Below, piece by piece: positions 1 through 64,000 of a stretch of DNA of 64,000 nucleotides. The stretch's first letter is position 1. Every line of letters starts with the position of its first letter. The notes under the pieces are model-generated. The model did no database searches and was not told where the DNA came from. It saw only the letters and a list, made by a program, of their open reading frames with translations. Made by a program: the position numbers and the translations under genes. This DNA comes from Lysobacter firmicutimachus (GTDB taxonomy: Bacteria > Pseudomonadota > Gammaproteobacteria > Xanthomonadales > Xanthomonadaceae): positions 806,001 to 870,000 of the forward strand of contig NZ_JBANDL010000002.1 of NCBI RefSeq assembly GCF_037027445.1, written 5' to 3'.

Positions 1-1
1 G

Positions 2-472
2 TACAGCCGCGAGGCGGCGCTTCGGCTCAATGTGTACTCGCGCTACACCTATACGTTAGAGACGCTGATTCAGGCCGGGCAGACCGGGTTGCGGGTCGGT
101 TCGGTGCCGGTCGGGGTCAACCCGCCGACCCGTCCGTCGCGTCTCATCCGCAGCATTCCTGTATATGTCGGTCGTTCGGGGCTCGCCATTCTGCGTGCTT
201 TTCTGACCTATCGGCCGCTGGAGTTCTTCCTGTTGCCTGCAGCCTTCAGCGGTCTGGCCGGCGTGGGAATCGGCGCGGGGTTCCTGTTCGAGTATGCGCG
301 CGGCGACGGGCAGGGCCATGTGCAGTCGCTGATACTCGCGGCGGTGCTGATCCTGTGCGCTGGCGCAGCGACGACGATCGGCTTGTTGGCGCACCAGTTG
401 GCGGTCAATCGGCGGTTGCTCGAGGAGCTGCAGCAGGATCGGAGGCGAAAGGAGTGGCGGGCGGCTCCATGA
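2..472 (+). CDS. Family 2 glycosyltransferase, C-terminal part (cut by window start)
   Basis: The frame is open from base 2, so the catalytic GT-A domain lies outside the window and only about 156 C-terminal residues are visible. The first visible part (SRYTYTLETLIQAG, then VGVNPPTRPSRL) matches the end of a dolichyl-phosphate-mannose-synthase-like GT2 catalytic domain. Two hydrophobic segments follow (around FFLLPAAFSGLAGVGI and LILAAVLILCAGAATTIGLL), then a charged tail. Enzymes of this layout move sugars from nucleotide donors onto lipid carriers at the inner membrane. The stop overlaps the next start (ATGA at 469-472), so it is translationally coupled to the downstream glycosyltransferase. 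The family call rests on the tail only. Confidence 0.7.
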   Translation, partial: YSREAALRLNVYSRYTYTLETLIQAGQTGLRVGSVPVGVNPPTRPSRLIRSIPVYVGRSGLAILRAFLTYRPLEFFLLPAAFSGLAGVGIGAGFLFEYARGDGQGHVQSLILAAVLILCAGAATTIGLLAHQLAVNRRLLEELQQDRRRKEWRAAP

Positions 473-1518
473 AGTCGGTTTGGTACCTGTCGCGGAAATT
501 TCCGCCCAGTCAGGGCGGCATGCAGCGGCTCAGTTTCCATATCGCCGATCAGCTGCGCGCGCGCTCGCCGGTCACGGTAGTGAAGTGGGGGCGGGGGCAA
601 TGGGGCGTGCCTTGGTTCGTGCTGTGGGCCTCGATGCGGCTGGTTTGGGGATTGGGGCGCGGTGAGGTGCGGCTGCTGCTGCTCGGCGATCCCGCGTTGA
701 GTGCGTTGGCCTGGCCGGCGCGCTGGATGGGCGTACCGACCGCGGTCGTGGTGCACGGTCTGGACATCGCGTTCCCGGCGGGCTGGTATCAGAGCTATCT
801 GCGGCGACACTTCGATCGTCGCTTCGACCGCTACATCTGCATCAGCCGCCATGTCGGGGGGATGTTGCGGGAACGCGGCGTCGCGTCCGACCGGCACACC
901 CTGATCCATCCGGGCGTAGATACCCTGCCGCCGTCCGGAACCGAGCGCGATCCCCAGTCGCCGGTGCGATTGTTGATCCTGGGGCGTTTGGTGCGCCGCA
1001 AGGGCGCTCTATGGTTCCTGCGCGAAGTGATGCCACGTCTGCTTGAGCGCGCGCTGCCGGTCACGCTGGACATCGTAGGCGACGGGCCCGACCGAGCGGC
1101 GTTGGCGACGGCGATCTCGGAACTGGACTTGCGTGCCACGGTGAGTCTGCACGGGGCGGTCGACGAATCCGTCAAACTGGGCTTGTTGGCGCGCTGCGAT
1201 CTGGTGCTGATGCCGAACATCCGCGCTCCCGGCGATCCGGAGGGCTTCGGCCTGGTGGCACTGGAGGCGGGCGTCAGCGAACGCTACGTCCTGGCCGCGG
1301 ACCTGGAGGGGTTGCGCGATGCGATCAGCGAACCCCACAACGGCCGTCTGTTGCCCAGCCAGGACGGTGCCGAGTGGTGCGCGACAATTGCGAAACTGTG
1401 CGCGGATCGCGATGCTCTGCGAGCGTTAGGCCGCCAAGCGCGCGAGTTCGTCGGCTTACATCATTCCTGGAGCGAGATGGGTCGGCGTTACCACGAGTGC
1501 CTGAATGAGCTGCTCTGA
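469..1518 (+). CDS. Family 4 glycosyltransferase
   Basis: This 349-residue GT-B enzyme starts at the ATG inside the ATGA overlap with the upstream gene; the longer upstream reading would run through that gene. The N-terminal acceptor domain opens MKSVWYLSRKFPPSQGGMQR, with the GG loop usual for GT4. The donor domain contains LILGRLVRRKG, DIVGDGPDR and PEGFGLVALEAG, the conserved E-x7-E-type nucleotide-sugar region. It probably acts at the cytoplasmic face on a lipid-linked glycan together with the GT2 before it and the membrane protein after it. Donor and acceptor cannot be read from the sequence. Confidence 0.85.
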   Translation: MKSVWYLSRKFPPSQGGMQRLSFHIADQLRARSPVTVVKWGRGQWGVPWFVLWASMRLVWGLGRGEVRLLLLGDPALSALAWPARWMGVPTAVVVHGLDIAFPAGWYQSYLRRHFDRRFDRYICISRHVGGMLRERGVASDRHTLIHPGVDTLPPSGTERDPQSPVRLLILGRLVRRKGALWFLREVMPRLLERALPVTLDIVGDGPDRAALATAISELDLRATVSLHGAVDESVKLGLLARCDLVLMPNIRAPGDPEGFGLVALEAGVSERYVLAADLEGLRDAISEPHNGRLLPSQDGAEWCATIAKLCADRDALRALGRQAREFVGLHHSWSEMGRRYHECLNELL

Positions 1519-2488
1519 AGCCCGGCGCAGCCGCTTGCGCGGGTTCGGCCTGTTCCTCGGCCTGGCGGCGCTGGTCTGGGTGGTGACAGAAGCGTCCGGA
1601 CGCAGTCGCGAGTTGGCCTGGCTGCTGCAGGATCTGGCCGCCGGTCGCTTTGCGGCATCCGTCGCCTGCTGCCTGGCGAGCCAGATTTTGTTCGCGGCCG
1701 CATGGCACGTGCTCGCCCGCAACGGCTGGATCGGAGCTCGCGCCATCGGCGATATGTCTCGCTGGGCGCAAAGCCTGCCGGGGAAATATCTGCCCGGCAA
1801 GATCTGGCAAGGCGTAGCGCGCGGAGCGCTGTACGCCGACGGCGATACCGCTCCGCGCGGCGTGCTGTTGTTGTTCCTGCGCGAACAGTGCCTGTCGCTG
1901 GGATTGTGCGCGGCGATCGCGGCGACATACGCGCCTGCGGCTCTCCCGCCGAGAGCGGGCGCATGGTTGCAAGTGGGGCTGGCATGCGGCGCGGTCGCGT
2001 TGACCTGGGCGGGCATCTGGCGCCGATGGCCGATAGCGATATCGCCGCGTTCGTCGCGATTGTGGAGCGGACGGTCCCGCGTCGGCCCGTCCTATCGCGC
2101 GTCGGCGCTGGCCTGGTTGTTGCAAGCCGGAGCGTACTCGGCCATGAGTGCGGGGTTCGTCGTGCTCGCCGGCGGTGGGGACATGCCGCTTGCTGGTTCG
2201 CAGGCGGCCGCTGCGATGTGCCTGTCGGGTCTGATCGGCGTCGCCGCCCTGTTCGTGCCGGCCGGTATAGGCGTGCGGGAGGCCGGTCTGGTATGGGGGC
2301 TGGCGCCATGGGTCGGTACGGCCGAGGCGGCCGGCCTAGCCCTGATGTGGCGTCTGGCGATTACCGGTGCCGAAGTGATGTTCTCCGGCGCCGGTTTTCT
2401 GCTGCCGCTGGTCCGGCCCTTGCGAGCCGCGGGTCCCGGACCGGGCCGGGACCTGCGGACCGATCAGAACTCTTCGACGCCCGAGTGA
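1505..2488 (+). CDS. UPF0104 / LPG-synthase-TM-like integral membrane protein
   Basis: This 327-residue polytopic protein overlaps the upstream glycosyltransferase by 14 bases. The motif VPAGIGVREAGL is the hallmark of the UPF0104 family, which covers the membrane half of lysylphosphatidylglycerol synthase and AglD-like proteins. SLPGKYLPGKIWQG in the N-terminal third is also typical. Proteins of this family near glycosyltransferases are thought to help move or position lipid-linked sugars, but the biochemical role is unknown. The 3' end overlaps the convergent minus-strand gene by 25 bases. The C-terminus is a hydrophilic, Pro/Gly-rich tail. Confidence 0.75.
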   Translation: MSCSEARRSRLRGFGLFLGLAALVWVVTEASGRSRELAWLLQDLAAGRFAASVACCLASQILFAAAWHVLARNGWIGARAIGDMSRWAQSLPGKYLPGKIWQGVARGALYADGDTAPRGVLLLFLREQCLSLGLCAAIAATYAPAALPPRAGAWLQVGLACGAVALTWAGIWRRWPIAISPRSSRLWSGRSRVGPSYRASALAWLLQAGAYSAMSAGFVVLAGGGDMPLAGSQAAAAMCLSGLIGVAALFVPAGIGVREAGLVWGLAPWVGTAEAAGLALMWRLAITGAEVMFSGAGFLLPLVRPLRAAGPGPGRDLRTDQNSSTPE

Positions 2489-3651
2489 CCGACGAAAAGA
2501 GGCGGGTTGGAGCCGTTTCCGCTTTCGCAGGTCAGCGAGTACGACAACAGCAGCGCCAACAAGCCTCGCGACTCGACCTTCAGTACCCACAAGCCGTTAG
2601 CGCCGTCGTTGCGGGTACTGCGTTCGCCCAGATATACCTTCTGGAACGAGCTGATGTCGTTGCCGCCGGCTACGACGTTGCCTTGCGGATCTTCCAAGCG
2701 CATTTCCAGCTGCGAGGCGTTGGCGCCGTTGATCCGGCATTGCACCCAGTCGGGATGCTGTAGGTACAGGCCGTACCGGTCCTGGCCGCTGATCAGGCCG
2801 AGCACCGAGCCTAGCGCGCTGGTCGTGGACAGGCCGACTTTCTTGCTCCTCAGGTCGTCCGGATCACTTTCCTTGGCGATGCGGAAGTCGCCGTCGAAGC
2901 GCTGATTTTCCTGCAATGTGCAGTATGCGACGAAGCCCGGGTTGGAGCCGGCCGTGGTCTCATTGAACACCGCCTGCACGTTCTCGTAGTCGCCGGCCGG
3001 CGCGCCGACGTGGCTGTGCACGTCGAGGAAGCGCAAGGTCTCGTTGGCGCTCAGGCTGGTGACCTGCTGATTGCCGAGCTGCGCGCCGCTGGCCGTGCGC
3101 AGCGACCAGGTGACCTCGACCGGTTCGCCGAGAGAACCGACGAAACAGTTCGACTGGTAGCCCGGGGCCGCCGCCTGGCGACGCAATCCGGCGACGATCG
3201 ACGAACTCGCGCCGCCGCCGGTCAGCGAACCGATCTTGAACCCTTCCACCGAATAGCCGGCGCCGGTGAACGATTGCACGCGCGCATAAGCCGAAATCGG
3301 AACCGTGGTGGCGCTCTGTTCTGTCAGCGAAAGCTGGCCGTAATTGCTGGTGGAGCTCGGCGTGATGCCGCACAGCGATGCCAGCGATCCTTCGACGACG
3401 GCGCCAGGGGCGACGCTGAGCGTGGTGCAAAGGCGCGGACCCGGAAGAGGGGTTCCGGTCGCGCCGTAGTACTCGACGCGCACGCTCGCGTTGGTGGTTC
3501 CGGCATTTCGGACATAGATCGTCGATACATAGCTGGTGCTGCTGACGACTAGCGGCATGCGCACGGTGGTTCCGTAGCCGTCGCTGCTTTGCGCGAACGC
3601 ATTGCCGGCCAAGAGCGCGCCGACCAGCAGGCAGTGCTTGTAGGCTTTCAT
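2464..3651 (-). CDS. Secreted protein of unknown function
   Basis: This 395-residue protein has a clear Sec signal peptide (MKAYKHCLLVGALLAGNAFA, cleavage after AFA). An ATG lies two codons upstream, but AGGAG sits only 3 bases from it and 9 bases from the chosen ATG, which favours the start at 3651. The mature part is rich in Ser, Thr and Gly and looks beta-rich. It has several cysteines suited to periplasmic or extracellular disulfides, and a C-terminal section (YGLYLQHPDWVQCRI, then WVLKVESRG) that could be a small beta-sandwich. I do not recognise a family. It is followed on the same strand side by another exported small protein. Confidence 0.75.
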   Translation of the reverse strand: MKAYKHCLLVGALLAGNAFAQSSDGYGTTVRMPLVVSSTSYVSTIYVRNAGTTNASVRVEYYGATGTPLPGPRLCTTLSVAPGAVVEGSLASLCGITPSSTSNYGQLSLTEQSATTVPISAYARVQSFTGAGYSVEGFKIGSLTGGGASSSIVAGLRRQAAAPGYQSNCFVGSLGEPVEVTWSLRTASGAQLGNQQVTSLSANETLRFLDVHSHVGAPAGDYENVQAVFNETTAGSNPGFVAYCTLQENQRFDGDFRIAKESDPDDLRSKKVGLSTTSALGSVLGLISGQDRYGLYLQHPDWVQCRINGANASQLEMRLEDPQGNVVAGGNDISSFQKVYLGERSTRNDGANGLWVLKVESRGLLALLLSYSLTCESGNGSNPPLFVGHSGVEEF

Positions 3652-3778
3652 TCGCATCCTCTCCTGTACTTCATCCTGTCCATTCGTGGCCGTGGGCCTC
3701 GCCCACGGGTCGTTGCTCCACCGAGGCGCCTGTTGTCGGTCGCCCGGTCTTGCCCGCATCGCCGCCGGACCGGAGGCG

Positions 3779-4264
3779 TCACTGATTCAACAGCGATTCG
3801 GGGAAGGGCTTGGTACCGTCGAGTACGGCGGCGATGTCGGCGCGGCTGACGCCGTAGATCTGAGACACGGCCTCCGGGTGGGCGCGCATCTCGGCCAGCA
3901 ATTGTTGTTTGAGCTGATCGCGTGCGCCCGGGGAAAGGGCAAGCCCTTGGTTGTAGACGATTTCCTGCGGTTTTCCGTCCGGGCCGATGAACGTCCGCGG
4001 CGGTTGAGCCTGCGGCGCAGCGCTGCGGACACGCTCTTCCAATGCGGCCTGAGCCGGCGCCACCGCGGAGCCTATGGGCTCGTCAGCGTGGCGCGCGTCC
4101 GCGAGGTCGCGTTGGGCGTCGTGCGCAGTCGGCTGGATGGCGGACGCGGAATCTGTCGTCGAACGGTCGCTGTAGAACGGAATCCGGACGGTACTGGTTA
4201 AGAGAAACAAGGCAGCCAATGCGATGGTTGCGGCCAACAGTGCGCGTATCCGCGTCGATGCCAT
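3779..4264 (-). CDS. Small membrane-anchored or exported protein of unknown function
   Basis: This 161-residue protein begins with a hydrophobic N-terminus (RALLAATIALAALFLLTSTV), either a signal anchor or an uncleaved signal. A Shine-Dalgarno AGGAG lies 6 bases before the ATG. The mature part is polar and ends in a helical section (LKQQLLAEMRAHPEAVSQIY) followed by GVSRADIAAVLDG. No catalytic motif is visible and I do not recognise the family. It lies upstream of, and in the same direction as, the secreted protein at 2464-3651, separated by 127 bases. Confidence 0.65.
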   Translation of the reverse strand: MASTRIRALLAATIALAALFLLTSTVRIPFYSDRSTTDSASAIQPTAHDAQRDLADARHADEPIGSAVAPAQAALEERVRSAAPQAQPPRTFIGPDGKPQEIVYNQGLALSPGARDQLKQQLLAEMRAHPEAVSQIYGVSRADIAAVLDGTKPFPESLLNQ

Positions 4265-4978
4265 GAGTTGCTCCTGTCTTGGGCGGCGATGGCCGGTCGC
4301 GACGCGATACGCGTCGGCGTTCCAATACTGATCCGCAGGCTTGCGTACGTTTCCGGTTTTATCTTTTCGGTAAAACGAAGAACGTGACCAGGCCGGGCAA
4401 AGCGGTCCGAGCCCGAACGGTCGTACCGAAGACTGGAGACGCGAGCCAATGTGAACTGAGCTTCGTGTCGCGCGCCGGTCCGCGGCGGGATGAGACCGGT
4501 GCGTGGCGCTTCATCGATGGAAATCGTCTGCGATCCGAAGGGTCGGATAGGAACGGTGAGCGAGCGTGAGCTGAGCCCTTGCCGGTGCGAAACCCGTCGA
4601 CTCGCTCGTAGCTGAGCGCGATGCGGGGCAGTCCGTGCGCCGATGCATCGATGAACGGCGGGACGGACGAGATGAGATCCATCGTCGACCGCATTGGATA
4701 GCGACACCAGGGTCTTTGACGAATGTGTCGCATAGCCACACACACTAAACGCCGGCTATACGACGGCGACGAATCAATGTGACTTCACTTGGTCTGGACC
4801 GACGCTGCCGTTGCGGCTGCTAGATTCGATTCGACGTGACCTTCGTAACGAAGCGAGATGAATGTGCTTCGGCGAAGGCGGGTAAGTCGTTGCAGGCAGT
4901 CGAGTCGGTTGCGTCATTGCCTGGCTCGCCGTTGCTGAGCCAACGGCTCGAACGGAATCGGGCTACAGGAGCGATCGA
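4265..4978. other. 714-base intergenic region upstream of the two-partner secretion operon
   Basis: No convincing gene is present. Short ORFs on both strands here are Arg-rich and look like GC-driven noise. The stretch must hold the promoters for the minus-strand exported protein (3' side at 4264) and for the tpsB-tpsA operon starting at 4979. A TTGACG at 4716-4721 could be a -35 box, but its downstream -10 partner (around CACTAA, 4743-4748) is weak. I do not call a promoter from it. Confidence 0.4.
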
Positions 4979-6691
4979 GTGAAGCAGGGGGCGCGGGGCA
5001 ACCACGACCGCCGTTGGCGGCGGTGCTGGGCCGGATGTGTACTTGGTGGGGTCGTGGCGACGGCCGGCGCGCAGACGATCGATCCGGGCGAACGCGAGTT
5101 GACGCGGCAACGCGAGCGCGAGCGCGCCTTGCGCGAACAACAGGAGCGGCGGCCGGACGTGCGCCTGGAATCGGGCGCGGGCCGTGAGCAGGAGCGATTG
5201 CCCGATAACGAAACGCCGTGCTTTCCGATTCGCGAACTGCGTCTGTCCGGCGACATGGCCCACGAGTTCGCGTGGGCCGTGCGCGCGGCCGAGTTGCCGG
5301 CGGCCGGCCCTTGCCTGGGCGCCGGCGGCATCGATGTGCTGATGAAGCGGGTCCAGAACGCGATCATCGCCCGCGGCTACATCACCACCCGCGTGCTGGC
5401 GCCGCCGCAGGATCTCAACAATGGCGTGCTGACCCTTGCCGTGGTCCCGGGGCGGATCGAACAAGTGCGCTATGCCGAGGGCGCGGATGCGCGTGCCCAC
5501 TGGTCGAATGCCTTGCCGGTACGCTCGGGCGAACTGCTCAACCTGCGCGACATCGAGCAAGGGCTGGAGAATCTGCAGCGCGTTCCTACCGCGACCGCCG
5601 ACATCCGCATCGCGCCCGCCGACGGCGAGGGCGCGGCGCCGGGCGAAAGCGATCTGATCGTCGCCTGGCAGCAGCGCTCGCCGCTGCGCGTCAATCTCGG
5701 CCTGGACGATGCCGGAAGCGAAGCGACCGGCCGCTTGCAGGCCAATGCGACGCTGTCGGTCGACCACGGATTGGCCCGCAACGACCTGTTCTACCTCAAT
5801 CTCGGCCACGACGCGTTCAACGGTCGCGGCCGCGGCACCTCCAGTTGGACCGCGCATTACGACGTCCCGTACGGCTATTGGTTGCTCGGCGCGACCGCCA
5901 GCGGCTACGAGTATCACCAGACCGTCGCGGGCGACCGTCAGGACTATCGCTACAGCGGGTCGAGCCGGAACGCCGAACTGCGCCTGGCGCGACTGCTGTT
6001 CCGCGACGCCCGCAGCAAGTTCGGCGCCTACGCGCGCGGCTGGTGGCGCGAGTCGGACAACTTCATCGACGACACCGAGATCGAGGTGCAGCGCCGGCGC
6101 AACGCCGGCTGGGAAGCGGGGCTGACCTACAAGCGCTTCATCGGCCGCGCCATCGTCGACGCCAATCTTTCCTATCGTCGCGGTACCGGTGCCTTCGGCG
6201 CCCTGCCGGCGCCGGAGCAGGCGTTCGGCGAGGGGACCTCGCGCATGAAGTTGATCGCCGCGGAGTTGCAGTTGACGGCACCGTTCCAGGTCGGCGCGCA
6301 GTCGCTGCGTTACACCGGAAGCTGGCGCGGGCAGTGGAATCGCACGCCGTTGGTCCCGCAGGACCGCTTCGCGATCGGCGGCCGTTACACCGTGCGCGGT
6401 TTCGACGGCGAAGCCGCGCTCAGCGGCGAACGCGGCTGGCTGTGGCGCAACGAGCTGGCGCTGTCCCTGGGCGGGCCGCACGAACTGTATCTGGGCGCCG
6501 ACGTCGGCCATGTCGGCGGGCCGTCCGTGGCATGGCAGTCGGGCGACCGCCTCGTCGGCGGCGTGATCGGTCTGCGCGGGCGCTGGCGCCGTTTGAGTTG
6601 GGACGGTTTCGTCGGCGCACCGATCTCAGCGCCGCGCGGTTTCCCAGGCGCCTACACCGTCACCGGCTTCAACCTCGCCTGGTCGTACTGA
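4979..6691 (+). CDS. TpsB outer-membrane transporter (FhaC/ShlB/CdiB family)
   Basis: This 570-residue Omp85-superfamily pore exports the TpsA encoded 66 bases downstream. It starts at GTG 4979 with AGGAG 7 bases upstream. After a signal peptide ending near ATAGAQ there is a charged helical linker (residues about 40-70, Arg/Glu-rich). POTRA repeats follow (CFPIRELRLSGD, then GYITTRVLAPPQDLNNG). The C-terminal 16-strand barrel carries the family motif VRGF at residue 472 and ends in an aromatic residue (NLAWSY). Length and order match the family. It is the expected partner of the adjacent giant protein. Confidence 0.93.
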   Translation: MKQGARGNHDRRWRRCWAGCVLGGVVATAGAQTIDPGERELTRQRERERALREQQERRPDVRLESGAGREQERLPDNETPCFPIRELRLSGDMAHEFAWAVRAAELPAAGPCLGAGGIDVLMKRVQNAIIARGYITTRVLAPPQDLNNGVLTLAVVPGRIEQVRYAEGADARAHWSNALPVRSGELLNLRDIEQGLENLQRVPTATADIRIAPADGEGAAPGESDLIVAWQQRSPLRVNLGLDDAGSEATGRLQANATLSVDHGLARNDLFYLNLGHDAFNGRGRGTSSWTAHYDVPYGYWLLGATASGYEYHQTVAGDRQDYRYSGSSRNAELRLARLLFRDARSKFGAYARGWWRESDNFIDDTEIEVQRRRNAGWEAGLTYKRFIGRAIVDANLSYRRGTGAFGALPAPEQAFGEGTSRMKLIAAELQLTAPFQVGAQSLRYTGSWRGQWNRTPLVPQDRFAIGGRYTVRGFDGEAALSGERGWLWRNELALSLGGPHELYLGADVGHVGGPSVAWQSGDRLVGGVIGLRGRWRRLSWDGFVGAPISAPRGFPGAYTVTGFNLAWSY

Positions 6692-6757
6692 GCGGCAACG
6701 TCCGCTCACGGATTTTCCCTCGGATTTCAGCTGTATTCGCAGTCAAGGAAGCACGTC

Positions 6758-9700
6758 ATGAACCGCATCTACCGCCTGGTCTTCAATTGCGCCCTGGGCG
6801 TCTGGCAGGTCGCCTCGGAACTGGTGAGCGCGCCGCGCGGCGGCCGCAGCGGCGGCGGACGCGCAACGGCCCCGAGGCTGCGAGCGATGACCGGCGCGCT
6901 GTGGATCGTCTTGGGGGCCGCGACGACGTTGCCGGCCTGGGCGCAGATCGTGGCCGACCCGAACGCGCCGGGTAGCCAGCGGCCGACCGTGCTGCAGGCG
7001 CCCAACGGCGTGCCGCTGGTGAATATCCAGACCCCGAGCGCGGCCGGCGTATCGCGCAATACCTACCGCCAGTTCGATGTCGACCGCGAAGGCGCGATCC
7101 TCAACAACGCGCGCGGCAGCGCGCAGACCCAGCTCGGCGGTTGGGTGCAGGGCAATCCCTGGCTCGCAGGCGGCGGCGCCAGGGTGATTCTCAACGAGAT
7201 CAACAGCGCCAACCCGACCCGTCTGAACGGTTATGTCGAAGTCGCCGGGCCGCGCGCGGAGGTGGTGATCGCCAACCCGGCCGGCATCCAGGTCGACGGC
7301 GGCGGCTTCATCAACACGCGCCGCGCCACCCTGACCACCGGCGCGCCGATCCTCACCGGCGGCAGCCTCGACGGCTATCGGGTCGAAGGCGGGGCGATCG
7401 GCATCGGCGGCGCCGGGTTGGATGCCGGAACGACGGACTACACCGACCTGATCGCGCGCTCGCTGCGGATCAACGCCGGAGTGTGGGCGCAGCAGCTGCA
7501 AGTTACCGCGGGCGCCAACACGGTCAGCGCCGATCACCGCAGCGTCGTCGCGACCGCCGGCAGCGGCGCCGCTCCGGCGTACGCGCTCGACGTCGGCGCC
7601 CTGGGGGGCATGTACGCCGGCAAGATCGTCCTGCTCGGCACCGAACACGGGCTCGGGGTGCGCAATGCCGGCGCGATCGGGGCGCAGGCCGGCGAACTGA
7701 GCCTGAGCGCCGATGGTCGGCTCAGCAACAGCGGCCGGATCCAGGCGCAAAGCGATGCGGCGCTCGATCTGAGCGGCGGGGTGAGCAACGCCGGCACCGT
7801 CAGCGCTGGCCAACAGCTGCGCATCGCCACTCCGGCCGATCTGGACAACAGCGGCGGCACGCTCAACGCGCGTCGCCTGGAGCTGAGCGCACAAAGCCTG
7901 AGCAATCGCGCGGGCGCGATCGAACAGACCGCGCTGCAGGCGCTGCGGCTGGAGGCGGGTGCGCTGAGCAATCGCGAAGGCGGACGGATCGGTCTGGCCG
8001 CGTTGTCTTCGGGAGGCGGAACCGGCGGGGCCGGCGGTACCGCCGGCGGCGACAGCGGCAGCGGTACCGCCGCCGGCAGCGATCCCAGCGCACCGGCGGT
8101 GGCGCCGCCGCCGATCGTGCCGCTGGCCGATGGCGTGCTGCGCATCGGCGGGTTGCTGAACAACGATGCCGGTTCGATCCAGGCCGGCAGCGGCATCGTC
8201 CTGAACAGCGGCAGCGGTTTGAACAACGACGGCGGCGAACTCGGCTTGGCCTCGTTGACGGTGACCGCAGGCGATGTGAGCAATCGCGGCGGCACGCTGG
8301 CGGTGCAGGGCGAGGCGCAGCTGCAGCTCGGCAACCTGATCAACGACGCCGGCCGGCTCAGCGTCGGCGGCGCGCTTGGACTGAACTCGCAAAGCTTCAG
8401 CAACCGCGGCGGCGAGCTGCTGCACGGCGGCGGCGCGGCGAGCCAGTGGCGGGTCGCCGGCACGCTGGACAACCGCGGCGGCCGGGTGGCGAGCAACGCC
8501 GACCAGCTCCAGCTCGATGCCGGCCGTTTGCTCAACGAGCAGGGGCGGATCGAACACGCCGGCAGCGGCGGGACGATTCTGAACCTCGGCGACTTGAACG
8601 GCGCTGGGGGTCGCATCGCCGGCGCGGGCGCGTTGCGACTGCGCGCCGGCGTCGTCGATCACCGTGGCGCGACTCTGAGCGGCAACGCCGTCGACGTCGC
8701 GGCCATGCACTTCGACAACCGCGGCGGCACGGTGCAATCCGGCGGCGCAGCGATGTTCGCAGTCGACGGGCGGTTCGACAACGACGCTGGGACCGTCGCG
8801 GCGACGAACGACCTGAGTTTGCGCGCCGCAAGTCTCGGCAACGCCGGCGGCAGCCTGCAATCGGCCGGCAATGCCGCGATCGAAGCCGCCACCGTGCAAG
8901 GCGCCGGCGGCACGATCGGCAGCAACGGCGCACTGTCGCTGCGTGGCGGCGACGTCGATCTCAGCGCCGGCACCACCTTCGCCCGCAACATCGATGTCGC
9001 CGTCGACACCTTGTCGACCGCAGGCGGCACGCTGCAGTCGGCCGGCGAGCTGACCATCGCCGCGGCCACGGCGATGGACAACGCCGGCGGCCGCATCGTC
9101 GGCGCCGGCGACATGGCGCTCGCCAGCGCCGCCTTGAACAATCGGGCCGGCACCATCGAGCACGCCGGCGCCGGCACCCTGGCGATCCAGGCCACGAACC
9201 TCACCGGCGCCGGCGGGACGATCGGCAGCAACGGCGCGCTCGACCTGCGCGGAGGAACCCTCGATCTCAGCGGCGGCCAAACCTATGCGCGCACGATCGC
9301 GCTGCAGGCCGATGCGCTGAACCATGTCGGCGCCACACTGCAGGCCGGCGACACCGCGTCGCTGGCCGTTCGCGACACCCTCGACAACAGCCAAGGCCGG
9401 ATCGCGGCCAGCGGCGATACCCGGGTGCAGGCCGGCACCCTGGTCAACCGCGGTGGCGCCATCGAGCACGCCGGTACCGGCACGCTCGATCTGCAGGCGA
9501 TCGTCGTCGACGGCGCGGGCGGCCGCATCGCCGGCAATGGTCAACTCAATCTCTCCGCGCAGTCCGTCGACTTGCGCGCCGGCGACACCTACGCCCAGCG
9601 CATCGACCTGCGCGCCGTCGACCTGGTCACCGCCGGCGGCCAGCTCAGCGCCGGCCAGGACGCGTTGCTCGCGATCCAAGGCCGCCACGACAACACCAGC

Positions 9701-12700
9701 GGCCGCATCGCCAGCGGCGGCGAACTGCAACTGCAATCGAGCGCGCTGATCAACCAGGCCGGCCTGATCGCGGGCGCGGCGACGGTGCGGCTCGACACCG
9801 GCACGCTCGACAACCGCCAGGGGCAGATCCAGAGCGGCGGCGCCGCCGCGGTGACGGTCGCGGGCGCGTTCGACAACAGCGCCGGCAGCGTGATCGCCCA
9901 GGACGACCTTAGCGTCGCCGCGGCCAGCCTGGACAACGACGGCGGTACCCTGGCTTCGGTTGCCGGAGCGGTCGCGCTCGATATCGGAGATGCGTTCTCC
10001 AACGTCGGCGGCCGGGTTCAATCCGCCGGCGTGCTGTCGCTGCAGTCGCAAGGCCTGGACAACCGCGGCGGCGACATCGCCGGCGGTGCGGTTACGCTCG
10101 ACGCCGGCAACGGCGCGTTGCTCAACGACGGCGGGCGTATCGCCGGCGCGCAGAGCCTGCGCATCGACAGCGGCGCGCTCAGCAACGACGCCGGCCTGAT
10201 CCAGGCGGGCACGGCGCTGGCGATCGACACCCACGGCCAGGCCCTGAGCAACGCCAACAGCGGCAGCGACAAGGGCATCAGCAGCGGCGGCACCTTGCAG
10301 GTAAGCGCGGGCGCGCTCAGCAACAGCGCCGGCACCGTTTATGCCGGCGGCGCCGCGACGTTGCAGGCCGTGAGTATCGTCAACAACGGCCAGATCGGCG
10401 GCCGCGACACGCTGGCGCTCACCGCCGGCGGCATCGACAATCGCGGCGGGCAGATTCAGGCCCTGGGCGATACCCGGCTCGATGCCGGCGCCGGCGTCGT
10501 CGACAACCAGGCGGGCCTGATCGGTTCCGCGACGAATCTGAGCCTCAGCGCGGCGAGCCTGATCAACCGCAACACGCTCGGCGCCAACCAGGGCGTGGTC
10601 GGCGGCAGCGTCACGGTCGTCGCGGATACGCTCGACAACGCGAGCGGCCTGCTCAGCGCCGACCGCGATCTGCTCCTGCGCGGCGGCGGCACGATCGACA
10701 ACCGCGGCGGCCAGGTCGCCGCCGGCGGCACGCTCGATGTCCGCGATCCCGGCTTCACCCGCACCCTCGACAACGACAGCGGCCGCCTTGCCGCCGGCGA
10801 CCTGCTGACCCTGCAGCTCAAGCGCCTCAGCGGCAACGGCAGCCTGGAATCGGGGCTCGACGCGACCATCGCGCTTGCCGACAGCTACGACCACCAGGGC
10901 AGCCTGCTCGCCAACCGCGACCTGTCGTTGTCCACCCAGGGCGACCTGCGCAACGCCGGCCGGATCGCCGCCGGCGGCAACCTGAACCTGAGCGCGAACG
11001 CACTCGACAACGCCGCCAGCGGCGAAATCACCGCCGCCAACGGCAGCGCGCGGATCGTCGTCGCCGGCAGGGCGACCAATCGCGGTGTGATCGACGGCGC
11101 CGATACCCGCATCGACGCCGCGCGCATCGACAACCTCGGCAGCGGCCGGCTGTACGGCGACCATCTCGCGCTGGGCGCGGCCGAGATCAACAATCTCGAG
11201 GAAACCGTCGCCGGTACCACCCGCGCCGGCACCATCGCTGCGCGCCAGCGCCTGGACATCGGTGCCGGCACGCTCAACAACCGTCGCGAAAGTTTGATCT
11301 ACAGCGGCGGAGACGCGGCCATCGGCGGCGCGCTCGACGCCGCCGGCCTGGCCGCCGGCACCGCCGGCGCGGTCAACAACACCAGCGCGCTCATCGACGT
11401 CGCCGGCGATCTGAGCATCGATGCCAGCGCGATCGTCAACCTGCGCGAGAACGTGTCGATCGCCCAGTCCACCACCACCCGTGCGCCGACCCGCCTGGAC
11501 CAGCCGTACTGGCGCAACAACGGCAGCAACGCCACCACCAACATCCGCAGCAGCAGCAACTACACCGCCTACGAGGTCTACTACCTCGACCCGGCGGATA
11601 TCCTCGAAGACACGCCGCACATCACTCCCGATGGCGTGCAGCTGCGCAAGGCAGTGGTGCGGCTGAATCCGCAGACCAGCGCCTACTACTTCGCTCGCGG
11701 CGGCATGTACGCCGCGCTGGGCGAGCGCTCGCGCCTGAGTGCGGTCGACGGCACGGTGACGATCTACTACACCGGCCGTCAGGAGGCGCAGTCCAACCCC
11801 GACCAGGGCGGCAGCGACGATCCCTTCGCCGAACTGGCTCAGCCGCAGCCAGGATCGCCGGCCTTCGTCTACCAGAGCGACAGCCTCAGCTACTCCAGCG
11901 CCTACGGCACGTGCAGCAACGACTGTGTGCAGCTGTGGACCGCGTTCGACTACGACGACCCCGACCACACCCTACTGGTGCCGCAAGGCACCGGCGGCGG
12001 CAGCCTCGGCGACAACGAGGAATACCGGATCGCCACCCCGACCGTCACCGAGGACACGATCGCGCCCGGTATCGGCAGCGATGCGGCGATCCGCTCCGGC
12101 GGCGCGATGAATCTGCGCGTCGACGACCTGCAGAACCGCTACGGCCAGATCGCCGCCGGCGGCGATCTGAGCATCGCCGGCCACGGCGGCGCCAGCCAGG
12201 TCGTCAACGTCGGCCAGACCCTGTACCGCACCTACGACTTCAACAACGTCAGCCACGGCTACAACGGCACCACCCGCGCCTGGACCGCGCCCTCGCTGTC
12301 CGAGCAGATCGGCCAGCTCGGCGGCACCATCACCAGCAACGGCACGCTGAGCGTCGAAACCAGCGACTTGAGCAACCTCAACCTAGGCCGCAATGCGCCG
12401 GGCGTGGTCGATCCCTCCGTCTTGCTCAACCTCAATGCCGGCAACGCGCGCGGCAGCGGCGGCGCCAGCAGCTTCGTCCTGCAGCCGGGCGCGGCCGCGA
12501 TCGAAGTCGCGGCCAACCCGGCCCCCAACGCCGGCGGTCCCGGCGGCGGCGCGGCGAGCGGCGGTGCGAACGAAGCGCCCGCGATCGTCCGCACCTTGCC
12601 GGCCCACTTCGCCCTGCCGGGCAGCAGCCTGTTCCGCCTGACCGGCAACGGCAGCGGCTACCTGGTGGAAACCGACCCGCGCTTCGCCAACTACCGCCAG

Positions 12701-15700
12701 TGGTTGGGCTCGGACTACCTGTTCGGCCTGCTCGGCGCCGATCCCACCCACCTGCATAAGCGCCTCGGCGACGGCTACTACGAACAGCGCCTGGTCCGCG
12801 ACCAGATCGCACAGCTCACCGGCCGCCGCTTCCTCGACGGCTACGCCAGCGACGAAGACCAGTTCCGCGCGCTGATGAACGCCGGCGCCCTGTTCGCGCA
12901 GCAATACGGCCTACGCCCGGGCATCGCCTTGACCGCCGAGCAGATGGCCCAGCTGACCAGCGACATCGTCTGGCTGGTCGAACAGACGGTGACCCTGCCC
13001 GACGGTACCACCGCCACCGTGCTCGCGCCGCAGGTGTACGTGCGCGTGCGCAAGGACGACCTGCACCGCGACGGCAGCCTGATCGCCGGCGACGCGACCC
13101 GGCTGAAGCTGCAGGGCGACCTGGTCAACGGCGGCCGCATCGCCGGCCGCACCGCGGTCGCGATCACCGCCCAGAACGTGCACAACCTCGGCGGCCTGAT
13201 CCAGGGCGGCGACGTCGCGGTGACCGCCCAGCAGGACCTGATCAACCGCGGCGGCGTCATCCGCGGCGCCGACCGCTTGGTGGTCGGCGCCGGCCGCGAC
13301 CTGATCGTCGAAGGCAGCAAGGATTACGCTCCCGACCGCCTCGCCGGCCTCTACGTCAGCAACCCGAACGGCGTGCTGCTCGCCAGCGCCGGCCGCGACC
13401 TGTCCGTACTCGGCGCCGCGCAGGTGCGCAGCGCCGGCGACGCCGCCCTCAGCGCCGGCCGCGACCTGAGCATCGCCTCCCGCGCGGGCGAGGTCGCGAC
13501 CACCGGCTACGGCAAGAACCGCGACAGCAAGCAAGGCCTCGATACTGCCGGCGTCAGCGCCGGCGGCAACCTGATCCTGTCCGCCGGCCGCGACGTGCAA
13601 CTGACGGCGGCTCAGCTCGAAGCCGGCCAGTCCGCCGCGATCGTCGCCGGGCGCGACATCGTCAGCTCCACCGTCACCACCACCGACACCAGCGACCGCC
13701 ACGTCGATGCGGGGCGGACGAAGACGACGGCGCATACCTCGGATGAGACCTTGCATGGGACGGCGATCAAGGCGGGGGGCGATATCGCGATGCAGGCCGG
13801 GCAGGACATCACCCTGCAGGCGGCTACGGCGGTGAGCGATGCGGGCGGCATCGCGTTGGCGGCCGGGCGCGATGTGAAACTGACGGCAGCTCAGGAGCGA
13901 CACGATCAAGTCCAGGACAGCACGACCAAGAAGTCCGGCTTCCTGAGCAGCAGCACAAAGACCACCCACGACGAGTCGCACGCCAGTCTGGCGGTCGGCA
14001 CCACGCTCAGCGGCGAAACCGTCGATATTTCGGCGGGACGCGACGTCAGCGCGCAGGGAGCGCAAGTCGTCGGCACCGGCGATGTGCTGGTGGCGGCCGG
14101 CCGCAATCTGACGCTGGATGCGGCGCAATCGACCTACAGCGAGGCGCACAGCCAGACCCAGAAGAAATCCGGACTGATGAGCACCGGTGGGGTCGGCATC
14201 ATGCTCGGCAGCCGCAGCTTGGCGCAGACCCAAAGCTCGACCGCCACCGAAGCGGTCGGCACGCTGCTGGGCAGCACCGACGGCCGGGTCACCCTGGTGG
14301 CGGGCCAGGACGTGAAGATCCGCGGCAGCGATGTGATCTCGGCGGCCGGCACCGGCATCGTCGGCAAGAACGTCGTCATCGAAGCGGCCGAGCAGCAATC
14401 GCAGCAGACTTATACGTCCAAGTTCCAACAATCGGGCCTGGAGCTGAGCCTCAGCGGCACCGCCATGACCGCCGCCACCAGCGCGTATCACAGCGCGAAA
14501 CGGGCCGGCGAAACCGACAATGGCCGCCTGAAGGCGCTCAACGCAGCGGCGGCCGGTTATGCGGCTTACGACGCCTATGAGCTGGGCCAGAGAGCCGCCA
14601 GCAATGGTGGGAAGTCCGCTGGCGGCCCGCAGAACGAAGCGATCAATCTCAAGCTCGGCATCGGCAGCCAGAGTTCCAGCAGCAAGACCGAGCTGAGCCA
14701 GACCACCCAGCGCGGCAGCAACATCCGTAGCGGCGGCGATGTCGCGATCGTCGCGACCGAGGGCGATCTGACCGTCACCGGCAGCAAGGTCGCCGGCCAG
14801 AACGTGCTGCTTGATGCCGCGCGCAATCTGACCCTGCAGTCGGCCAAGGAGACCAGCAGCCAGCACTCGACCAGCAAGAGCGGCGGCGGTGGGGTCGGCG
14901 TGCTGGTCGGCCAGAGCGGCATGGGCTTCTACGTCGAGGCCAACGCCAGCCGCGGCAAGGCCGATGGCGACAGCGTCACCCACGCCGAGACGACCATTGA
15001 TGCGGCCAACACGCTAGTGCTGCGCAGCGGCGGCAACACCACCTTGCGAGGCGCGCAGGCCCGCGGCGAGCAGGTCATCGCCCGCGTCGGCGGTGATTTG
15101 AGCCTGATCAGTCAGCAGGACACCGATCACTTCAAGAGCAAAGACCAGTCGGCCGGCGGTCAGGTCGTGATCGGCGTCGGCAGCAGCGCCAGCGTCAGCT
15201 ACAACCAGAACAAGATCGACAGCGACTACAAGAGCGTCACCGAGCAGACCGGCATCGTCGCCGGCAAGGGCGGTTTCGATATCGAGGTCGGCGGCACCAC
15301 CACCCTGACCGGCGCGGCGATCGCCAGCGCAGCCGATGCGGCGCGCAACCGCCTCAGCACCCAGGCGCTGGTCGCGACGGACCTGCAGAACTCCGCCAAG
15401 TACAGCGCCAGCAGCGTCGGCGGCACGGTCGGCACCAACGGCGGTTCGCCCAATCTCGGCATGCCGCAGAAGGACGATGCCAGCAGCACCACCCGCAGCG
15501 GCATCAGCGCCGGCACCCTCGACATCCGCGGCGGCGATACCGGCGCGGTCGCCAAGCTGGATCGCAGCCTGACCGATTTGCAGCAAGCCGGGCTGAAGCC
15601 GATCTTCGACGAAAAGGAAGTTCGCGAGCGGCAAGAAGTGGGTGCGTTGGCGCTTCAGGTCGGCATGCAGACGGCCGGCACTATCGCCCAAACGATGCAG

Positions 15701-17269
15701 ACGCGCGCCATCGGCGATCTGCAGGCCGCCGAAGCCAGCGGCGACCCGGCCGCGATCGACGCCGCCCAGCAGCGTTTGCAAAGCTGGAGCGACGGCGGCA
15801 CCTACAAGGCCCTGCTCCACGGTATGACTGCGGCAGCGGCAGCGGCCCTGGGCGGCGGCGACATCGGCGCCGCCGCGTTGGGCGCGGCCGGCGCCGAGCG
15901 GACCAAGGGAGCGATGGCGAGCTATCTGGACCAGCAAGGCGTCGCCTACGGCAGTCCTGCCTACAAGACCTTGATGGAACTCGGCAGCGCTGCGCTGGGC
16001 GGCATGATCGGTAGCGGCAGTGGTGCGGCGTCGGCGCTGGCGGGGGATCAGTACAACCGGCAACTGCATCCAGATGAGATCGCCTGGATCAATGCCAACG
16101 CTTCGCAGTTCGCTTTCGAAGCAGGCAATATTCCGATCGACGAAGCCAAGCGTCGATTGATTCTGGAGGCAGCGGCGCAGGTTGATGCTACGACCAACCA
16201 AAGACTCAACGAGCATCGCCCCATCACCGATCAGGTCGATGAAGAAGCATTGTCGTTCTTGACTAAGAATCGCCCCGGATTCGATTGGGGTAAAGGATTC
16301 GAAGAGCCTGACACAACCCGGTATCTCGACCACGCCCGGTTCCGCGACCAGCTCGCTGGTGATGTCGACGCGTTCCAGCAGGTCTATAACACGCTGCAGG
16401 GAGGAGGGCTAAGCCAGGGCGACTTGCGCTACATCTATGGCAGCAGCCTGCTCAACTGGGCAGATGGCGTTCACGCCAGGAGCGGTTTACAGCTAACTGC
16501 CGCTCTTGGTGCGAGCGGAAGCGCTGGAGCGTTGGCGGCAGCGGGAACCCTGAGCGCCGGTGCCGCAATGAGTCTGGGGAACAGTCTCGTCGTTAGGTGT
16601 TTGAGCAATCTGCTCGGATGCAACGGAATTGGTATCGCAGGAATGGAAATCCTGATGGGCGATGCTGCGCCATCTACCGGTCTAGCTATTCCGGTCGGAA
16701 ATCCGGTGGGGGCGGGTGGTGCGGCATCTGTAGTCGACGATTTGGCGAAGCGCGTGGCCAACAAAGTTGACCGTATCGTCTACGAAACTGATGCCCTCAA
16801 TGTCTTAAGGGACGATATGCTGGCCGGGGCGGGCGGAAAATGGCCGGTAGTTAACGAGGCGGTCAGCGCTTCAACCGTTCAGCAGAGTACGCCAACATCG
16901 TGTGGTCAGGCTTGCGCCCAAATGCTGCTTGCTGATCGTGGAACGGCGATCGACCAAACGCAATTTGGGCTGGGATTGACGTCTCCTCAAGGGTTGGCTG
17001 CAAATCTGAACAGGATAGATGATGGGTGGATAGGGGCAGGTGTTGATCCATCTAGTTTTGATGCCTTAAACAAGACGGGCTCGTGGGCGGCGATGATGTG
17101 GGAAAGAGGTAGCAGCTACGGCCATTGGGTAGTTGTTGATGGGTTAAATGATGGTGGAATGGTGGTGGTGCGTGATCCGTTCAGTGCAACCCGCTATCTG
17201 ATGAAAAAAGACGATTTCGATAATGCATGGAGTGGTTACAGTGTATTCAAGCCAGAATCGAAGCCTTGA
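6758..17269 (+). CDS. TpsA filamentous haemagglutinin / CdiA-type contact-dependent toxin carrier
   Basis: This 3503-residue exported stick protein starts at ATG 6758 (AAGGA, 8-base spacing). Residues 1-24 form an extended signal-peptide region (MNRIYRLVFNCALGVW), followed by a hydrophobic core ending at PAWAQ. The TPS secretion domain includes the NPAGI motif (N173). Long arrays of degenerate beta-helix repeats (SAGTLDNRGG-like) follow, then a spacer with LPAHFALPGSSLF, then further haemagglutinin repeats. The pretoxin region holds YNRQLHPDE (Y3099). The last about 140 residues form a C39/papain-like peptidase: TPTSCGQAC with C3382, YGHWVVVDG with H3456, RDPF with D3473, and a preceding Gln. 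I infer that this C-terminus is the delivered toxin. A candidate immunity ORF overlaps the stop. Confidence 0.92.
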   Translation: MNRIYRLVFNCALGVWQVASELVSAPRGGRSGGGRATAPRLRAMTGALWIVLGAATTLPAWAQIVADPNAPGSQRPTVLQAPNGVPLVNIQTPSAAGVSRNTYRQFDVDREGAILNNARGSAQTQLGGWVQGNPWLAGGGARVILNEINSANPTRLNGYVEVAGPRAEVVIANPAGIQVDGGGFINTRRATLTTGAPILTGGSLDGYRVEGGAIGIGGAGLDAGTTDYTDLIARSLRINAGVWAQQLQVTAGANTVSADHRSVVATAGSGAAPAYALDVGALGGMYAGKIVLLGTEHGLGVRNAGAIGAQAGELSLSADGRLSNSGRIQAQSDAALDLSGGVSNAGTVSAGQQLRIATPADLDNSGGTLNARRLELSAQSLSNRAGAIEQTALQALRLEAGALSNREGGRIGLAALSSGGGTGGAGGTAGGDSGSGTAAGSDPSAPAVAPPPIVPLADGVLRIGGLLNNDAGSIQAGSGIVLNSGSGLNNDGGELGLASLTVTAGDVSNRGGTLAVQGEAQLQLGNLINDAGRLSVGGALGLNSQSFSNRGGELLHGGGAASQWRVAGTLDNRGGRVASNADQLQLDAGRLLNEQGRIEHAGSGGTILNLGDLNGAGGRIAGAGALRLRAGVVDHRGATLSGNAVDVAAMHFDNRGGTVQSGGAAMFAVDGRFDNDAGTVAATNDLSLRAASLGNAGGSLQSAGNAAIEAATVQGAGGTIGSNGALSLRGGDVDLSAGTTFARNIDVAVDTLSTAGGTLQSAGELTIAAATAMDNAGGRIVGAGDMALASAALNNRAGTIEHAGAGTLAIQATNLTGAGGTIGSNGALDLRGGTLDLSGGQTYARTIALQADALNHVGATLQAGDTASLAVRDTLDNSQGRIAASGDTRVQAGTLVNRGGAIEHAGTGTLDLQAIVVDGAGGRIAGNGQLNLSAQSVDLRAGDTYAQRIDLRAVDLVTAGGQLSAGQDALLAIQGRHDNTSGRIASGGELQLQSSALINQAGLIAGAATVRLDTGTLDNRQGQIQSGGAAAVTVAGAFDNSAGSVIAQDDLSVAAASLDNDGGTLASVAGAVALDIGDAFSNVGGRVQSAGVLSLQSQGLDNRGGDIAGGAVTLDAGNGALLNDGGRIAGAQSLRIDSGALSNDAGLIQAGTALAIDTHGQALSNANSGSDKGISSGGTLQVSAGALSNSAGTVYAGGAATLQAVSIVNNGQIGGRDTLALTAGGIDNRGGQIQALGDTRLDAGAGVVDNQAGLIGSATNLSLSAASLINRNTLGANQGVVGGSVTVVADTLDNASGLLSADRDLLLRGGGTIDNRGGQVAAGGTLDVRDPGFTRTLDNDSGRLAAGDLLTLQLKRLSGNGSLESGLDATIALADSYDHQGSLLANRDLSLSTQGDLRNAGRIAAGGNLNLSANALDNAASGEITAANGSARIVVAGRATNRGVIDGADTRIDAARIDNLGSGRLYGDHLALGAAEINNLEETVAGTTRAGTIAARQRLDIGAGTLNNRRESLIYSGGDAAIGGALDAAGLAAGTAGAVNNTSALIDVAGDLSIDASAIVNLRENVSIAQSTTTRAPTRLDQPYWRNNGSNATTNIRSSSNYTAYEVYYLDPADILEDTPHITPDGVQLRKAVVRLNPQTSAYYFARGGMYAALGERSRLSAVDGTVTIYYTGRQEAQSNPDQGGSDDPFAELAQPQPGSPAFVYQSDSLSYSSAYGTCSNDCVQLWTAFDYDDPDHTLLVPQGTGGGSLGDNEEYRIATPTVTEDTIAPGIGSDAAIRSGGAMNLRVDDLQNRYGQIAAGGDLSIAGHGGASQVVNVGQTLYRTYDFNNVSHGYNGTTRAWTAPSLSEQIGQLGGTITSNGTLSVETSDLSNLNLGRNAPGVVDPSVLLNLNAGNARGSGGASSFVLQPGAAAIEVAANPAPNAGGPGGGAASGGANEAPAIVRTLPAHFALPGSSLFRLTGNGSGYLVETDPRFANYRQWLGSDYLFGLLGADPTHLHKRLGDGYYEQRLVRDQIAQLTGRRFLDGYASDEDQFRALMNAGALFAQQYGLRPGIALTAEQMAQLTSDIVWLVEQTVTLPDGTTATVLAPQVYVRVRKDDLHRDGSLIAGDATRLKLQGDLVNGGRIAGRTAVAITAQNVHNLGGLIQGGDVAVTAQQDLINRGGVIRGADRLVVGAGRDLIVEGSKDYAPDRLAGLYVSNPNGVLLASAGRDLSVLGAAQVRSAGDAALSAGRDLSIASRAGEVATTGYGKNRDSKQGLDTAGVSAGGNLILSAGRDVQLTAAQLEAGQSAAIVAGRDIVSSTVTTTDTSDRHVDAGRTKTTAHTSDETLHGTAIKAGGDIAMQAGQDITLQAATAVSDAGGIALAAGRDVKLTAAQERHDQVQDSTTKKSGFLSSSTKTTHDESHASLAVGTTLSGETVDISAGRDVSAQGAQVVGTGDVLVAAGRNLTLDAAQSTYSEAHSQTQKKSGLMSTGGVGIMLGSRSLAQTQSSTATEAVGTLLGSTDGRVTLVAGQDVKIRGSDVISAAGTGIVGKNVVIEAAEQQSQQTYTSKFQQSGLELSLSGTAMTAATSAYHSAKRAGETDNGRLKALNAAAAGYAAYDAYELGQRAASNGGKSAGGPQNEAINLKLGIGSQSSSSKTELSQTTQRGSNIRSGGDVAIVATEGDLTVTGSKVAGQNVLLDAARNLTLQSAKETSSQHSTSKSGGGGVGVLVGQSGMGFYVEANASRGKADGDSVTHAETTIDAANTLVLRSGGNTTLRGAQARGEQVIARVGGDLSLISQQDTDHFKSKDQSAGGQVVIGVGSSASVSYNQNKIDSDYKSVTEQTGIVAGKGGFDIEVGGTTTLTGAAIASAADAARNRLSTQALVATDLQNSAKYSASSVGGTVGTNGGSPNLGMPQKDDASSTTRSGISAGTLDIRGGDTGAVAKLDRSLTDLQQAGLKPIFDEKEVRERQEVGALALQVGMQTAGTIAQTMQTRAIGDLQAAEASGDPAAIDAAQQRLQSWSDGGTYKALLHGMTAAAAAALGGGDIGAAALGAAGAERTKGAMASYLDQQGVAYGSPAYKTLMELGSAALGGMIGSGSGAASALAGDQYNRQLHPDEIAWINANASQFAFEAGNIPIDEAKRRLILEAAAQVDATTNQRLNEHRPITDQVDEEALSFLTKNRPGFDWGKGFEEPDTTRYLDHARFRDQLAGDVDAFQQVYNTLQGGGLSQGDLRYIYGSSLLNWADGVHARSGLQLTAALGASGSAGALAAAGTLSAGAAMSLGNSLVVRCLSNLLGCNGIGIAGMEILMGDAAPSTGLAIPVGNPVGAGGAASVVDDLAKRVANKVDRIVYETDALNVLRDDMLAGAGGKWPVVNEAVSASTVQQSTPTSCGQACAQMLLADRGTAIDQTQFGLGLTSPQGLAANLNRIDDGWIGAGVDPSSFDALNKTGSWAAMMWERGSSYGHWVVVDGLNDGGMVVVRDPFSATRYLMKKDDFDNAWSGYSVFKPESKP
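15991..16410 (+). repeat. Long direct repeat, copy 1 (TpsA pretoxin segment)
   Basis: This part of tpsA, encoding the YNRQLHPDE pretoxin section, recurs at 17641-18059. Aligning the two by eye shows four substitutions and one single-base deletion over about 420 bases. Similarity falls off sharply after 16410. The repeat places homologous DNA upstream of two different toxin ends, the arrangement needed for toxin switching by recombination. Confidence 0.9.
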
Positions 17270-17522
17270 CCTTGTGTTGAACTCAATAACTTATACGGAG
17301 AGCGAGTCGGTGGTGTATCGCGCATCTGTTGACGGCGCGGAGATTGAATTCCGTGCGGCTGTATCAGACATTGCTGGGATTAGGTCCGTGGTAATGTCTG
17401 ATGACTTTGAGAGCTTTCTCAGGCCTTTCTGTAGAGCCGACCCAGCCATTGTTAAGCGATTGATTAAGCTGACATGGGCTGTGATCGAAGGAGACTCGCC
17501 GGTTTACCCTGTGCATGTCTAG
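17241..17522 (+). CDS. Candidate immunity protein to the TpsA C39-like toxin
   Basis: This is a small acidic protein of 93 residues from GTG 17241, where GGAG lies 8 bases upstream. An ATG at 17223 would give 99 residues but has no ribosome site. The gene overlaps the 3' end of tpsA by 29 bases, which is the usual place for an immunity gene. Composition (SITYTESESVVYR, VMSDDFESFLRPF) and lower GC than the surroundings fit CDI immunity genes, which are fast-evolving. I recognise no family. The role is inferred from position only. Confidence 0.6.
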   Translation: MYSSQNRSLDLVLNSITYTESESVVYRASVDGAEIEFRAAVSDIAGIRSVVMSDDFESFLRPFCRADPAIVKRLIKLTWAVIEGDSPVYPVHV

Positions 17523-17544
17523 CAACTCGAATACACGTTGAATT

Positions 17545-18147
17545 TTTGACGTCGCCCAACAGCGCCTGCGGAACTGGAGCGGCGGCAACAACAAAGCTCC
17601 GCTGCACGGCGTGACCGCGGCGGCGACATCGGTGCCGCGCTGCGCTGGGCGGCATGATCGGTAGCGGCAGTGGTGCGGCGTCGGCGCTGGCGGGGGATCA
17701 GTACAACCGGCAGCTGCATCCGGACGAGATCGCCTGGATCAATGTCAACGCTTCGCAGTTCGCTTTCGAAGCAGGCAATATTCCGATCGACGAAGCCAAG
17801 CGTCGATTGATTCTGGAGGCAGCGGCGCAGGTTGATGCTACGACCAACCAAAGACTCAACGAGCATCGCCCCATCACCGATCAGGTCGATGAAGAAGCAT
17901 TGTCGTTCTTGACTAAGAATCGCCCCGGATTCGATTGGGGTAAAGGATTCGAAGAGCCTGACACAACCCGGTATCTCGCCACGCCCGGTTCCGCGACCAG
18001 CTCGCTGGTGATGTCGACGCGTTCCAGCAGGTCTATAACACGCTGCAGGGAGGAGGGCTGAGTCAGGGTGACCTGCGCTACATCTATGGCCGCGGCCTGC
18101 TCCATTGGGCCGACAACGTCACTTCCAGAAGTGCTGGCCAGGTCGGC
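17545..18147 (+). pseudogene. Displaced partial copy of the tpsA pretoxin region, frameshifted
   Basis: 17545-17640 resembles the tpsA stretch near 15760-15990 but with an internal deletion. 17641-18059 is a near-identical copy of 15991-16410. One base is missing at about 17979 (CTCGAC in tpsA, CTCG-C here), moving the reading frame from the YNRQLH part into the next frame. That next frame still encodes the rest of the region (RDQLAGDVDAF, GDLRYIYG) and runs on into the downstream toxin. There is no plausible translation start, so this is a silent cassette rather than an expressed gene. It reads as a parked alternative end for TpsA. Confidence 0.8.
17641..18059 (+). repeat. Long direct repeat, copy 2 of the tpsA pretoxin segment
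   Basis: Near-identical partner of 15991-16410, offset by 1650 bases before the deletion and 1649 after it. It lies just upstream of an alternative toxin domain. Confidence 0.9.
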
Positions 18148-18894
18148 TTGTTCCTTGGGGCCACAGGCGCTACCGGAGTGACCGCAGCGTTGGCCGGCCT
18201 GACTCTTCCAGGAGTTGCTGCCCGATGTTTTTCCAGCCTCGCTACGTGCAACGAGCTGGCCGTGGCTGCGATGGAAATGGGAATGGGCGATGCAGCTTTT
18301 GCGTCTGGAATAGCCATACCTGCAGCTATTGGGGGTAGTAAGGTTGTCGCTGGTGTATCAGATGATCTAGTGAAACGTGCTGCTCAAGCAGCAGACGACC
18401 TGGCAAGAGAGATTGAAGGCATAACGCAGGGAGGCACTGCACTCGTTACCCGCGCCGGCAACGCTACGTTTGAGGTCGGAAAGGCAATGGATGATCTCAG
18501 TGCTACTGAGCAGCAAGGGTTGAGAATATTATTAGCTCTTGGATATGACGTGCATGTGCCGTTGGAGGCAAGTAAAAGAGGGGTTTCTGGAATGCCGACT
18601 TCGGAGTTCGTAGTGGAGGGGTTGGGGAGGGTGGATGTATACGCGCCAGAAAAACCTAGTGTTATTGCAATTGCTAGGGAAGTTGAGGCGAAGGTTTTTT
18701 CCGGGCAGGCTGATTCTGTTGTGGTTGTAGTTCCTGTTGGCTTCAGTAATTTCGACATGTACAAGGCTGCTGCGGCTGCTTTCATGAAAGTAAGGCAAGG
18801 GCGCCAAATACCCCTTGATAGACTAATTTTCTCGCAAAGGGGGAGGGTCGTGCAGTTCGATCGGATGGTTGTTGAAAACCTATTGAGGCGGTGA
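18148..18894 (+). CDS. Orphan CdiA C-terminal toxin module, putative PD-(D/E)XK tRNA nuclease
   Basis: The frame is open from before 18000 and there is no real start codon; 18148 is only a TTG within the continuous frame. The first part (GATGATGVTAALAGL) is the variable linker. The final about 130 residues (LSATEQQGLRILLALGYDV, then TSEFVVEG, RVDVYAPE and AREVEAKVFSGQA) follow the order seen in Bp1026b-type CDI toxins, which are PD-(D/E)XK nucleases that cut tRNA. The acidic residues of SEF and VDVY and the later Lys of EAK are candidate metal and catalytic positions. Expression would need recombination into tpsA through the upstream repeat. The nuclease class is recalled from family motifs and was not checked by search. 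Confidence 0.65.
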   Translation: MFLGATGATGVTAALAGLTLPGVAARCFSSLATCNELAVAAMEMGMGDAAFASGIAIPAAIGGSKVVAGVSDDLVKRAAQAADDLAREIEGITQGGTALVTRAGNATFEVGKAMDDLSATEQQGLRILLALGYDVHVPLEASKRGVSGMPTSEFVVEGLGRVDVYAPEKPSVIAIAREVEAKVFSGQADSVVVVVPVGFSNFDMYKAAAAAFMKVRQGRQIPLDRLIFSQRGRVVQFDRMVVENLLRR

Positions 18895-18895
18895 G

Positions 18896-19162
18896 ATGGC
18901 AAAATTTCTGTGCAAATGTTTGCATGTAATTGGCCTGGTGCGAACGCCAGCGCCTGAGCAGTACACGATGATTCCAAATGTTGTCTTGTATGATTTGGTG
19001 GATCGCGTCGAGAAAAAAGATATGAGTGGAAATGCCCTGATTGCCGAAGTGGATAGGACTGGGCAGGATGTTATTCATTGCCCGAAATGCGGCCGGGTGT
19101 GGATTAAGGGTTTTGATGAGGTTGTTTACAAAGCTTATGTTGTGGAGGTTGATAGCGAATGA
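18896..19162 (+). CDS. Candidate immunity protein for the orphan nuclease module, with a zinc-ribbon-like motif
   Basis: This 88-residue protein starts at ATG 18896, one base after the toxin frame stops. It contains LCKCLH near the N-terminus and HCPKCGRVWI near the C-terminus, a two-part CxC/CxxC arrangement that could bind one zinc ion. Immediate adjacency, same strand, small size and lower GC than the capsule or tpsA genes all fit an immunity role. I recognise no named family. Another reading is a free-standing small zinc protein unrelated to the toxin. Confidence 0.6.
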   Translation: MAKFLCKCLHVIGLVRTPAPEQYTMIPNVVLYDLVDRVEKKDMSGNALIAEVDRTGQDVIHCPKCGRVWIKGFDEVVYKAYVVEVDSE

Positions 19163-19258
19163 CCGCCTCCCTTTCTGATTTCTAATTCTGGGTTCGCGGT
19201 AGTCGCCGGCACCCACCTGCGGCTATAGAGCTGGAGCAAGGGCGGCGCCAACAAGGCT

Positions 19259-19765
19259 GTGCTGCACGACATGACCGCGGCCGCAGCGGCGGCCCTGCGC
19301 GGCGGCGACATTGATGCCGCCGCGTTGGGGGGCATTGCAAACAGTGTAGGAGCTGCTGAAGGTCTGACGCTTCCCGGAATGTCTAGGCCGGTGCGAGCGA
19401 TCAACCCCAATTTCCCACCAAGTCAGGCCGGCGTCGACGCGATGAACAGTGTGGGCATTCGCAATATGGCGAATGACATACGGTGCGTTGATTGCAACGA
19501 AATCGCTGAGTCGATGCTTCGGACGAGCAATGGCGAAGGGCGAATACTTGAAGCCCGGCCGTTGTCGTCCGGTAATCTGAATGTCTTTGAGAACGGCTCG
19601 TTAGAGCCTGGGCAGTGGTATCACCAGGTCTACACGGATGGGCGATATGTCTTTGATCCTCGCTTGTCACCGACTCCGGTCCCGAAGGGCGACTGGTTGC
19701 AGCACATCCGTGGGATCAATCCTGATAGGGTAATTTTCCCAAGCAAACCAAAGGGATTTCCGTGA
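19259..19765 (+). CDS. Orphan papain-fold toxin module (third displaced TpsA C-terminus)
   Basis: About 45 bases upstream and the first 25 codons (LHDMTAAAAAALRGGDID) resemble tpsA around 15820-15880, marking the join to a TpsA-derived leader. The rest is a different toxin domain. IRCVDCNEIAESML supplies a candidate nucleophilic Cys, QWYHQVY a His, and RYVFDPRL an Asp, followed by GDWLQHIRGINPD. This order resembles the small papain-fold toxins (Tox-PL group) of polymorphic toxin systems. The GTG at 19259 has no ribosome site, so the module is probably silent unless recombined. It overlaps its immunity candidate by GTGA. Confidence 0.65.
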   Translation: MLHDMTAAAAAALRGGDIDAAALGGIANSVGAAEGLTLPGMSRPVRAINPNFPPSQAGVDAMNSVGIRNMANDIRCVDCNEIAESMLRTSNGEGRILEARPLSSGNLNVFENGSLEPGQWYHQVYTDGRYVFDPRLSPTPVPKGDWLQHIRGINPDRVIFPSKPKGFP

Positions 19766-20211
19766 GCAAGAATCTTGCTAAAGGCGACGAGATTGTGAGC
19801 CTGTTGAGGGAGGTTTCTGAACTCGACTGGGCCAGAAATTCCTTCAGTCGGGTTGTGTATAGAGCGGCGCAGGGAGAAGTTGCTGAGGATCGTTCAGCGG
19901 AGCCTCCGTATACGAGCTTCAGATTTAAATCCGAGCAGCCAGGACTGTTGGAGGCTCTCGGTCGCGCTGTAAAAAGCTACACCGGAAAGGTTGACTGGGT
20001 TCTAGTCTCTCATGATCGAAGCCCTTCAGCAGGTATCAATTGGACCATCTGCCCAAAGCTAACCGTGGGCTTGGATGCTGAGATCAGGAGCAGTGGTCTC
20101 ACAGTACAGCAGTATTTTCGAGAGCGGATGCCCGAGTTCGGCGTTTCGGCCTATGAGGATATGGTTGATTTTGTTGCCTATTTGAGGCAGTGCACTGTTC
20201 CTGCATGCTGA
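19762..20211 (+). CDS. Candidate immunity protein for the papain-fold toxin
   Basis: This 149-residue acidic protein starts at the GTG of a GTGA overlap with the toxin frame (19762-19765), a strong sign of a paired unit. It has no signal peptide, as expected for a cytoplasmic immunity protein. Visible sections include KGDEIVSLLREVSELDWA and YTGKVDWVLVSHDRSP; no catalytic motif appears. I recognise no family. The function is inferred from coupling to the toxin. Confidence 0.65.
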   Translation: MSKNLAKGDEIVSLLREVSELDWARNSFSRVVYRAAQGEVAEDRSAEPPYTSFRFKSEQPGLLEALGRAVKSYTGKVDWVLVSHDRSPSAGINWTICPKLTVGLDAEIRSSGLTVQQYFRERMPEFGVSAYEDMVDFVAYLRQCTVPAC

Positions 20212-20396
20212 GTTCGACCGGCATAGCCGGGCAGTGGTGTTTTGGCGCGTCAATGTTGAGGGGCCTCTTCGTTATCGATCAGCTCGGAAAGCCAATTTCA
20301 AATAATGTGCCATTGGTGAAGCCAACAGAAACTGTTCACACCGGGATTCCCTTGGATGTCCGTAAGGCTCTCACGCATTTCACGAATTCAGATTAA
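20205..20396 (+). CDS. Short ORF of unknown status
   Basis: This 63-residue reading overlaps the end of the preceding immunity gene by 7 bases and stops 2 bases before the next ORF. It lacks a ribosome site at its ATG. The C-terminal half (VDVRKALTHFTNSD-like, preceded by GKPISNNVPLVKP) looks like ordinary protein sequence, so it may be the tail of a lost toxin or immunity gene. It could equally be noise. Confidence 0.3.
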   Translation: MLSSTGIAGQWCFGASMLRGLFVIDQLGKPISNNVPLVKPTETVHTGIPLDVRKALTHFTNSD

Positions 20397-20398
20397 TT

Positions 20399-20785
20399 AT
20401 GAATTCATCATATTTTAAAATGATAATCGACGCGGGGTGCGGTTCCGAGAAGGGGTTGTCGCTTCCCTCGGATGTGTCTGAATGGTTGTTTTTTCGGCAT
20501 TTCTGGGGTCAGGTTAATATTCGGTTTGGTGTTTCTTTTTCTCAGTATGAAGAAGTCATGCCGGAACGCTTAGTCGGAGAGGTTGTGGATGCTGCTCGTA
20601 ATTTAATCATGGAGGCGCTGAGTGCGTTACCGACGTCTGTTCGTTTCTGCTGCGGTTGGGATGGTGATAAGAATGAGCTGTTCTGCGAGATCGCAAGAGA
20701 CGCCATTGTAAAGGCGCTTTTGGAGCTGGCAGCTTTCCTCGATGAGGCCAAGTTATTAAAGGCGGGCGTGTACTGTCAGCTTTGA
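20399..20785 (+). CDS. Small low-GC protein, possible orphan immunity gene
   Basis: This 128-residue protein starts at ATG 20399. Its base composition is clearly more AT-rich than the flanking genes, which together with its position in the toxin/immunity tail suggests acquisition as a cassette. The sequence is acidic and helical, with WLFFRHFWGQVNIRFGV near the N-terminus and FCCGWDGDKNELFCEIA later. No signal peptide or known motif is seen. Its toxin partner is absent, consistent with retained immunity to a lost toxin. I recognise no family. Confidence 0.5.
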   Translation: MNSSYFKMIIDAGCGSEKGLSLPSDVSEWLFFRHFWGQVNIRFGVSFSQYEEVMPERLVGEVVDAARNLIMEALSALPTSVRFCCGWDGDKNELFCEIARDAIVKALLELAAFLDEAKLLKAGVYCQL

Positions 20786-20921
20786 ACTTTGTTGTGCGAT
20801 GTTTTCGATCGCTGTACACGATTCGGGTGCGTCAGGGGGGTATCTGTCGAGGTGTTTTATATGAAAAATAGCGAATAATTGATATTTTTTATTTGGTAGG
20901 CTTGGAAAGTTGGGAGGTAAA

Positions 20922-21518
20922 ATGGATAGTGGAGGCGTATCAGGTAACGGGGTCGTTCCTTCGCGCCTTCAGGTCGATCTGCGCTCGCTTGTGGGATATA
21001 GGGTTGTGAGCCTAATAAGGTACAGTTGGTGGGCTCCCGATGAGGCGGAGCAGGAGTGCCGATTGGCTAGCAAGGATGTTTTTTCGTTGACATGTGGTCC
21101 GGCAGCAATCGCATTTGATTCAGGCATTATTCTGGGGGTTGCGAGCGATCCGTCCAAGAACTCGGTGTCTGTTTGGGTAGAGCGAGATCGGGCTGATCTG
21201 TCCGTCTGTGGGGGCACGCTCTCCTGCGATGAAGAGCTGCATCCAATTTCCGCCAATGATCCAAAGTTCGCATCTTCATTTTGGCATCGAGTGATTGGTG
21301 CGCAGGTCAGAGCAATTTCCCTCCTTGTTCGAAAGCCTAGAACCGCTCGACTTGCCGAGCTTCCGAACGAAGTTGGATTATGCTTCTTGTTGGATTCAGG
21401 CGCGAGAGTGATTGCGGCTCACGGGCTTCACGATGACTCAGATGATTTTGCGATCATCCAAGATGATTTTGTTTTGGAACGAATTTGCGCGGAGCTGAAT
21501 GAGGTTCAGATAGGATAG
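20922..21518 (+). CDS. Small protein, possible orphan immunity gene
   Basis: This 198-residue reading starts at ATG 20922, preceded by GGGAGG about 4 bases upstream; a TTG at 20910 is less likely. The upstream 130 bases are strongly AT-rich and could hold its own promoter. The protein is acidic with beta-strand-like sections (RVVSLIRYSWWAPDE, SVSVWVERDRADLSV) and a C-terminal acidic patch (HDDSDDFAIIQDDFV). Size and position fit an immunity protein. No toxin precedes it and no family is recognised. Confidence 0.55.
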   Translation: MDSGGVSGNGVVPSRLQVDLRSLVGYRVVSLIRYSWWAPDEAEQECRLASKDVFSLTCGPAAIAFDSGIILGVASDPSKNSVSVWVERDRADLSVCGGTLSCDEELHPISANDPKFASSFWHRVIGAQVRAISLLVRKPRTARLAELPNEVGLCFLLDSGARVIAAHGLHDDSDDFAIIQDDFVLERICAELNEVQIG

Positions 21519-21541
21519 TGTCGCAAGAATGCACTCCGTCT

Positions 21542-21658
21542 TTGACCGCCGAGCAGATCGCCCAGCTGATCAGCGACATCGTCTGGCTGGTCGAACAGAC
21601 CGTGACTCCGTCCGAGGGCCGCACCGAGACCGTGCTCGCACCGCAGGTCTATGTGTAG
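21542..21658 (+). pseudogene. Remnant of a second tpsA gene
   Basis: A 38-codon frame (LTAEQIAQLISDIVWLVEQT, then VLAPQVYV and a stop) matches TpsA around bases 12930-13047 with several substitutions. It is an internal piece of a TpsA, far from any start. It marks the distal edge of the island and shows that at least part of another tpsA, or a duplicated block, once lay here. Confidence 0.8.
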
Positions 21659-21772
21659 CCGAACCTTGGTCAGAGCGGTCCTCGCTTTTCGTTGATTGCG
21701 CTCAATGGCACACATTCAAAACGCATATAGCAGCGTGCTAGTTTCGCGTTTCTGCGCCACTAAGGGGGAAAC

Positions 21773-22303
21773 ATGAAGGCGTTTATCGCCGCCGCTGCGG
21801 CGGCCTTGTTCGTCGTCGGTACTGGTCCAGTCCACGCCGCAAAGAAACCCCAGCCCACGCCTACGCTTTATCAGGGCAAGCCCAACGAAGACGCCGCCAA
21901 AGCCCTGCTCGAAGTAGCGTTAGTCCAGTCCGGAAAAAACGGCAGCTGGGAGCGCATCGGCGCCGGTCGGGTGTATTACCTGGGCGGGTTCAAGGCCGAG
22001 GGGCAGGCGGTGTTCGATGCGATCCTGGCGGGCGAGCACGAGGACAGCGATGTATATCGGATCGCCCGGGTATATGCCGAGGCCGGCGAGTGGGCCCGGG
22101 CGAAACCGTTGTTCGACAAATTCCTGGCCGGCAATCGCGACGATGCCAAGGCGCTGGCCGAGGTCGGTGCGCATTATCTGATGCAGGGCGACCGGGCGAC
22201 GGCCGAACGAATGTTCGAGCAGGCGTTCAAGCTGAGCGACGACGATCCCTGGGTCACCGAAAACGTCGCCGGCGCTTATCTCGGGGTGAAACCGCAGGAG
22301 TAA
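21773..22303 (+). CDS. Periplasmic TPR-like protein
   Basis: This 176-residue protein starts at ATG 21773 behind a GGGGG run. A signal peptide (MKAFIAAAAAALFVVGTG, cleavage near VHAA) directs export. The mature part contains two to three tetratricopeptide-like helical pairs (VYRIARVYAEAGEWARAKPL, ALAEVGAHYLMQGDRATAER) ending with a third. Such proteins act as scaffolds for other envelope proteins; the partner is unknown. It is monocistronic, just outside the toxin island, with GC back to the chromosomal level. Confidence 0.75.
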   Translation: MKAFIAAAAAALFVVGTGPVHAAKKPQPTPTLYQGKPNEDAAKALLEVALVQSGKNGSWERIGAGRVYYLGGFKAEGQAVFDAILAGEHEDSDVYRIARVYAEAGEWARAKPLFDKFLAGNRDDAKALAEVGAHYLMQGDRATAERMFEQAFKLSDDDPWVTENVAGAYLGVKPQE

Positions 22304-22380
22304 GCTTCCGCTGCGCAGACCTTCAGCGGCGAGGTCTGTGCACCTTCGTCCTTTCGATCCATCGCGCTGTCGGAGCTGCC

Positions 22381-22787
22381 ATGGCCGATTATTCCTGCGT
22401 GATCCGCCTTCCGGGGCCGATCGAAGCATCATGCGAGCGGGTGTTCTCGGCCGTGCTACGTCTCGGCGCGGGTTTGGCGAATCCGGCGACGGCAGGATCA
22501 CCTCGTGGGGCGAGGAGGGCGACTACGTCGAGTCGCTGGACTACCACGATGTGCTGTCGAAAGCGTTGCGTGGACGCATCCGCAACGTGTAGTTCTGGGC
22601 CGGACCCGGCGAGGGCCTGTTCGTTTGCTGGGCGCCCAGCGCCGCCGGCGTGGTTTACGGCATTCCCTTGAACGGCGTCTCCGAGCCGCTGCCGCGGCGA
22701 TTGGTTGCCGCATTGTCGGAACCGGTCTGGGCTGAGCGGGCGCAGGGGGCGTACGGGAGCGCGCTGTTGGAACTGCGCAAGGACTGA
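22381..22787 (+). pseudogene. Broken gene of unknown function
   Basis: From ATG 22381 the frame reads MADYSCVIRLPGPIEASCER and then loses sense near 22465-22480. The coding signal continues in another frame (GDGRITSWGEEGDYVES), hits an in-frame TAG at 22590-22592, and carries on in the same frame (FWAGPGEGLFVCWAPSAAG) to a stop at 22785-22787. The combined product would be about 135 residues. One frameshift plus one nonsense codon argue for a decayed gene. I do not recognise the family. Confidence 0.55.
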
Positions 22788-22804
22788 GCGTCGGGCCGGT
22801 TCGC

Positions 22805-23254
22805 TCAGAGTTCGTGCGTCCAGCCGCCGCGTGCCTTCAAGCGGCGGTGGAAATCGGCCGCCAGGTCGGCCAGCTTGATCGCGGCGAAGCGGGCCAGGAC
22901 GGTGGCTTCGGCTTCGGCCAGGGCCGAGTCGATGCGTTCGTTGACCGCCTGTTCGACCAGGCATTTGGCTTTGCGGTCGGCGACGCCGATCGCGAACAGG
23001 CTGGGACTGCCCAAGGCCCGGTGCACGTCGAGCAGGCTGATCTCGGACAGTTCGCGCGCCAGGACCCAGCCGCCGCCGGGGCCGCGTTCGGCGGTAACGA
23101 TGCCGTGTTCGCGCAGGCCGGCCAGGGTGCGGCGGACCACGGTGGGGTTGGTGCCGAGCATGCCGGCGATGGTCTCGGAGGTCGCGCGCTGCTCATGGCT
23201 GTCCATGTGCACCAGCACGTGCAGCATCCGCGACAGGCGGCTGTCGAGTCTCAT
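22805..23254 (-). CDS. Rrf2-family transcriptional regulator (YwnA-like)
   Basis: This 149-residue protein has a winged-helix DNA-binding N-terminus (MRLDSRLSRMLHVLVHMD, then TSETIAGMLGTNPTVVRRT and the wing GGGWVLAREL). The single Cys in KAKCLVE is not the three-Cys cluster of Fe-S Rrf2 members, so it resembles the cluster-free YwnA-type branch, often linked to redox sensing. The start at 23254 is chosen because MRLDSRLSRM matches the family; an in-frame ATG at 23287 would add 11 residues. It is divergent from the oxidoreductase at 23361 and probably controls it. Confidence 0.85.
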   Translation of the reverse strand: MRLDSRLSRMLHVLVHMDSHEQRATSETIAGMLGTNPTVVRRTLAGLREHGIVTAERGPGGGWVLARELSEISLLDVHRALGSPSLFAIGVADRKAKCLVEQAVNERIDSALAEAEATVLARFAAIKLADLAADFHRRLKARGGWTHEL

Positions 23255-23290
23255 GGGCGGTCGCCGGATCGGGTCCAGCCAAATCATATC

Positions 23291-23306
23291 ATATGAAGTT
23301 GCATAT
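23291..23306. promoter_or_regulatory. Candidate operator, inverted repeat ATATG-N6-CATAT
   Basis: A perfect 5-base inverted repeat with a 6-base spacer lies in the AT-rich gap between the divergent Rrf2-like regulator and the oxidoreductase. Its position suits autoregulation and control of the enzyme gene. Binding is inferred, not shown. Confidence 0.35.
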
Positions 23307-23360
23307 TGCCGTGGTGCATCTTATATTGATCCTTCAATTGTTACGAATTGGAGATCCGTC

Positions 23361-24293
23361 ATGGGTGTCGAGGGTTCGGACTACGAGGTCGTGGTGGTCG
23401 GCGGCAGCTTCGCCGGCCTGTCGGCGGCGTTGATGTTGGCGCGGGCGCGCAAGCGGGTGCTGCTGATCGATGCAGGGCGGCCGCGCAACCGTTTTGCCGC
23501 GCACTCGCACGGGGTGATGGGGCACGATGGCAAGGCGCCGGAGGAACTGATCGCCGAGGCGTTGGCGCAGTTGATGGGCTATCCCAGCGTGAGCCTGAAG
23601 CAGGCGACCGCGACCGCGGCCGAGCGCACGGCCCTGGGCTTCGCTCTGCGACTGAACTCCGGCGAGCGCGTGTCCGGGCGCAAGCTGGTGCTGGCGACCG
23701 GCGTCCGCGACGTTCCGCCCGATCTGCCCGGCCTGCGCGAGCACTGGGGCCGCAGCGTGCTGCATTGTCCCTACTGCCATGGCTTCGAATACGCCGGCCG
23801 TCCGCTCGGCGTGCTCGCGACCGGCGACATCAGCCTGCATCAGGCGCTGCTGATTCCGGAGTGGGGGCCGACCACTTATTTCACCCAGGAGCTGACCGAC
23901 CCCGACGAGGCTGCGCGCCGGCAACTGCAGGCGCTGGGCGTGCGGATCGAGCCGGTGCCGGTGATTGCCCTGCAAGGCGAAGGGGCCGCGCTGTCCGCGG
24001 TGCTGCTCGCCGATGATCGAACGCTGCCGATAGACGCCATGTTCGTCGCGCCGCGGATCGAGCTGACCTGCGATTTGCCGCTGCAATTGGGCTGCGAACT
24101 CGCGGACGGTCCGCTCGGGCCTTATCTCAAAGTCGACGAACTCAGGCGGACTTCGGTGCCGGGCGTGTTCGCCGCCGGCGACTCGGCCGCGCCGATGCAC
24201 AGCGCGGCGATGGCGTTGGCGGCCGGTGCGATGGCGGGGCTGAGCGCGCACCGGGCGCTGCTGGAAGAACGGCCCGGAATGCTGGCGGCCTAG
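23361..24293 (+). CDS. Thioredoxin-reductase-like FAD/NAD(P)-dependent oxidoreductase
   Basis: This 310-residue flavoprotein starts at ATG 23361 with TGGAG 7 bases upstream. The FAD-binding motif is VVVGGSFAGLSAA near the N-terminus, the redox-active disulfide is HCPYCHG near residue 135, and the second FAD motif is GVFAAGDSA near the C-terminus. The CPYC pair replaces the CATC of classical TrxB, as in the branch of small disulfide oxidoreductases often divergent from an Rrf2 regulator. It probably reduces a disulfide or another small redox partner in the cytoplasm. The long open frame upstream overlaps the regulator and is not coding. Confidence 0.88.
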   Translation: MGVEGSDYEVVVVGGSFAGLSAALMLARARKRVLLIDAGRPRNRFAAHSHGVMGHDGKAPEELIAEALAQLMGYPSVSLKQATATAAERTALGFALRLNSGERVSGRKLVLATGVRDVPPDLPGLREHWGRSVLHCPYCHGFEYAGRPLGVLATGDISLHQALLIPEWGPTTYFTQELTDPDEAARRQLQALGVRIEPVPVIALQGEGAALSAVLLADDRTLPIDAMFVAPRIELTCDLPLQLGCELADGPLGPYLKVDELRRTSVPGVFAAGDSAAPMHSAAMALAAGAMAGLSAHRALLEERPGMLAA

Positions 24294-24361
24294 CCTTGTC
24301 GTTCACGCCGCCTGCGTCCGCTCGTTAAGGGAAGCGTCCCTTATACGAATACGAGGCTGCG

Positions 24362-25789
24362 ATGTCCTGGGTACCCCAAGCGGAAGATCTGGCGCTGTAC
24401 GATGCGGCGCGCGAAGAAATGCTGGGGCTGCGGATTCCGCTGTTCCTGCAGCCGGACGGCGTCAACGAGCGCATGTTCGTCGCCGCCTTCGACGGCACCG
24501 GCAACGATGTCGCCCAGCAGCCCGACGCCCCGACCAACATCGCCGCGATCGCGCGCCAGATCGAGGTGCGCGACGATCCGCGCATCGTCGTGTCGTACCT
24601 GGCCGGTCCGGGCACGCAGAGCAGCGCCCGCGAGCGCGTGCGCGACAAACTGACCGGATCGACCTATGGCGCGCGCATCGACGAGATGTATGCGCGCTTC
24701 GCGCGTCAGGCCCGGGCCTGGATCGAAGAAGATCCGGCCGCGAAGATCCGCCTGGTCACGATCGGTTTCAGCCGCGGCGCAGTGCAGGCGGCCGGCTTCG
24801 CGGTGCTGGTCGGCGAACGCGGCGTGACCGCCAGGAACGGCCAGCAGTTGCGCAAGCCGGCCGATGTGCCGCAGGCGATCGGCCTGTTCGACCCGGTCGC
24901 CGCCGGCACGCCACAGAAGAACGACCGGCGCTTGCCGGACACGGTGGTGTCCGGTTTCCAGCTGCAGTCGCGCGACGAAGAACGCATCGACTTCCCGCTC
25001 AATCCGATCCTGCCGCCGGGCTTGACCGAAAACGGCCGCTTCCTGTCGGTGGTGCTGCCGGGCTCGCATTCCGATGTCGGCGGCGGCTACGCCGGCGGCG
25101 GCCTGGAAGCGCAGGCCGGCGATCTGATGATCGACTACCTCAACGGTCTCAGCGCGGTGCCGTTCCTGGCCCGGCGCAGCGTTCCGCTGGACGATGCGAG
25201 CAACAGGCCTCATCAGGAAGAACTGGTGCCCGGCTCCGGCGACTGGCGCCGCACCAAAGGCAATCGCCAGCTCGACGGCGGCCGCGACAAGAACCTGGCG
25301 CCGCCCGACATGTATCGCGACGGCAGCCTCACCTGGTGGGGCAAGCCGCGCATGCAGGATCGCAGATACGTTTACAACACCGGTGCGTGGCCGCTGGAAG
25401 GCGAACGCCGCAACGACACCAAGGCCGGTCTGCAGTATCGATTCATCGATCCGTTCCGCGGGCCGCCGACCGTAGCGCCGCGTCGTCGGCGCGGCAATGC
25501 CGTCGACTTGCTGCTGCAGAGCATGCAGAAGGCGGCGACCCTGCGCGACGAGAACGGCCTGGTCAACCTCTTCGACGGCGAGCGGGTGCGTCTGGCGGCC
25601 TTCGCCGCCTGGGTCGCGGCCTCCGCCGGCATGACCCGGATCGACCGGATGCGGCTGGAGGGGCCGACCGAAGTGGTGATCGAGCAGAACGTCGACGGCC
25701 AAGGCTCGGCCGGCTTCGATTTCGACCGGGCCGTGCGGACGCCGGTGGAAGACAGCAACGCTGCGCTGCAGAACGCGCTGGACGGCTGA
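24362..25789 (+). CDS. DUF2235 / Tle1-like phospholipase, putative type VI secretion effector
   Basis: This 475-residue protein belongs to the alpha/beta-hydrolase-like DUF2235 family. Near residue 40 it has AFDGTGND, then the nucleophile elbow IGFSRGAVQA (GxSxG, Ser in GFSRG), then GSHSDVGGGYAGGG carrying the likely Asp/His pair. Family members include Tle1 phospholipases delivered by type VI secretion. There is no signal peptide. No VgrG, PAAR, chaperone or obvious immunity gene lies beside it, so secretion is unproven and it may be a housekeeping lipase relative. The start ATG is 4 codons from a TAC-rich leader without a strong ribosome site. Confidence 0.78.
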   Translation: MSWVPQAEDLALYDAAREEMLGLRIPLFLQPDGVNERMFVAAFDGTGNDVAQQPDAPTNIAAIARQIEVRDDPRIVVSYLAGPGTQSSARERVRDKLTGSTYGARIDEMYARFARQARAWIEEDPAAKIRLVTIGFSRGAVQAAGFAVLVGERGVTARNGQQLRKPADVPQAIGLFDPVAAGTPQKNDRRLPDTVVSGFQLQSRDEERIDFPLNPILPPGLTENGRFLSVVLPGSHSDVGGGYAGGGLEAQAGDLMIDYLNGLSAVPFLARRSVPLDDASNRPHQEELVPGSGDWRRTKGNRQLDGGRDKNLAPPDMYRDGSLTWWGKPRMQDRRYVYNTGAWPLEGERRNDTKAGLQYRFIDPFRGPPTVAPRRRRGNAVDLLLQSMQKAATLRDENGLVNLFDGERVRLAAFAAWVAASAGMTRIDRMRLEGPTEVVIEQNVDGQGSAGFDFDRAVRTPVEDSNAALQNALDG

Positions 25790-25862
25790 CGTTTACAAGA
25801 CGATGCCGCGAACGGGCCGGGCCGTACGGCCCGTGCGCGGCGGCGTAGCTATCGGGGGCGAT

Positions 25863-26147
25863 TCACGCTGCCAGGGCCTCGTCGCTGGGACCGAAGAACT
25901 CACAGCGGATGCGTTCGCCCGGCACGCCGGCATCGACGGGTTCGCGCACGAAGCGGCGCATGAACGGGTGCGGCCTGCACAAATAGACATCGGCCTGGTC
26001 GAGCGGCGTGTGGGCGCGCAGCCAGCCGCTGTCGATCAGGGCGCCGACATCGACATTGCGGGTCTTGCCCGCGACATCGCCGATGCTCGATTCGCAATGG
26101 ACCCTGGCCGCGCGGAGGCGGACGTAGCCGGAAGCGAGATGGCGCAC
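25863..26147 (-). pseudogene. hmp: Flavohaemoglobin (Hmp) C-terminal remnant
   Basis: The frame encodes a piece like the NAD-binding end of flavohaemoprotein nitric oxide dioxygenase: DQADVYLCRPHPFMRRFV, then VPGERIRCEFFGPSDEALA and the stop. In intact proteins the YLCGPxPFM motif is followed by this same FEFFGP ending. The globin domain, the FAD domain and most of the NAD domain are absent upstream, and CR replaces the usual CG. It is therefore a decayed fragment, not a functional NO dioxygenase. Confidence 0.7.
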
Positions 26148-26275
26148 ACCGTGTCCATGGCATGGCTGGCGCTGTTGGCTGTGCCGTGGAATCAGTAGAT
26201 TCCGACTGCGGATGATGGCAGTACGGGCAGGAATCGATAAAGGTTGAAGCAGAGCCCGACCTGCTTTGGACTTCT

Positions 26276-26317
26276 CCCGAATCCCGAATCCCGAATCCCG
26301 AATCCCGAATCCCGAAT
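26276..26317 (+). repeat. Tandem heptamer repeat, six copies of CCCGAAT
   Basis: Six uninterrupted 7-base units lie in the gap between the hmp remnant and the M23 peptidase gene, followed by a partial unit. The length is open to slippage between strains. Not a CRISPR, as there are no spacers. Confidence 0.9.
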
Positions 26318-26452
26318 CCCCGCCAAAAGGCTTAGTACGACAGTCATGCAGCGCGACCGGGCCGGGCGTGGGATCATGCCTTGACTCGTGCCGGCCCGAC
26401 GGTTGCCGGCGCGGTCCTCCGCCTCCTTGTCGCCTCCCCGGAACCCTTCACG

Positions 26453-27586
26453 ATGCTGCGCTCGCTCGCCTGCACTTTAGTGTTGCTGCTGTCCGCATCG
26501 CCCGCCGGCGCCGCGGCGATGAACGAATCCCTGGACATGGCCGTGCCGCAGGCGCCGGCGCCGTTGCGGGTCGAGGGGCGGCAGCGGTTGATGTACGAGC
26601 TGCACCTGACCAATTTCAGCAGTGCGCCGTGGGAGCTGCGGCGGGTCGACGTGCTGGACCGCGACGGCGGAGCGGTGCTGGCCGGTTTCGCCGGCGCCGA
26701 ACTGGCCGCGCGCCGGCAGTCGATCGGCGCTGCGGCGGCGACGCCGGCCGATGCCGCGTTGCGGCCGGGCGAGCGCGCGGTAGTGTTCGTCGAATTCGAT
26801 CTGCCCGCCGGGACCCTCGCGCCGGCGGCCTTGCGCCATCGCATCGGCTTGCTCGGCGCACAGGGCGAAGACGAGATCGAGGGCGCGCCGGTAGCGGTAA
26901 GCGAGCCTTCGACCCTTCTGCTCGGTCCGCCGCTGCGCGGCGGTCCTTGGGCGGCGGTGCATGCGCCGCAGTGGCCACGCGGCCACCGGCGCGTGTTCTA
27001 CACCTTCGACGGCCGCGCCCGCCTGCCCGGACGGCATGCGATCGACTGGGTCGCGGTCGACCGCGCCGGCCGTATTTTCCGCGGCGATCCGGACCGCACC
27101 GCGAACTCGCTGGGCTATGGCGCCGATGTACTCGCGGTCGCCGACGCCGAAGTCGTCGCCGCGCGCGACGGCGTCGCCGAGCGCGCGACCATCTCCGGCC
27201 ACCGCAAAAATACGCTGGACCTGGCGCCGGGCAACTATCTCGTGCTGGCCCTGCCGGATGGACGCTATGCCACCTACGAGCACCTGCGTCCGGGCAGTCT
27301 GCGCGTGCGGGTCGGCGAGCGCGTGCGCCGTGGCCAGACCCTCGCCGCGCTGGGCCACACCGGCGATTCCACCCGCCCGCACTTGCACTTCCATGTGTCC
27401 GACGGCGCCCGCCCCCTGGCCTCGGAAGGGCTGCCGTTCGTGTTCGAGCGTTTCGAACTGCTCGGGACCTATCCGCAGATCGATCGGCTCGGACGCGAGC
27501 CCTGGCAGGCGCTGGCGGCCGGCACCGAGCGCGAACGGCTCGGCGAGGCGCCCGCTTCCAACAGCGTGGTGATGTTCGCCAAGTGA
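26453..27586 (+). CDS. M23 family metallopeptidase, exported
   Basis: This 377-residue protein starts at ATG 26453, which begins a signal peptide (LRSLACTLVLLLSASPAGA); the longer open frame upstream is not a plausible leader. The N-terminal 170 residues are a beta-rich domain of unknown role. The C-terminal LytM/M23 domain shows RHAIDWV (His and Asp zinc ligands) and RPHLHFHV (the HxH pair), so it is predicted catalytically active. M23 enzymes cut peptidoglycan peptide bridges or secreted peptides. It converges on the biosynthetic operon that follows, with only 18 bases between the stops. Confidence 0.85.
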   Translation: MLRSLACTLVLLLSASPAGAAAMNESLDMAVPQAPAPLRVEGRQRLMYELHLTNFSSAPWELRRVDVLDRDGGAVLAGFAGAELAARRQSIGAAAATPADAALRPGERAVVFVEFDLPAGTLAPAALRHRIGLLGAQGEDEIEGAPVAVSEPSTLLLGPPLRGGPWAAVHAPQWPRGHRRVFYTFDGRARLPGRHAIDWVAVDRAGRIFRGDPDRTANSLGYGADVLAVADAEVVAARDGVAERATISGHRKNTLDLAPGNYLVLALPDGRYATYEHLRPGSLRVRVGERVRRGQTLAALGHTGDSTRPHLHFHVSDGARPLASEGLPFVFERFELLGTYPQIDRLGREPWQALAAGTERERLGEAPASNSVVMFAK

Positions 27587-27604
27587 CCGGCGCGCGGGTA
27601 CGCG

Positions 27605-28372
27605 TCAGCGCTGCGCCTCGACGATCATCGCGTGCGGGCAGTGCAGGTAGTTGTGCCAGAACTCGCTCGGCTGCACCTCGCGCCCGCTCTCGGCCAGCAC
27701 CGGCGCGTGCCAGCGCAACTGGGCGAAACCGGCCTCGGCGAAGGCGCGCTCGTGCGCCTCGCGCGACCAGTAGAACGCGTCCAGGTCGAGTATGTGTCCG
27801 CCGAACCAGGCGTGCAGATGCACCGGTGCCCCCTCGTACAGGGCCGGTGGCGCGCTGAGTTCCATGCCGTAATTGCGATACCAGCCCGGTTCGCGCGCGA
27901 ATTCCGGATTGAGCACTGCGGCGACGAAGCGGTCGCCGGGCGCGGACAGGGCGTGGAAGGCGGTGCGGCAGATCGAGGTGAGGCCGTGCAGGGTCGGCGC
28001 GTAAGGCAAGACGTAGATCGCGGTGACCAGATCGAAACGCTCGCCCAGATCGTCGGCGATCGTATCCGCGGCGCGGGTGGCGTCGCGCCAACGGTAACCG
28101 ATGCCCAGCGGCGTGCGGTCTTCGCGCCGACGGGCGTAGTCGATCATGCCTTCGGATACGTCCAGTCCCATGACCCGGCGCGCGCCGCGTTGGGCGATGG
28201 CGCGGGTGTACAGCCCGCTGCCGCAGCCCAGGTCGAGCACGCGCAGGCCGCCGGTATCGCCGAGTACACGCAGAACGCTGTGCATCTCGATGTGCTTGCG
28301 GAACGGCATCTGCTCGATGCTGTCTTCGTAGGCGTCGGCCAGGGCGTCGAACTGACTGTCGGCGTGGTTCAT
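27605..28372 (-). CDS. SAM-dependent methyltransferase of the cyclodipeptide operon
   Basis: This 255-residue class I methyltransferase has GAGGAG 6 bases before its ATG. The SAM-binding motif is VLDLGCGSGLYTRAI near residue 45, with motif II RRVMGLDVSEGMI. It is the last gene of the operon CDPS, P450, methyltransferase, with a 16-base gap from the P450. That context suggests it methylates the P450-oxidised diketopiperazine at a ring nitrogen, hydroxyl or carbon; the site cannot be read. Sequence outside the fold (YNYGM-like region and WHNYLHCPHAM) gives no substrate clue. Confidence 0.82.
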   Translation of the reverse strand: MNHADSQFDALADAYEDSIEQMPFRKHIEMHSVLRVLGDTGGLRVLDLGCGSGLYTRAIAQRGARRVMGLDVSEGMIDYARRREDRTPLGIGYRWRDATRAADTIADDLGERFDLVTAIYVLPYAPTLHGLTSICRTAFHALSAPGDRFVAAVLNPEFAREPGWYRNYGMELSAPPALYEGAPVHLHAWFGGHILDLDAFYWSREAHERAFAEAGFAQLRWHAPVLAESGREVQPSEFWHNYLHCPHAMIVEAQR

Positions 28373-28388
28373 GAACGGCTCCTCGTGA

Positions 28389-29597
28389 TTACCAGGCGAC
28401 CGGCAGACTGACCGGGCGGATGAACAGGATGTTGCGCTCCCATGGAATCTCGCTTGCCGGCAAGGCCAGGGCGAGGCGGGGGAAGCGCTCGAACAGCAGG
28501 CGGTAGGCCGATTCCAGAAACACCCGGGTCAGCGACGAGCCCAGGCAGAAATGCGGGCCGCTGCCGAAGGTGGCGGTGCCGTCGGTGTCGCGGTGGATGT
28601 CAAACTTTTCCGGATGCCGGTAATACTTCGGGTCCCAGGTGACGCCCAGCATGGTCGCGCACACCGCTTCGCCGCGGCGGATCAGGCCGTCGCCGACCGT
28701 CACGTCCTCGGTCGCCACGCGCGGCAGGCCGAGCACGCCGTTGTGGTGGTAGCGCAGAACTTCCTCGACCGCGCGCGGCCACAGCGCGGGGTCGTCGATG
28801 CATTGGCGCAGTTGCTGCGGGTGTACGAGCAGGGTCAGCAGGCCGGTCGACAGCGGCGGGATCAGCGGTTCGGAACCGGTGACGAACAGATAGCAGACCG
28901 TGCCGACCAGTTCCTGCTCGCTGATCCGGCCTTCGCGTTCGGCCTGGATCAAGGCGCCGATGGGATCGTCGTGATGCGGCTGATCGCGGCGCAGTTCGAT
29001 CACCCGGCGGGCGAAGTCGATCACCTGGGCCGTGGCCTGGGCGACCTCCTCGGCGCTGGCTTCGTAGTTGGTCTGGGTATGGAAGTATTCCAGGTAACGG
29101 GCGCGGAACTCGACCGGAACCTGCAGAATGTCGCAATTGCTGTGCAGCGGCAGCAGGTTGGAATAGGCCTGCATCAGGTCGACCGGATTGCTGCCGGCGG
29201 CCATCGCATCGAGCAGGGATTGCGCGTGGCGTTCGATCAAGGGCCGGTAGCGTTCGGCGCCGGCGCGGGTGTAGAACGGACCGATCACCTGCCGCACACG
29301 GGTGTGGTCGGGCGGGTCGAGGTTGAAGATGCCGCCCGGCACGGCGGTGAAATCTTCGCCGACGAAGCGCGGCGCGCCGTGAAAGGTGAGGTTGCGCGAG
29401 AAACGCCGGTCGCTGAGCACCATCGCGATGTCCTGCTTGCGCGTAAGCATCCACGCCGGGGTGCCGCTGGGCAGGCGGATCGGGCACAGCGGTCGGTGCT
29501 TGCGCGCCCAGGCGATGGTTTTCGGCGGCGTGCCCAGCGGGCCGATCGGGAAGGGGTAGTCGATCAACTCGGTTTGCTGTTCCAGCGAAAGCGTCAT
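28389..29597 (-). CDS. Cytochrome P450 of the cyclodipeptide operon
   Basis: This 402-residue bacterial class P450 has the ExxR motif in VEEVLRYHH and the heme-binding loop FGSGPHFCLG with axial Cys351. The I-helix reads FVTGSEPLIPP: the acid is kept, but the usual oxygen-activating Thr is replaced by Pro, as in some P450s with unusual chemistry. The synthase stop overlaps a GTG at 29612 that would add five residues (VSAAA); neither start has a clear ribosome site, and coupling favours the GTG. It probably oxidises, dehydrogenates or couples the diketopiperazine. A ferredoxin partner is not encoded nearby. Confidence 0.9.
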   Translation of the reverse strand: MTLSLEQQTELIDYPFPIGPLGTPPKTIAWARKHRPLCPIRLPSGTPAWMLTRKQDIAMVLSDRRFSRNLTFHGAPRFVGEDFTAVPGGIFNLDPPDHTRVRQVIGPFYTRAGAERYRPLIERHAQSLLDAMAAGSNPVDLMQAYSNLLPLHSNCDILQVPVEFRARYLEYFHTQTNYEASAEEVAQATAQVIDFARRVIELRRDQPHHDDPIGALIQAEREGRISEQELVGTVCYLFVTGSEPLIPPLSTGLLTLLVHPQQLRQCIDDPALWPRAVEEVLRYHHNGVLGLPRVATEDVTVGDGLIRRGEAVCATMLGVTWDPKYYRHPEKFDIHRDTDGTATFGSGPHFCLGSSLTRVFLESAYRLLFERFPRLALALPASEIPWERNILFIRPVSLPVAW

Positions 29598-29608
29598 GGC
29601 GGCGGCAC

Positions 29609-30331
29609 TCACGGCAGGCGGTGGACACTGACATAGCCCTGGCCGCGGTGGCGCGGCAGGGCGTCGTCGCGTTCGAGCAGGGCATGGACCAAGGGGATCG
29701 GACGCGGATAGACGAACACCGAGCTGGCGGCGCCGAAGATCGACGGACTGTCGACGAGGAACGGCAGCTCGGCCAGCGCGTACTGCACGGCGTACTGCAC
29801 GGCGGAATCCGACGCCGCTGCTCCGCCGCTGCCTGCGACCGCGCTGCGGGCGGCGCTCTCGCAGGCCTGGTGCAGCCAGGGCTCGCGGCGGCTGCGTCGT
29901 TCCAGCTCGCGCCGCAGATCCAGATAGGCGGCGCGATCCTGCAGCCGGGTCCAGGTATGCACCCGCTGTTCCGGCCGGTCGATGCCGCATTCCTGCAATT
30001 GGCGGGTCGCGGCATTGCGCAGGGCGTTGAGTGCATGACGCAGGCGGCGCACGGCATCGAGCGGACGCGCGCCCGCGGCGACCAGAGTGTGGGCGGCTTC
30101 GTAGCCGGGCAACAGCACGTCGATGCGGCGGAAGTGACCCACGCCCCAGGCGACCAGGCCTTGCACCGTGTGAGGATTGAACCCGCCGTTGAACGGACTC
30201 AGCCCGATCACGGCATGCTCGGCGATGTCGAACAGACGACGGCAGTGTTCGGTATAGGGCTGGGCCCGTAGCGAGGTTGGCGGCGATGCAGGAATGCAAA
30301 CAGCGGACACATCGGCGTTCGGCAGATTCAT
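29609..30331 (-). CDS. tRNA-dependent cyclodipeptide synthase (CDPS)
   Basis: This 240-residue enzyme joins two aminoacyl-tRNAs into a diketopiperazine. It starts at ATG 30331 with GGAG 7 bases upstream; an in-frame start further up would run into an Arg-rich, non-coding-like stretch. AVIGLSPFNGGFNP gives the nucleophile Ser45. Y184 and E188 in YALAELPF, and Y208 in VFVYPR, match AlbC Y178, E182 and Y202 in identity and relative spacing. Pro after Y208 points to the XYP-type subfamily, although Asn48 sits three after Ser45. Product identity cannot be predicted by eye. It is the first gene of the operon. Confidence 0.92.
   Translation of the reverse strand: MNLPNADVSAVCIPASPPTSLRAQPYTEHCRRLFDIAEHAVIGLSPFNGGFNPHTVQGLVAWGVGHFRRIDVLLPGYEAAHTLVAAGARPLDAVRRLRHALNALRNAATRQLQECGIDRPEQRVHTWTRLQDRAAYLDLRRELERRSRREPWLHQACESAARSAVAGSGGAAASDSAVQYAVQYALAELPFLVDSPSIFGAASSVFVYPRPIPLVHALLERDDALPRHRGQGYVSVHRLP
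29779..29802 (-). repeat. 12-base perfect tandem duplication inside the cyclodipeptide synthase gene
   Basis: The unit CGTACTGCACGG occurs twice in a row. On the coding strand it inserts four residues (VQYA repeated) immediately before the catalytic Tyr184. The reading frame is kept. It could be a recent slippage event or a fixed feature. Confidence 0.85.
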
Positions 30332-30783
30332 CGCGGGACTCCGGTGGCGTAAAAAGGACGACGTCCCACCGCTGCAAACGCATCTGGCACGGAAGCGACA
30401 GGCGTCGTTGCGGCCGCGGCTGGCGCCGCGCTGCGCAGGTGCAGGTGCAGGACGGGGACGAGAGCGAGCACCGCGACGCGACGCGCCCATCGGCGTCGCG
30501 TCGGACGGGGTGCATCTCCACTTCGTTCGGCGCAGAACTTACTCGCGCACGCAACGTCGAACCGTGATTGAAATCGCCGGATCGCGCGCGCCGATAGTGT
30601 GCTATCTGACTGAATTCAGAGATAAGTGAGCGTCGGTGATCGGCCATCGCGAAGCGTCGTGCGAAAGCCGATCGGCGTCACTGCTATCCCGAAAGATTCG
30701 CTCTCCGGGCACGGACTGGCGCGGTGCGACGCAGTTTCGCGGTGCGCCCTGTTCGCAACGCGTGCATTCAGCGGCGGGCTTCG
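30332..30783. other. 452-base intergenic region upstream of the cyclodipeptide operon
   Basis: I find no supported gene. Arg-rich ORFs on both strands are typical GC noise, including the extension of the synthase frame to 30490. The operon promoter should lie here, as should the 3' end signal of the capsule-side gene at 30784. No clear hairpin or promoter boxes were seen. Confidence 0.4.
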
Positions 30784-31551
30784 CTAATGCAGCGTGTCCA
30801 GTCTGGCGACGCACAGGCCGGCGGCTTCCTTGAGAAAGCGCCCGCTGCGTCGCAGCGCGCGTGGCGACGGTCGCCACGGCGGCAGTGCGTCGCTGAGCGG
30901 CGTCGCCGCGGTGGCGATGCCCTGCACGCGCCAGCCGGCGCGTTCGAACGTGCGTACGGCGCGCGGCAGGTGCTCGGGCGAGGTGACCAGAATGATGTCG
31001 TTCCAGCCGCGCGCCGCGCCGATCGTCCGACTGAAGCCCGCGTTGTCCGCGGTGTTGCGGCTGCGGTCCTCCAGCACCAGTGCCGACGCCGGCACGCCGA
31101 AGGCTCGGATCGAATCGGCCATGCGCCGTGCTTCGCTGCTGCCGGGCGTATGCGCGGTCGGTCCGCCGCTGAGCAGGATCTGCGGCGCCAGGCCGCGTTG
31201 CCACAAGCGCGCGCCGAGCGCGAGCCGATTGCCGGCCAATTGCGGCGCGGCCGCGTCAGCGGCCTCGTACTGGTCGGCGCGGCCGATATCGCCGCCGAGT
31301 ACGACGATCGCGTCGGCGCGCCGCGCCCGGGTTTCGCTCAGCGCGGGATAGCCGCGTGCGAGCGCCGCGGCGAGGCCGTCGGCGGCGACCGGCAGCGACC
31401 ACCACAGCGTCCACAGCGGTGCGATCAGCAACAATGCCAGCGCGCAGCGCCGCCAGCGCAGCGCCGCGGCGAGCAGCGCCAGCGCGGCCAAGCCGAGCGA
31501 GCCGTGCAGCGGCTCGAGCGGCCAGCGCAGCAGCTCGCCGAGCCCGCTCAT
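30784..31551 (-). CDS. YdcF/ElyC-like DUF218 membrane protein
   Basis: This 255-residue protein has three hydrophobic N-terminal segments (LGLAALALLAAAL, LALLLIAPLWTLW) followed by a DUF218 domain with ADAIVVLGGDIGR, APQILLSGGPTAH and ILVTSPEHLPRAV. DUF218 proteins such as ElyC and SanA act in envelope polysaccharide or lipid-carrier homeostasis. It is the last gene of the polysaccharide operon, 4 bases after the glycosyltransferase stop. It probably supports surface glycan production, but the reaction is unknown. Confidence 0.82.
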   Translation of the reverse strand: MSGLGELLRWPLEPLHGSLGLAALALLAAALRWRRCALALLLIAPLWTLWWSLPVAADGLAAALARGYPALSETRARRADAIVVLGGDIGRADQYEAADAAAPQLAGNRLALGARLWQRGLAPQILLSGGPTAHTPGSSEARRMADSIRAFGVPASALVLEDRSRNTADNAGFSRTIGAARGWNDIILVTSPEHLPRAVRTFERAGWRVQGIATAATPLSDALPPWRPSPRALRRSGRFLKEAAGLCVARLDTLH

Positions 31552-31555
31552 CGGC

Positions 31556-32809
31556 TCACTTGGAGGCGCGCAGCAGTCCGCCGCTGTCGTCGTCGAGCAA
31601 ACGGCTGAGCGCGTCGGTCATCAGGGTCGCCTGGCGATCGCGGGAGTAAGCCGGTGCCGCGGCCAAGCTGGCCTCGCGCAGGCGACGCATGCGCTCGGGG
31701 TCGGCGGCCAGTTCGCGGATGGCCTCGGCCATCGCCGCGCCGTCCTCCGGCGGCACGCACACGCCGCAGCCGGTGCTCTCGACGATCCGTGTGGCCTCGC
31801 CGCGCGGAAGCGACATCAGCGCCGGAATGCCCATGCCCATGCCTTCGAACAGCTTGGACGGGATCACGCTGCTGAACACAGGCGTGTCGCGCAGCGGGAT
31901 CAGCGACAGATCGCACAGGCTCCACAGCCGCGGCATCATGTCCTTGGGCTGACGCGGAATCATGCGCACGTTGTGCAGCCCGCGCTCGGCGACCAACTGC
32001 TCGACGCGGGCGCGTTCGGCGCCGCTGCCGGCGAAGAAGAAGGCGATGCGCGGCTCGTCGCGCAGGCGCTCGACCGCGTCCAGCACTTTTTCCAGGCCGT
32101 GGGCCATGCCGTGAGTGCCGAGGTAACCGACGACGAAGCGGCCGTCCAGGTCGTACTCGCGCGCCAGGGCTTCGTCGCGCGGGCCGGGCCGATAGCGTTG
32201 CAGGTCGACGCCGTTGAGCACCACATGGATCTTGCCGGCGTCGACGCCGCGCTGGATCAGCTCGTCGCGGAAGCTCTGGGTGACCGGCACGATCGCGTGG
32301 GCGCTGCGGTAGAGGAACATCTCCAGCTTTTCCAGCACCCGGATCGCCGGGCTGCGTTGCATCGCGCCGACCGCGGTGATCGATGCCGGCCACAGGTCGC
32401 GCAGTTCGAACACGAACGGGCGTCGGCGCAGCCGTGCCAGCGCCCAGCCGCCGAGCGCGCAGAAGAACTGCGGCGAAGTAGCGACGATCACGTCGTGGCG
32501 GCGCTCGAACAGGCCGAATCCGACCGAGGCCGCCATGAAGCTGAGGTAGTCCAGGGTGCGCTTGGCGAAACCCTCGTTGGCGGTGATGTAGGTCTTGACC
32601 CGGACCACGCGGATGCCGTCCAGCGTTTCCATGCTGCGCCAGGCGTTGCGATAGCCGGGAAACAGCTTGCCCTCGGGGAAGTTCGGCGCGCAGGTGATCA
32701 CCGTGACCTCGTGCCCGGCGCGCACCCAGCGCACCGCGTGTTCGTAGGTACGCGTGGCCGGCGCGTTGCCTTCCGGCGGGAAGTTGTCCGTGAGAAACAG
32801 AATGCGCAT
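31556..32809 (-). CDS. Family 4 glycosyltransferase, WbuB-like
   Basis: This 417-residue GT-B enzyme opens MRILFLTDNFPPEGNAPATR, the standard start of WbuB-like transferases. It shows FELRDLWPASI in the acceptor domain and VGYLGTHGMAHGL, PSKLFEGMGMGIP in the donor domain. Related enzymes add an amino sugar, often FucNAc, to a lipid-linked GlcNAc. That acceptor would fit the WecA activity encoded in this locus, but the donor is not predictable. It sits 5 bases downstream of the heparinase-like gene. Confidence 0.88.
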   Translation of the reverse strand: MRILFLTDNFPPEGNAPATRTYEHAVRWVRAGHEVTVITCAPNFPEGKLFPGYRNAWRSMETLDGIRVVRVKTYITANEGFAKRTLDYLSFMAASVGFGLFERRHDVIVATSPQFFCALGGWALARLRRRPFVFELRDLWPASITAVGAMQRSPAIRVLEKLEMFLYRSAHAIVPVTQSFRDELIQRGVDAGKIHVVLNGVDLQRYRPGPRDEALAREYDLDGRFVVGYLGTHGMAHGLEKVLDAVERLRDEPRIAFFFAGSGAERARVEQLVAERGLHNVRMIPRQPKDMMPRLWSLCDLSLIPLRDTPVFSSVIPSKLFEGMGMGIPALMSLPRGEATRIVESTGCGVCVPPEDGAAMAEAIRELAADPERMRRLREASLAAAPAYSRDRQATLMTDALSRLLDDDSGGLLRASK

Positions 32810-32814
32810 GAGCT

Positions 32815-34467
32815 TCAGCTGGTCCAGGTGAACACGATGGCGGCGCTGCCGGTGTCGCGCGGCACGGCGACTTCCAGCACGTCGCAGGCTTCGCTGCGGC
32901 CGAAGCCGGCGTGATAGGTGCTGGCGGCGACGTGGGTGCTCAGCCCCTCGGGCTCGCTGCGCCAGCGCAGCGCCTCGATGCCGTCGCCGGCGACGCGCGC
33001 AGCGCCGATGCGCAGGCCCGGCGGAGTACGATAGCGCGCGACGGCGCGGGCGAAGCGGCCCTCGATGCGGTCTTCCACCCGCAGTTGGTCTTCCTGCAGG
33101 CGCCACCGGCGGCAATGCACGGCGCGGCCGGGCAGGCGCTTGTAGCCGTCGTGCGCGGCTTCCAGCCAGACCCCGCCGCTGTCCTGGCCATGGCCGATCG
33201 CGAACGGCAGGGCGCGGCGGGCGACGCGGAAACTGCTCCAGACCTCGGAGGAGTCCTGGTCGTCGATCTGCACCGTGTTGTGCGCGGCGGTGCCGCGCTG
33301 CCACAGGCGCTCGGCGCCGATGTCGTAACGCGAGGTGCCGGCGTTCACCAGCACCCGGCGCCCGCGCAGGGACAGCTCGAAGCTCAGGGTATCGGCGTGA
33401 GCGTGGCCGGGCAGGTAGTTCGGACCGACTTCGCCGATATCGGCGATCAGCACCGCCTCGCCGTACTCCAGGCGCGCGTAGCCGGACTCGGGCAGCAACT
33501 GCAGGGCCTCGCCGGAGCGCTCCGGCGGAGTCAGCCCGAGCGAGCGCGCATAGTCCTGCAACGGCGCCAGTTCCGGCGCGATGCCGTGGGCGGCGTCGTT
33601 GAAGAAGGCGATGCCGCCGTCGGGATGGGTCATGACCGCGAGCCAGCCGAGCATCGATGCGGCGCGTGTCCGCCACAGTTCCAGATCCTCGCGCGACACC
33701 GCCGGAGCGTAGCGTTCGCCGAGCTGGATCAGGTCGAGCAAATCCTCGAGCAGGATCGCGTGGTACATCGGGCTGCGTTCGAAGTGACCGCCGTCGGCGA
33801 GGATCTGCTCGCCGATTTCGCGGCGCATGCCGCGCAGGCCGATGTCGAGCCAGCGCGCGCCTTCCTCGCCGTCGAAAAACAGGCCGGCGAACAGCAGGGC
33901 TTTGTAGTTGGCCCACAGATGATTGCCGAGCAGGTGCCGTTCCAGGCGGCCGGCCAGATAGCGGGCCTGTACGGCGAGGCTGTCGAGCGCGGCTTGGCGG
34001 GCGGCGTCGTCGGCGGGCGCGTGACCCGACAGCAACCACTTGATCCAGTTGACGGTGCGCAGCGACAGGCAATACGGCTCCCAGCCGTTGCCGGCGCCGG
34101 GTGGATTGGACGCGATCCAGCCGCGCACCAGGTCGGCGTGCCAGCCGGCGCGCGCCGCCGCGCCGTCGGCGACCAGATCGTCGAAGTAGTGCAGGTTGTA
34201 CAGCCACAGCTTGGGCAGGGCGCGATCGTTCCAGTCGCCGTTGCGCAGATCGTGCTCGGCATTGAGAAAACGGAACCGGTTCGGGCCCAGCATCGACGGC
34301 GCGCGCGCGCAGCCTTGCCACTGGCCGCGCGCCGGCATCGCCGGTGGCGCGGGCGACAGGTCGATGCGCGGCCGGTGCAACCGGTGCCAGGCACGGCCGT
34401 AGATCTGCACCGGGCGCAGATGGCGCACGGTGTACCACAGCCGCAGGGCGCGCGCCGAGGCGTTCAT
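32815..34467 (-). CDS. Heparinase II/III-like protein (alginate-lyase fold)
   Basis: This 550-residue protein has an alpha/alpha-toroid N-terminal half (LYNLHYFDDLVADG, NHLWANYKALLFAG) and a beta-sandwich C-terminal half with the family signature PGHAHADTLSFELS. There is no signal peptide. Members in polysaccharide clusters next to a bi-domain oxidoreductase are common, but whether they act as lyases, epimerases or transferases on the nascent glycan is unresolved. Start (34467) and the upstream gene's stop overlap as ATGA. Confidence 0.82.
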   Translation of the reverse strand: MNASARALRLWYTVRHLRPVQIYGRAWHRLHRPRIDLSPAPPAMPARGQWQGCARAPSMLGPNRFRFLNAEHDLRNGDWNDRALPKLWLYNLHYFDDLVADGAAARAGWHADLVRGWIASNPPGAGNGWEPYCLSLRTVNWIKWLLSGHAPADDAARQAALDSLAVQARYLAGRLERHLLGNHLWANYKALLFAGLFFDGEEGARWLDIGLRGMRREIGEQILADGGHFERSPMYHAILLEDLLDLIQLGERYAPAVSREDLELWRTRAASMLGWLAVMTHPDGGIAFFNDAAHGIAPELAPLQDYARSLGLTPPERSGEALQLLPESGYARLEYGEAVLIADIGEVGPNYLPGHAHADTLSFELSLRGRRVLVNAGTSRYDIGAERLWQRGTAAHNTVQIDDQDSSEVWSSFRVARRALPFAIGHGQDSGGVWLEAAHDGYKRLPGRAVHCRRWRLQEDQLRVEDRIEGRFARAVARYRTPPGLRIGAARVAGDGIEALRWRSEPEGLSTHVAASTYHAGFGRSEACDVLEVAVPRDTGSAAIVFTWTS

Positions 34468-36623
34468 GCGCGGACCGCTGCGTCCAGTTCGATGGTCGCG
34501 CGGGCGACTTCGAACAGTTGCTCGGCCGGGATCGGCGAGTCGCCGCGCGCCTTGACCGCGGCCATGAAGGCCTGCGCGCAGTCGTTCTGGCCCTTGTCCT
34601 GGCGCCACAGGTTCATCGATTTGAAGCCCGGCCAGCCGTAGCCCTTGAGGCGGCGGAAGTTGTCCAACTGCAGCACCCGGCCCGCGGTGAAGACTTCCAG
34701 GCGCTCCTTGGGGAAGCTCTTGTCGCCGTTGGCCAGGTAATGCACGGTTCCGAACGAGCCGTCGGCGAAACTGAGGCTGAAGCTGACCCGGTCGCTGCGG
34801 ATGCCGACGCCGGGCACGTTGCCGACCGCGGTCAACTGGTGGCCGACGATCGGCGCGCCGGCCAGGAAGCGCAGCAGGTCGACGAAGTGGCAGGCTTCGC
34901 CGATCAGGCGGCCACCGCCGGCCTTGGGGTCCTGGGTCCAGTGGTCGGCCGGAATCGCGCCGGCGTTGACCGTCATGATGAAGCTCTTGGGTTCTTGGAC
35001 GCCGGCTAGCAGCGCGTGCATCTTGCGCACCTGCGGGGCGAAGCGGCGATTGAAGCCGACCATCAGCACCGGCGGACGGCCGTACACCGCGCAGTCGGCG
35101 TAGGCCTTCTCGATCTCGGCCAGCTCCTCGAGCGTCATGCACAGCGGCTTTTCGACGAAGACATGCTTGCCCTGGCGCAGCGCCTTGGTGGTCAGCGCGG
35201 CGTGGCTGCCGTGCTGGGTCGCGATCACCACCGAATCGTTGCCGCTGTCGCGCAGGGTCGCGTCGGTGTCGGTGCTGGCGTTGCGGAAGCCGAACTTGCG
35301 GCCGAAGTGCACGCTGCTGACCCCGCCGCTGGAGACCACGGTGTGCAGCGAGGCGCCGGCCTTGGCGAAGGCGGGGATCAGCACCCGGCCGGCATAGTTG
35401 CCGGCGCCGATGAAGGCCACCGAGCCGTTGCCCGGAGCGGCCGGCGCGGCGGGCGCCTGCACCGCGGCCGGCAGCGGCACGGTGCGGCGCAGCGGCGTGG
35501 CCAGCGCGTCGTCGGGACGGCCGTAGTCGAGCAAGATGCCGAGCGAAGGTTCGGCGCCGCCGAGCACGGCGTAGGCCTGCTCGGCCTCGGCGATGGCGTA
35601 GCGATGGCTGACCAGCGCCTGGGTCTGGATCGAACCGGCCGCCATCATGTCGAGCATGGCCTCGAAGTTGCGCTGCTCGGTCCAGCGCACGAACGCGACC
35701 GGGTAGTCGTTGCCGCGTTCTTCGTAGGACGGGTCGTAGCGGCCCGGGCCGTAGGAACAGGAGACCTGGAAACTCAATTCCTTCTCGTAGAAGTCGGCGC
35801 GCGACAGTTCCAGGCCGGTGACGCCGACCAGGACGATGCGGCCGCGCTTGCGGCACATGTGCGCGGCCTGCGAGACCGGTTCGTTGCTCTTGGTCGAGGC
35901 GGTGATCAGCACCGCGTCGACGCCGCGGCCGCGCGAGAACGTCTGCGCCGCCGAGACCGGGTCCTCGCCCTTGGACAGGTCGACGGTGTCGGCGCCGTAG
36001 CTGCGCGCCAACGCCAGCTTGGCCGGGTCGAAGTCGATGCCGAGCACGCGGCAGCCGTGCGCGCGCAGCAGCTGCACGGTGATCAGGCCGATCAGGCCCA
36101 GGCCGGTGACGACCACCGCCTCGCCGAGGGTCGGCTGGACCAGGCGAATGCCCTGCAGGGCGATCGCGCCGAGCACGGTGAACGAGGCGGCCTCGTCGTC
36201 GACGCCGTCGGGGATGCGCGCACACAGGTTGGCCGGCACCGCCACCACTTCGGCATGCTTGCCGTTGGAGGCGACGCGGTCGCCGACCTCGAAGCCGTTG
36301 ACCCCGGCGCCGACGCCGATCACCGTGCCGACGTTGCAATAGCCCAGCGGCAGCGGCTGGTCGAGTTTGCTGCGCACCGCGTCGATGGTGGTGGCCAGGC
36401 CGTCGGTGCGGACCTTCTCCAGCACCATGCGCACCTTGTCCGGCTGCTGGCGCGCCTTCTGCAGCATGTTGGCCTTGCCGAACTCGACCAGCATGCGTTC
36501 GGTGCCGGCCGAGACCAGGGTGGTGCCGGTTCGGATCAGCAGATGGCCGGGCTTGAGCGCCGGGACCGGGACGTCGACGACTTCGGTGCTGCCGTCGCGC
36601 AGATTTTGCAGGACCTGTTGCAT
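34464..36623 (-). CDS. Bi-domain oxidoreductase (zinc-type alcohol dehydrogenase fused to Gfo/Idh/MocA)
   Basis: This 719-residue fusion has an N-terminal medium-chain dehydrogenase domain (residues about 1-350; VVTGLGLIGLITVQLL nucleotide fold, RGRIVLVGVTG). A Pro/Ala-rich linker leads to a Gfo/Idh/MocA domain (about 400-719; AFIGAGNYAGRVLIPAF, then EKPLCMT with the conserved Lys). Such fusions occur in exopolysaccharide clusters next to heparinase-like proteins and probably oxidise or reduce a nucleotide-linked or polymer sugar. Substrate unknown. It is coupled by ATGA to the heparinase-like gene. Confidence 0.88.
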   Translation of the reverse strand: MQQVLQNLRDGSTEVVDVPVPALKPGHLLIRTGTTLVSAGTERMLVEFGKANMLQKARQQPDKVRMVLEKVRTDGLATTIDAVRSKLDQPLPLGYCNVGTVIGVGAGVNGFEVGDRVASNGKHAEVVAVPANLCARIPDGVDDEAASFTVLGAIALQGIRLVQPTLGEAVVVTGLGLIGLITVQLLRAHGCRVLGIDFDPAKLALARSYGADTVDLSKGEDPVSAAQTFSRGRGVDAVLITASTKSNEPVSQAAHMCRKRGRIVLVGVTGLELSRADFYEKELSFQVSCSYGPGRYDPSYEERGNDYPVAFVRWTEQRNFEAMLDMMAAGSIQTQALVSHRYAIAEAEQAYAVLGGAEPSLGILLDYGRPDDALATPLRRTVPLPAAVQAPAAPAAPGNGSVAFIGAGNYAGRVLIPAFAKAGASLHTVVSSGGVSSVHFGRKFGFRNASTDTDATLRDSGNDSVVIATQHGSHAALTTKALRQGKHVFVEKPLCMTLEELAEIEKAYADCAVYGRPPVLMVGFNRRFAPQVRKMHALLAGVQEPKSFIMTVNAGAIPADHWTQDPKAGGGRLIGEACHFVDLLRFLAGAPIVGHQLTAVGNVPGVGIRSDRVSFSLSFADGSFGTVHYLANGDKSFPKERLEVFTAGRVLQLDNFRRLKGYGWPGFKSMNLWRQDKGQNDCAQAFMAAVKARGDSPIPAEQLFEVARATIELDAAVRA

Positions 36624-36709
36624 GGTGGTTCCAGTACGAAGGGGGAAGGTGGGGCGTCGCGGCGGGGCGGGCGGCGATGCGCTATCGGTTGACGGGCGTC
36701 ATGGCGGCC

Positions 36710-37813
36710 TCAGCGTTTCCGGCTCAAGCCGGCGCATTCGGCGATGACCCGCGCCATCGCCGTGTCCCAGGCCTCGTAGCGCAGGGTGCGCAGGCCCGCG
36801 CGGCGCCGTTCCAGCGCCTGCGGATCGGCGTCGATGCGCAGCAGTTCCTGGGCCAGGGCGCGACCGTCGCCGTACTCGCACAGGAAGCAGGCATCGGCGG
36901 CTTCGAACGGCTGCGACGTGTCCAGGCCGGGATTGGTGACGAACGGAATCTGCAGCGCCGCGCAGTCGAACCACTTGTTGGGTTCGGCCAGGCGGTTGAT
37001 CTCCAGCGCCGGGTCGTAGAAGGCCAGCACCAGGTCGGCGCTGAGCAGCAGGGCCAGCGCGTCCTCGTTGCTGACGATGCCGCGGTAGCGTTCGCCGAGC
37101 AGTTCGGCCAGACGCTTGGCGTCGTCGCCGAGCAGGCGACCGGCGGCGACGAAATCGATCCGGTCGCCGACCGCTTCGACCGCCTCGCGCATCATCTTCG
37201 CGCCGCGTTCGGGCGAGATCAGGCCGCTGATCAGCACCCGCAGGCGGCCGTCGCGCGGCGGCATGCCGGCGACCAGGCCGCGCGCGCGCTGGATCACATC
37301 GCTGTGCGGGGTATTGTGGACGATGCGGATGTTGCCGCCGTCGCCGTCGACCGCGCGCGAGGCGCCCGGCACCACGTGCAGGGTGGCGCGGCGGCCGACG
37401 AAACGTTCGATCGTCTCGATCAGGCGCTTGACCGGCTTGGGCCAGGCATAGCTCTTGGACAGCTTGTCGCGGTCCAGGAACACGTACTGGCAGTCGCGCA
37501 GGCTGGCGACCAGCGCGCAGGGCAGGGCCGCGTCCAGGCGCGAGCAGAAGTACACTCCGGCGCGCGGTTGCAGGAACACGCGCAGGGTCAGCCAGGCCAC
37601 CCACAGCGCATAGCCGAGCGCGTTGATCGCGCCCCCGCCCCAGGAACCGAAGCTCAACAGCACCCGCACCTTGGGCAGCGCGGCGGCCTGCTTGTCGCGG
37701 CTCCAGATCCAGAACTCGTACGGGATCGCGGCCGCGTCCAGCACCTGCGACAGCTTGCTCAGGTATGGATTCTTCAGATAAGGATTGCCCTGGCCGAGGA
37801 TGATTGCGTTCAT
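36710..37813 (-). CDS. Glycosyltransferase-like protein (GT-B)
   Basis: This 367-residue protein starts at ATG 37813, overlapping the upstream polymerase stop by 4 bases. The C-terminal half has GT4-like features: RLRVLISGLISPERG, VAAGRLLGDD and LAEPNKWFDCAALQIPFV, the last resembling the donor-site helix. The N-terminal half is more divergent and includes a membrane-associating hydrophobic section (LGYALWVAWLTLRVFL). It probably adds a sugar to the capsule repeat unit at the inner membrane. Confidence 0.7.
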   Translation of the reverse strand: MNAIILGQGNPYLKNPYLSKLSQVLDAAAIPYEFWIWSRDKQAAALPKVRVLLSFGSWGGGAINALGYALWVAWLTLRVFLQPRAGVYFCSRLDAALPCALVASLRDCQYVFLDRDKLSKSYAWPKPVKRLIETIERFVGRRATLHVVPGASRAVDGDGGNIRIVHNTPHSDVIQRARGLVAGMPPRDGRLRVLISGLISPERGAKMMREAVEAVGDRIDFVAAGRLLGDDAKRLAELLGERYRGIVSNEDALALLLSADLVLAFYDPALEINRLAEPNKWFDCAALQIPFVTNPGLDTSQPFEAADACFLCEYGDGRALAQELLRIDADPQALERRRAGLRTLRYEAWDTAMARVIAECAGLSRKR

Positions 37814-39141
37814 GCCGTCACCCCGCGCATGCGGATCGGGCGATTGCCCAGCCAGGTGACCGCGAACAGCAGCAGCACGGTGATGAAATAGCGACTCCAG
37901 CCGCCGAGCAGTTCCATATACAGAAATCCGGAAGAGAACATGAAGATCGAGAAGCTGTAGACGACCACGCCGACCGGCGTGACCTCGCGCCGTCGCGCGT
38001 AGAGATTGCGGATGCCGGCCAGGCAGGCGCCGTTGACCAGGCCGAACAGCACCAGGCCGAGCAGGCCGAAGTTCATGTAGCCCTCGGTCGGCAGTCCGGT
38101 GGTGTAGGAGGTCAGCTTCTCGCCGTCGAGGGTGTAGCTGCCGGGGTAGATCATGTTGCGCAGCGCCGGGCCGCCGCCGAACGGCTTGTCCGGCCAGAAC
38201 GCGCGCGGAATCGGGTTGAGCGCGGCGGCGACCACGGTGGCGCCGTAGACCGGGTCCCAGTCGCGTTCGTGCTGGGCCAGCCAGACCAGGTTCTCGGCGT
38301 TGCCGAACGCGCCGTTGAGGCCGTACACCAGCAATTGCACCGGCCCTTCGCTGGTCACGCTGGAGGCGTCGGCGCTGTCCAGGGTGGTGCGGATCTTGGC
38401 CCAGGCCGACAGGCCCAGGGCGATCGCCAGCATCACCGGCAGCAGCATCAGTGCGCGGCTCATCCGGCCCTTGAAGATCGACAGCGAGGCGAACAGCACG
38501 ATCGCGATCAGGATGAAGACGAAGTTGCGGTTGCCCATGGCGACGAAGGCCACCGCGACCACCAGCACCACCGCGCCGATCGGCAGCAGCCGCCAGCGCG
38601 ACATCGGCCGTCCCGGCGCGCGCCGCGAAGCGAAATAGTTGGTGACCAGGATCGCTGCGTAGCAGATCGCCGCGAACGCCAGCACCACCGCCGGGCCCAT
38701 GCCGCGGCGGATCATGATCCGGTCCTTCATGTAGTCGGCCAGGTCGTAGGCCGACACCGTGCGCGCCAGATACAGCACCGCACACATCGCCGGAATGCCG
38801 ACCAGCACCAGCACCCGCCGCCGTTCGCGCTTGGTCAGCGCGCGCACCTGCGGCAGGGCGGGGCGCGCGCCGCCGCCGGCGAGCAGATAGCCGCCGATGC
38901 CGGACAGGCAGAACACCAGCGAGAACAACAGGGCGAACAGCTTGGCGTCGGTCGAGTAGTAGAACGGATAGGTCTGGACTTGCTGCAGTTCCTTCAGCCA
39001 GGGAATGAAGCCGTAGATGAAGGCGACGGTGAGGACGAAGGCCAGGATCGGATTGACGAACAGGCGATCGAAGCGGCCGCCGATGCGCGCGAACGCCAGC
39101 AGTCCCAGGCTCATGAAGAAGATGACGTAGAGCGTCGCCAA
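37810..39141 (-). CDS. Wzy-like O-antigen/capsule polymerase
   Basis: This protein of about 443 residues is almost entirely transmembrane, with roughly 11 segments and a large periplasmic loop (SEGPVQLLVYGLNGAFGN to GSYTLDGEKL). This architecture and its place beside wzx are typical of Wzy polymerases, which are poorly conserved. A TTG at 39141 behind GGGAGG (10 bases) is the most upstream sensible start; ATG 39114 would delete the first half of a membrane segment. It would polymerise repeat units in the periplasm. Confidence 0.75.
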   Translation of the reverse strand: MATLYVIFFMSLGLLAFARIGGRFDRLFVNPILAFVLTVAFIYGFIPWLKELQQVQTYPFYYSTDAKLFALLFSLVFCLSGIGGYLLAGGGARPALPQVRALTKRERRRVLVLVGIPAMCAVLYLARTVSAYDLADYMKDRIMIRRGMGPAVVLAFAAICYAAILVTNYFASRRAPGRPMSRWRLLPIGAVVLVVAVAFVAMGNRNFVFILIAIVLFASLSIFKGRMSRALMLLPVMLAIALGLSAWAKIRTTLDSADASSVTSEGPVQLLVYGLNGAFGNAENLVWLAQHERDWDPVYGATVVAAALNPIPRAFWPDKPFGGGPALRNMIYPGSYTLDGEKLTSYTTGLPTEGYMNFGLLGLVLFGLVNGACLAGIRNLYARRREVTPVGVVVYSFSIFMFSSGFLYMELLGGWSRYFITVLLLFAVTWLGNRPIRMRGVTA

Positions 39142-39157
39142 ACCGGTCCGGCCTCCC

Positions 39158-39691
39158 TCAGTCCTGCTCGGTGATGTCGCGGCGGAAGATCTCGCGCGCG
39201 GGGTTGCCGGCGTAGACGGCGAAATCCGGCACGTCCTCGGCCAGCACCGCGCCGGCGCCGACGATGGCGCCGCGGCCGATCCGCCGCACCCGCGGCAGCA
39301 CGGTCGCGCCGGCGCCGATCCAGGCGTAGTCCTCGATCTGCAGCGGCGAGAACTCGATCGGATTGCGGTGCCAGTCGGCATGGCCGCGCCGCACCGCGTG
39401 GTTGTGGGTGAACAGCTTGGCGCCTTCGGACACCGCGACGTGATCGCCGATGCGCACCCCGCCGGAATAGTCGATGTAGCTGTCGGCGCCGAGCTCGACG
39501 CCGCGGCCGAACGAGATCGCGGCGCTGTCGCTGCGATGCGCGGCGACCACCATCACCCGGTCGGACACGCTCATCCCGGCGGCGCGGAAATGCCAGGCGT
39601 AGATGCGCGTGCGCAGGCCGCGCAGCCCCGGCAGGCCGAAGGCCGACAGGGTGCGGGCGATCACGTAGGCGGTCTTGGACAGGGACGACAT
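39158..39691 (-). CDS. Left-handed beta-helix (hexapeptide) acyltransferase, WcaF/WcaB-like
   Basis: This 177-residue protein has an N-terminal helix section followed by hexapeptide repeats (VRIGDHVAVSEGAKLFTHNHA, with His-rich catalytic site; WIGAGATVLPRV; IVGAGAVLAEDV) and ends YAGNPAREI, typical of sugar O-acetyltransferases. It probably decorates a sugar of the repeat unit with an acetyl or other acyl group. It is one of two tandem genes of this fold, with 7 bases between them. Confidence 0.85.
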   Translation of the reverse strand: MSSLSKTAYVIARTLSAFGLPGLRGLRTRIYAWHFRAAGMSVSDRVMVVAAHRSDSAAISFGRGVELGADSYIDYSGGVRIGDHVAVSEGAKLFTHNHAVRRGHADWHRNPIEFSPLQIEDYAWIGAGATVLPRVRRIGRGAIVGAGAVLAEDVPDFAVYAGNPAREIFRRDITEQD

Positions 39692-39698
39692 GCGCGCC

Positions 39699-40220
39699 TC
39701 AGCCGGCCCGGACCCGGTCGGGGTAGAGCTTGGCCACGTACTCGGTCACCGAGCCGACGATCTGGCCGGGGCTGCCGACCACGATGCTCAGCGGCGGGAT
39801 CTTGCCGCGCACCACGCTGCCGGCGCCGATGATGCAGCCCGGGCCGATGTCGGCGCCGGGCATGATGATCGAACCGGTGCCGACGAAACTGTAGCGGCCG
39901 ATCGAGACCGGCTTGACCCGGATCTCGGGCCGTTCGAAGCGCAGCCCCAGTTCCTTGGCCGCGGTGTGCACCGCGGCGTCGTGGGTCAGGATGCGCACGT
40001 TGCTGGAGATCGTGCAGCCCTCGCCGAGCCGGATCAGCGAGTAGTCGGTGCCGTCGAACCAGATCTTGGCCGACAGGTAATTGGGCATGCCGTCGATCTG
40101 CGCGCCTTCCGACTTCAGGTACCAGGTGAACAGGCGCGTGACCAGGCCCGGCTTGATCAGCCAGCCGACCCGGATCGCGCCGAGGATCACGGATTTCTTC
40201 AGCAGACGTACGACTCTCAT
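39699..40220 (-). CDS. Second hexapeptide acyltransferase
   Basis: This 173-residue protein has the same fold as its downstream neighbour but is clearly diverged: NVRILTHDAAVHTA supplies the catalytic His region, then YSFVGTGSIIMPGADIG and IIGAGSVVRGKIP, ending VVGSPGQIVG. It overlaps the flippase stop by 4 bases. Two such enzymes suggest acylation at two positions or two sugars. Confidence 0.85.
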   Translation of the reverse strand: MRVVRLLKKSVILGAIRVGWLIKPGLVTRLFTWYLKSEGAQIDGMPNYLSAKIWFDGTDYSLIRLGEGCTISSNVRILTHDAAVHTAAKELGLRFERPEIRVKPVSIGRYSFVGTGSIIMPGADIGPGCIIGAGSVVRGKIPPLSIVVGSPGQIVGSVTEYVAKLYPDRVRAG

Positions 40221-41509
40221 GGGTTACTCCGTGCCACGGCCTTCCAGCGCAGCTCGTTGCGGTTGAACAAAGCGAAGGTCAGCAGCTGCAGCACCGAGGC
40301 GACGAAATAGGCCTGGGCCAGGCCGGCCGCGCCGCCGTGCATACGCAGGGCGACCGCGGCGGCGGCGAGCAGAACCACGCAGAACACCGCGTTGCCGGCC
40401 AGCAGGATGCCGGGCCGTCCGTCGGCGGTGGCCTTGCGCATCAGGATCGTGGTAGGCGCGGTCGCCACCACCGAGGCCAGCAGCCATTGCAGCGGTTGCA
40501 CCGAGCCGGCATAGTCCGGGGCGAAGGCGTGGATCGCCGGCGGTGCGGCGAAACCGGCGAACAGGGCGATGCCGCCGGTGATCGCCAGCAGCAACAGCAT
40601 CGAGTGGCGCAGCACCGTCGAGGCGCTACCGCGGTCGCCGCGCGCCAGCGCCGAGGACAGCATCGGCAAGGCCGCGTTGGCGACCACGCCGATGCCGAAC
40701 AGCAGGATCGAGCGGGCCTGATTGCCGAGGGCGAAATTGCCCAGCTCGACCGCGCCGTCGCCGGTGTGCGACAGCATCACCATTACGATCCACATCGCGG
40801 GCACGGTCAGCAGGCCGGCCAGCGAGGACGGCAGGCCGAGCTTCCACAGCACCGTCCAGTCCTCGCGCCGGGTCGCGCGCAGCGACAGGCGCAGGCCGTG
40901 TTCGCGCCGGTAGCGGCGCAGGCCGCGTTCCTGGCCGAGCGCGATCACCGCCTGCGAGAGCACGTAGCCGTACACCGCCCAATGCAGGTCGTGGCGCATC
41001 GCCGCCAGTACCATGATCGCGAACGCGACCGGGGCGCTGGCGATGTTGGCGTAGGCCTGTTCCTTGACCCGATGCAGGGCCAGGGCGACGCCGTTCTGGA
41101 CTGCGGTGACGAAGCCGGCCAGCACCAGCAGGCCGGCGCTGGCGTAGACCGGCGTCAGCGCCGCCGAATGGCCGACCCAGCGCGCCAGCAGCGGCGACAA
41201 GGCCACGATCAACGCCGCGAACCCCAACGCGATCAGCAGCGCCGAGCCGTACGACACCGACAGCGCCACCTGCAACCGCTCGCGCGGGCCGTCCACCGCC
41301 TCGGCGACGATCTTGGTCGCCATCTGGCCCAGGCTGAGGGCGCAGAAGGTGGTGAACAGCAGCGCGGTGGTCTGGATCAGGGTGAACTGACCGAAGGCCT
41401 CCGGCCCCAGCAAGTAGGCGACCAGCAACACGCCGGCGAAGATCGCGCCGCGCGAGGCCATGGCGCTGATCGCCGAGAGGCTGGCGGTGGTGATCAGGCG
41501 GCGGATCAT
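40217..41509 (-). CDS. Wzx-like polysaccharide flippase
   Basis: This 430-residue protein has about 12 predicted membrane segments. The N-terminus (ASRGAIFAGVLLVAYLLGPE, AFGQFTLIQT) is characteristic of the polysaccharide-export MATE-like/Wzx family, including the GPEAFGQ turn. It would flip undecaprenyl-linked repeat units to the periplasm for the polymerase. No clear ribosome site precedes the ATG; 37 bases separate it from the WecC stop. Confidence 0.85.
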   Translation of the reverse strand: MIRRLITTASLSAISAMASRGAIFAGVLLVAYLLGPEAFGQFTLIQTTALLFTTFCALSLGQMATKIVAEAVDGPRERLQVALSVSYGSALLIALGFAALIVALSPLLARWVGHSAALTPVYASAGLLVLAGFVTAVQNGVALALHRVKEQAYANIASAPVAFAIMVLAAMRHDLHWAVYGYVLSQAVIALGQERGLRRYRREHGLRLSLRATRREDWTVLWKLGLPSSLAGLLTVPAMWIVMVMLSHTGDGAVELGNFALGNQARSILLFGIGVVANAALPMLSSALARGDRGSASTVLRHSMLLLLAITGGIALFAGFAAPPAIHAFAPDYAGSVQPLQWLLASVVATAPTTILMRKATADGRPGILLAGNAVFCVVLLAAAAVALRMHGGAAGLAQAYFVASVLQLLTFALFNRNELRWKAVARSNP

Positions 41510-41546
41510 CGGAGATCGGTCATGTCGGTGCGGCCGGCCGGCGGGC

Positions 41547-42806
41547 TCAGGTCCAGATGCCCTTGGTGTCGACCAGGCGCAGATGGGTCGGCGCGGCCTG
41601 TTCCTTGAACGGCTTGTGGTCGACCAGCAGCAGACCGATGTCGGCCTGGGCGCTGGCGGTGGGGAAGTCCACCAAGATCACGTTCGGCGACGACTTGAGC
41701 TTGTCCGGCAGCGCGTCGATGTGCGGCTCGACCGCGAGCACCTTGCCCGGATGGCGCGCGGCGAGCTCGATCGCGATGTCCAGCGCCGGGCTTTCGCGCA
41801 GGTCGTCGATGTCGGGCTTGAACGACAGGCCGAACACGGCGATGGTCAGGTGCTTGTCTTCCTTGCCGGCGGCCTTGGCCTCGGCGATCGCGGCGTCGAC
41901 CTTGTCCATGACCCAGTGCGGCTTGCTGTTGTTGACCTCGCGCGCGGTGCGGATCAGGCGCGCTTCTTCCGGTGCGCTGTCGACGATGAACCAGGGGTCG
42001 ACCGCGATGCAGTGACCGCCGACGCCCGGGCCCGGCTGCAGGATGTTGACGCGCGGATGGCGGTTGGCCAGGCGCACCAGCTCCCAGACGTTGATGCCGA
42101 ACTTGTCGCTGATGATCGACAGTTCGTTGGCGAAGGCGATGTTGACGTCGCGGAACGCGTTCTCGGTCAGCTTGCACATCTCGGCGGTGCGCGCGTCGGT
42201 GACGATGCATTCGCCGCGGACGAAGGCGCGGTAAAGCTCGCACGCGCGCTCGGCGCAGCGCGGGGTCATGCCGCCGATGATGCGGTCGTTCTCGATCAGC
42301 TCGCGCATCACGTGGCCGGGCAGCACGCGCTCGGGGCAATAGGCGACGTTGACGTCGGCTTCGACGCCGGTCTGCTGCGGGAAGCTCAGGTCCGGACGCG
42401 CGGCGGCCAGCCACGCGGCGAGTTGTTCGGTGGCCCCGACCGGCGAGGTCGACTCGAGCACGATCAGATTGCCCTTGGCCAGCACCGGCGCCAGCGCCTT
42501 GGCGGCGGCTTCGATGTAGCTCAGGTCGGGCTGGTGGTCGCCCTTGAATGGAGTCGGCACCGCGATCAGGAACGCATCGGCGGGCTGCGGCGTGTCGGTC
42601 GCGCGCAGCAGGCCCTTGTTGACCGCGGCGTATACGGCGACGTCGAGCTCGGGCTCGAAGATGTGGATCTCGCCGCGGTTGATGGTCTCCACCGCGCGGG
42701 CGTTGACGTCGACGCCGATCACGCGCTTGCCGGCGGCGCAGAACGCGGCGGCGGTGGGCAGGCCGATGTAACCCAGGCCGATGACCGAAACGGTTTCGAA
42801 TTGCAT
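41547..42806 (-). CDS. wecC: UDP-N-acetyl-D-mannosaminuronic acid dehydrogenase
   Basis: This 419-residue UDP-sugar dehydrogenase has a ribosome site GGAG 6 bases before the ATG. Motifs are the NAD-binding VIGLGYIGLPTA, STSPVGAT, AEMCKLTENAF and the catalytic-cysteine loop GPGVGGHCIAVDPW, then FGLSFKPDIDD. These match WecC/WbpA-type enzymes making N-acetylhexosaminuronates. Next to the WecB half of the upstream fusion, oxidation of UDP-ManNAc to UDP-ManNAcA is the most likely reaction. Distinguishing ManNAc from GlcNAc specificity needs phylogeny. Confidence 0.88.
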   Translation of the reverse strand: MQFETVSVIGLGYIGLPTAAAFCAAGKRVIGVDVNARAVETINRGEIHIFEPELDVAVYAAVNKGLLRATDTPQPADAFLIAVPTPFKGDHQPDLSYIEAAAKALAPVLAKGNLIVLESTSPVGATEQLAAWLAAARPDLSFPQQTGVEADVNVAYCPERVLPGHVMRELIENDRIIGGMTPRCAERACELYRAFVRGECIVTDARTAEMCKLTENAFRDVNIAFANELSIISDKFGINVWELVRLANRHPRVNILQPGPGVGGHCIAVDPWFIVDSAPEEARLIRTAREVNNSKPHWVMDKVDAAIAEAKAAGKEDKHLTIAVFGLSFKPDIDDLRESPALDIAIELAARHPGKVLAVEPHIDALPDKLKSSPNVILVDFPTASAQADIGLLLVDHKPFKEQAAPTHLRLVDTKGIWT

Positions 42807-42950
42807 AAGAACTCCGAGGTTGCTCCCGTGGAGCGGGGGGATGCGGCGGCGCGGGCGGCCGGTTCGTTCAACGCACAAGGCGGCGAAGGATCTCGCCGCC
42901 TGTGCGTCGCGCGCGCCGGAGCGGCCCGCGCCCGATGGATGGGGCGCGGA

Positions 42951-45314
42951 TCAGGCGGCCAACTGCGAGACCTCGACCTTGATCGCGGCCAGCGCTTCGA
43001 CGATGCGCTCGCAGGCCTTGCCGTCGCCGTAGGGGTTGTGGGCGAAGCTCATCGCTTCGTAGGCCGAGCGGTCCTGCAGCAGGGCGCTGACGCCGTCGGC
43101 GATCAGCTGGCGGTCGGTGCCGACCAGCTTGACCGTGCCGGCGGCGACCGCTTCCGGGCGCTCGGTGGTGTCGCGCATCACCAGCACCGGCTTGCCCAGC
43201 GAGGGCGCTTCTTCCTGGATGCCGCCGGAGTCGGTGAGGATGATGTGGGCGGCGTTCATCAGGTACACGAACGGCAGGTAGTCCAGCGGCTCGATCAGGT
43301 GGATCTGCTTGATGTCGCGCAGCAGGCGGTTGACCGGCTCGCGCACCTGCGGGTTGAGGTGCACCGGATAGACGATGTCCACGTCCGGATGGCGCAGGGC
43401 GATATCGCGCAGCGCGTGGCAGATGCGCTCGAAGCCGCCGCCGAAGCTTTCGCGGCGATGGCCGGTGACCAGGATCATGCGCCGCTTCGGGTCGAGGAAG
43501 GCGAACTGCTGCGACAACTGCTCGCGCAGCGTATCGGTGCGCTCGATCCGGCTCACCACTTCCTTCAGCGCGTCGATCACGGTGTTGCCGGTGATCGAAA
43601 TACGGTCGGCGGCGATGCCTTCGGCGCGCAGGTTCTGCATCGACAGATCGGTCGGGGCGAAGTGCATCGCCGCCAGCGCGCCGGTGAGCTTGCGGTTGGC
43701 CTCTTCCGGCCACGGCGAGTACAGGTTGCCGGTGCGCAGGCCGGCCTCGACATGGGCCACCGGCACCTGCTGGTAGTAGGCCGCCAGGGTGGTCGCCATG
43801 GTGGTCGAGGTGTCGCCGTGGACCAGCACCACGTCCGGCTTCAGCTCGGCGAGCACCTTCTTCATGCCGGTCAGGATGGCGGTGGTGATGTCGGTCAGGT
43901 CCTGGCCCGGTTTCATGATCGCCAGGTCGTAGTCGGGCTGGATGTCGAACAGGCTCAGCACCTGATCGAGCATCTGCCGGTGCTGGCCGGTCACGCACAC
44001 GCGCGCCTCGAAGCGGGGGTCGGCGTTCAGCATCAGCGCCAGCGGCGCCATCTTGATCGCTTCCGGACGGGTGCCGAACACGCATAGGGTCTTGATCTTG
44101 CGCGGCGCGGCCACCGCGGCGGCGGCCGGCATCGACGACGGCAGCTTGGTCACCGCGGACGCGTCCTCGGCCAGACCGGTGCGCGCGAGGGCGGGCAAGC
44201 CGGCGCCGTCGGGCAGGCTCAGGCCCGGCGCGTGGGCGGCTTCCAGTTCCATCGCGTCGTTCTCCGGACGCCAGTTCGGCAAGCGCGGCTCGAATTTCCA
44301 GCCGTGGGTCAGGCCGACGGTGTAGGCGATCAGCAGAGCGGCGAAGATCGCCAGGTTCACGCCCAACGGCAGGTTGCGCAGGCTGTAGCCGATCGCTGCC
44401 AGCGTTGTCGCGGTCACCACCAGGATCGCCAACGCGATGCGCGGCGAGCAGCCGCTGTCGAGCAGCATGTAGTGCAAGTGCTGGCGATCGGGCTTGAACG
44501 GCGACAGACCCTTGCGCATGCGCCGGTACATCACCGCCAGTGTGTCCAGCACCGGCAAGGCCACGCACCACAGCGCGTCGGCCGCGTCCAGGCGCGCGCC
44601 GCCGCGCTGGCTCAGGTAGACCAGGCTCCAGGCGAGCAGGTAGCCGATCGCCATGCTGCCGGCGTCGCCCATGAAGATCTTGTGCCCGCGCCACAGGCCG
44701 AGATTGGCGAACAGGTAGGGCACGATCGCCGCGAACAGCACCGGCAACAGCGGCAGCGAGATCGCCGAAGGCGCGATGCCGTCGGCGAACAACATGATGG
44801 CGACGATCGAAGTCAGGGTCAGGCTGCCGGCGAGCCCATCGATGCCGTCGAGCATGTTGAAGGCGTTGATCAGGCCGACCACGCCGATCACGGTCAGCGG
44901 CAGGCCGAGCAGGCCGAGCGAGATCGGGCCGGTGCCGAACAGGTTGCCGAGGTCGTTCAAGTACAGGCCGCTGCCGGTCATCATCAGCACGCACGCGCCG
45001 GTCTGCACCAGCAGACGCGCGCGAACGCTGAGATCCTTGGAGTCGTCGATCGCGCCGACGATGACGATCAGCGCAGTGCTGCCGAGGAGCGACAGCGTGA
45101 AACGGTCGGCGAGACCGAGGAAGGCCGCGCCGCACAGCAGGCCGGCGAAAATCGCCAGCCCGCCGATCAGCGGGATGTCGCCTTGGTGCCGCTTGCGTTG
45201 CCCAGGGCGGTCGACCAGGCCGAAGTTCTTGGCCAGGGGGCGCATCGCGTATATGGCGATGCCTGTGATGCACAGCGCCAGCGCGCAGGCGATCGCGATC
45301 TTGGTGTCCAGCAT
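42951..45314 (-). CDS. Fused WecA (GlcNAc-1-P transferase) and WecB (UDP-GlcNAc 2-epimerase)
   Basis: This single 787-residue frame joins two enzymes. Residues 1 to about 345 form a polytopic WecA-like polyprenyl-phosphate sugar-1-phosphate transferase: [43 protein letters not shown] and [13 protein letters not shown] hydrophilic linker of about 60 residues, rich in Ala and Pro, follows. From about 405 a complete non-hydrolysing WecB epimerase reads [48 protein letters not shown] and [11 protein letters not shown]. Together they would prime the lipid carrier with GlcNAc and supply UDP-ManNAc for WecC. The fusion is unusual; separate genes are the norm. Confidence 0.9.
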
Positions 45315-46155
45315 GACGTGAGGTCCGGGGAATAAGTCTTCGTTAGACAAAGCCAACGATCGCCGCCCCCCGCGGTCGATCATCCATCCTGTGTACTGAG
45401 TTTTCTTGGAGTTGTGGTGGTGCCGCAGCCGGACGCAGCGGCGAAGCCGCGTCGGGCGAAGTGATGCCGGGTTGTCGCTGCAGTGGTTAGGGGTGAGTGA
45501 AGTGGCGCGTCCGTCCGCCGAGGGTTCGATGCGCTACGTGGTGCTTGTGGTGTTGCTTTGTGCCCGATCTTTATGACATCTCGTCGGTCTGCGTCCGCGT
45601 CGCGCTCCCCCTACGAGTGCGCGCGGACTGCTGTTTGGTGCGAATAGACTGCCATTCGTCGCGCGATCAATACTGTGAAACCGTAAGGCTTTTTGTTGAG
45701 CAGTCGCGGTGACGGGGTCGATTCGTGCGCGAATTTGATTTGTGTCAGCTGCGATTCATGCGAGAGATTACGGTTGCGGTCGTCTATCAAGTTGCGTCTG
45801 CGATCCATGGCGCGAAATAACGTCGGCGTTACGCCGCAATGTGCGATCCGACGACGACCTATCGCGTTTACGCATTGCATAAGTCGTCTTATGCGATTTC
45901 GCTATCCGCAAATGAATCCGCAAAAATGCCCTGTTTTCGTGGGGCTTTTCTTCACTCGGGCGCACGGAGGAGGGGCGTTGCCACGATTTTCGTTTTGCAT
46001 CCGTTCATGGTGGCCTGTCGATTTTGCGAGCAGCTTCGCGAAGCCGGGTGAGCGAGCGTGCACGATGCGCGAGCGGCGGTGGTGCGTCGCTTAGACGAAT
46101 CATGGATGGGCGATGCGTTCGAGCGCGGCTGCGGCGCGCTCGAACGCGGCGTCGA
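45315..46155. other. 841-base intergenic region
   Basis: No supported gene is seen. The 45550-46020 part is visibly less GC-rich than the neighbouring genes. ORFs here are short, mutually overlapping and unlike real proteins. The promoter for the minus-strand capsule operon starting with the WecA-WecB fusion probably lies in this gap. No ops/JUMPstart element was recognised. Confidence 0.4.
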
Positions 46156-48375
46156 TCATTTTTCGATCGGCGCGTACTCGTAGCCGTAGGCGTGATAAGC
46201 GCCGTGCCGGCGTTCGACCGCATTGAGGATCGAGCCCTTGAGTTCGATGCCGTTCTGCTCGAAGCGCTGCTTGGCCACTGCGATGTCCTTGACGGTGTTG
46301 AACCCGAAGCGCGCGACCAGCAGGTTGGTGCCGGTGTGGCGGCCGACGATGGCCGCGTCGGTGACCGCCAGGATCGGCGGCGTATCGACGATCACCAGAT
46401 CGTAGCGCTGCGACACGCTGCTCAGCAGCGCGGCGAAGTTCGGGTGCATCAGCAGCTCGGACGGGTTCGGCGGAACCTGGCCGCGTGCGATGAAGTGCAG
46501 ACCGTCGACCGACGAGGCGTGCACCGCCTTGTTGAAGTCGATGCGCCCGGTCAGCAGGTCGGACAGCCCTTCCTGTCCGTTCAGGCCCATCACCCGGTGC
46601 AGAGTGCCGCGGCGCAGGTCGGCGTCGATCAGCAGCACGCGCTGGCCGCCTTGCGCGATCACCGTGGCCAGGTTGGTCGAGACGAACGTCTTGCCGGCGT
46701 TCGGACTGGCGCCGCAGATCATCAGGACGTTGTTCTTGGCTTCCAGGCGCGCGAAGTGCAGGCCGGTGCGCAGCGCGCGGATCGCTTCGATCGCCAGATC
46801 GCCCGGCGCGTCCACCGCCAGCAGTCGCGCCCGGCCGGACTTCGACGGCGTACGCGACTTCTTGTCGACGCTTTCGTGGTCGCGTTGGTAGGAACTCAGC
46901 GGAACCGAGGCGTACACCGGCAGGCCGAGCTGCTCGATTTCCTTGGCGTCCTCGATGCCGCGGTTGAGCAATTGGCGCAACAAGATCCAGGCCACCGCCA
47001 GGGCGCCGCCGAGGAACGTGGCGATGGCGACGATCATCAGCCGCTTGGGCTTCACCGGCTGGCTGACGTCGACCACGGCGCGGTCGACGATGCGCGCGTT
47101 GCCGACCGTGCCGGCACGGGCGATATCGAGCTGCTGAGCCTGATTGAGCAGATTGGTGTAGGTCTGGGTGCCGACCTGGACGTCGCGGGTCAGGCGCAGC
47201 AGTTCCTGCTGGGTCTCCGGCAAGCCCTCGATGCGCTTGCTCATCTCGTTCTTGCGCCCTTCCAGTTCGCCCAGCTGCGCCATCAGCGCGCGATAGGCCG
47301 GGTGCGCCGGAGTGTAGCGGCGGCTGACTTCGGCCTGCTGCATCTTCAGCTGCGAGATGCTGGTGTCCAGCGAGACGATCTGGTCCAAGTAGGACTTGGT
47401 CTCCAGGCTGATGTCGACCGAATGCGATTGCGACTGGTAGGCGTTGAGCGCCTGTTCGGATTTCTCCAGCTCGCGGCGCACGTTCGGCAGTTGTTCCTTG
47501 ACGAACACCAGCCGGTTGGCGGCTTCGGCGGAATTGCGTTCGACGTTCTGGCGAGTGTATTGACGGGTGATCGCGTCCAGCGTCGCGGTGGCCTTGGCCG
47601 GATCGCCGAGCTCGTAGCTGAGCTGGATGATGCCGGAGTCCTTGGCTTTCTCGCCGGCGGTGAGGTTGCGCTGCAGGGCGTTGATGATCGCCAGCGTCTG
47701 CAGCTTGACCACCTCGAAGCGCATGCCCGGATTGGCCGTCAGCTCCTTGACCGTAAGCTTGACGCCGCGGCCGCTGGCCTCTTCGCCGACCTTGCCGTTG
47801 AGCAGCAGGCCGCCGTCTTCGTCGTAGAGGCGGTACGCGCCGGCATTGTCGGCGATCAGCTCCAGCTCGGTGCCGACCAGCGCTTCGGGCACCGACAGCT
47901 TGAACACGTCCAGACGCTCGCCGCCCCAGCCGTAGCCGTCGAGACCGAACCAGGGTTCGGCGACCGAGCCGGGCGCGGCCGGTTCGTAGCGGCGCGAGAT
48001 CACGCCGCCGATCAACGGAAACTGCTTGGGCTCGACCTGCACGTCCAAGCGCAGGTCGTCGACCGCCTTGCCGAGCACGGTGCGCGAGGTCAGCAGGGCG
48101 ATTTCGGTCACCGCCTGCGGCGCCGAATCGGTCAGCACCTGCGAGACCGCGTCCAGGCCCGGCAGGGTCGGCGTATTCGGCTCGACCTGGATCATCGCGT
48201 TGGCCTGGTAGACCGGCGGCGCGAGCAGGGCGTAAGCGGTGCCGAGGGCGAAGCCGGCCGCGGTCACGCCGACGATCAGCCACTTGTGGTCGATCAGCGT
48301 ACCGAGCAGCGCGGCCAGGTCGATTTCTTCGTTGCCGTCCCGTTGAGCGTCGAGGGCGGCGGAACTGGTCGGCAT
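46156..48375 (-). CDS. Wzc-like BY-kinase, capsule chain-length regulator
   Basis: This 739-residue protein has an N-terminal Wzz domain (IDLAALLGTLIDHKWLIVGV as first membrane span), a long periplasmic coiled-coil region, a second span (LMIVAIATFLGGALAVAW) and a cytoplasmic BY-kinase. The kinase shows Walker A GASPNAGKT (K562), Walker A' VLLIDADLRRG and a Walker B-like VIVDTPP. The C-terminal tyrosine cluster (HAYGYEYAP) is the autophosphorylation tail. It controls export and polymerisation with Wza. It lies 32 bases downstream of the matching phosphatase. Confidence 0.92.
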   Translation of the reverse strand: MPTSSAALDAQRDGNEEIDLAALLGTLIDHKWLIVGVTAAGFALGTAYALLAPPVYQANAMIQVEPNTPTLPGLDAVSQVLTDSAPQAVTEIALLTSRTVLGKAVDDLRLDVQVEPKQFPLIGGVISRRYEPAAPGSVAEPWFGLDGYGWGGERLDVFKLSVPEALVGTELELIADNAGAYRLYDEDGGLLLNGKVGEEASGRGVKLTVKELTANPGMRFEVVKLQTLAIINALQRNLTAGEKAKDSGIIQLSYELGDPAKATATLDAITRQYTRQNVERNSAEAANRLVFVKEQLPNVRRELEKSEQALNAYQSQSHSVDISLETKSYLDQIVSLDTSISQLKMQQAEVSRRYTPAHPAYRALMAQLGELEGRKNEMSKRIEGLPETQQELLRLTRDVQVGTQTYTNLLNQAQQLDIARAGTVGNARIVDRAVVDVSQPVKPKRLMIVAIATFLGGALAVAWILLRQLLNRGIEDAKEIEQLGLPVYASVPLSSYQRDHESVDKKSRTPSKSGRARLLAVDAPGDLAIEAIRALRTGLHFARLEAKNNVLMICGASPNAGKTFVSTNLATVIAQGGQRVLLIDADLRRGTLHRVMGLNGQEGLSDLLTGRIDFNKAVHASSVDGLHFIARGQVPPNPSELLMHPNFAALLSSVSQRYDLVIVDTPPILAVTDAAIVGRHTGTNLLVARFGFNTVKDIAVAKQRFEQNGIELKGSILNAVERRHGAYHAYGYEYAPIEK

Positions 48376-48407
48376 GGGGTGAGGGCCTTAAAAGTTGGAG
48401 TCCTACG

Positions 48408-48842
48408 TCATAAGTAGGGCACCCAGCTACTCACCCCTGAGTTGATCAGCTGGTAGGCCCGTTCGAACGCGCTGCGCGACTGGCGGTAGGGGTCCGGAAT
48501 GCCGGCGTCGTCCAACCACTTGCCCAGCAGAAACGTTTTCCCCCGCGCATGCGGCGCAAGCGCCAGCACGCCGTCGAGGTGTTTACGTTCCATCGTAAGG
48601 ATCAGGTCGGCGGCGTCGACGATCTCGCGATCGAGCTGCCGCGCCTTGTGCGGCGTGCCGTCCAGGCCATGCTCTTGGAGCAGCGCCTGGGCGGTGGCGT
48701 CGATCGGATAGCCGCGCAATGCCGCCAGCCCGGCCGATTCGACGACGATGTCCTTGCCTTGCATTCGATGCCGCAGCAGCACTTCGGCGGTGGGGCTCCG
48801 GCAGATGTTGCCGATGCAGACCATCAATACCCGTTTGAACAC
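48408..48842 (-). CDS. Wzb-like low-molecular-weight protein-tyrosine phosphatase
   Basis: This 144-residue enzyme starts at GTG 48842. The catalytic P-loop is CIGNICRS (CxxxxxR) near residue 9, with the general-acid Asp in GIPDPYRQS. It removes phosphate from the tyrosine cluster of the kinase encoded next in the operon, allowing cycles of capsule export. Length and both motifs fit the family exactly. Confidence 0.92.
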   Translation of the reverse strand: MFKRVLMVCIGNICRSPTAEVLLRHRMQGKDIVVESAGLAALRGYPIDATAQALLQEHGLDGTPHKARQLDREIVDAADLILTMERKHLDGVLALAPHARGKTFLLGKWLDDAGIPDPYRQSRSAFERAYQLINSGVSSWVPYL

Positions 48843-49671
48843 GCGCGTTACGTCTCACCGTTGAACTACGACGCGCGGACGCGCCGACAGCGTTTGCTTG
48901 ATGGCGCGAACGGACCCGAAAGGCCGTTCGACCGACAGTGAACCGAACAGCGACGCATGCCGACACGCGGGGGCCGCGATGCTGCGGTGCATCGAATTAC
49001 GACGGTGCGGAATGTACGAGCCGCCTCCGGCAGGGTCAACCGCCATCGCCGGCGCGACCGTCGAGACGTGACGCCTGTCACCAGCGAACCTTCGCCGAGC
49101 GCGCAATGGCGAACGCGACTTCGCGCGTGGCCGATCCCCGCGGCTGCGGCGTTTCGGGCCATCGCAGCGCGCCGCGGCCATGCAGGTGAACGAAAACCGA
49201 ACGGCCTTCGCCGCGACGCATCGCGGCGCGACGGCGTCATCGTCGCGTCATGCGCTGTCGGCGCCCGCAATCGCCGCTGAATGAAGGCTCGCGGCGAGGA
49301 TTCATAACTGTGATGCGATGCTCTTACCGAAGCCGCCGCATCCCGCCGCAGCCGCCGTCGCTGGCTATACTGCGCCCAGGGGCTAACTCGCGCGATCCGT
49401 TCGCACGCAACATCAGGAGTCATGTCCCGCCATCAAGATGCGTCCCCGACCGCCGTCCAACGCGCCGACCGATCGGGTTTCCGCCAAGGCTGCGCCAGTT
49501 CCGGCTCAGCGCTCCACTTTCGACGTCCGCTCTTCGCTGCCCAGGCGGCGCTTGGCGGGTTTTCGCGCTCGGCTCCGGTTGTCGCACCGCAAGGAAGGCG
49601 GTGCGGCCGGCGTCGCAGCGTGCGTTTGCGGCTCACCACGGCAAGACCACGACCTAGAGACAGATTCGTTC
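48843..49671. other. 829-base divergent intergenic region between wzb and wza
   Basis: No gene is supported; ORFs on both strands are Arg/Ala-rich noise. The region should carry divergent promoters for the phosphatase-kinase operon and for wza. No convincing -35/-10 pair or hairpin was found by eye. Confidence 0.4.
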
Positions 49672-50775
49672 ATGAGAAAGCTTTCAGTTGGCATGGCGCT
49701 GTTGGCCGCCATCGGACTCAACGGCTGCATGTGGGCGCCGGGCCAGCACATGAGCCCGAATCAGCTGCTGCGCGGCGATGCCCTGCAGGCCGACGAGGTC
49801 GAGTTGTTGCCGATCAACGCCCAGTTGGTCGCCAGCGAGCGCGCCGCGGTGGACACCGCGGCGGTGCCGGCGGAGCTGTTGGACTACCAGCCCGAGGCCT
49901 ACCGCATCGGCGCCGGCGACACCTTGTACATCACCATCTGGGATCACCCGGAGCTGACTTCGCCGGCCGGCAACCAACAGCAGCCGGCCGCCAACGGCCG
50001 CCTGGTGCGCCCCGACGGCACCTTGTTCTACCCCTATGTCGGCGTGATCCAGGCGCGCGGCAAGACCATCGAGGAACTGCGCTCGCTGATCACCCAGCGC
50101 ATCGCCGCGGTGGTCGAATCGCCGCAGGTCGACGTCACCGTGATCGACTACGGCAGCCAGCAGGTGACCCTGCAGGGCGCGTTCGTGAAGACCGAGCGCC
50201 AGCGCATCACCGCCACGCCGCTGACCCTGGCCCAGGCGATCGGCGCGGCGACCATCGACCCGATCCGCGCCGACCTGTCCGGGTTGGTGTTGACCCGCAA
50301 CGGCCACCAGTACCCGCTCGACCTGGACGCGCTCAACCGCAGTTCGGTCGCGCCTGACATCTACCTCAAGGCCGGCGACCACATCTATCTGCCGTACAAC
50401 GACCGCAAAGAAGTCTATGTGGTCGGCGAAGTGGTGCGCCCGGCGGCGATCGGCTTCAAGACCACCGACATGAGCCTGAGCCAGGTGCTCGGCCGTGCCG
50501 GCGGGCTCAACCCGCTGACCGCCAACGGCAATGCGGTGTACGTGATTCGCGGCGGCAATCAGGATCTGCGCGAGCAGCCGGCCAAGATCTATCACCTTGC
50601 GGCCAAGTCGCCGGCGACCTTCGCCCTGGCCAGCCAGTTCTCGGTCAAGCCCGGCGACGTGGTGTTCGTCGGCCCGGCCGGAGTCACGCGCTGGAACCGC
50701 TTCGTCAACCAGTTGCTGCCGTTCTCCAACATCCTGAACAACTCGGCCAATACCCAGGATCTGCTGGAGCGCTAA
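49672..50775 (+). CDS. Wza-like capsule/exopolysaccharide export lipoprotein
   Basis: This 367-residue protein starts at ATG 49672, beginning a lipoprotein signal with lipobox LNGC (Cys19). The Poly_export domain has YRIGAGDTLYITIWDHPEL, and two SLBB-type segments follow (QVTLQGAFVKTERQ, APDIYLKAGDHIYLPYN, EVYVVGEVVRPAAIGF). It forms the outer-membrane octameric pore for the glycan made by the genes on the other strand. The longer open frame upstream lacks a signal and is rejected. Confidence 0.92.
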   Translation: MRKLSVGMALLAAIGLNGCMWAPGQHMSPNQLLRGDALQADEVELLPINAQLVASERAAVDTAAVPAELLDYQPEAYRIGAGDTLYITIWDHPELTSPAGNQQQPAANGRLVRPDGTLFYPYVGVIQARGKTIEELRSLITQRIAAVVESPQVDVTVIDYGSQQVTLQGAFVKTERQRITATPLTLAQAIGAATIDPIRADLSGLVLTRNGHQYPLDLDALNRSSVAPDIYLKAGDHIYLPYNDRKEVYVVGEVVRPAAIGFKTTDMSLSQVLGRAGGLNPLTANGNAVYVIRGGNQDLREQPAKIYHLAAKSPATFALASQFSVKPGDVVFVGPAGVTRWNRFVNQLLPFSNILNNSANTQDLLER

Positions 50776-50802
50776 GTCGCCCCGCCTTCCGACTGGATCT
50801 TT

Positions 50803-50970
50803 TCCCCTTTGGAAGGGGCGGGGGGGATGGGTTCTTGCTTGTATGCATGATGACGAGCCCTTCTCCCGCTTGCGGGAGAGGGGGGGGAGGGCCCGGCAGC
50901 ATCGAAGCACTCGCTTCGCGCCTGCGGCGCGACCCTCGCCCCGGGCCTCTCCCGGCAGCGGGAGAAGAGG
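50803..50970. repeat. Hairpin-rich repeat block downstream of wza
   Basis: Three inverted repeats follow the wza stop: CCCCTT/AAGGGG (50804-50818), CTCCCGC/GCGGGAG (50863-50878) and CCTCTCCCG/CGGGAGAAGAGG (50946-50970). CTCTCCCGC-type palindromes are dispersed in many Xanthomonadaceae. They may act as terminators or mRNA stabilisers for wza. The rest of 50971-51255 holds no recognisable feature. Confidence 0.6.
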
Positions 50971-51255
50971 GCGTAGCGATACATGACGCTGAGGCCTGTT
51001 TCGGCTACCGCTGCTGCCGAAGCGTCGCTACCCGTGCCCCCATCCCGCCGCGTGACCGAGGTCGTAGCCCGCATGTGCCCGGGGCGCGGAACGCATGCGC
51101 AGGGGGCGCGCGACGTGCCCGCCCGCACGAACGCAATGTGCCGATGTGGTCGCTCGCGATGTGCGCATTCGATGACTCCCGGCTGAAAGCGGACAAGCCG
51201 CCGCCGCGCACGCGGCCTACAATGCGGCTTGCACTCCGTCGTCGTAATACCGTCC

Positions 51256-51759
51256 ATGATGCTGCGTAGCCATCGCCTGTCCTTGCGCCCCGTGCTCGCC
51301 TCCGATGCCGACGCCCTGCAGGCCGTATTCGGCGATCCGCAGGCGATGCGCTACAGCCGCATCGGCGCGCAGCCGGCGCCGTACGCAGCGAACTGGATCT
51401 CGCATCTGACCCACGAACGCGGGCTCGGCACCTGGGCGCTGGTCGAACGCGCCGGCGAACAGGTCATCGGCTATGCCAGCCTGACGGCGGTACGTCCCGG
51501 CGACGGCGGCCGCGAGGCCGAACTGATGCTGCGCCTGGCCCCGTCGTGGTGGCGGCGCGGCTATGGCCGCGAGGCCGCACAGGCCTTGCTCGATCATGGC
51601 TTCGGCAGCCTGGGCCTGCGCCGCATCGTCGCCTCGATCGACCCCGATCACGAGGCCGCCGACGCTTGGCTGCGCCAGCTCGGCCTGCAACCCGCCGGCG
51701 AACTGATGCTCGCCGGCGACCCGCGCCCGGAGCGGTTGTACGCGATCGAACGCGGCTAG
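51256..51759 (+). CDS. GNAT family N-acetyltransferase (RimJ/RimL-like)
   Basis: This 167-residue protein begins with two adjacent ATG codons at 51256. It follows the GNAT order: LRSHRLSLRPVLASDADAL, then the acetyl-CoA loop section WWRRGYGREAAQALLDHGF and LRRIVASIDPDHEAADAW. This matches the GNAT_3 group that acetylates protein N-termini or small amines. Substrate unknown. It is monocistronic. Confidence 0.85.
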   Translation: MMLRSHRLSLRPVLASDADALQAVFGDPQAMRYSRIGAQPAPYAANWISHLTHERGLGTWALVERAGEQVIGYASLTAVRPGDGGREAELMLRLAPSWWRRGYGREAAQALLDHGFGSLGLRRIVASIDPDHEAADAWLRQLGLQPAGELMLAGDPRPERLYAIERG

Positions 51760-51815
51760 GCCGCGCCCGTCCCGACCGGCAAAGGCCGGCGCGAAGCATC
51801 GCAGGCGCCGTCCGC

Positions 51816-53924
51816 TTATTGCACCCGCACCGCCAGATCGCGTCCGGCCGTGGCGACGTTGCCGCTGTAGTCGCGCGCGGTGATGCGCAGCAGGTAGTCG
51901 CCGGCCGGCAGTTCGCTCGGCGAGTACGAACCCGCGGTCAGGCGGCCGTCGCGCACGGTGTTGCTGACCATGTAGCGGAAACGGGTGATCGCGCTGCCGT
52001 GCACGGTGATGCCGCTGTCGGGCGCATAGGCCACCTTGACCGCGTCGTCGGCGGCCGGCATGCGGTCGAACTGGATGTTCATGCGCGGGCTTTCGTAGCC
52101 GGGCAGCGGCTGGCCGGCCGCGGTCAACCATTGATAGCCCAGCGCGTACAGGCCGAGCCGGCGCCGTGGCAGGTTGCGGTCGACCTGGTCCCAGGCCTCG
52201 ACCACGATGTGCACGCCGGGCAGGGCGCGCGACAGCAGCAGGCGGCCGTCCTGGCGTTCGGCCAGCGGTTGCTCCGATGCATCGAGCAACTGGATGCGCT
52301 CGATCCGCGGCGGGTAGCGGTCGGCATAGTTGACGAATCCGAGCAGGGCGGCGTTGCGTTCGTAGCCGAACGGCCCGTAGGCCAGGTGCACGTGCGCCAT
52401 CGGATTGATCGTGCCGAGCGCATCGCCGGCGGCGAAGCGGGCGCCGCGGCGCACGCGCACGCGCGGCTTGGCCCCGGCATCGTCGGTCAAGGCCTGGAAG
52501 CGCTGTGGATCCAGCGACTGGCCTTGCGCGGTGCGGCCGACGCGCATGTGGATGTAGCTCAGCGCATCCAGCATCAGGCCTTCGCCGAGTCCGCCATAGC
52601 CCCAGGCCGCGGCCGGGTTGCCGACCTTGGCGTCGGCGATCGCCAGCACCTGCTGGCCGATATCGCCGCGGATGTCGAGGCCGCCGTGCAGGTGATGGCG
52701 GCTCTCGCCGTGGCCGTCGCCGCGCACTTCGCCGAGCGTGCCGACCACTTCGTGCCAGCCGTCCTGCGGCCGCAGCGGCCAGCGACCGGCGGTGGCGGGC
52801 AAGGGATTGTCCAGCGACGGGCCGATTTCCAAGGGCAGCGCCGAAGCCGGCGTCGAGGCAGTGGCGATGCGGTGCACGCGATAGCTGGCGGCATCGTTGA
52901 CGTAGAGGCCGCCGGCGCCGTCCAGCGCCAGGCCCGAAGGACGCGGCAGGCGTTGCGCCTGTTCGCGCCCGCTGATCGGCTGCCATTGCCCGCTGGGCTT
53001 GAATTGCAGCACTCGGCCCCAGGTCATTTCGCCGACGTAGAGCAGGCCGTCGTGGGTCAGCGCCAGGCTGATCGGGCGATGCGGTGCGCCGGTGTCGCTG
53101 TCCGGGCCGGTGCCGGGCAGGGTGCTGACCGTGCCTTGCGCATCGATGCGGCGGATCGCGTCGTTGCGGGTGTCGGCGACCCACACCGTGCCGTGGCGAT
53201 CGACCGCGAGCGCGGTCGGGGTGTCGAAGCGCGCCAGCGCGCCGGCGCCGTCGGCGAAACCCGGATGGGCGCCGCCGGCGACGGTGGCGACGCTGCCGTC
53301 GCGGCCGATCACGCGGATGCGGTCGTTATAGGTGTCGGCCACGAAGATGCGGCCGTCGGCGGCGACTGCGACGCCGACCGGGCCGTCGAACTGAGCCTGT
53401 GCGCCGGGGCCGTCGCGGTAGCCCGCGATGCCGGTGCCGGCGACCGTGCTGACCACGCCCTGCGGGCTGATGCGGCGGATCGCATGATTGCCGGTGTCGG
53501 CCACGTAGAGATTGCCGGAGCGGTCGAAGGCCAGGCCGGAGGGGGTGTGGAACTTCGCCGCCGCGCCGCTGCCGTCGGCGAAGCCCTCGGTGCCGCCGGC
53601 GAAGCTGACGACCTGGCCGTCCGGCGCGATCCGGCGGATGCGGTTGTTGTCGCCGCCGTCGGCGATGTACAAGCTGCCGTCGCCGGCGCGCGCCAAGCCA
53701 TAAGGATCGGCGAAACGCGCCTGCGCCGCGGCGCCGTCGCGCAGTCCGGCGATGCCGTCGCCGGCGATCGACTGCAACTGCCCCTGCCAGCCGAATGGCG
53801 TCGGCGCCGGGCCGCGCGGCGCGGCAGGCGCCGATTCGCGTCCCTGCCACTCGTAGACATAGGTTGCGGCCAGGGCCGCCGCGGTCAGGCCGATCGCCAG
53901 CCACAGCCAATGGGTTCGGGTCAT
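51816..53924 (-). CDS. NHL beta-propeller protein with C-terminal M23-like peptidase domain
   Basis: This 702-residue protein starts at ATG 53924 (GAGG 6 bases upstream; the ATG at 53930 has no spacing). The N-terminus is a single membrane segment (WLWLAIGLTAAALAATYVY). Six or so NHL repeats follow (FADPYGLARAGDGSLYIADG; TPSGLAFDRSGNLYVADT; GPVGVAVAADGRIFVADT), forming a propeller of about residues 40-370. Then comes an M23/LytM-like domain with HGGLDIRG and HVHLAYGP, and a C-terminal beta-sandwich. If active, the zinc domain would cut peptidoglycan or a secreted protein. The propeller-peptidase fusion is uncommon. Confidence 0.8.
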   Translation of the reverse strand: MTRTHWLWLAIGLTAAALAATYVYEWQGRESAPAAPRGPAPTPFGWQGQLQSIAGDGIAGLRDGAAAQARFADPYGLARAGDGSLYIADGGDNNRIRRIAPDGQVVSFAGGTEGFADGSGAAAKFHTPSGLAFDRSGNLYVADTGNHAIRRISPQGVVSTVAGTGIAGYRDGPGAQAQFDGPVGVAVAADGRIFVADTYNDRIRVIGRDGSVATVAGGAHPGFADGAGALARFDTPTALAVDRHGTVWVADTRNDAIRRIDAQGTVSTLPGTGPDSDTGAPHRPISLALTHDGLLYVGEMTWGRVLQFKPSGQWQPISGREQAQRLPRPSGLALDGAGGLYVNDAASYRVHRIATASTPASALPLEIGPSLDNPLPATAGRWPLRPQDGWHEVVGTLGEVRGDGHGESRHHLHGGLDIRGDIGQQVLAIADAKVGNPAAAWGYGGLGEGLMLDALSYIHMRVGRTAQGQSLDPQRFQALTDDAGAKPRVRVRRGARFAAGDALGTINPMAHVHLAYGPFGYERNAALLGFVNYADRYPPRIERIQLLDASEQPLAERQDGRLLLSRALPGVHIVVEAWDQVDRNLPRRRLGLYALGYQWLTAAGQPLPGYESPRMNIQFDRMPAADDAVKVAYAPDSGITVHGSAITRFRYMVSNTVRDGRLTAGSYSPSELPAGDYLLRITARDYSGNVATAGRDLAVRVQ

Positions 53925-54025
53925 GCGCATCCTCGTTGCGCGCGCCGTCCGGGCCGGCGGCGCCTTCGCGAATCGGCCGATTCTAGAACGCGGCGCGGGG
54001 TCCGTGTCCTGCTTTCCGCCCTTCC

Positions 54026-54176
54026 TGTAGGAGCGGCGTGAGCCGCGACCACCGAAGCGATGCACTGCCACGCGAGCCGCCGAAGCGATGAAGGCCCACA
54101 TCGCGCGCGGAGTCGGGCGTCGGCAGACGCGCTTGCGCGCACCGCTGCGACTGTTGCCACTGACGCCGCTGCTACA
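54026..54176. repeat. Paired inverted copies of the GTAGGAGCGGCG repeat
   Basis: The direct copy TGTAGGAGCGGCGTGAGCCG starts at 54026 and a degenerate inverted copy ends at 54176. The same element recurs as an inverted pair at 55214-55370 and 56407-56558. Such palindromes are dispersed in Xanthomonadaceae intergenic DNA. Confidence 0.7.
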
Positions 54177-54185
54177 AGGGCCGGT

Positions 54186-55085
54186 TTACAGCCAGATCTG
54201 CGCCAGGGTCCGCGCGACCTCGGCATGCACCTGATCGCGGCCGGCCGCGTCGATCTTGCCGGCGCCGGTCAGGTAACAGGTCAGCAGCACCGGCTTGCGC
54301 GGCGCGGCCGGCCAGATCGCGGCGAGGTCGTTGGCCGTCGTGTTCGCGGTGCCGGTCTTGTCGCCGACCTTGAGCCCGGCCGGCAACCCCGCGCGCAGGC
54401 GCTTGTCGCCGGTCTTGTTGGCCACCAGCCATGCGGTCAGCCGTTCGCGCGAGGCCGGCTTGAGCGCGTCGCCCAGCACCAGCGTGCGCAAGCTGTCGAG
54501 CATGGCATCGGGCGAGGTGGTGTCGCGCTCATCGCCGGGCCCCACTACGTTCAGCTCGGGCTCGATCCGGTCCAGGCGCGTGACCGGGTCGCCGATGCTG
54601 CGCAGGAAACGGGTCAGCCCGGCCGGGCCGCCGATCAGCGGCAGCAACAGATTGGCCGCCGCGTTGTCGCTGAGGGTCATGGTCGCCTCGCACAAGGTCG
54701 CGACACTGGCGCCGACACCGACTAGCGGCTCGGTCGTCGGCGAGTGGGCGATGATGTCGCTCTTGGCGATCGGCAGCGTGCGCTGCAAGTCCAGCTTGCC
54801 GCGGTCGACCTCGCGCAGCACGGCGGCGGCGAGCAGGAACTTGAAGGTGCTGCACATCGGGAAGCGCTCGCCGCCGCGCCAGCCCAGGCGCTGGCCGTTG
54901 CCGGTGTCCAGTGCGGCCACGCCCAGCCGGCCGCCGCTGTCGCGTTCCAGCCGGGTCAGCTGCGCGGTCCAGTGCGCGCCGATCTCTTTCGCCGGCGAAC
55001 GCGCCAGCAGGGCGAAACTGGAGCCGCCGAAACCGGCGGCGAGCAATACGGCGCTGCTGCGTTGCAAAAAATCGCGTCGATGCAT
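54186..55085 (-). CDS. Class A beta-lactamase
   Basis: This 299-residue serine beta-lactamase has a twin-arginine-type leader (MHRRDFLQRS, hydrophobic LLAAGFGGSSFALLA). All class A motifs are present: STFK with S79 and K82, the SDN loop in TLSDNAAAN, the general base in EPELN, and KTGT near the C-terminus. A Cys precedes the active Ser (PMCSTFK), but the KTG loop reads KTGTAN without the partner Cys of carbapenemases. It should hydrolyse penicillins and possibly cephalosporins in the periplasm. No AmpR-like regulator is adjacent. Confidence 0.93.
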   Translation of the reverse strand: MHRRDFLQRSSAVLLAAGFGGSSFALLARSPAKEIGAHWTAQLTRLERDSGGRLGVAALDTGNGQRLGWRGGERFPMCSTFKFLLAAAVLREVDRGKLDLQRTLPIAKSDIIAHSPTTEPLVGVGASVATLCEATMTLSDNAAANLLLPLIGGPAGLTRFLRSIGDPVTRLDRIEPELNVVGPGDERDTTSPDAMLDSLRTLVLGDALKPASRERLTAWLVANKTGDKRLRAGLPAGLKVGDKTGTANTTANDLAAIWPAAPRKPVLLTCYLTGAGKIDAAGRDQVHAEVARTLAQIWL

Positions 55086-55213
55086 GGAAGTCTCTCCTCG
55101 GGGAGCGGCGATTATCGAAACCGCCGCGCGATCACCGCAAACGACGATTTCTAAGGGCTGCCGAAAGATTTTCTTGCGGCGCCCGCTGCCGTCGCGTGAG
55201 GACGCCGCCTTCC

Positions 55214-55370
55214 TTGTCGGAGCGGCGTGAGCGGCGACCGAGCGCAGCGATGAAATACCACGCCGACTGCCGAAGCGAGCATCGATGGATAAGGCCCGCG
55301 CATCCGGGGTTGGGCCAATACGCTCGCGTACATCGCTACGCTCGGTCGTCGCTCACGCCGCTCCTACAGG
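55214..55370. repeat. Inverted pair of the GTAGGAGCGGCG repeat, overlapping the end of the HxlR gene
   Basis: One copy is at 55214-55240 and the inverted copy at 55343-55370. The second copy supplies the last codons and the stop of the HxlR gene (on the minus strand GTA GGA GCG GCG TGA, that is VGAA-stop). Confidence 0.75.
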
Positions 55371-55706
55371 GGAGGCATCGCGCTGCGCCAGGCGCGCTTC
55401 GTGCGCCTTGCCCCAGGCCGACATCGCCGCGACCGCCTCGTTCAACCCGACGCCGTACTCGGTCACCGAGTACACGACCTTCTGCACTACGCCCGGAAAG
55501 ACCTCGCGCCGGATCAGCCCGTCGGCTTCCATCTCGCGCAACTGCTCGGTCAACACTTTCTCGCTGATCCCCGGCAGCGAGCGGCGCAGTTCGCCGAAGC
55601 GGTGCGGCGCCAGGTTCACTTCCCACAGGATCATCGTCTTCCACTTGCCGCCGATCACATTGAGCGCGGTGGCCAGGCCGCAACCGTCGCCGGGCAGGCG
55701 TTTCAT
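55353..55706 (-). CDS. HxlR-family transcriptional regulator
   Basis: This 117-residue winged-helix protein contains the HxlR signatures: VIGGKWKTMILWEV, RFGELRRSLPGISEKVLTEQL and VVYSVTEYGVGLNEAV. The last four residues and stop lie in a dispersed repeat, so the tail may be recently altered. It is divergent from the GFA-family gene at 55830 and may regulate it, possibly in aldehyde or redox stress as for other HxlR members. Confidence 0.9.
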   Translation of the reverse strand: MKRLPGDGCGLATALNVIGGKWKTMILWEVNLAPHRFGELRRSLPGISEKVLTEQLREMEADGLIRREVFPGVVQKVVYSVTEYGVGLNEAVAAMSAWGKAHEARLAQRDASPVGAA

Positions 55707-55829
55707 CGCGCGGGCTCCTTACGTGCAGGTAAGCGCTTACCGGAAAGTGGCTAATTTACAGGGCCGGGCGCCGGCGGGCACGCTGTGCGGCGCGCGGCGA
55801 TCCGCCGCGGACGCAGCCAGGAGCAGGAC

Positions 55830-56393
55830 GTGAAGCCCCATACCGCGATCGACGCCGATGCCGCACCTGCGGGCCGCCACTGCGATTCGGGAAATGCGCG
55901 AAAGGCCGCGGCTACCGATGTCGGCACTGCCCGAGGCGCAAGCCTGGAAAACACCGCATCCGCTGCGGCCCGGGCCGCCGAATCGACCGCAGTCGCCGAA
56001 GCGGCAGGGCCCGTACGCGTCGCCGGCTGCGCCTGCGGCGAGCTGAGCGCGACCGTCTACGGCGAGCCGCTCAGCGTTTACGCCTGCGCCTGCCTGGAAT
56101 GCCAGCGCGCCACCGGCTCGGCGTTCTCCTATCGCGCCCGTTACGCCAAGGACCGCATCGTCGTCGAAGGCGAACCGCGCCGCTGGCGCCGCAGCAGCGA
56201 CGCCGGCCGCTGGGTCGAGCATTGCTTCTGCGGCCGATGCGGCGGTCTGCTCTACATGGAAGCCGAAGCGCTGCCCGAGGCCGTGGTGATCTCCGTCGGC
56301 GCTTTCGCCGACCCCGATTTCGCCGCTCCCGGAGCGCTGCATCGGAGCGCGCGCCGCCACCGCTGGTACGACCCCGGCTGCCGTTTGCCGTAA
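55830..56393 (+). CDS. GFA-family (CENP-V fold) zinc protein with N-terminal extension
   Basis: This 187-residue reading starts at GTG 55830 with AGGAG 6 bases upstream. The C-terminal 120 residues are a GFA domain: VAGCACGELSATV, CACLECQRATGSAF and CFCGRCGGLLYM supply the zinc-binding cysteines of the family named after glutathione-dependent formaldehyde-activating enzyme. About 65 Ala-rich residues precede it and are unusual for the family. The true start could be later, though no better site is seen. Reaction unproven for most members. Confidence 0.82.
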   Translation: MKPHTAIDADAAPAGRHCDSGNARKAAATDVGTARGASLENTASAAARAAESTAVAEAAGPVRVAGCACGELSATVYGEPLSVYACACLECQRATGSAFSYRARYAKDRIVVEGEPRRWRRSSDAGRWVEHCFCGRCGGLLYMEAEALPEAVVISVGAFADPDFAAPGALHRSARRHRWYDPGCRLP

Positions 56394-56406
56394 AAACCGA
56401 TGCCTC

Positions 56407-56558
56407 TGCAGGAGCGGCGTAAGCCGCGACAACCGGCGCGGCGGAATACCTCGCCGAGCGCCGAAACGAGATCGATGGACGGGACTGGCGGATCGCCGCT
56501 GCGACCAAGGCGCAGGCCTACACCGTTGCGTTGTCGCGGCTTACGCCGCTCCTACCAA
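56407..56558. repeat. Inverted pair of the GTAGGAGCGGCG repeat downstream of the GFA gene
   Basis: Copies at 56407-56434 and 56531-56558 are inverted relative to each other. The 321-base gap between the GFA gene and the M28 peptidase holds this pair and no gene. Confidence 0.75.
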
Positions 56559-56714
56559 AGCGGCCCTGCCGCGTTGCGCAGCGGCGCGTCTTCCCTCTCT
56601 GCCTTCACGCCAAACTACGCAAATTCGCCTGCCACCCCAGCACCATGCCCTCTGGCCGATGGACCCGCCCCGGGCGGCTGGCTAGTATCGGCCCGACCAC
56701 CCGAGGGCCTCCCC

Positions 56715-58412
56715 ATGAAGTTGCCGATCGCCACACCGTTGGCGGTGCTCTGCGCCGCCGTCCTGTCGATGCCCGCTTTCGCCGCCAAGCCGGCCAAGGC
56801 GCCCAAGCCGCCGAAGGCGCCGACCTTCGACACCAAGCGCCTGTCCGAGGAAGTGAAGGTGCTGTCCTCCGACGAGTTCGAAGGCCGCGGCCCCGCCACC
56901 GCCGGCGAGACCAAGACCATCGACTACGTCGTCGCCCAACTCAAGGCGGCCGGCGTGCAGCCCGGCGGCGACCTCAAGGACGGCAAGCGCCTGTGGACCC
57001 AGGCCGTGCCGCTGCTGCGCTCCAACATCGAGGGCTCGCCCAAGCTGACCGTGACGGTGAAGAAGAAGTCGCGCGCGCTGACCCAGGGCAACGAAATCGC
57101 CGTGCGCGCCGCGCTCAACGGCGCCGACAACGTCGCCTTCAAGAACGCGCCGCTGGTGTTCGCCGGTTATGGCGTCAGCGCGCCGGAGCGCGACTGGGAC
57201 GACTTCAAGGGCGTCGACCTCAAGGGCAAGATCGCGGTCGTGCTGATCAACGACCCGGATTTCGACACCGGCGAAGGCGACTTCGGCGGCAAGGCCATGA
57301 CCTACTACGGCCGCTGGACCTACAAGTACGAGGAGGCCGCGCGCCGCGGCGCGCTCGGCCTGCTGATCGTGCACGAGACCGAGCCGGCCTCCTACGGCTG
57401 GGCCACGGTCAAGAACTCCAACACCAACACCATGTTCGACGTGGTCCGCGACCAGCCCGGCAAGGCCCATCCGACCATGGAAGGCTGGATCCAGCGCGAC
57501 CTGGCGGTGAGCCTGTTCAAGAGCGCCGGCCTGGACTTCGAAAAACTCAAGCAGCAGGCCTGGACCCGCGAGTTCAAGCCGGTGACGCTGAAGGGCGTGA
57601 CCCTGTCGGCCAACTACGCGGTCAAGAGCGAAGTCATCACTTCGCAGAACATCGTCGGCCGCATCGACGGCAGCAAGAAGCCCGACGAGACCGTCATCTA
57701 CAGCGCCCACTGGGACCACCTGGGCGTCGGCGCGCCCGACGCCAAGGGCGACACCATCTACAACGGCGCGGTCGACAACGCCACCGGCACCGCCGCCCTG
57801 ATCGAGATGGGCCGCGCCTTCGCCAAGGGCAAGAAACCGCAGCGCTCGGTGGTGTTCCTGGCCGTGACCGCGGAAGAGAAAGGCCTGCTCGGCTCGGAGT
57901 ACTACGCCTCCAAGCCGCTGTACCCGCTGGCCAAGACCGTCGCGGTGATCAACACCGACGCGCTCGACCCGACCGGCCCGGCGCGCGACTTCACCACCTC
58001 CGGCAGCGCCAAGCAGGAACTGCTGGACGAGCTGATCGCCACCGCCCAGCGCTGGGGCCTCACGTACGTCACCGACCCCAAGCCCGAGGCCGGCCACTTC
58101 TTCCGCTCCGACCACTTCCCCTTCGCCAAGCGCGGCGTGCCGGCGGTGTCGTTCGGCTCGGGCGAGGACAAGGTCGACGGCGGCGTCGAAGCCGGCAAGG
58201 CCGAGAGCGACGCCTACGTCAAGGACCGCTACCACCAGCCCGCCGACCAATGGGAAGCCAGCTGGAGCTTCACCGGCATGGCCCGCGACCTGCAGATCCT
58301 CTACACCCTCGGCAACGACCTGGCCAACTCGCGCCGCTGGCCGAACTGGGCCCAGGACTCGGAGTTCCGCGGGGCGCGGGATGAGACGGCGGGGGAGCGG
58401 GCGGGGAAGTAA
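56715..58412 (+). CDS. M28 family zinc metallopeptidase, exported
   Basis: This 565-residue aminopeptidase-type enzyme starts at ATG 56715, opening a signal peptide (LAVLCAAVLSMPAFA). A Lys/Pro-rich spacer follows. A PA domain insert (APLVFAGYGVSAPE, LLIVHETEPASYG) precedes the peptidase core. Metal ligands and catalytic residues are visible in SAHWDHLGVG, NGAVDNATGT, TAEEKGLLGSEYY, NTDALDP and DRYHQPADQW. It removes amino acids from peptides in the periplasm or outside the cell. A strong terminator follows. Confidence 0.93.
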   Translation: MKLPIATPLAVLCAAVLSMPAFAAKPAKAPKPPKAPTFDTKRLSEEVKVLSSDEFEGRGPATAGETKTIDYVVAQLKAAGVQPGGDLKDGKRLWTQAVPLLRSNIEGSPKLTVTVKKKSRALTQGNEIAVRAALNGADNVAFKNAPLVFAGYGVSAPERDWDDFKGVDLKGKIAVVLINDPDFDTGEGDFGGKAMTYYGRWTYKYEEAARRGALGLLIVHETEPASYGWATVKNSNTNTMFDVVRDQPGKAHPTMEGWIQRDLAVSLFKSAGLDFEKLKQQAWTREFKPVTLKGVTLSANYAVKSEVITSQNIVGRIDGSKKPDETVIYSAHWDHLGVGAPDAKGDTIYNGAVDNATGTAALIEMGRAFAKGKKPQRSVVFLAVTAEEKGLLGSEYYASKPLYPLAKTVAVINTDALDPTGPARDFTTSGSAKQELLDELIATAQRWGLTYVTDPKPEAGHFFRSDHFPFAKRGVPAVSFGSGEDKVDGGVEAGKAESDAYVKDRYHQPADQWEASWSFTGMARDLQILYTLGNDLANSRRWPNWAQDSEFRGARDETAGERAGK

Positions 58413-58451
58413 CCGGCTAAGCCAATCGGCATCCGCCGGCGCTCGATCGAG

Positions 58452-58482
58452 GCCGCGGGGAGCTTGGCTCCCCGCGGCTTTT
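58452..58482 (+). terminator. Rho-independent terminator after the M28 peptidase gene
   Basis: A perfect 12-base-pair GC-rich stem (GCCGCGGGGAGC with its complement), a 3-base loop and a short T tract (TTTT) lie 39 bases after the stop. Confidence 0.9.
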
Positions 58483-58692
58483 CAATGTCCGGACTCGCTA
58501 GGAAATTCTTGCCACGGACATGTACTGCTCTTAGTTGAACTCATCGGCTCACGTCGGTCGGCACCTTATGTCCCGTACTCGGGTGAGCGATTTCGCGCAA
58601 GCTGTTATCCATAGCGCAACTGAAAGTACGCCTTGCAGCCTCACCGCGCTTAAGGCAGCCTCACCACAGCCCCATACGGCATGGAGTGATGT

Positions 58693-59436
58693 GTGAAACG
58701 GAGCCGATTCGCCTGGCCGCTATGGCTGACGCTGGGCCTGGGCGCGTTGTCCGCCTGCGCCCAGCCATCAGGACGCGAACCCAAGGACCAGGAGCCCGCC
58801 ATGGCCGCGAACGACCCGGGCGTTGCCGCTTCGGTGGAGGCCGTCGAGGCGGCCGAACGCATTCACCAGGCACAGATGCGTGCCAATCCCAAGCCGCCGG
58901 TCAAGAAGATCCCGCGACGAAATGCGGTTGCTCCTGCCGTTTCGGTTGAACAGTTGCGCACCAAGCTGTTGCGTCTGGTATCCAGCTTGCACGCCCCGTT
59001 GGATACCGAAGCCGCTCACGTAGGCAGTGTGTTTAATATCGACTTCGTTCCCGAGTTGTTGGCTATCCGCGAAGGCGATGCCGTAGGCGAACTCCGTGAT
59101 CTGGGGTCGTACTGGGTGAGCGTGATCGGCCTGTATAAGGGAGCGCCGGGAAAGAGCGTGGAAGTTACGTTCGGCCCGAAGCGGGTGCCGGGGCAGCGAT
59201 CTACGCGCTGCACGTTCGATTTCAAGCCTTTCGCCGACGAACTGGCAGCGATGGGCTATAGCATGGGAAAGAGCGGCGTCAGGCATCTGGAGCGTTGGGG
59301 CTTCGTTCGTCCTTCGACCTCTGCCGGAACATCGATCTATGTCGGCGTGCACCTTTATCGTGTCGACGACGGCAGCGAAGAGGGGCGGGCATGTGTTTCG
59401 AGCGTAGATGTAAATGTTGATCGGAGCCAGGGATGA
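58693..59436 (+). CDS. Lipoprotein, putative immunity protein of the type IV effector (X-Tfi)
   Basis: This 247-residue protein starts at GTG 58693. A lipoprotein signal with lipobox LSAC (Cys22) anchors it in the envelope. A Lys/Pro-rich tether follows (PKPPVKKIPRR), then a globular domain of about 150 residues with YWVSVIGLYKGAP and RSTRCTFDFKPFADEL. In Xanthomonadales, effectors of the bacteria-killing type IV system are encoded with a periplasmic lipoprotein inhibitor upstream. The ATGA overlap with the XVIPCD effector at 59433 makes that the likely role here. The fold is unrecognised. Confidence 0.72.
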   Translation: MKRSRFAWPLWLTLGLGALSACAQPSGREPKDQEPAMAANDPGVAASVEAVEAAERIHQAQMRANPKPPVKKIPRRNAVAPAVSVEQLRTKLLRLVSSLHAPLDTEAAHVGSVFNIDFVPELLAIREGDAVGELRDLGSYWVSVIGLYKGAPGKSVEVTFGPKRVPGQRSTRCTFDFKPFADELAAMGYSMGKSGVRHLERWGFVRPSTSAGTSIYVGVHLYRVDDGSEEGRACVSSVDVNVDRSQG

Positions 59437-60872
59437 GCGATGTTCCTCCTAGGGTTCAGGGTCTAATCGAGGCAATGCAGAAACGGCCAGGCGTGAGCCG
59501 GGCCGATATCGACAAGGTCGAGGCCGCTATCGTCAATTCTCCGTATCTGGCGATCATGCTCGACCGAGCGGCGGCGAGCGGCAGGTTGGCCGGTATCGGC
59601 GTGAGCGACAAACCAAACCAGGCTGGAAGCTACGACCACCGCAGTCGATCCATTCTGCTGTCGCCCAGCACCCTGAATGATCCTGCATATACGCCGCTTC
59701 AACAGGGCGATCTGTTGACGGCGACCTTGGGTCACGAGTCCTCGCACGCCATACGGTCCGTGGTGGCGTTGCAGGCGCTCGATAGGTTCGCTCAAACCGT
59801 CCAGCTTCGCCTTCAGGAGTCGACCGGGAACGAGTCCCACATCGATCTGACATCCGCTGCGAAAGAGTATCTGAACGAGGTTCGGTACAACGAGGCTTTG
59901 GCGGAACAAACAGGCCTCAATGCGCTGGCCAGCAGGATTCGGGTTGAGAATGATCTCTCGTTCGATCCGAATGAATTCGCGAAACGTGCTGTCATGGTCA
60001 GCTCTTGCGCGACGCGCGAAACCGCTGAGCGGGCCGTGCTGGCCTCGGGCATCCGGCTCAACGCGGCCGGCTATCAGGATGCGAAAGACCCGACCGCTGT
60101 CGAGGCCATTGCGCGGTGCTACCACGATGCTGCCGATTCGTTGGGTCGGCACGGCGAGTCCGGCTATCGGAACTACAACGGCGTCGATGTGATTCGGGTG
60201 ATCGCCGAACGTTGGCATGCCGAGGACGCTTACGCCCGCGCCAACGGCAAATCCGCCGCCGATGTCCGCTTGAACATGGCCGAGTTGGAGCTGGACATCG
60301 GCAAGATCGAACGCAATGGCCTGGACCTGGACGGGCGCTCGTTCGGATTCACCGACACCAGTCACGGCAGGCTGCAACTGGCGACGGCGCATCACACCGC
60401 GCTTGGCGAGGGGCCGGATGCGCTGCGTGCGCTGGCGGGCGAGGCCGAGGCCAAGAACGCCGTTCTGCCCGCCCAGCGAGCGTTCGCTGCTCCGGAGCCG
60501 CCCGAACTGGGCACGATCTTTTCCGCCCTGCGCGCCGATGGGCGCTGGGACGAAACGCAAAGCCGCAACATCGCCGCGGCTTTGCTGGTGGAGCACAAGG
60601 CCGATCCGCTCAGTCAACGGCTGGACCGGGTCACCGTCGGCCGGCCCAGCGCCGCCGGCGAGACCTATGTGTTCGCCGAGTATTTGCCGCATGGCGACCG
60701 CGAACCCCGGTTCGCGACCCGCGTGGAAGCTTCGCAGGCGGCGCAGGTTCCGGCAGAACGAAGCCTGGCCCAGGTGGAGCAGCTCGGTTTGCAGCAAGCG
60801 CAACAGCACGAGCGCTCGCAGGAATTGGACGCGCCGGCCCAGGGCGTGCCTAGGATGTCGCTCCAGCATTGA
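59433..60872 (+). CDS. XVIPCD-tailed type IV secretion antibacterial effector with HExxH domain (X-Tfe)
   Basis: This 479-residue protein has no signal peptide. The N-terminal half carries TATLGHESSHAIR (H101-E102-S-S-H105), a zincin motif. RYNEALAEQ about 70 residues later is a candidate site for the third ligand. The last about 120 residues follow the XVIPCD pattern read by the VirD4 coupling protein: DETQSRNIAAALLVEHKA, RLDRVTVG, ETYVFAEYLP, then PAERSLAQVEQL and a Gln-rich tail. The protein is therefore probably delivered into rival bacteria by a type IV system encoded elsewhere, where it may act as a peptidase in the periplasm. Confidence 0.85.
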   Translation: MSDVPPRVQGLIEAMQKRPGVSRADIDKVEAAIVNSPYLAIMLDRAAASGRLAGIGVSDKPNQAGSYDHRSRSILLSPSTLNDPAYTPLQQGDLLTATLGHESSHAIRSVVALQALDRFAQTVQLRLQESTGNESHIDLTSAAKEYLNEVRYNEALAEQTGLNALASRIRVENDLSFDPNEFAKRAVMVSSCATRETAERAVLASGIRLNAAGYQDAKDPTAVEAIARCYHDAADSLGRHGESGYRNYNGVDVIRVIAERWHAEDAYARANGKSAADVRLNMAELELDIGKIERNGLDLDGRSFGFTDTSHGRLQLATAHHTALGEGPDALRALAGEAEAKNAVLPAQRAFAAPEPPELGTIFSALRADGRWDETQSRNIAAALLVEHKADPLSQRLDRVTVGRPSAAGETYVFAEYLPHGDREPRFATRVEASQAAQVPAERSLAQVEQLGLQQAQQHERSQELDAPAQGVPRMSLQH

Positions 60873-60889
60873 GGCCAGGCCGCGCCCGC

Positions 60890-61402
60890 ATGCCTTTCAA
60901 CGCCGAACGCACCGAAACCGCCGAAACCCTGCTGTGCCAGCCCGAGCGCTTCCCCAGCCTGCCCAAGCGCGACCGTTACTGCCGCCGGCTGTTGCTGTGG
61001 CGGTTCCCGGCGTTCGTTCCTTACTCGTCCTGGGCCCTGTTCGTCGAGCGCGAGGCCTGCTGGGTGCGGCGCCTGGAGCACGACCGCACGCGCGGGTTGG
61101 CGCTGGACGCCGCCGGCCCGGACCTCTACGGCGCCGAGGCCCGGATCGATCCGGCCGAAGCCGCCGAACTGTTGGCGCGCTTCACCGCCCTGTCGGTGCC
61201 GATGTTCCTGCCGACCCGGCGTTTCGGCCTCGACGGCGTTCGCTACGGCGTCGCCTTCGGCGACGGCTGGTGCGGTACCGAGGCGACTTGGTGGTCCGAT
61301 CCGGGCGAGGCCTGGCGCCCGCTGGCGGAAGCCTATGAGCGCACGGTCGAGCGGCTGGAGGCCGTGCTGCCGACCAGCACCCTGCGCCGGTCCGTGGAGT
61401 AA
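60890..61402 (+). CDS. Conserved-looking hypothetical protein
   Basis: This 170-residue protein starts at ATG 60890, 17 bases after the effector stop. It has no signal peptide. Trp- and Arg-rich sections (RRLLLWRFPAFVPYSSW, FGDGWCGTEATWWSDPG) suggest a small globular domain. I do not recognise it. It ends before a strong terminator, so it may be co-transcribed with the effector pair as a third component, or be independent. Confidence 0.6.
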   Translation: MPFNAERTETAETLLCQPERFPSLPKRDRYCRRLLLWRFPAFVPYSSWALFVEREACWVRRLEHDRTRGLALDAAGPDLYGAEARIDPAEAAELLARFTALSVPMFLPTRRFGLDGVRYGVAFGDGWCGTEATWWSDPGEAWRPLAEAYERTVERLEAVLPTSTLRRSVE

Positions 61403-61475
61403 GGACTCTGGCGGACGCAGAGCCGGCGCGCCATCGGGGCGGGCGCGACCGGAGCCGGCGTGTTGGCTGGATGCA

Positions 61476-61506
61476 GCGGGCCGCCGACAATGGCGGCCCG
61501 CTTTTT
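61476..61506 (+). terminator. Rho-independent terminator before the LysR gene
   Basis: A perfect 10-base-pair stem (GCGGGCCGCC with its complement), a 6-base loop GACAAT and a TTTTT tract. It closes the X-Tfi/X-Tfe/hypothetical unit. Confidence 0.92.
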
Positions 61507-61518
61507 CTCGGCCGCCCC

Positions 61519-62433
61519 ATGGACTCCTTCGCTCTCATGCGCTCGTTCCGACGCATCGTCGAACTCGGCGGGCTGGCCAAGGCGGCGGACGACCTGGGCG
61601 TGTCGGCGGCGGGCTTGAGCAAGCAGTTGCGCGCGCTGGAGTCGCACCTGGGCGCGGTGTTGATCCAGCGCACCACGCGGCGGATGGGCTTGACCGAGGT
61701 CGGCGAGGCCTACTACCGCGAGTGCGTGCGGTTGCTGGACGAACTGGATGCGCTGGAGGCTTCGGTGCGCGGGCAGTCGCAGCAGGTGAGCGGGCGCTTG
61801 CGGGTCAATGCGCCGCTGTCGTTCGCGCTCAGCGTGCTGTCGCCGTTGCTGGCGCGGTTCCTGCAGCGTTATCCGCAGTTGCAGTTGGACCTGGTGCTGG
61901 AAGACCGCTTGCTGGACGCGGTCGCCGAGGGCTTCGACGTGTCGATCCGGTTGCGCGCGCAGTTGCCGGATTCCTCGCTGATCGCGCGCCGGCTGGGGCA
62001 GGCCTGCCAGATGCTGTGCGCGTCGCCGTCGTACCTGGCCGCACACGGCGTGCCGGCCGATGCCGGGGCCTTGTCCGCGCATGCCGTGCTGCACTACAGC
62101 CTGGCCGAGCCGCCGGGCGTGTGGCCGCTGGAAGGACCGCAGGGGCCGGTGGTGGTGCAGGGCCTGCCGCGCGCGGCGGTCGGCAACAGCCTGGTGCTGC
62201 GCGACCTGCTCGAGGCCGGGCTGGGCATCGGCGCGCTGCCGTCGTTCCTGGCCCGGCCGTCGATGGCGGCGGGCAGGCTGGTGCAAGTGTTGCCGGATCA
62301 TCGCTTCGCGCCGAGGCAGGTGTATGCGGTGTACCCGACCGCGCGCCATCTGCAGCCCAAGGTGCGGGCACTGGTCGAGTTCCTGGCCGCGGAACTGCCG
62401 CCGTTGCTGGAACCGCCGCCGGCCGATTGCTGA
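61519..62433 (+). CDS. LysR-family transcriptional regulator
   Basis: This 304-residue protein starts at ATG 61519. The N-terminal helix-turn-helix is GGLAKAADDLGVSAAGLSKQ and RALESHLGAVLIQRTTRRMG. The effector domain begins at VSGRLRVNAPLSFALSVLSP and includes GLGIGALPSFLA near the C-terminus. It most closely resembles the CrgA/aromatic-type subgroup. The cyclase-family gene downstream on the same strand is the most likely target, though LysR regulators are more often divergent. Confidence 0.9.
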   Translation: MDSFALMRSFRRIVELGGLAKAADDLGVSAAGLSKQLRALESHLGAVLIQRTTRRMGLTEVGEAYYRECVRLLDELDALEASVRGQSQQVSGRLRVNAPLSFALSVLSPLLARFLQRYPQLQLDLVLEDRLLDAVAEGFDVSIRLRAQLPDSSLIARRLGQACQMLCASPSYLAAHGVPADAGALSAHAVLHYSLAEPPGVWPLEGPQGPVVVQGLPRAAVGNSLVLRDLLEAGLGIGALPSFLARPSMAAGRLVQVLPDHRFAPRQVYAVYPTARHLQPKVRALVEFLAAELPPLLEPPPADC

Positions 62434-62577
62434 GCGCGGGCGAAAACTGTCGCAACCCGGGCGCGCTGTTTCGTCGCAGGGACGAGGCTCATCCTGACGT
62501 CGTTCCGGCGCTGCGGTTCGCGGCGCCGGCCCCCACGTCAGCGCCGCCCACGAGGCCGGCGCGTTTCAGGAGCCGAA

Positions 62578-63558
62578 ATGAAACTGCGTACCCTTCTGCC
62601 GACCCTGGGCCTGCTGGCCCTGGGCGTCGCCGCTTCCGTCCAGGCCGCCGACCGCGTCGGCACCAGCCCCTGGGGCCCGAACGACGAGATCGGCCGGCTC
62701 AACCTCATCACCTCGCAATCGCGCGCGGCGATCCTGTCGCGGGTGCAGGGCGAGCGGGCCTACGACCTGGCCACCGATTACTACATCGGCATGCCGAGCT
62801 GGCAGGCCGCGGGCGACCCGCACTACCAGTTCTGGATGACCCACACCCCGCGCGGCACCATCGCCGACGACCCGATGGGCGTCGGCCGCGAGATGAACCA
62901 CAAGGTCAGCTACACCGGTGCGGCGTTCTCGATGTACAGCCATAGCGGCACTCACATCGACGCGCTCAACCACTTCGGCCTGGACGGCAAGATCTGGAAC
63001 GGTTTCAGCGCCGACGAGCACCTCGGCGACCGCGGCTGGAAGAAGACCGGCATCGAGAAGTTCCCGCCGCTGATCGCGCGCGGCGTGCTGATCGACGTGG
63101 CCGCGGCGCAAGGCCTGCCGATGCTGCCGGAGAACTACCGCATCACCCGGCAGGATCTGCGCAATGCGCTGGCCAAGCAGAAGCTGCGCCTGCAGCGCGG
63201 CGACGTGGTGCTGATCCGCACCGGACGCATGCAGCGCTTCGGCGACGCCGCCGGCTACATGGCCAACCCGCCCGGCCTGGGACTGGACGCGGCGAAGTTC
63301 CTGGTCGAAGAGGGCGGGGCGATGATCGTCGGCGCCGACAACCTGAGCCTGGAGACCTTCCCCTCGGAAGTGGCCGGCGACTACATCCCGGTGCATACCT
63401 ACCTGCTGGCCCAGCACGGCGTGCCGATCATCGAACTGGTCGCGCTGGAGGAACTGTCGCGCGACAAGGTCTACGAGTTCGCCTTCATCGGCGGGCCGCT
63501 GAAAATTCGCGGCGGCGACGCCGCGCCGCTGCGGCCGATCGCGTTGCCGGTGCGCTGA
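62578..63558 (+). CDS. Cyclase-family metal-dependent hydrolase, exported
   Basis: This 326-residue protein starts at ATG 62578 with AGGAG 5 bases upstream. A signal peptide (LLPTLGLLALGVAASVQA) directs export. The family motif HSGTHIDALNHF (HxGTHxD) supplies the metal site, with GDVVLIRTGR and GADNLSLE later. The fold is that of kynurenine formamidase and the polyketide-cyclase-like hydrolases. The substrate is unknown. It lies 144 bases after the LysR gene and may respond to it. Confidence 0.88.
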   Translation: MKLRTLLPTLGLLALGVAASVQAADRVGTSPWGPNDEIGRLNLITSQSRAAILSRVQGERAYDLATDYYIGMPSWQAAGDPHYQFWMTHTPRGTIADDPMGVGREMNHKVSYTGAAFSMYSHSGTHIDALNHFGLDGKIWNGFSADEHLGDRGWKKTGIEKFPPLIARGVLIDVAAAQGLPMLPENYRITRQDLRNALAKQKLRLQRGDVVLIRTGRMQRFGDAAGYMANPPGLGLDAAKFLVEEGGAMIVGADNLSLETFPSEVAGDYIPVHTYLLAQHGVPIIELVALEELSRDKVYEFAFIGGPLKIRGGDAAPLRPIALPVR

Positions 63559-63582
63559 GCGCGGCGAGTGCGGAGCGTGCGC

Positions 63583-64000
63583 TCAGTGCGCGCGCTCCGC
63601 CTCGTGCAACAGCAAAGCGAGCCGGTCCAGCCCTTCGGCGGTGCCGCGGATGCGCGCCTCGCGGTCGTGGTAGCCGTCGAGGAAGGCGACCTGCTCGGTG
63701 AAGCGCAGGCGCGTGCCGGCGCCGCCGGGCTCGAACTCGACCGTGGCCAGCGACACCGACAGGCGCTGTTCGCCGACCTGCATGTGATAGCCGTAGATGA
63801 TCCGGCGGTCCGGCACGATGTCGAAGAATCGGGCCTGGAACAGGTGTTCGACGCCGTCCGGGCGGCGCACCCGGTTGAGCTCGTGGCCGCCCGGGCGGAA
63901 GTCGAGTTCGTAGCCGGTGTTGACCATGCCGTCGTGGCAGACGAACCAGCGCCGCTTGGCTTCGGGGGTGGTCCAGGCGCGGAACACGCGCGCGGGCGTC
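63583..64000 (-). CDS. AHSA1/SRPBCC-domain protein (cut by window end)
   Basis: The frame is open to the window edge, so the N-terminus is missing; 139 residues are visible. VFRAWTTPEAKRRWF and ATVEFEPGGAGTRLRFTEQVAF, then HDREARIRGTAEGLDRLA, are the signature of the Aha1-like START/SRPBCC family. Such proteins bind hydrophobic ligands and often sit beside ArsR-type regulators, which may lie beyond the window. Confidence 0.88.
   Translation of the reverse strand, partial: TPARVFRAWTTPEAKRRWFVCHDGMVNTGYELDFRPGGHELNRVRRPDGVEHLFQARFFDIVPDRRIIYGYHMQVGEQRLSVSLATVEFEPGGAGTRLRFTEQVAFLDGYHDREARIRGTAEGLDRLALLLHEAERAH

Follow-up and report, generated by a model that had tools for sequence, protein, structure and literature searches.

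The window, a 64,000-nucleotide stretch of DNA from Lysobacter firmicutimachus, contains a compact three-gene operon at positions 27605–30331 of the minus strand. The genes run in one direction and encode, in order, a cyclodipeptide synthase (CDPS), a cytochrome P450 and a SAM methyltransferase (MT). The operon is real and conserved, and it is likely functional. With some reserve, we favor the view, taken as a whole, that these genes form a self-contained biosynthetic operon in which cyclo(Pro-Arg) is made, oxidized and N-methylated.

Gene layout and conservation in Lysobacter

The CDPS gene (29609–30331, minus strand; 723 bases) encodes 240 residues, the P450 gene (28389–29597, minus strand) 402 residues counted from the ATG, and the MT gene (27605–28372, minus strand) a class I, ToxA-like SAM methyltransferase of 255 residues. 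The first-pass annotation had placed three such genes here, and family profiles bear this out, each above its curated cut-off. The CDPS scores 187.7 bits against PF16715 (cut-off 27) and 209.7 bits against TIGR04539 (cut-off 45), and the P450 scores 92.6 bits against PF00067 (cut-off 22.8). The MT scores 54.1 bits against Methyltransf_25 (cut-off 27) and lies above the cut-offs of several methyltransferase families in Pfam. Outside the operon lie a convergent M23 peptidase gene (26381–27586, plus strand) and, 452 bases upstream of the CDPS, a gene for a DUF218 protein (30784–31551, minus strand), both assigned by family profile.

Of 20 Lysobacter genomes sampled, five carry the CDPS, counting that of the window, and each of them retains CDPS, P450 and MT in the same order with all frames open. 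In L. antibioticus HS124 (L012) and the genomes L013, L014 and L015, respectively, the CDPS is 97, 67, 53 and 51% identical to that of the window, the P450 99, 93, 77 and 78%, and the MT 98, 91, 73 and 72%. Relatives of the flanking M23 peptidase and DUF218 protein were found in L012 and L013 and not in L014 or L015, indicating that the three genes stay together while their surroundings change. Chance does not fairly account for an order that recurs in all five CDPS-bearing Lysobacter genomes and also on a Streptomyces plasmid.

An overlap of the P450 with the CDPS, also claimed in the first-pass annotation, depends on the start codon. From the ATG, the two genes are 11 bases apart and do not overlap; only an in-frame GTG at 29612 gives an overlap, of 4 bases (GTGA). 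The short VSAAA/VTAAA N-terminal extension of the P450 is also present in L012, L013 and P0019 and is absent in L014. The gap between P450 and MT is 16 bases, as had been noted, and GAGGAG lies directly upstream of the MT ATG.

In wider samples, which are not full sets, 9 of 297 family genomes gave CDPS matches: five are strong, one is 31% identical (in G101, with neither the P450 nor the MT detected at E ≤ 1e-5 in L016), and three are near the threshold; the four outside the genus are distant or weak. Its profile matched 3 of 369 sampled class genomes (its own, one at 8.8e-41 and one weak), and the P450 was found at E ≤ 1e-90 in one of 398 sampled phylum genomes, its own. The program antiSMASH adds 10 kb to each side of a core gene. 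The antiSMASH CDPS region of L. firmicutimachus SR10, given without a similar known cluster, spans 20,723 bases by its coordinates (PMC12896164), that is, 20 kb plus the length of the CDPS gene described here. By this region length, we take the SR10 region to be the same operon.

A conserved stretch upstream of the operon (30499–30698, minus strand) may have a regulatory role. Its identity with the L013 counterpart is 87.8% across 196 aligned bases, against 76.4% for the CDPS gene, and it contains the palindrome CTGAATTCAG at 30610–30619, which is present in the window, L012 and L013. Compared by eye, the stretch is not shared by L014 and L015. Rfam gave no known RNA at E up to 1 in 27500–30900. 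The promoter scan (0 found, 0.2 expected) and the terminator scan (2 found, 1.8 expected) were of no use.

Substrate pockets and scaffold of the CDPS

The active-site residues S45, Y184, E188 and Y208, which the first-pass annotation had listed, are all present in the CDPS and align with S37, Y178, E182 and Y202 of AlbC. The best solved match of the enzyme is YvmC. The NYH subfamily of CDPSs bears the signature N40-Y202-H203. The window CDPS contains the asparagine (N48) and the tyrosine (Y208), with P209 in place of the histidine. A proline follows the catalytic tyrosine in all 11 Lysobacter-type CDPSs, near-copies included, and Tyr-His is found in P0010–P0015. The Y208-P209 pair suggests possible membership of the XYP subfamily, but N48 is retained and most actinobacterial relatives have Tyr-His.

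CDPS 83 of 'Lysobacter antibioticus' was expressed by Gondry et al. (2018; PMC5816076), whose available text lists it with cyclo(Pro-Arg) (cPR) at 100% and files it as NYH in Table 1. Table 2 in that text has a single Pro/Arg row, with P1 VGLPWFFF and P2 ATAGRIS; CDPS numbers are missing from the text version, and the row is tied to CDPS 83 by its amino acids. The window CDPS has the pockets VGLPWFLF and ASAGRIP and matches this row at seven of eight positions in P1, the proline pocket, and five of seven in P2, with the P1 columns taken as 33, 35, 65, 67, 119, 185, 186 and 200 (the only fit of the cYY rows to Rv2275; the available text names the fourth position 119, which disagrees with this order) and the P2 columns assigned by hand as 152, 155, 156, 159, 204, 206 and 207.

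With these columns, the L014 CDPS and its near-copy P0008 are identical to the Pro/Arg row at all 15 pocket residues. The pockets are VGLPWFFF/AAAARIA in L013, VGLPWFFF/ANAGRIA in L015, VGLPWFFF/SAAARIA in P0005 and VGLPWFFF/ETANRVQ in P0007. Across the 11 Lysobacter-type CDPSs (near-copies included), P1 is nearly fixed and P2 is variable. HS124 was ruled out as the source of CDPS 83, its pockets (VGLPWFLF/ANAGRIP) differing from the row.

Given the partial pocket match to the Pro/Arg row and the conserved P450 and MT, cyclo(Pro-Arg) appears to be the most likely scaffold of the window CDPS, the assignment of proline being firmer than that of arginine. Fungal arginine cyclodipeptide synthases exist. 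In the open-access literature, we found neither a bacterial CDPS tailoring pathway for cyclo(Pro-Arg) nor a published P450/MT pathway of the operon's kind. No arginine product other than cyclo(Pro-Arg) was noticed in the available text of Gondry et al. (PMC5816076). The first-pass annotation took the compact operon to suggest a new modified diketopiperazine with possible signaling or antibiotic activity. A modified diketopiperazine is indeed probable, but its first step is partly known from CDPS 83, and any such activity is conjectural.

The stereoisomer cyclo(L-Arg-D-Pro) is a diketopiperazine chitinase inhibitor, its inhibition being called moderate in the available part of PMC3764403, and the available part of PMC8533947 reports that cyclo(L-Arg-L-Pro) inhibits yeast growth. 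By analogy with these activities, one might guess at an antifungal or chitinase-inhibiting product; its link to fungus-antagonizing Lysobacter would likewise be a guess.

Tailoring enzymes and the proposed pathway

The P450 contains the ExxR motif (E279/R282) and the heme cysteine (C351). Against TIGR04538, the profile of CypX-type, CDPS-associated P450s, it scores 110.6 bits, below the cut-off of 500. An acid-alcohol pair (Asp/Glu-Thr) is usual in the I helix of P450s. The alignments place E243-P244 of the window P450 where its two best solved relatives have Glu-Thr. In a group of 82 sequences, comprising the window P450 and relatives of at least 42% identity, ExxR and the heme cysteine are kept throughout (82 of 82), and the residue opposite the I-helix threonine is proline in 60, serine in 14, alanine in 8 and threonine in none. 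Among the eight relatives listed at less than 40% identity, six have the threonine, so its loss marks the group. P450s lacking it may perform chemistry other than simple hydroxylation, P450eryF being a counter-example.

The predicted model of the P450 (mean pLDDT 88.6) has a P450 fold, to which CYP141A1, HinD, SgvP, OleP and others score alike. Close solved relatives include hydroxylases and also HinD, TleB and SgvP, which are bond-forming P450s. In a midpoint-rooted FastTree of 72 P450s, those of Lysobacter, Paraburkholderia and Brucella stand together (with P0019, P0021 and P0030) among Streptomyces proteins, a pattern that would fit an old transfer.

In both sequence and fold, the solved proteins nearest to the MT are ToxA (toxoflavin) and XrdM (xenorhabdin); other methyltransferases lie well behind. 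These two are 27–28% identical to the MT and act on other substrates. The closeness of the MT to them suggests that it may act by N-methylation.

In the pathway that we propose, the CDPS would join prolyl-tRNA, in P1, and most likely arginyl-tRNA, in P2, into cyclo(L-Pro-L-Arg) by the usual seryl-enzyme route; this product is reported for CDPS 83 and presumed for the window enzyme. The P450 would then oxidize the diketopiperazine, with redox partners encoded elsewhere. As its group lacks the I-helix threonine, plain hydroxylation seems no likelier than dehydrogenation or oxidative bond formation. The ToxA-like MT, judging from its family, would finally methylate a nitrogen of the oxidized product.

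It is conceivable, though unlikely, that the P450 cyclizes the arginine guanidine onto cyclo(Pro-Arg) through an oxidative C–N bond and that the MT N-methylates the new cyclic guanidine, giving a verpacamide-like compound. The likely cyclo(Pro-Arg) scaffold, the missing threonine of the P450 group, and the presence of HinD, TleB and SgvP among the close solved relatives count in favor of this closure. According to a reference title in PMC8533947, compounds of the verpacamide type have been proposed to be precursors of pyrrole-2-aminoimidazole alkaloids in sponges. If guanidine closure is true, the operon would be a three-gene bacterial route to such chemistry.

There is an appreciable chance, though smaller than that of the proposed cyclo(Pro-Arg) pathway, that P2 has drifted. 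P1 would then still take proline, the window CDPS would make cyclo(Pro-X) with X other than arginine, and the P450 and MT would recognize the shared part and accept X. The variable P2 beside a nearly fixed P1 speaks for such drift, as do substitution rates. By the Nei-Gojobori method, the window and L013 differ with dN 0.219 and dS 0.52 in the CDPS (dN/dS ~0.42), 0.041 and 0.30 in the P450 (~0.14), 0.048 and 0.43 in the MT (~0.11), 0.096 and 0.48 in the M23 peptidase (~0.20), and 0.094 and 0.41 in the DUF218 protein (~0.23). The CDPS changes fastest, and the P450 and MT change more slowly than both flanking genes. However, the window CDPS and the Pro/Arg row agree at five of the seven P2 positions. 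The changes are also spread over the CDPS rather than falling mainly in P2 (three of seven P2 and one of eight P1 positions differ from L013, against ~31% overall), and diversification specific to the CDPS pockets was not seen. Between L014 and L015, the contrast is weak, with dN/dS of 0.063/0.30 for the CDPS, 0.021/0.18 for the P450 and 0.042/0.23 for the MT (~0.21, 0.12 and 0.18). The high CDPS ratio between the window and L013 could alternatively reflect a decaying operon, its CDPS losing constraint and yielding no product. That is highly improbable: none of the three frames is interrupted in any of the five genomes, and every one retains the catalytic residues. The P450 and MT are also under stronger constraint than the flanking genes, and the upstream stretch is conserved.

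A nucleobase adduct, as in the guanitrypmycins, is quite unlikely; here the cyclodipeptide would be coupled by the P450 to a guanine or hypoxanthine base, which the MT would then methylate. ToxA methylates a purine-like heterocycle, and the closeness of the MT to ToxA agrees with such a role. According to the available text of PMC7954767, Streptomyces CDPS-associated P450s catalyze this linkage, and GutE then N-methylates guanine. In addition, the MT relative P0164, 46% identical, is from Streptomyces chrestomyceticus, the species of the purincyclamide cluster in the same text. The known pathways, however, use Trp-containing rings, and P1 of the window CDPS differs from all nine W rows in Table 2 of PMC5816076, as given in the available text. 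The nucleobase-transfer P450s are described in PMC7954767 as close to CYP121. Cyclodipeptide oxidase genes were found neither in the operon nor in its two neighbors.

Relatives and comparison with known systems

Three-gene operons of this kind had been described in the first-pass annotation as known mainly in actinobacteria. Most P450 and MT relatives with a named source are actinobacterial, but the Lysobacter case is not a single one, as the five genomes attest. Plasmid pST1 of Streptomyces tsukubensis (NZ_CP045177.1), an 18.8 kb record that also contains Tn7-like transposition genes, carries CDPS, P450 and MT genes of the same families, order and strand. The proteins are 45.5, 52.8 and 44.6% identical to those of the window, respectively, and the CDPS and P450 genes are annotated with a 4-base overlap. 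The pST1 CDPS differs in its pockets (LGFPWLVF/TEAGRMA, with P1 equal to the leucine row of Table 2 in the available text of PMC5816076) and has Tyr-His in place of Tyr-Pro. This counterpart provides a natural comparison for what the P450 and MT accept.

The order MT-CDPS-P450 is found on Streptomyces plasmids of S. anulatus (L024), NBC_00342 (L025) and S. subrutilus (L023). Their MTs are 51–54% and their P450s 43–44% identical to those of the window, but the gene order differs. The S. subrutilus CDPS is 32% identical to the window CDPS, and P1 of S. anulatus is VGVPMLLF. The CDPSs of this type are not among the matches listed in the CDPS search of plasmids, in which six records matched. Six of the seven plasmid records with the P450 at E ≤ 1e-60 also match the MT, and 6 of 15 with an MT match have the P450; annotation of the plasmid records is incomplete.

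Nine candidate genomes, including Paraburkholderia susongensis, Streptomyces sp. LP05-1 and Amycolatopsis minnesotensis, are common to the P450 and MT relative lists, although matches on short contigs could be due to chance. In Mycobacterium montefiorense, a CDPS is fused to a P450 (P0047), the P450 part being 61% identical to the P450 of the window. More distant relatives often lack partners. Neither a P450 nor an MT of the operon kind lies in the 18.6 kb around the Embleya CDPS (L021, 41%), and none is annotated within 5–6 kb of the CDPSs in L022 (34%) and L027 (33%). No CDPS is annotated within 5 kb of the Kitasatospora P450 (L026, 38.5%) or alongside the MTs in L028, L029 and L030 (44, 38 and 37%). 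The three-gene link is thus tight only among close relatives.

The pulcherriminic acid pathway of Bacillus (YvmC-CypX) likewise has a CDPS followed by a P450, but the window P450 falls below the TIGR04538 cut-off, and the pathway is reviewed without an MT in the available text of PMC7954767. The guanitrypmycin (gut) pathways in that text also combine a CDPS and a P450, some with an N-methyltransferase; they differ in their Trp-containing rings and in five-gene versions with a cyclodipeptide oxidase. CDPS 83 is from the same genus as the window CDPS, which agrees with the Pro/Arg row at seven of eight P1 and five of seven P2 positions. That row equals the CDPS of L014, which is 53% identical to the window CDPS and lies in an operon of the same three genes. 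For CDPS 83, the available text of PMC5816076 gives the CDPS product and makes no mention of tailoring genes, either P450 or MT. That published work goes a long way to explain the scaffold, and the tailoring steps are putative.

The stretch upstream of the CDPS gene

The 200 nt at window 30499-30698, upstream of the CDPS gene (29609-30331, minus strand), are more highly conserved than the gene itself in the comparison with L013, another Lysobacter locus carrying the same operon. The stretch encloses the palindrome CTGAATTCAG (30610-30619) and possibly serves as an operator.

Other genes and a low-GC tract in the window

A two-partner secretion pair occupies 4979-17269 on the plus strand and is composed of a ShlB/FhaC-type transporter (4979-6691, +) and a 3503-residue filamentous-haemagglutinin-like exoprotein (6758-17269, +), which contains a weak Peptidase_C39 match close to its C terminus. 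At the 3' end of the exoprotein gene the GC content begins to drop, reaching 0.48-0.58 over 16001-22000 compared with a window mean of 0.673. Two ORFs tested within this tract gave no Pfam matches. A Tle1-like phospholipase catalytic domain (PF09994), a T6SS effector family, is encoded at 24362-25789 (+).

Related genes on plasmids and in fusion proteins

The 18.8-kb record of Streptomyces tsukubensis plasmid pST1 (L020) holds both the CDPS operon and TniQ, DDE transposase and TnsA-like transposition genes (5779-10790). In the S. subrutilus plasmid locus (L023, 3035-5870), an IS3 element separates the methyltransferase and CDPS; the CDPS stretch bears no annotated gene in the gene table. On a Serratia nevei plasmid (L029, 4932-10717), a ToxA-like methyltransferase (38%) lies close to adenylation-domain and NRPS genes.

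The CDPS and P450 are fused into single proteins of 642-643 residues in P0047 (Mycobacterium montefiorense), P0075 and P0078, whose P450 parts share 51-61% identity with the window P450.
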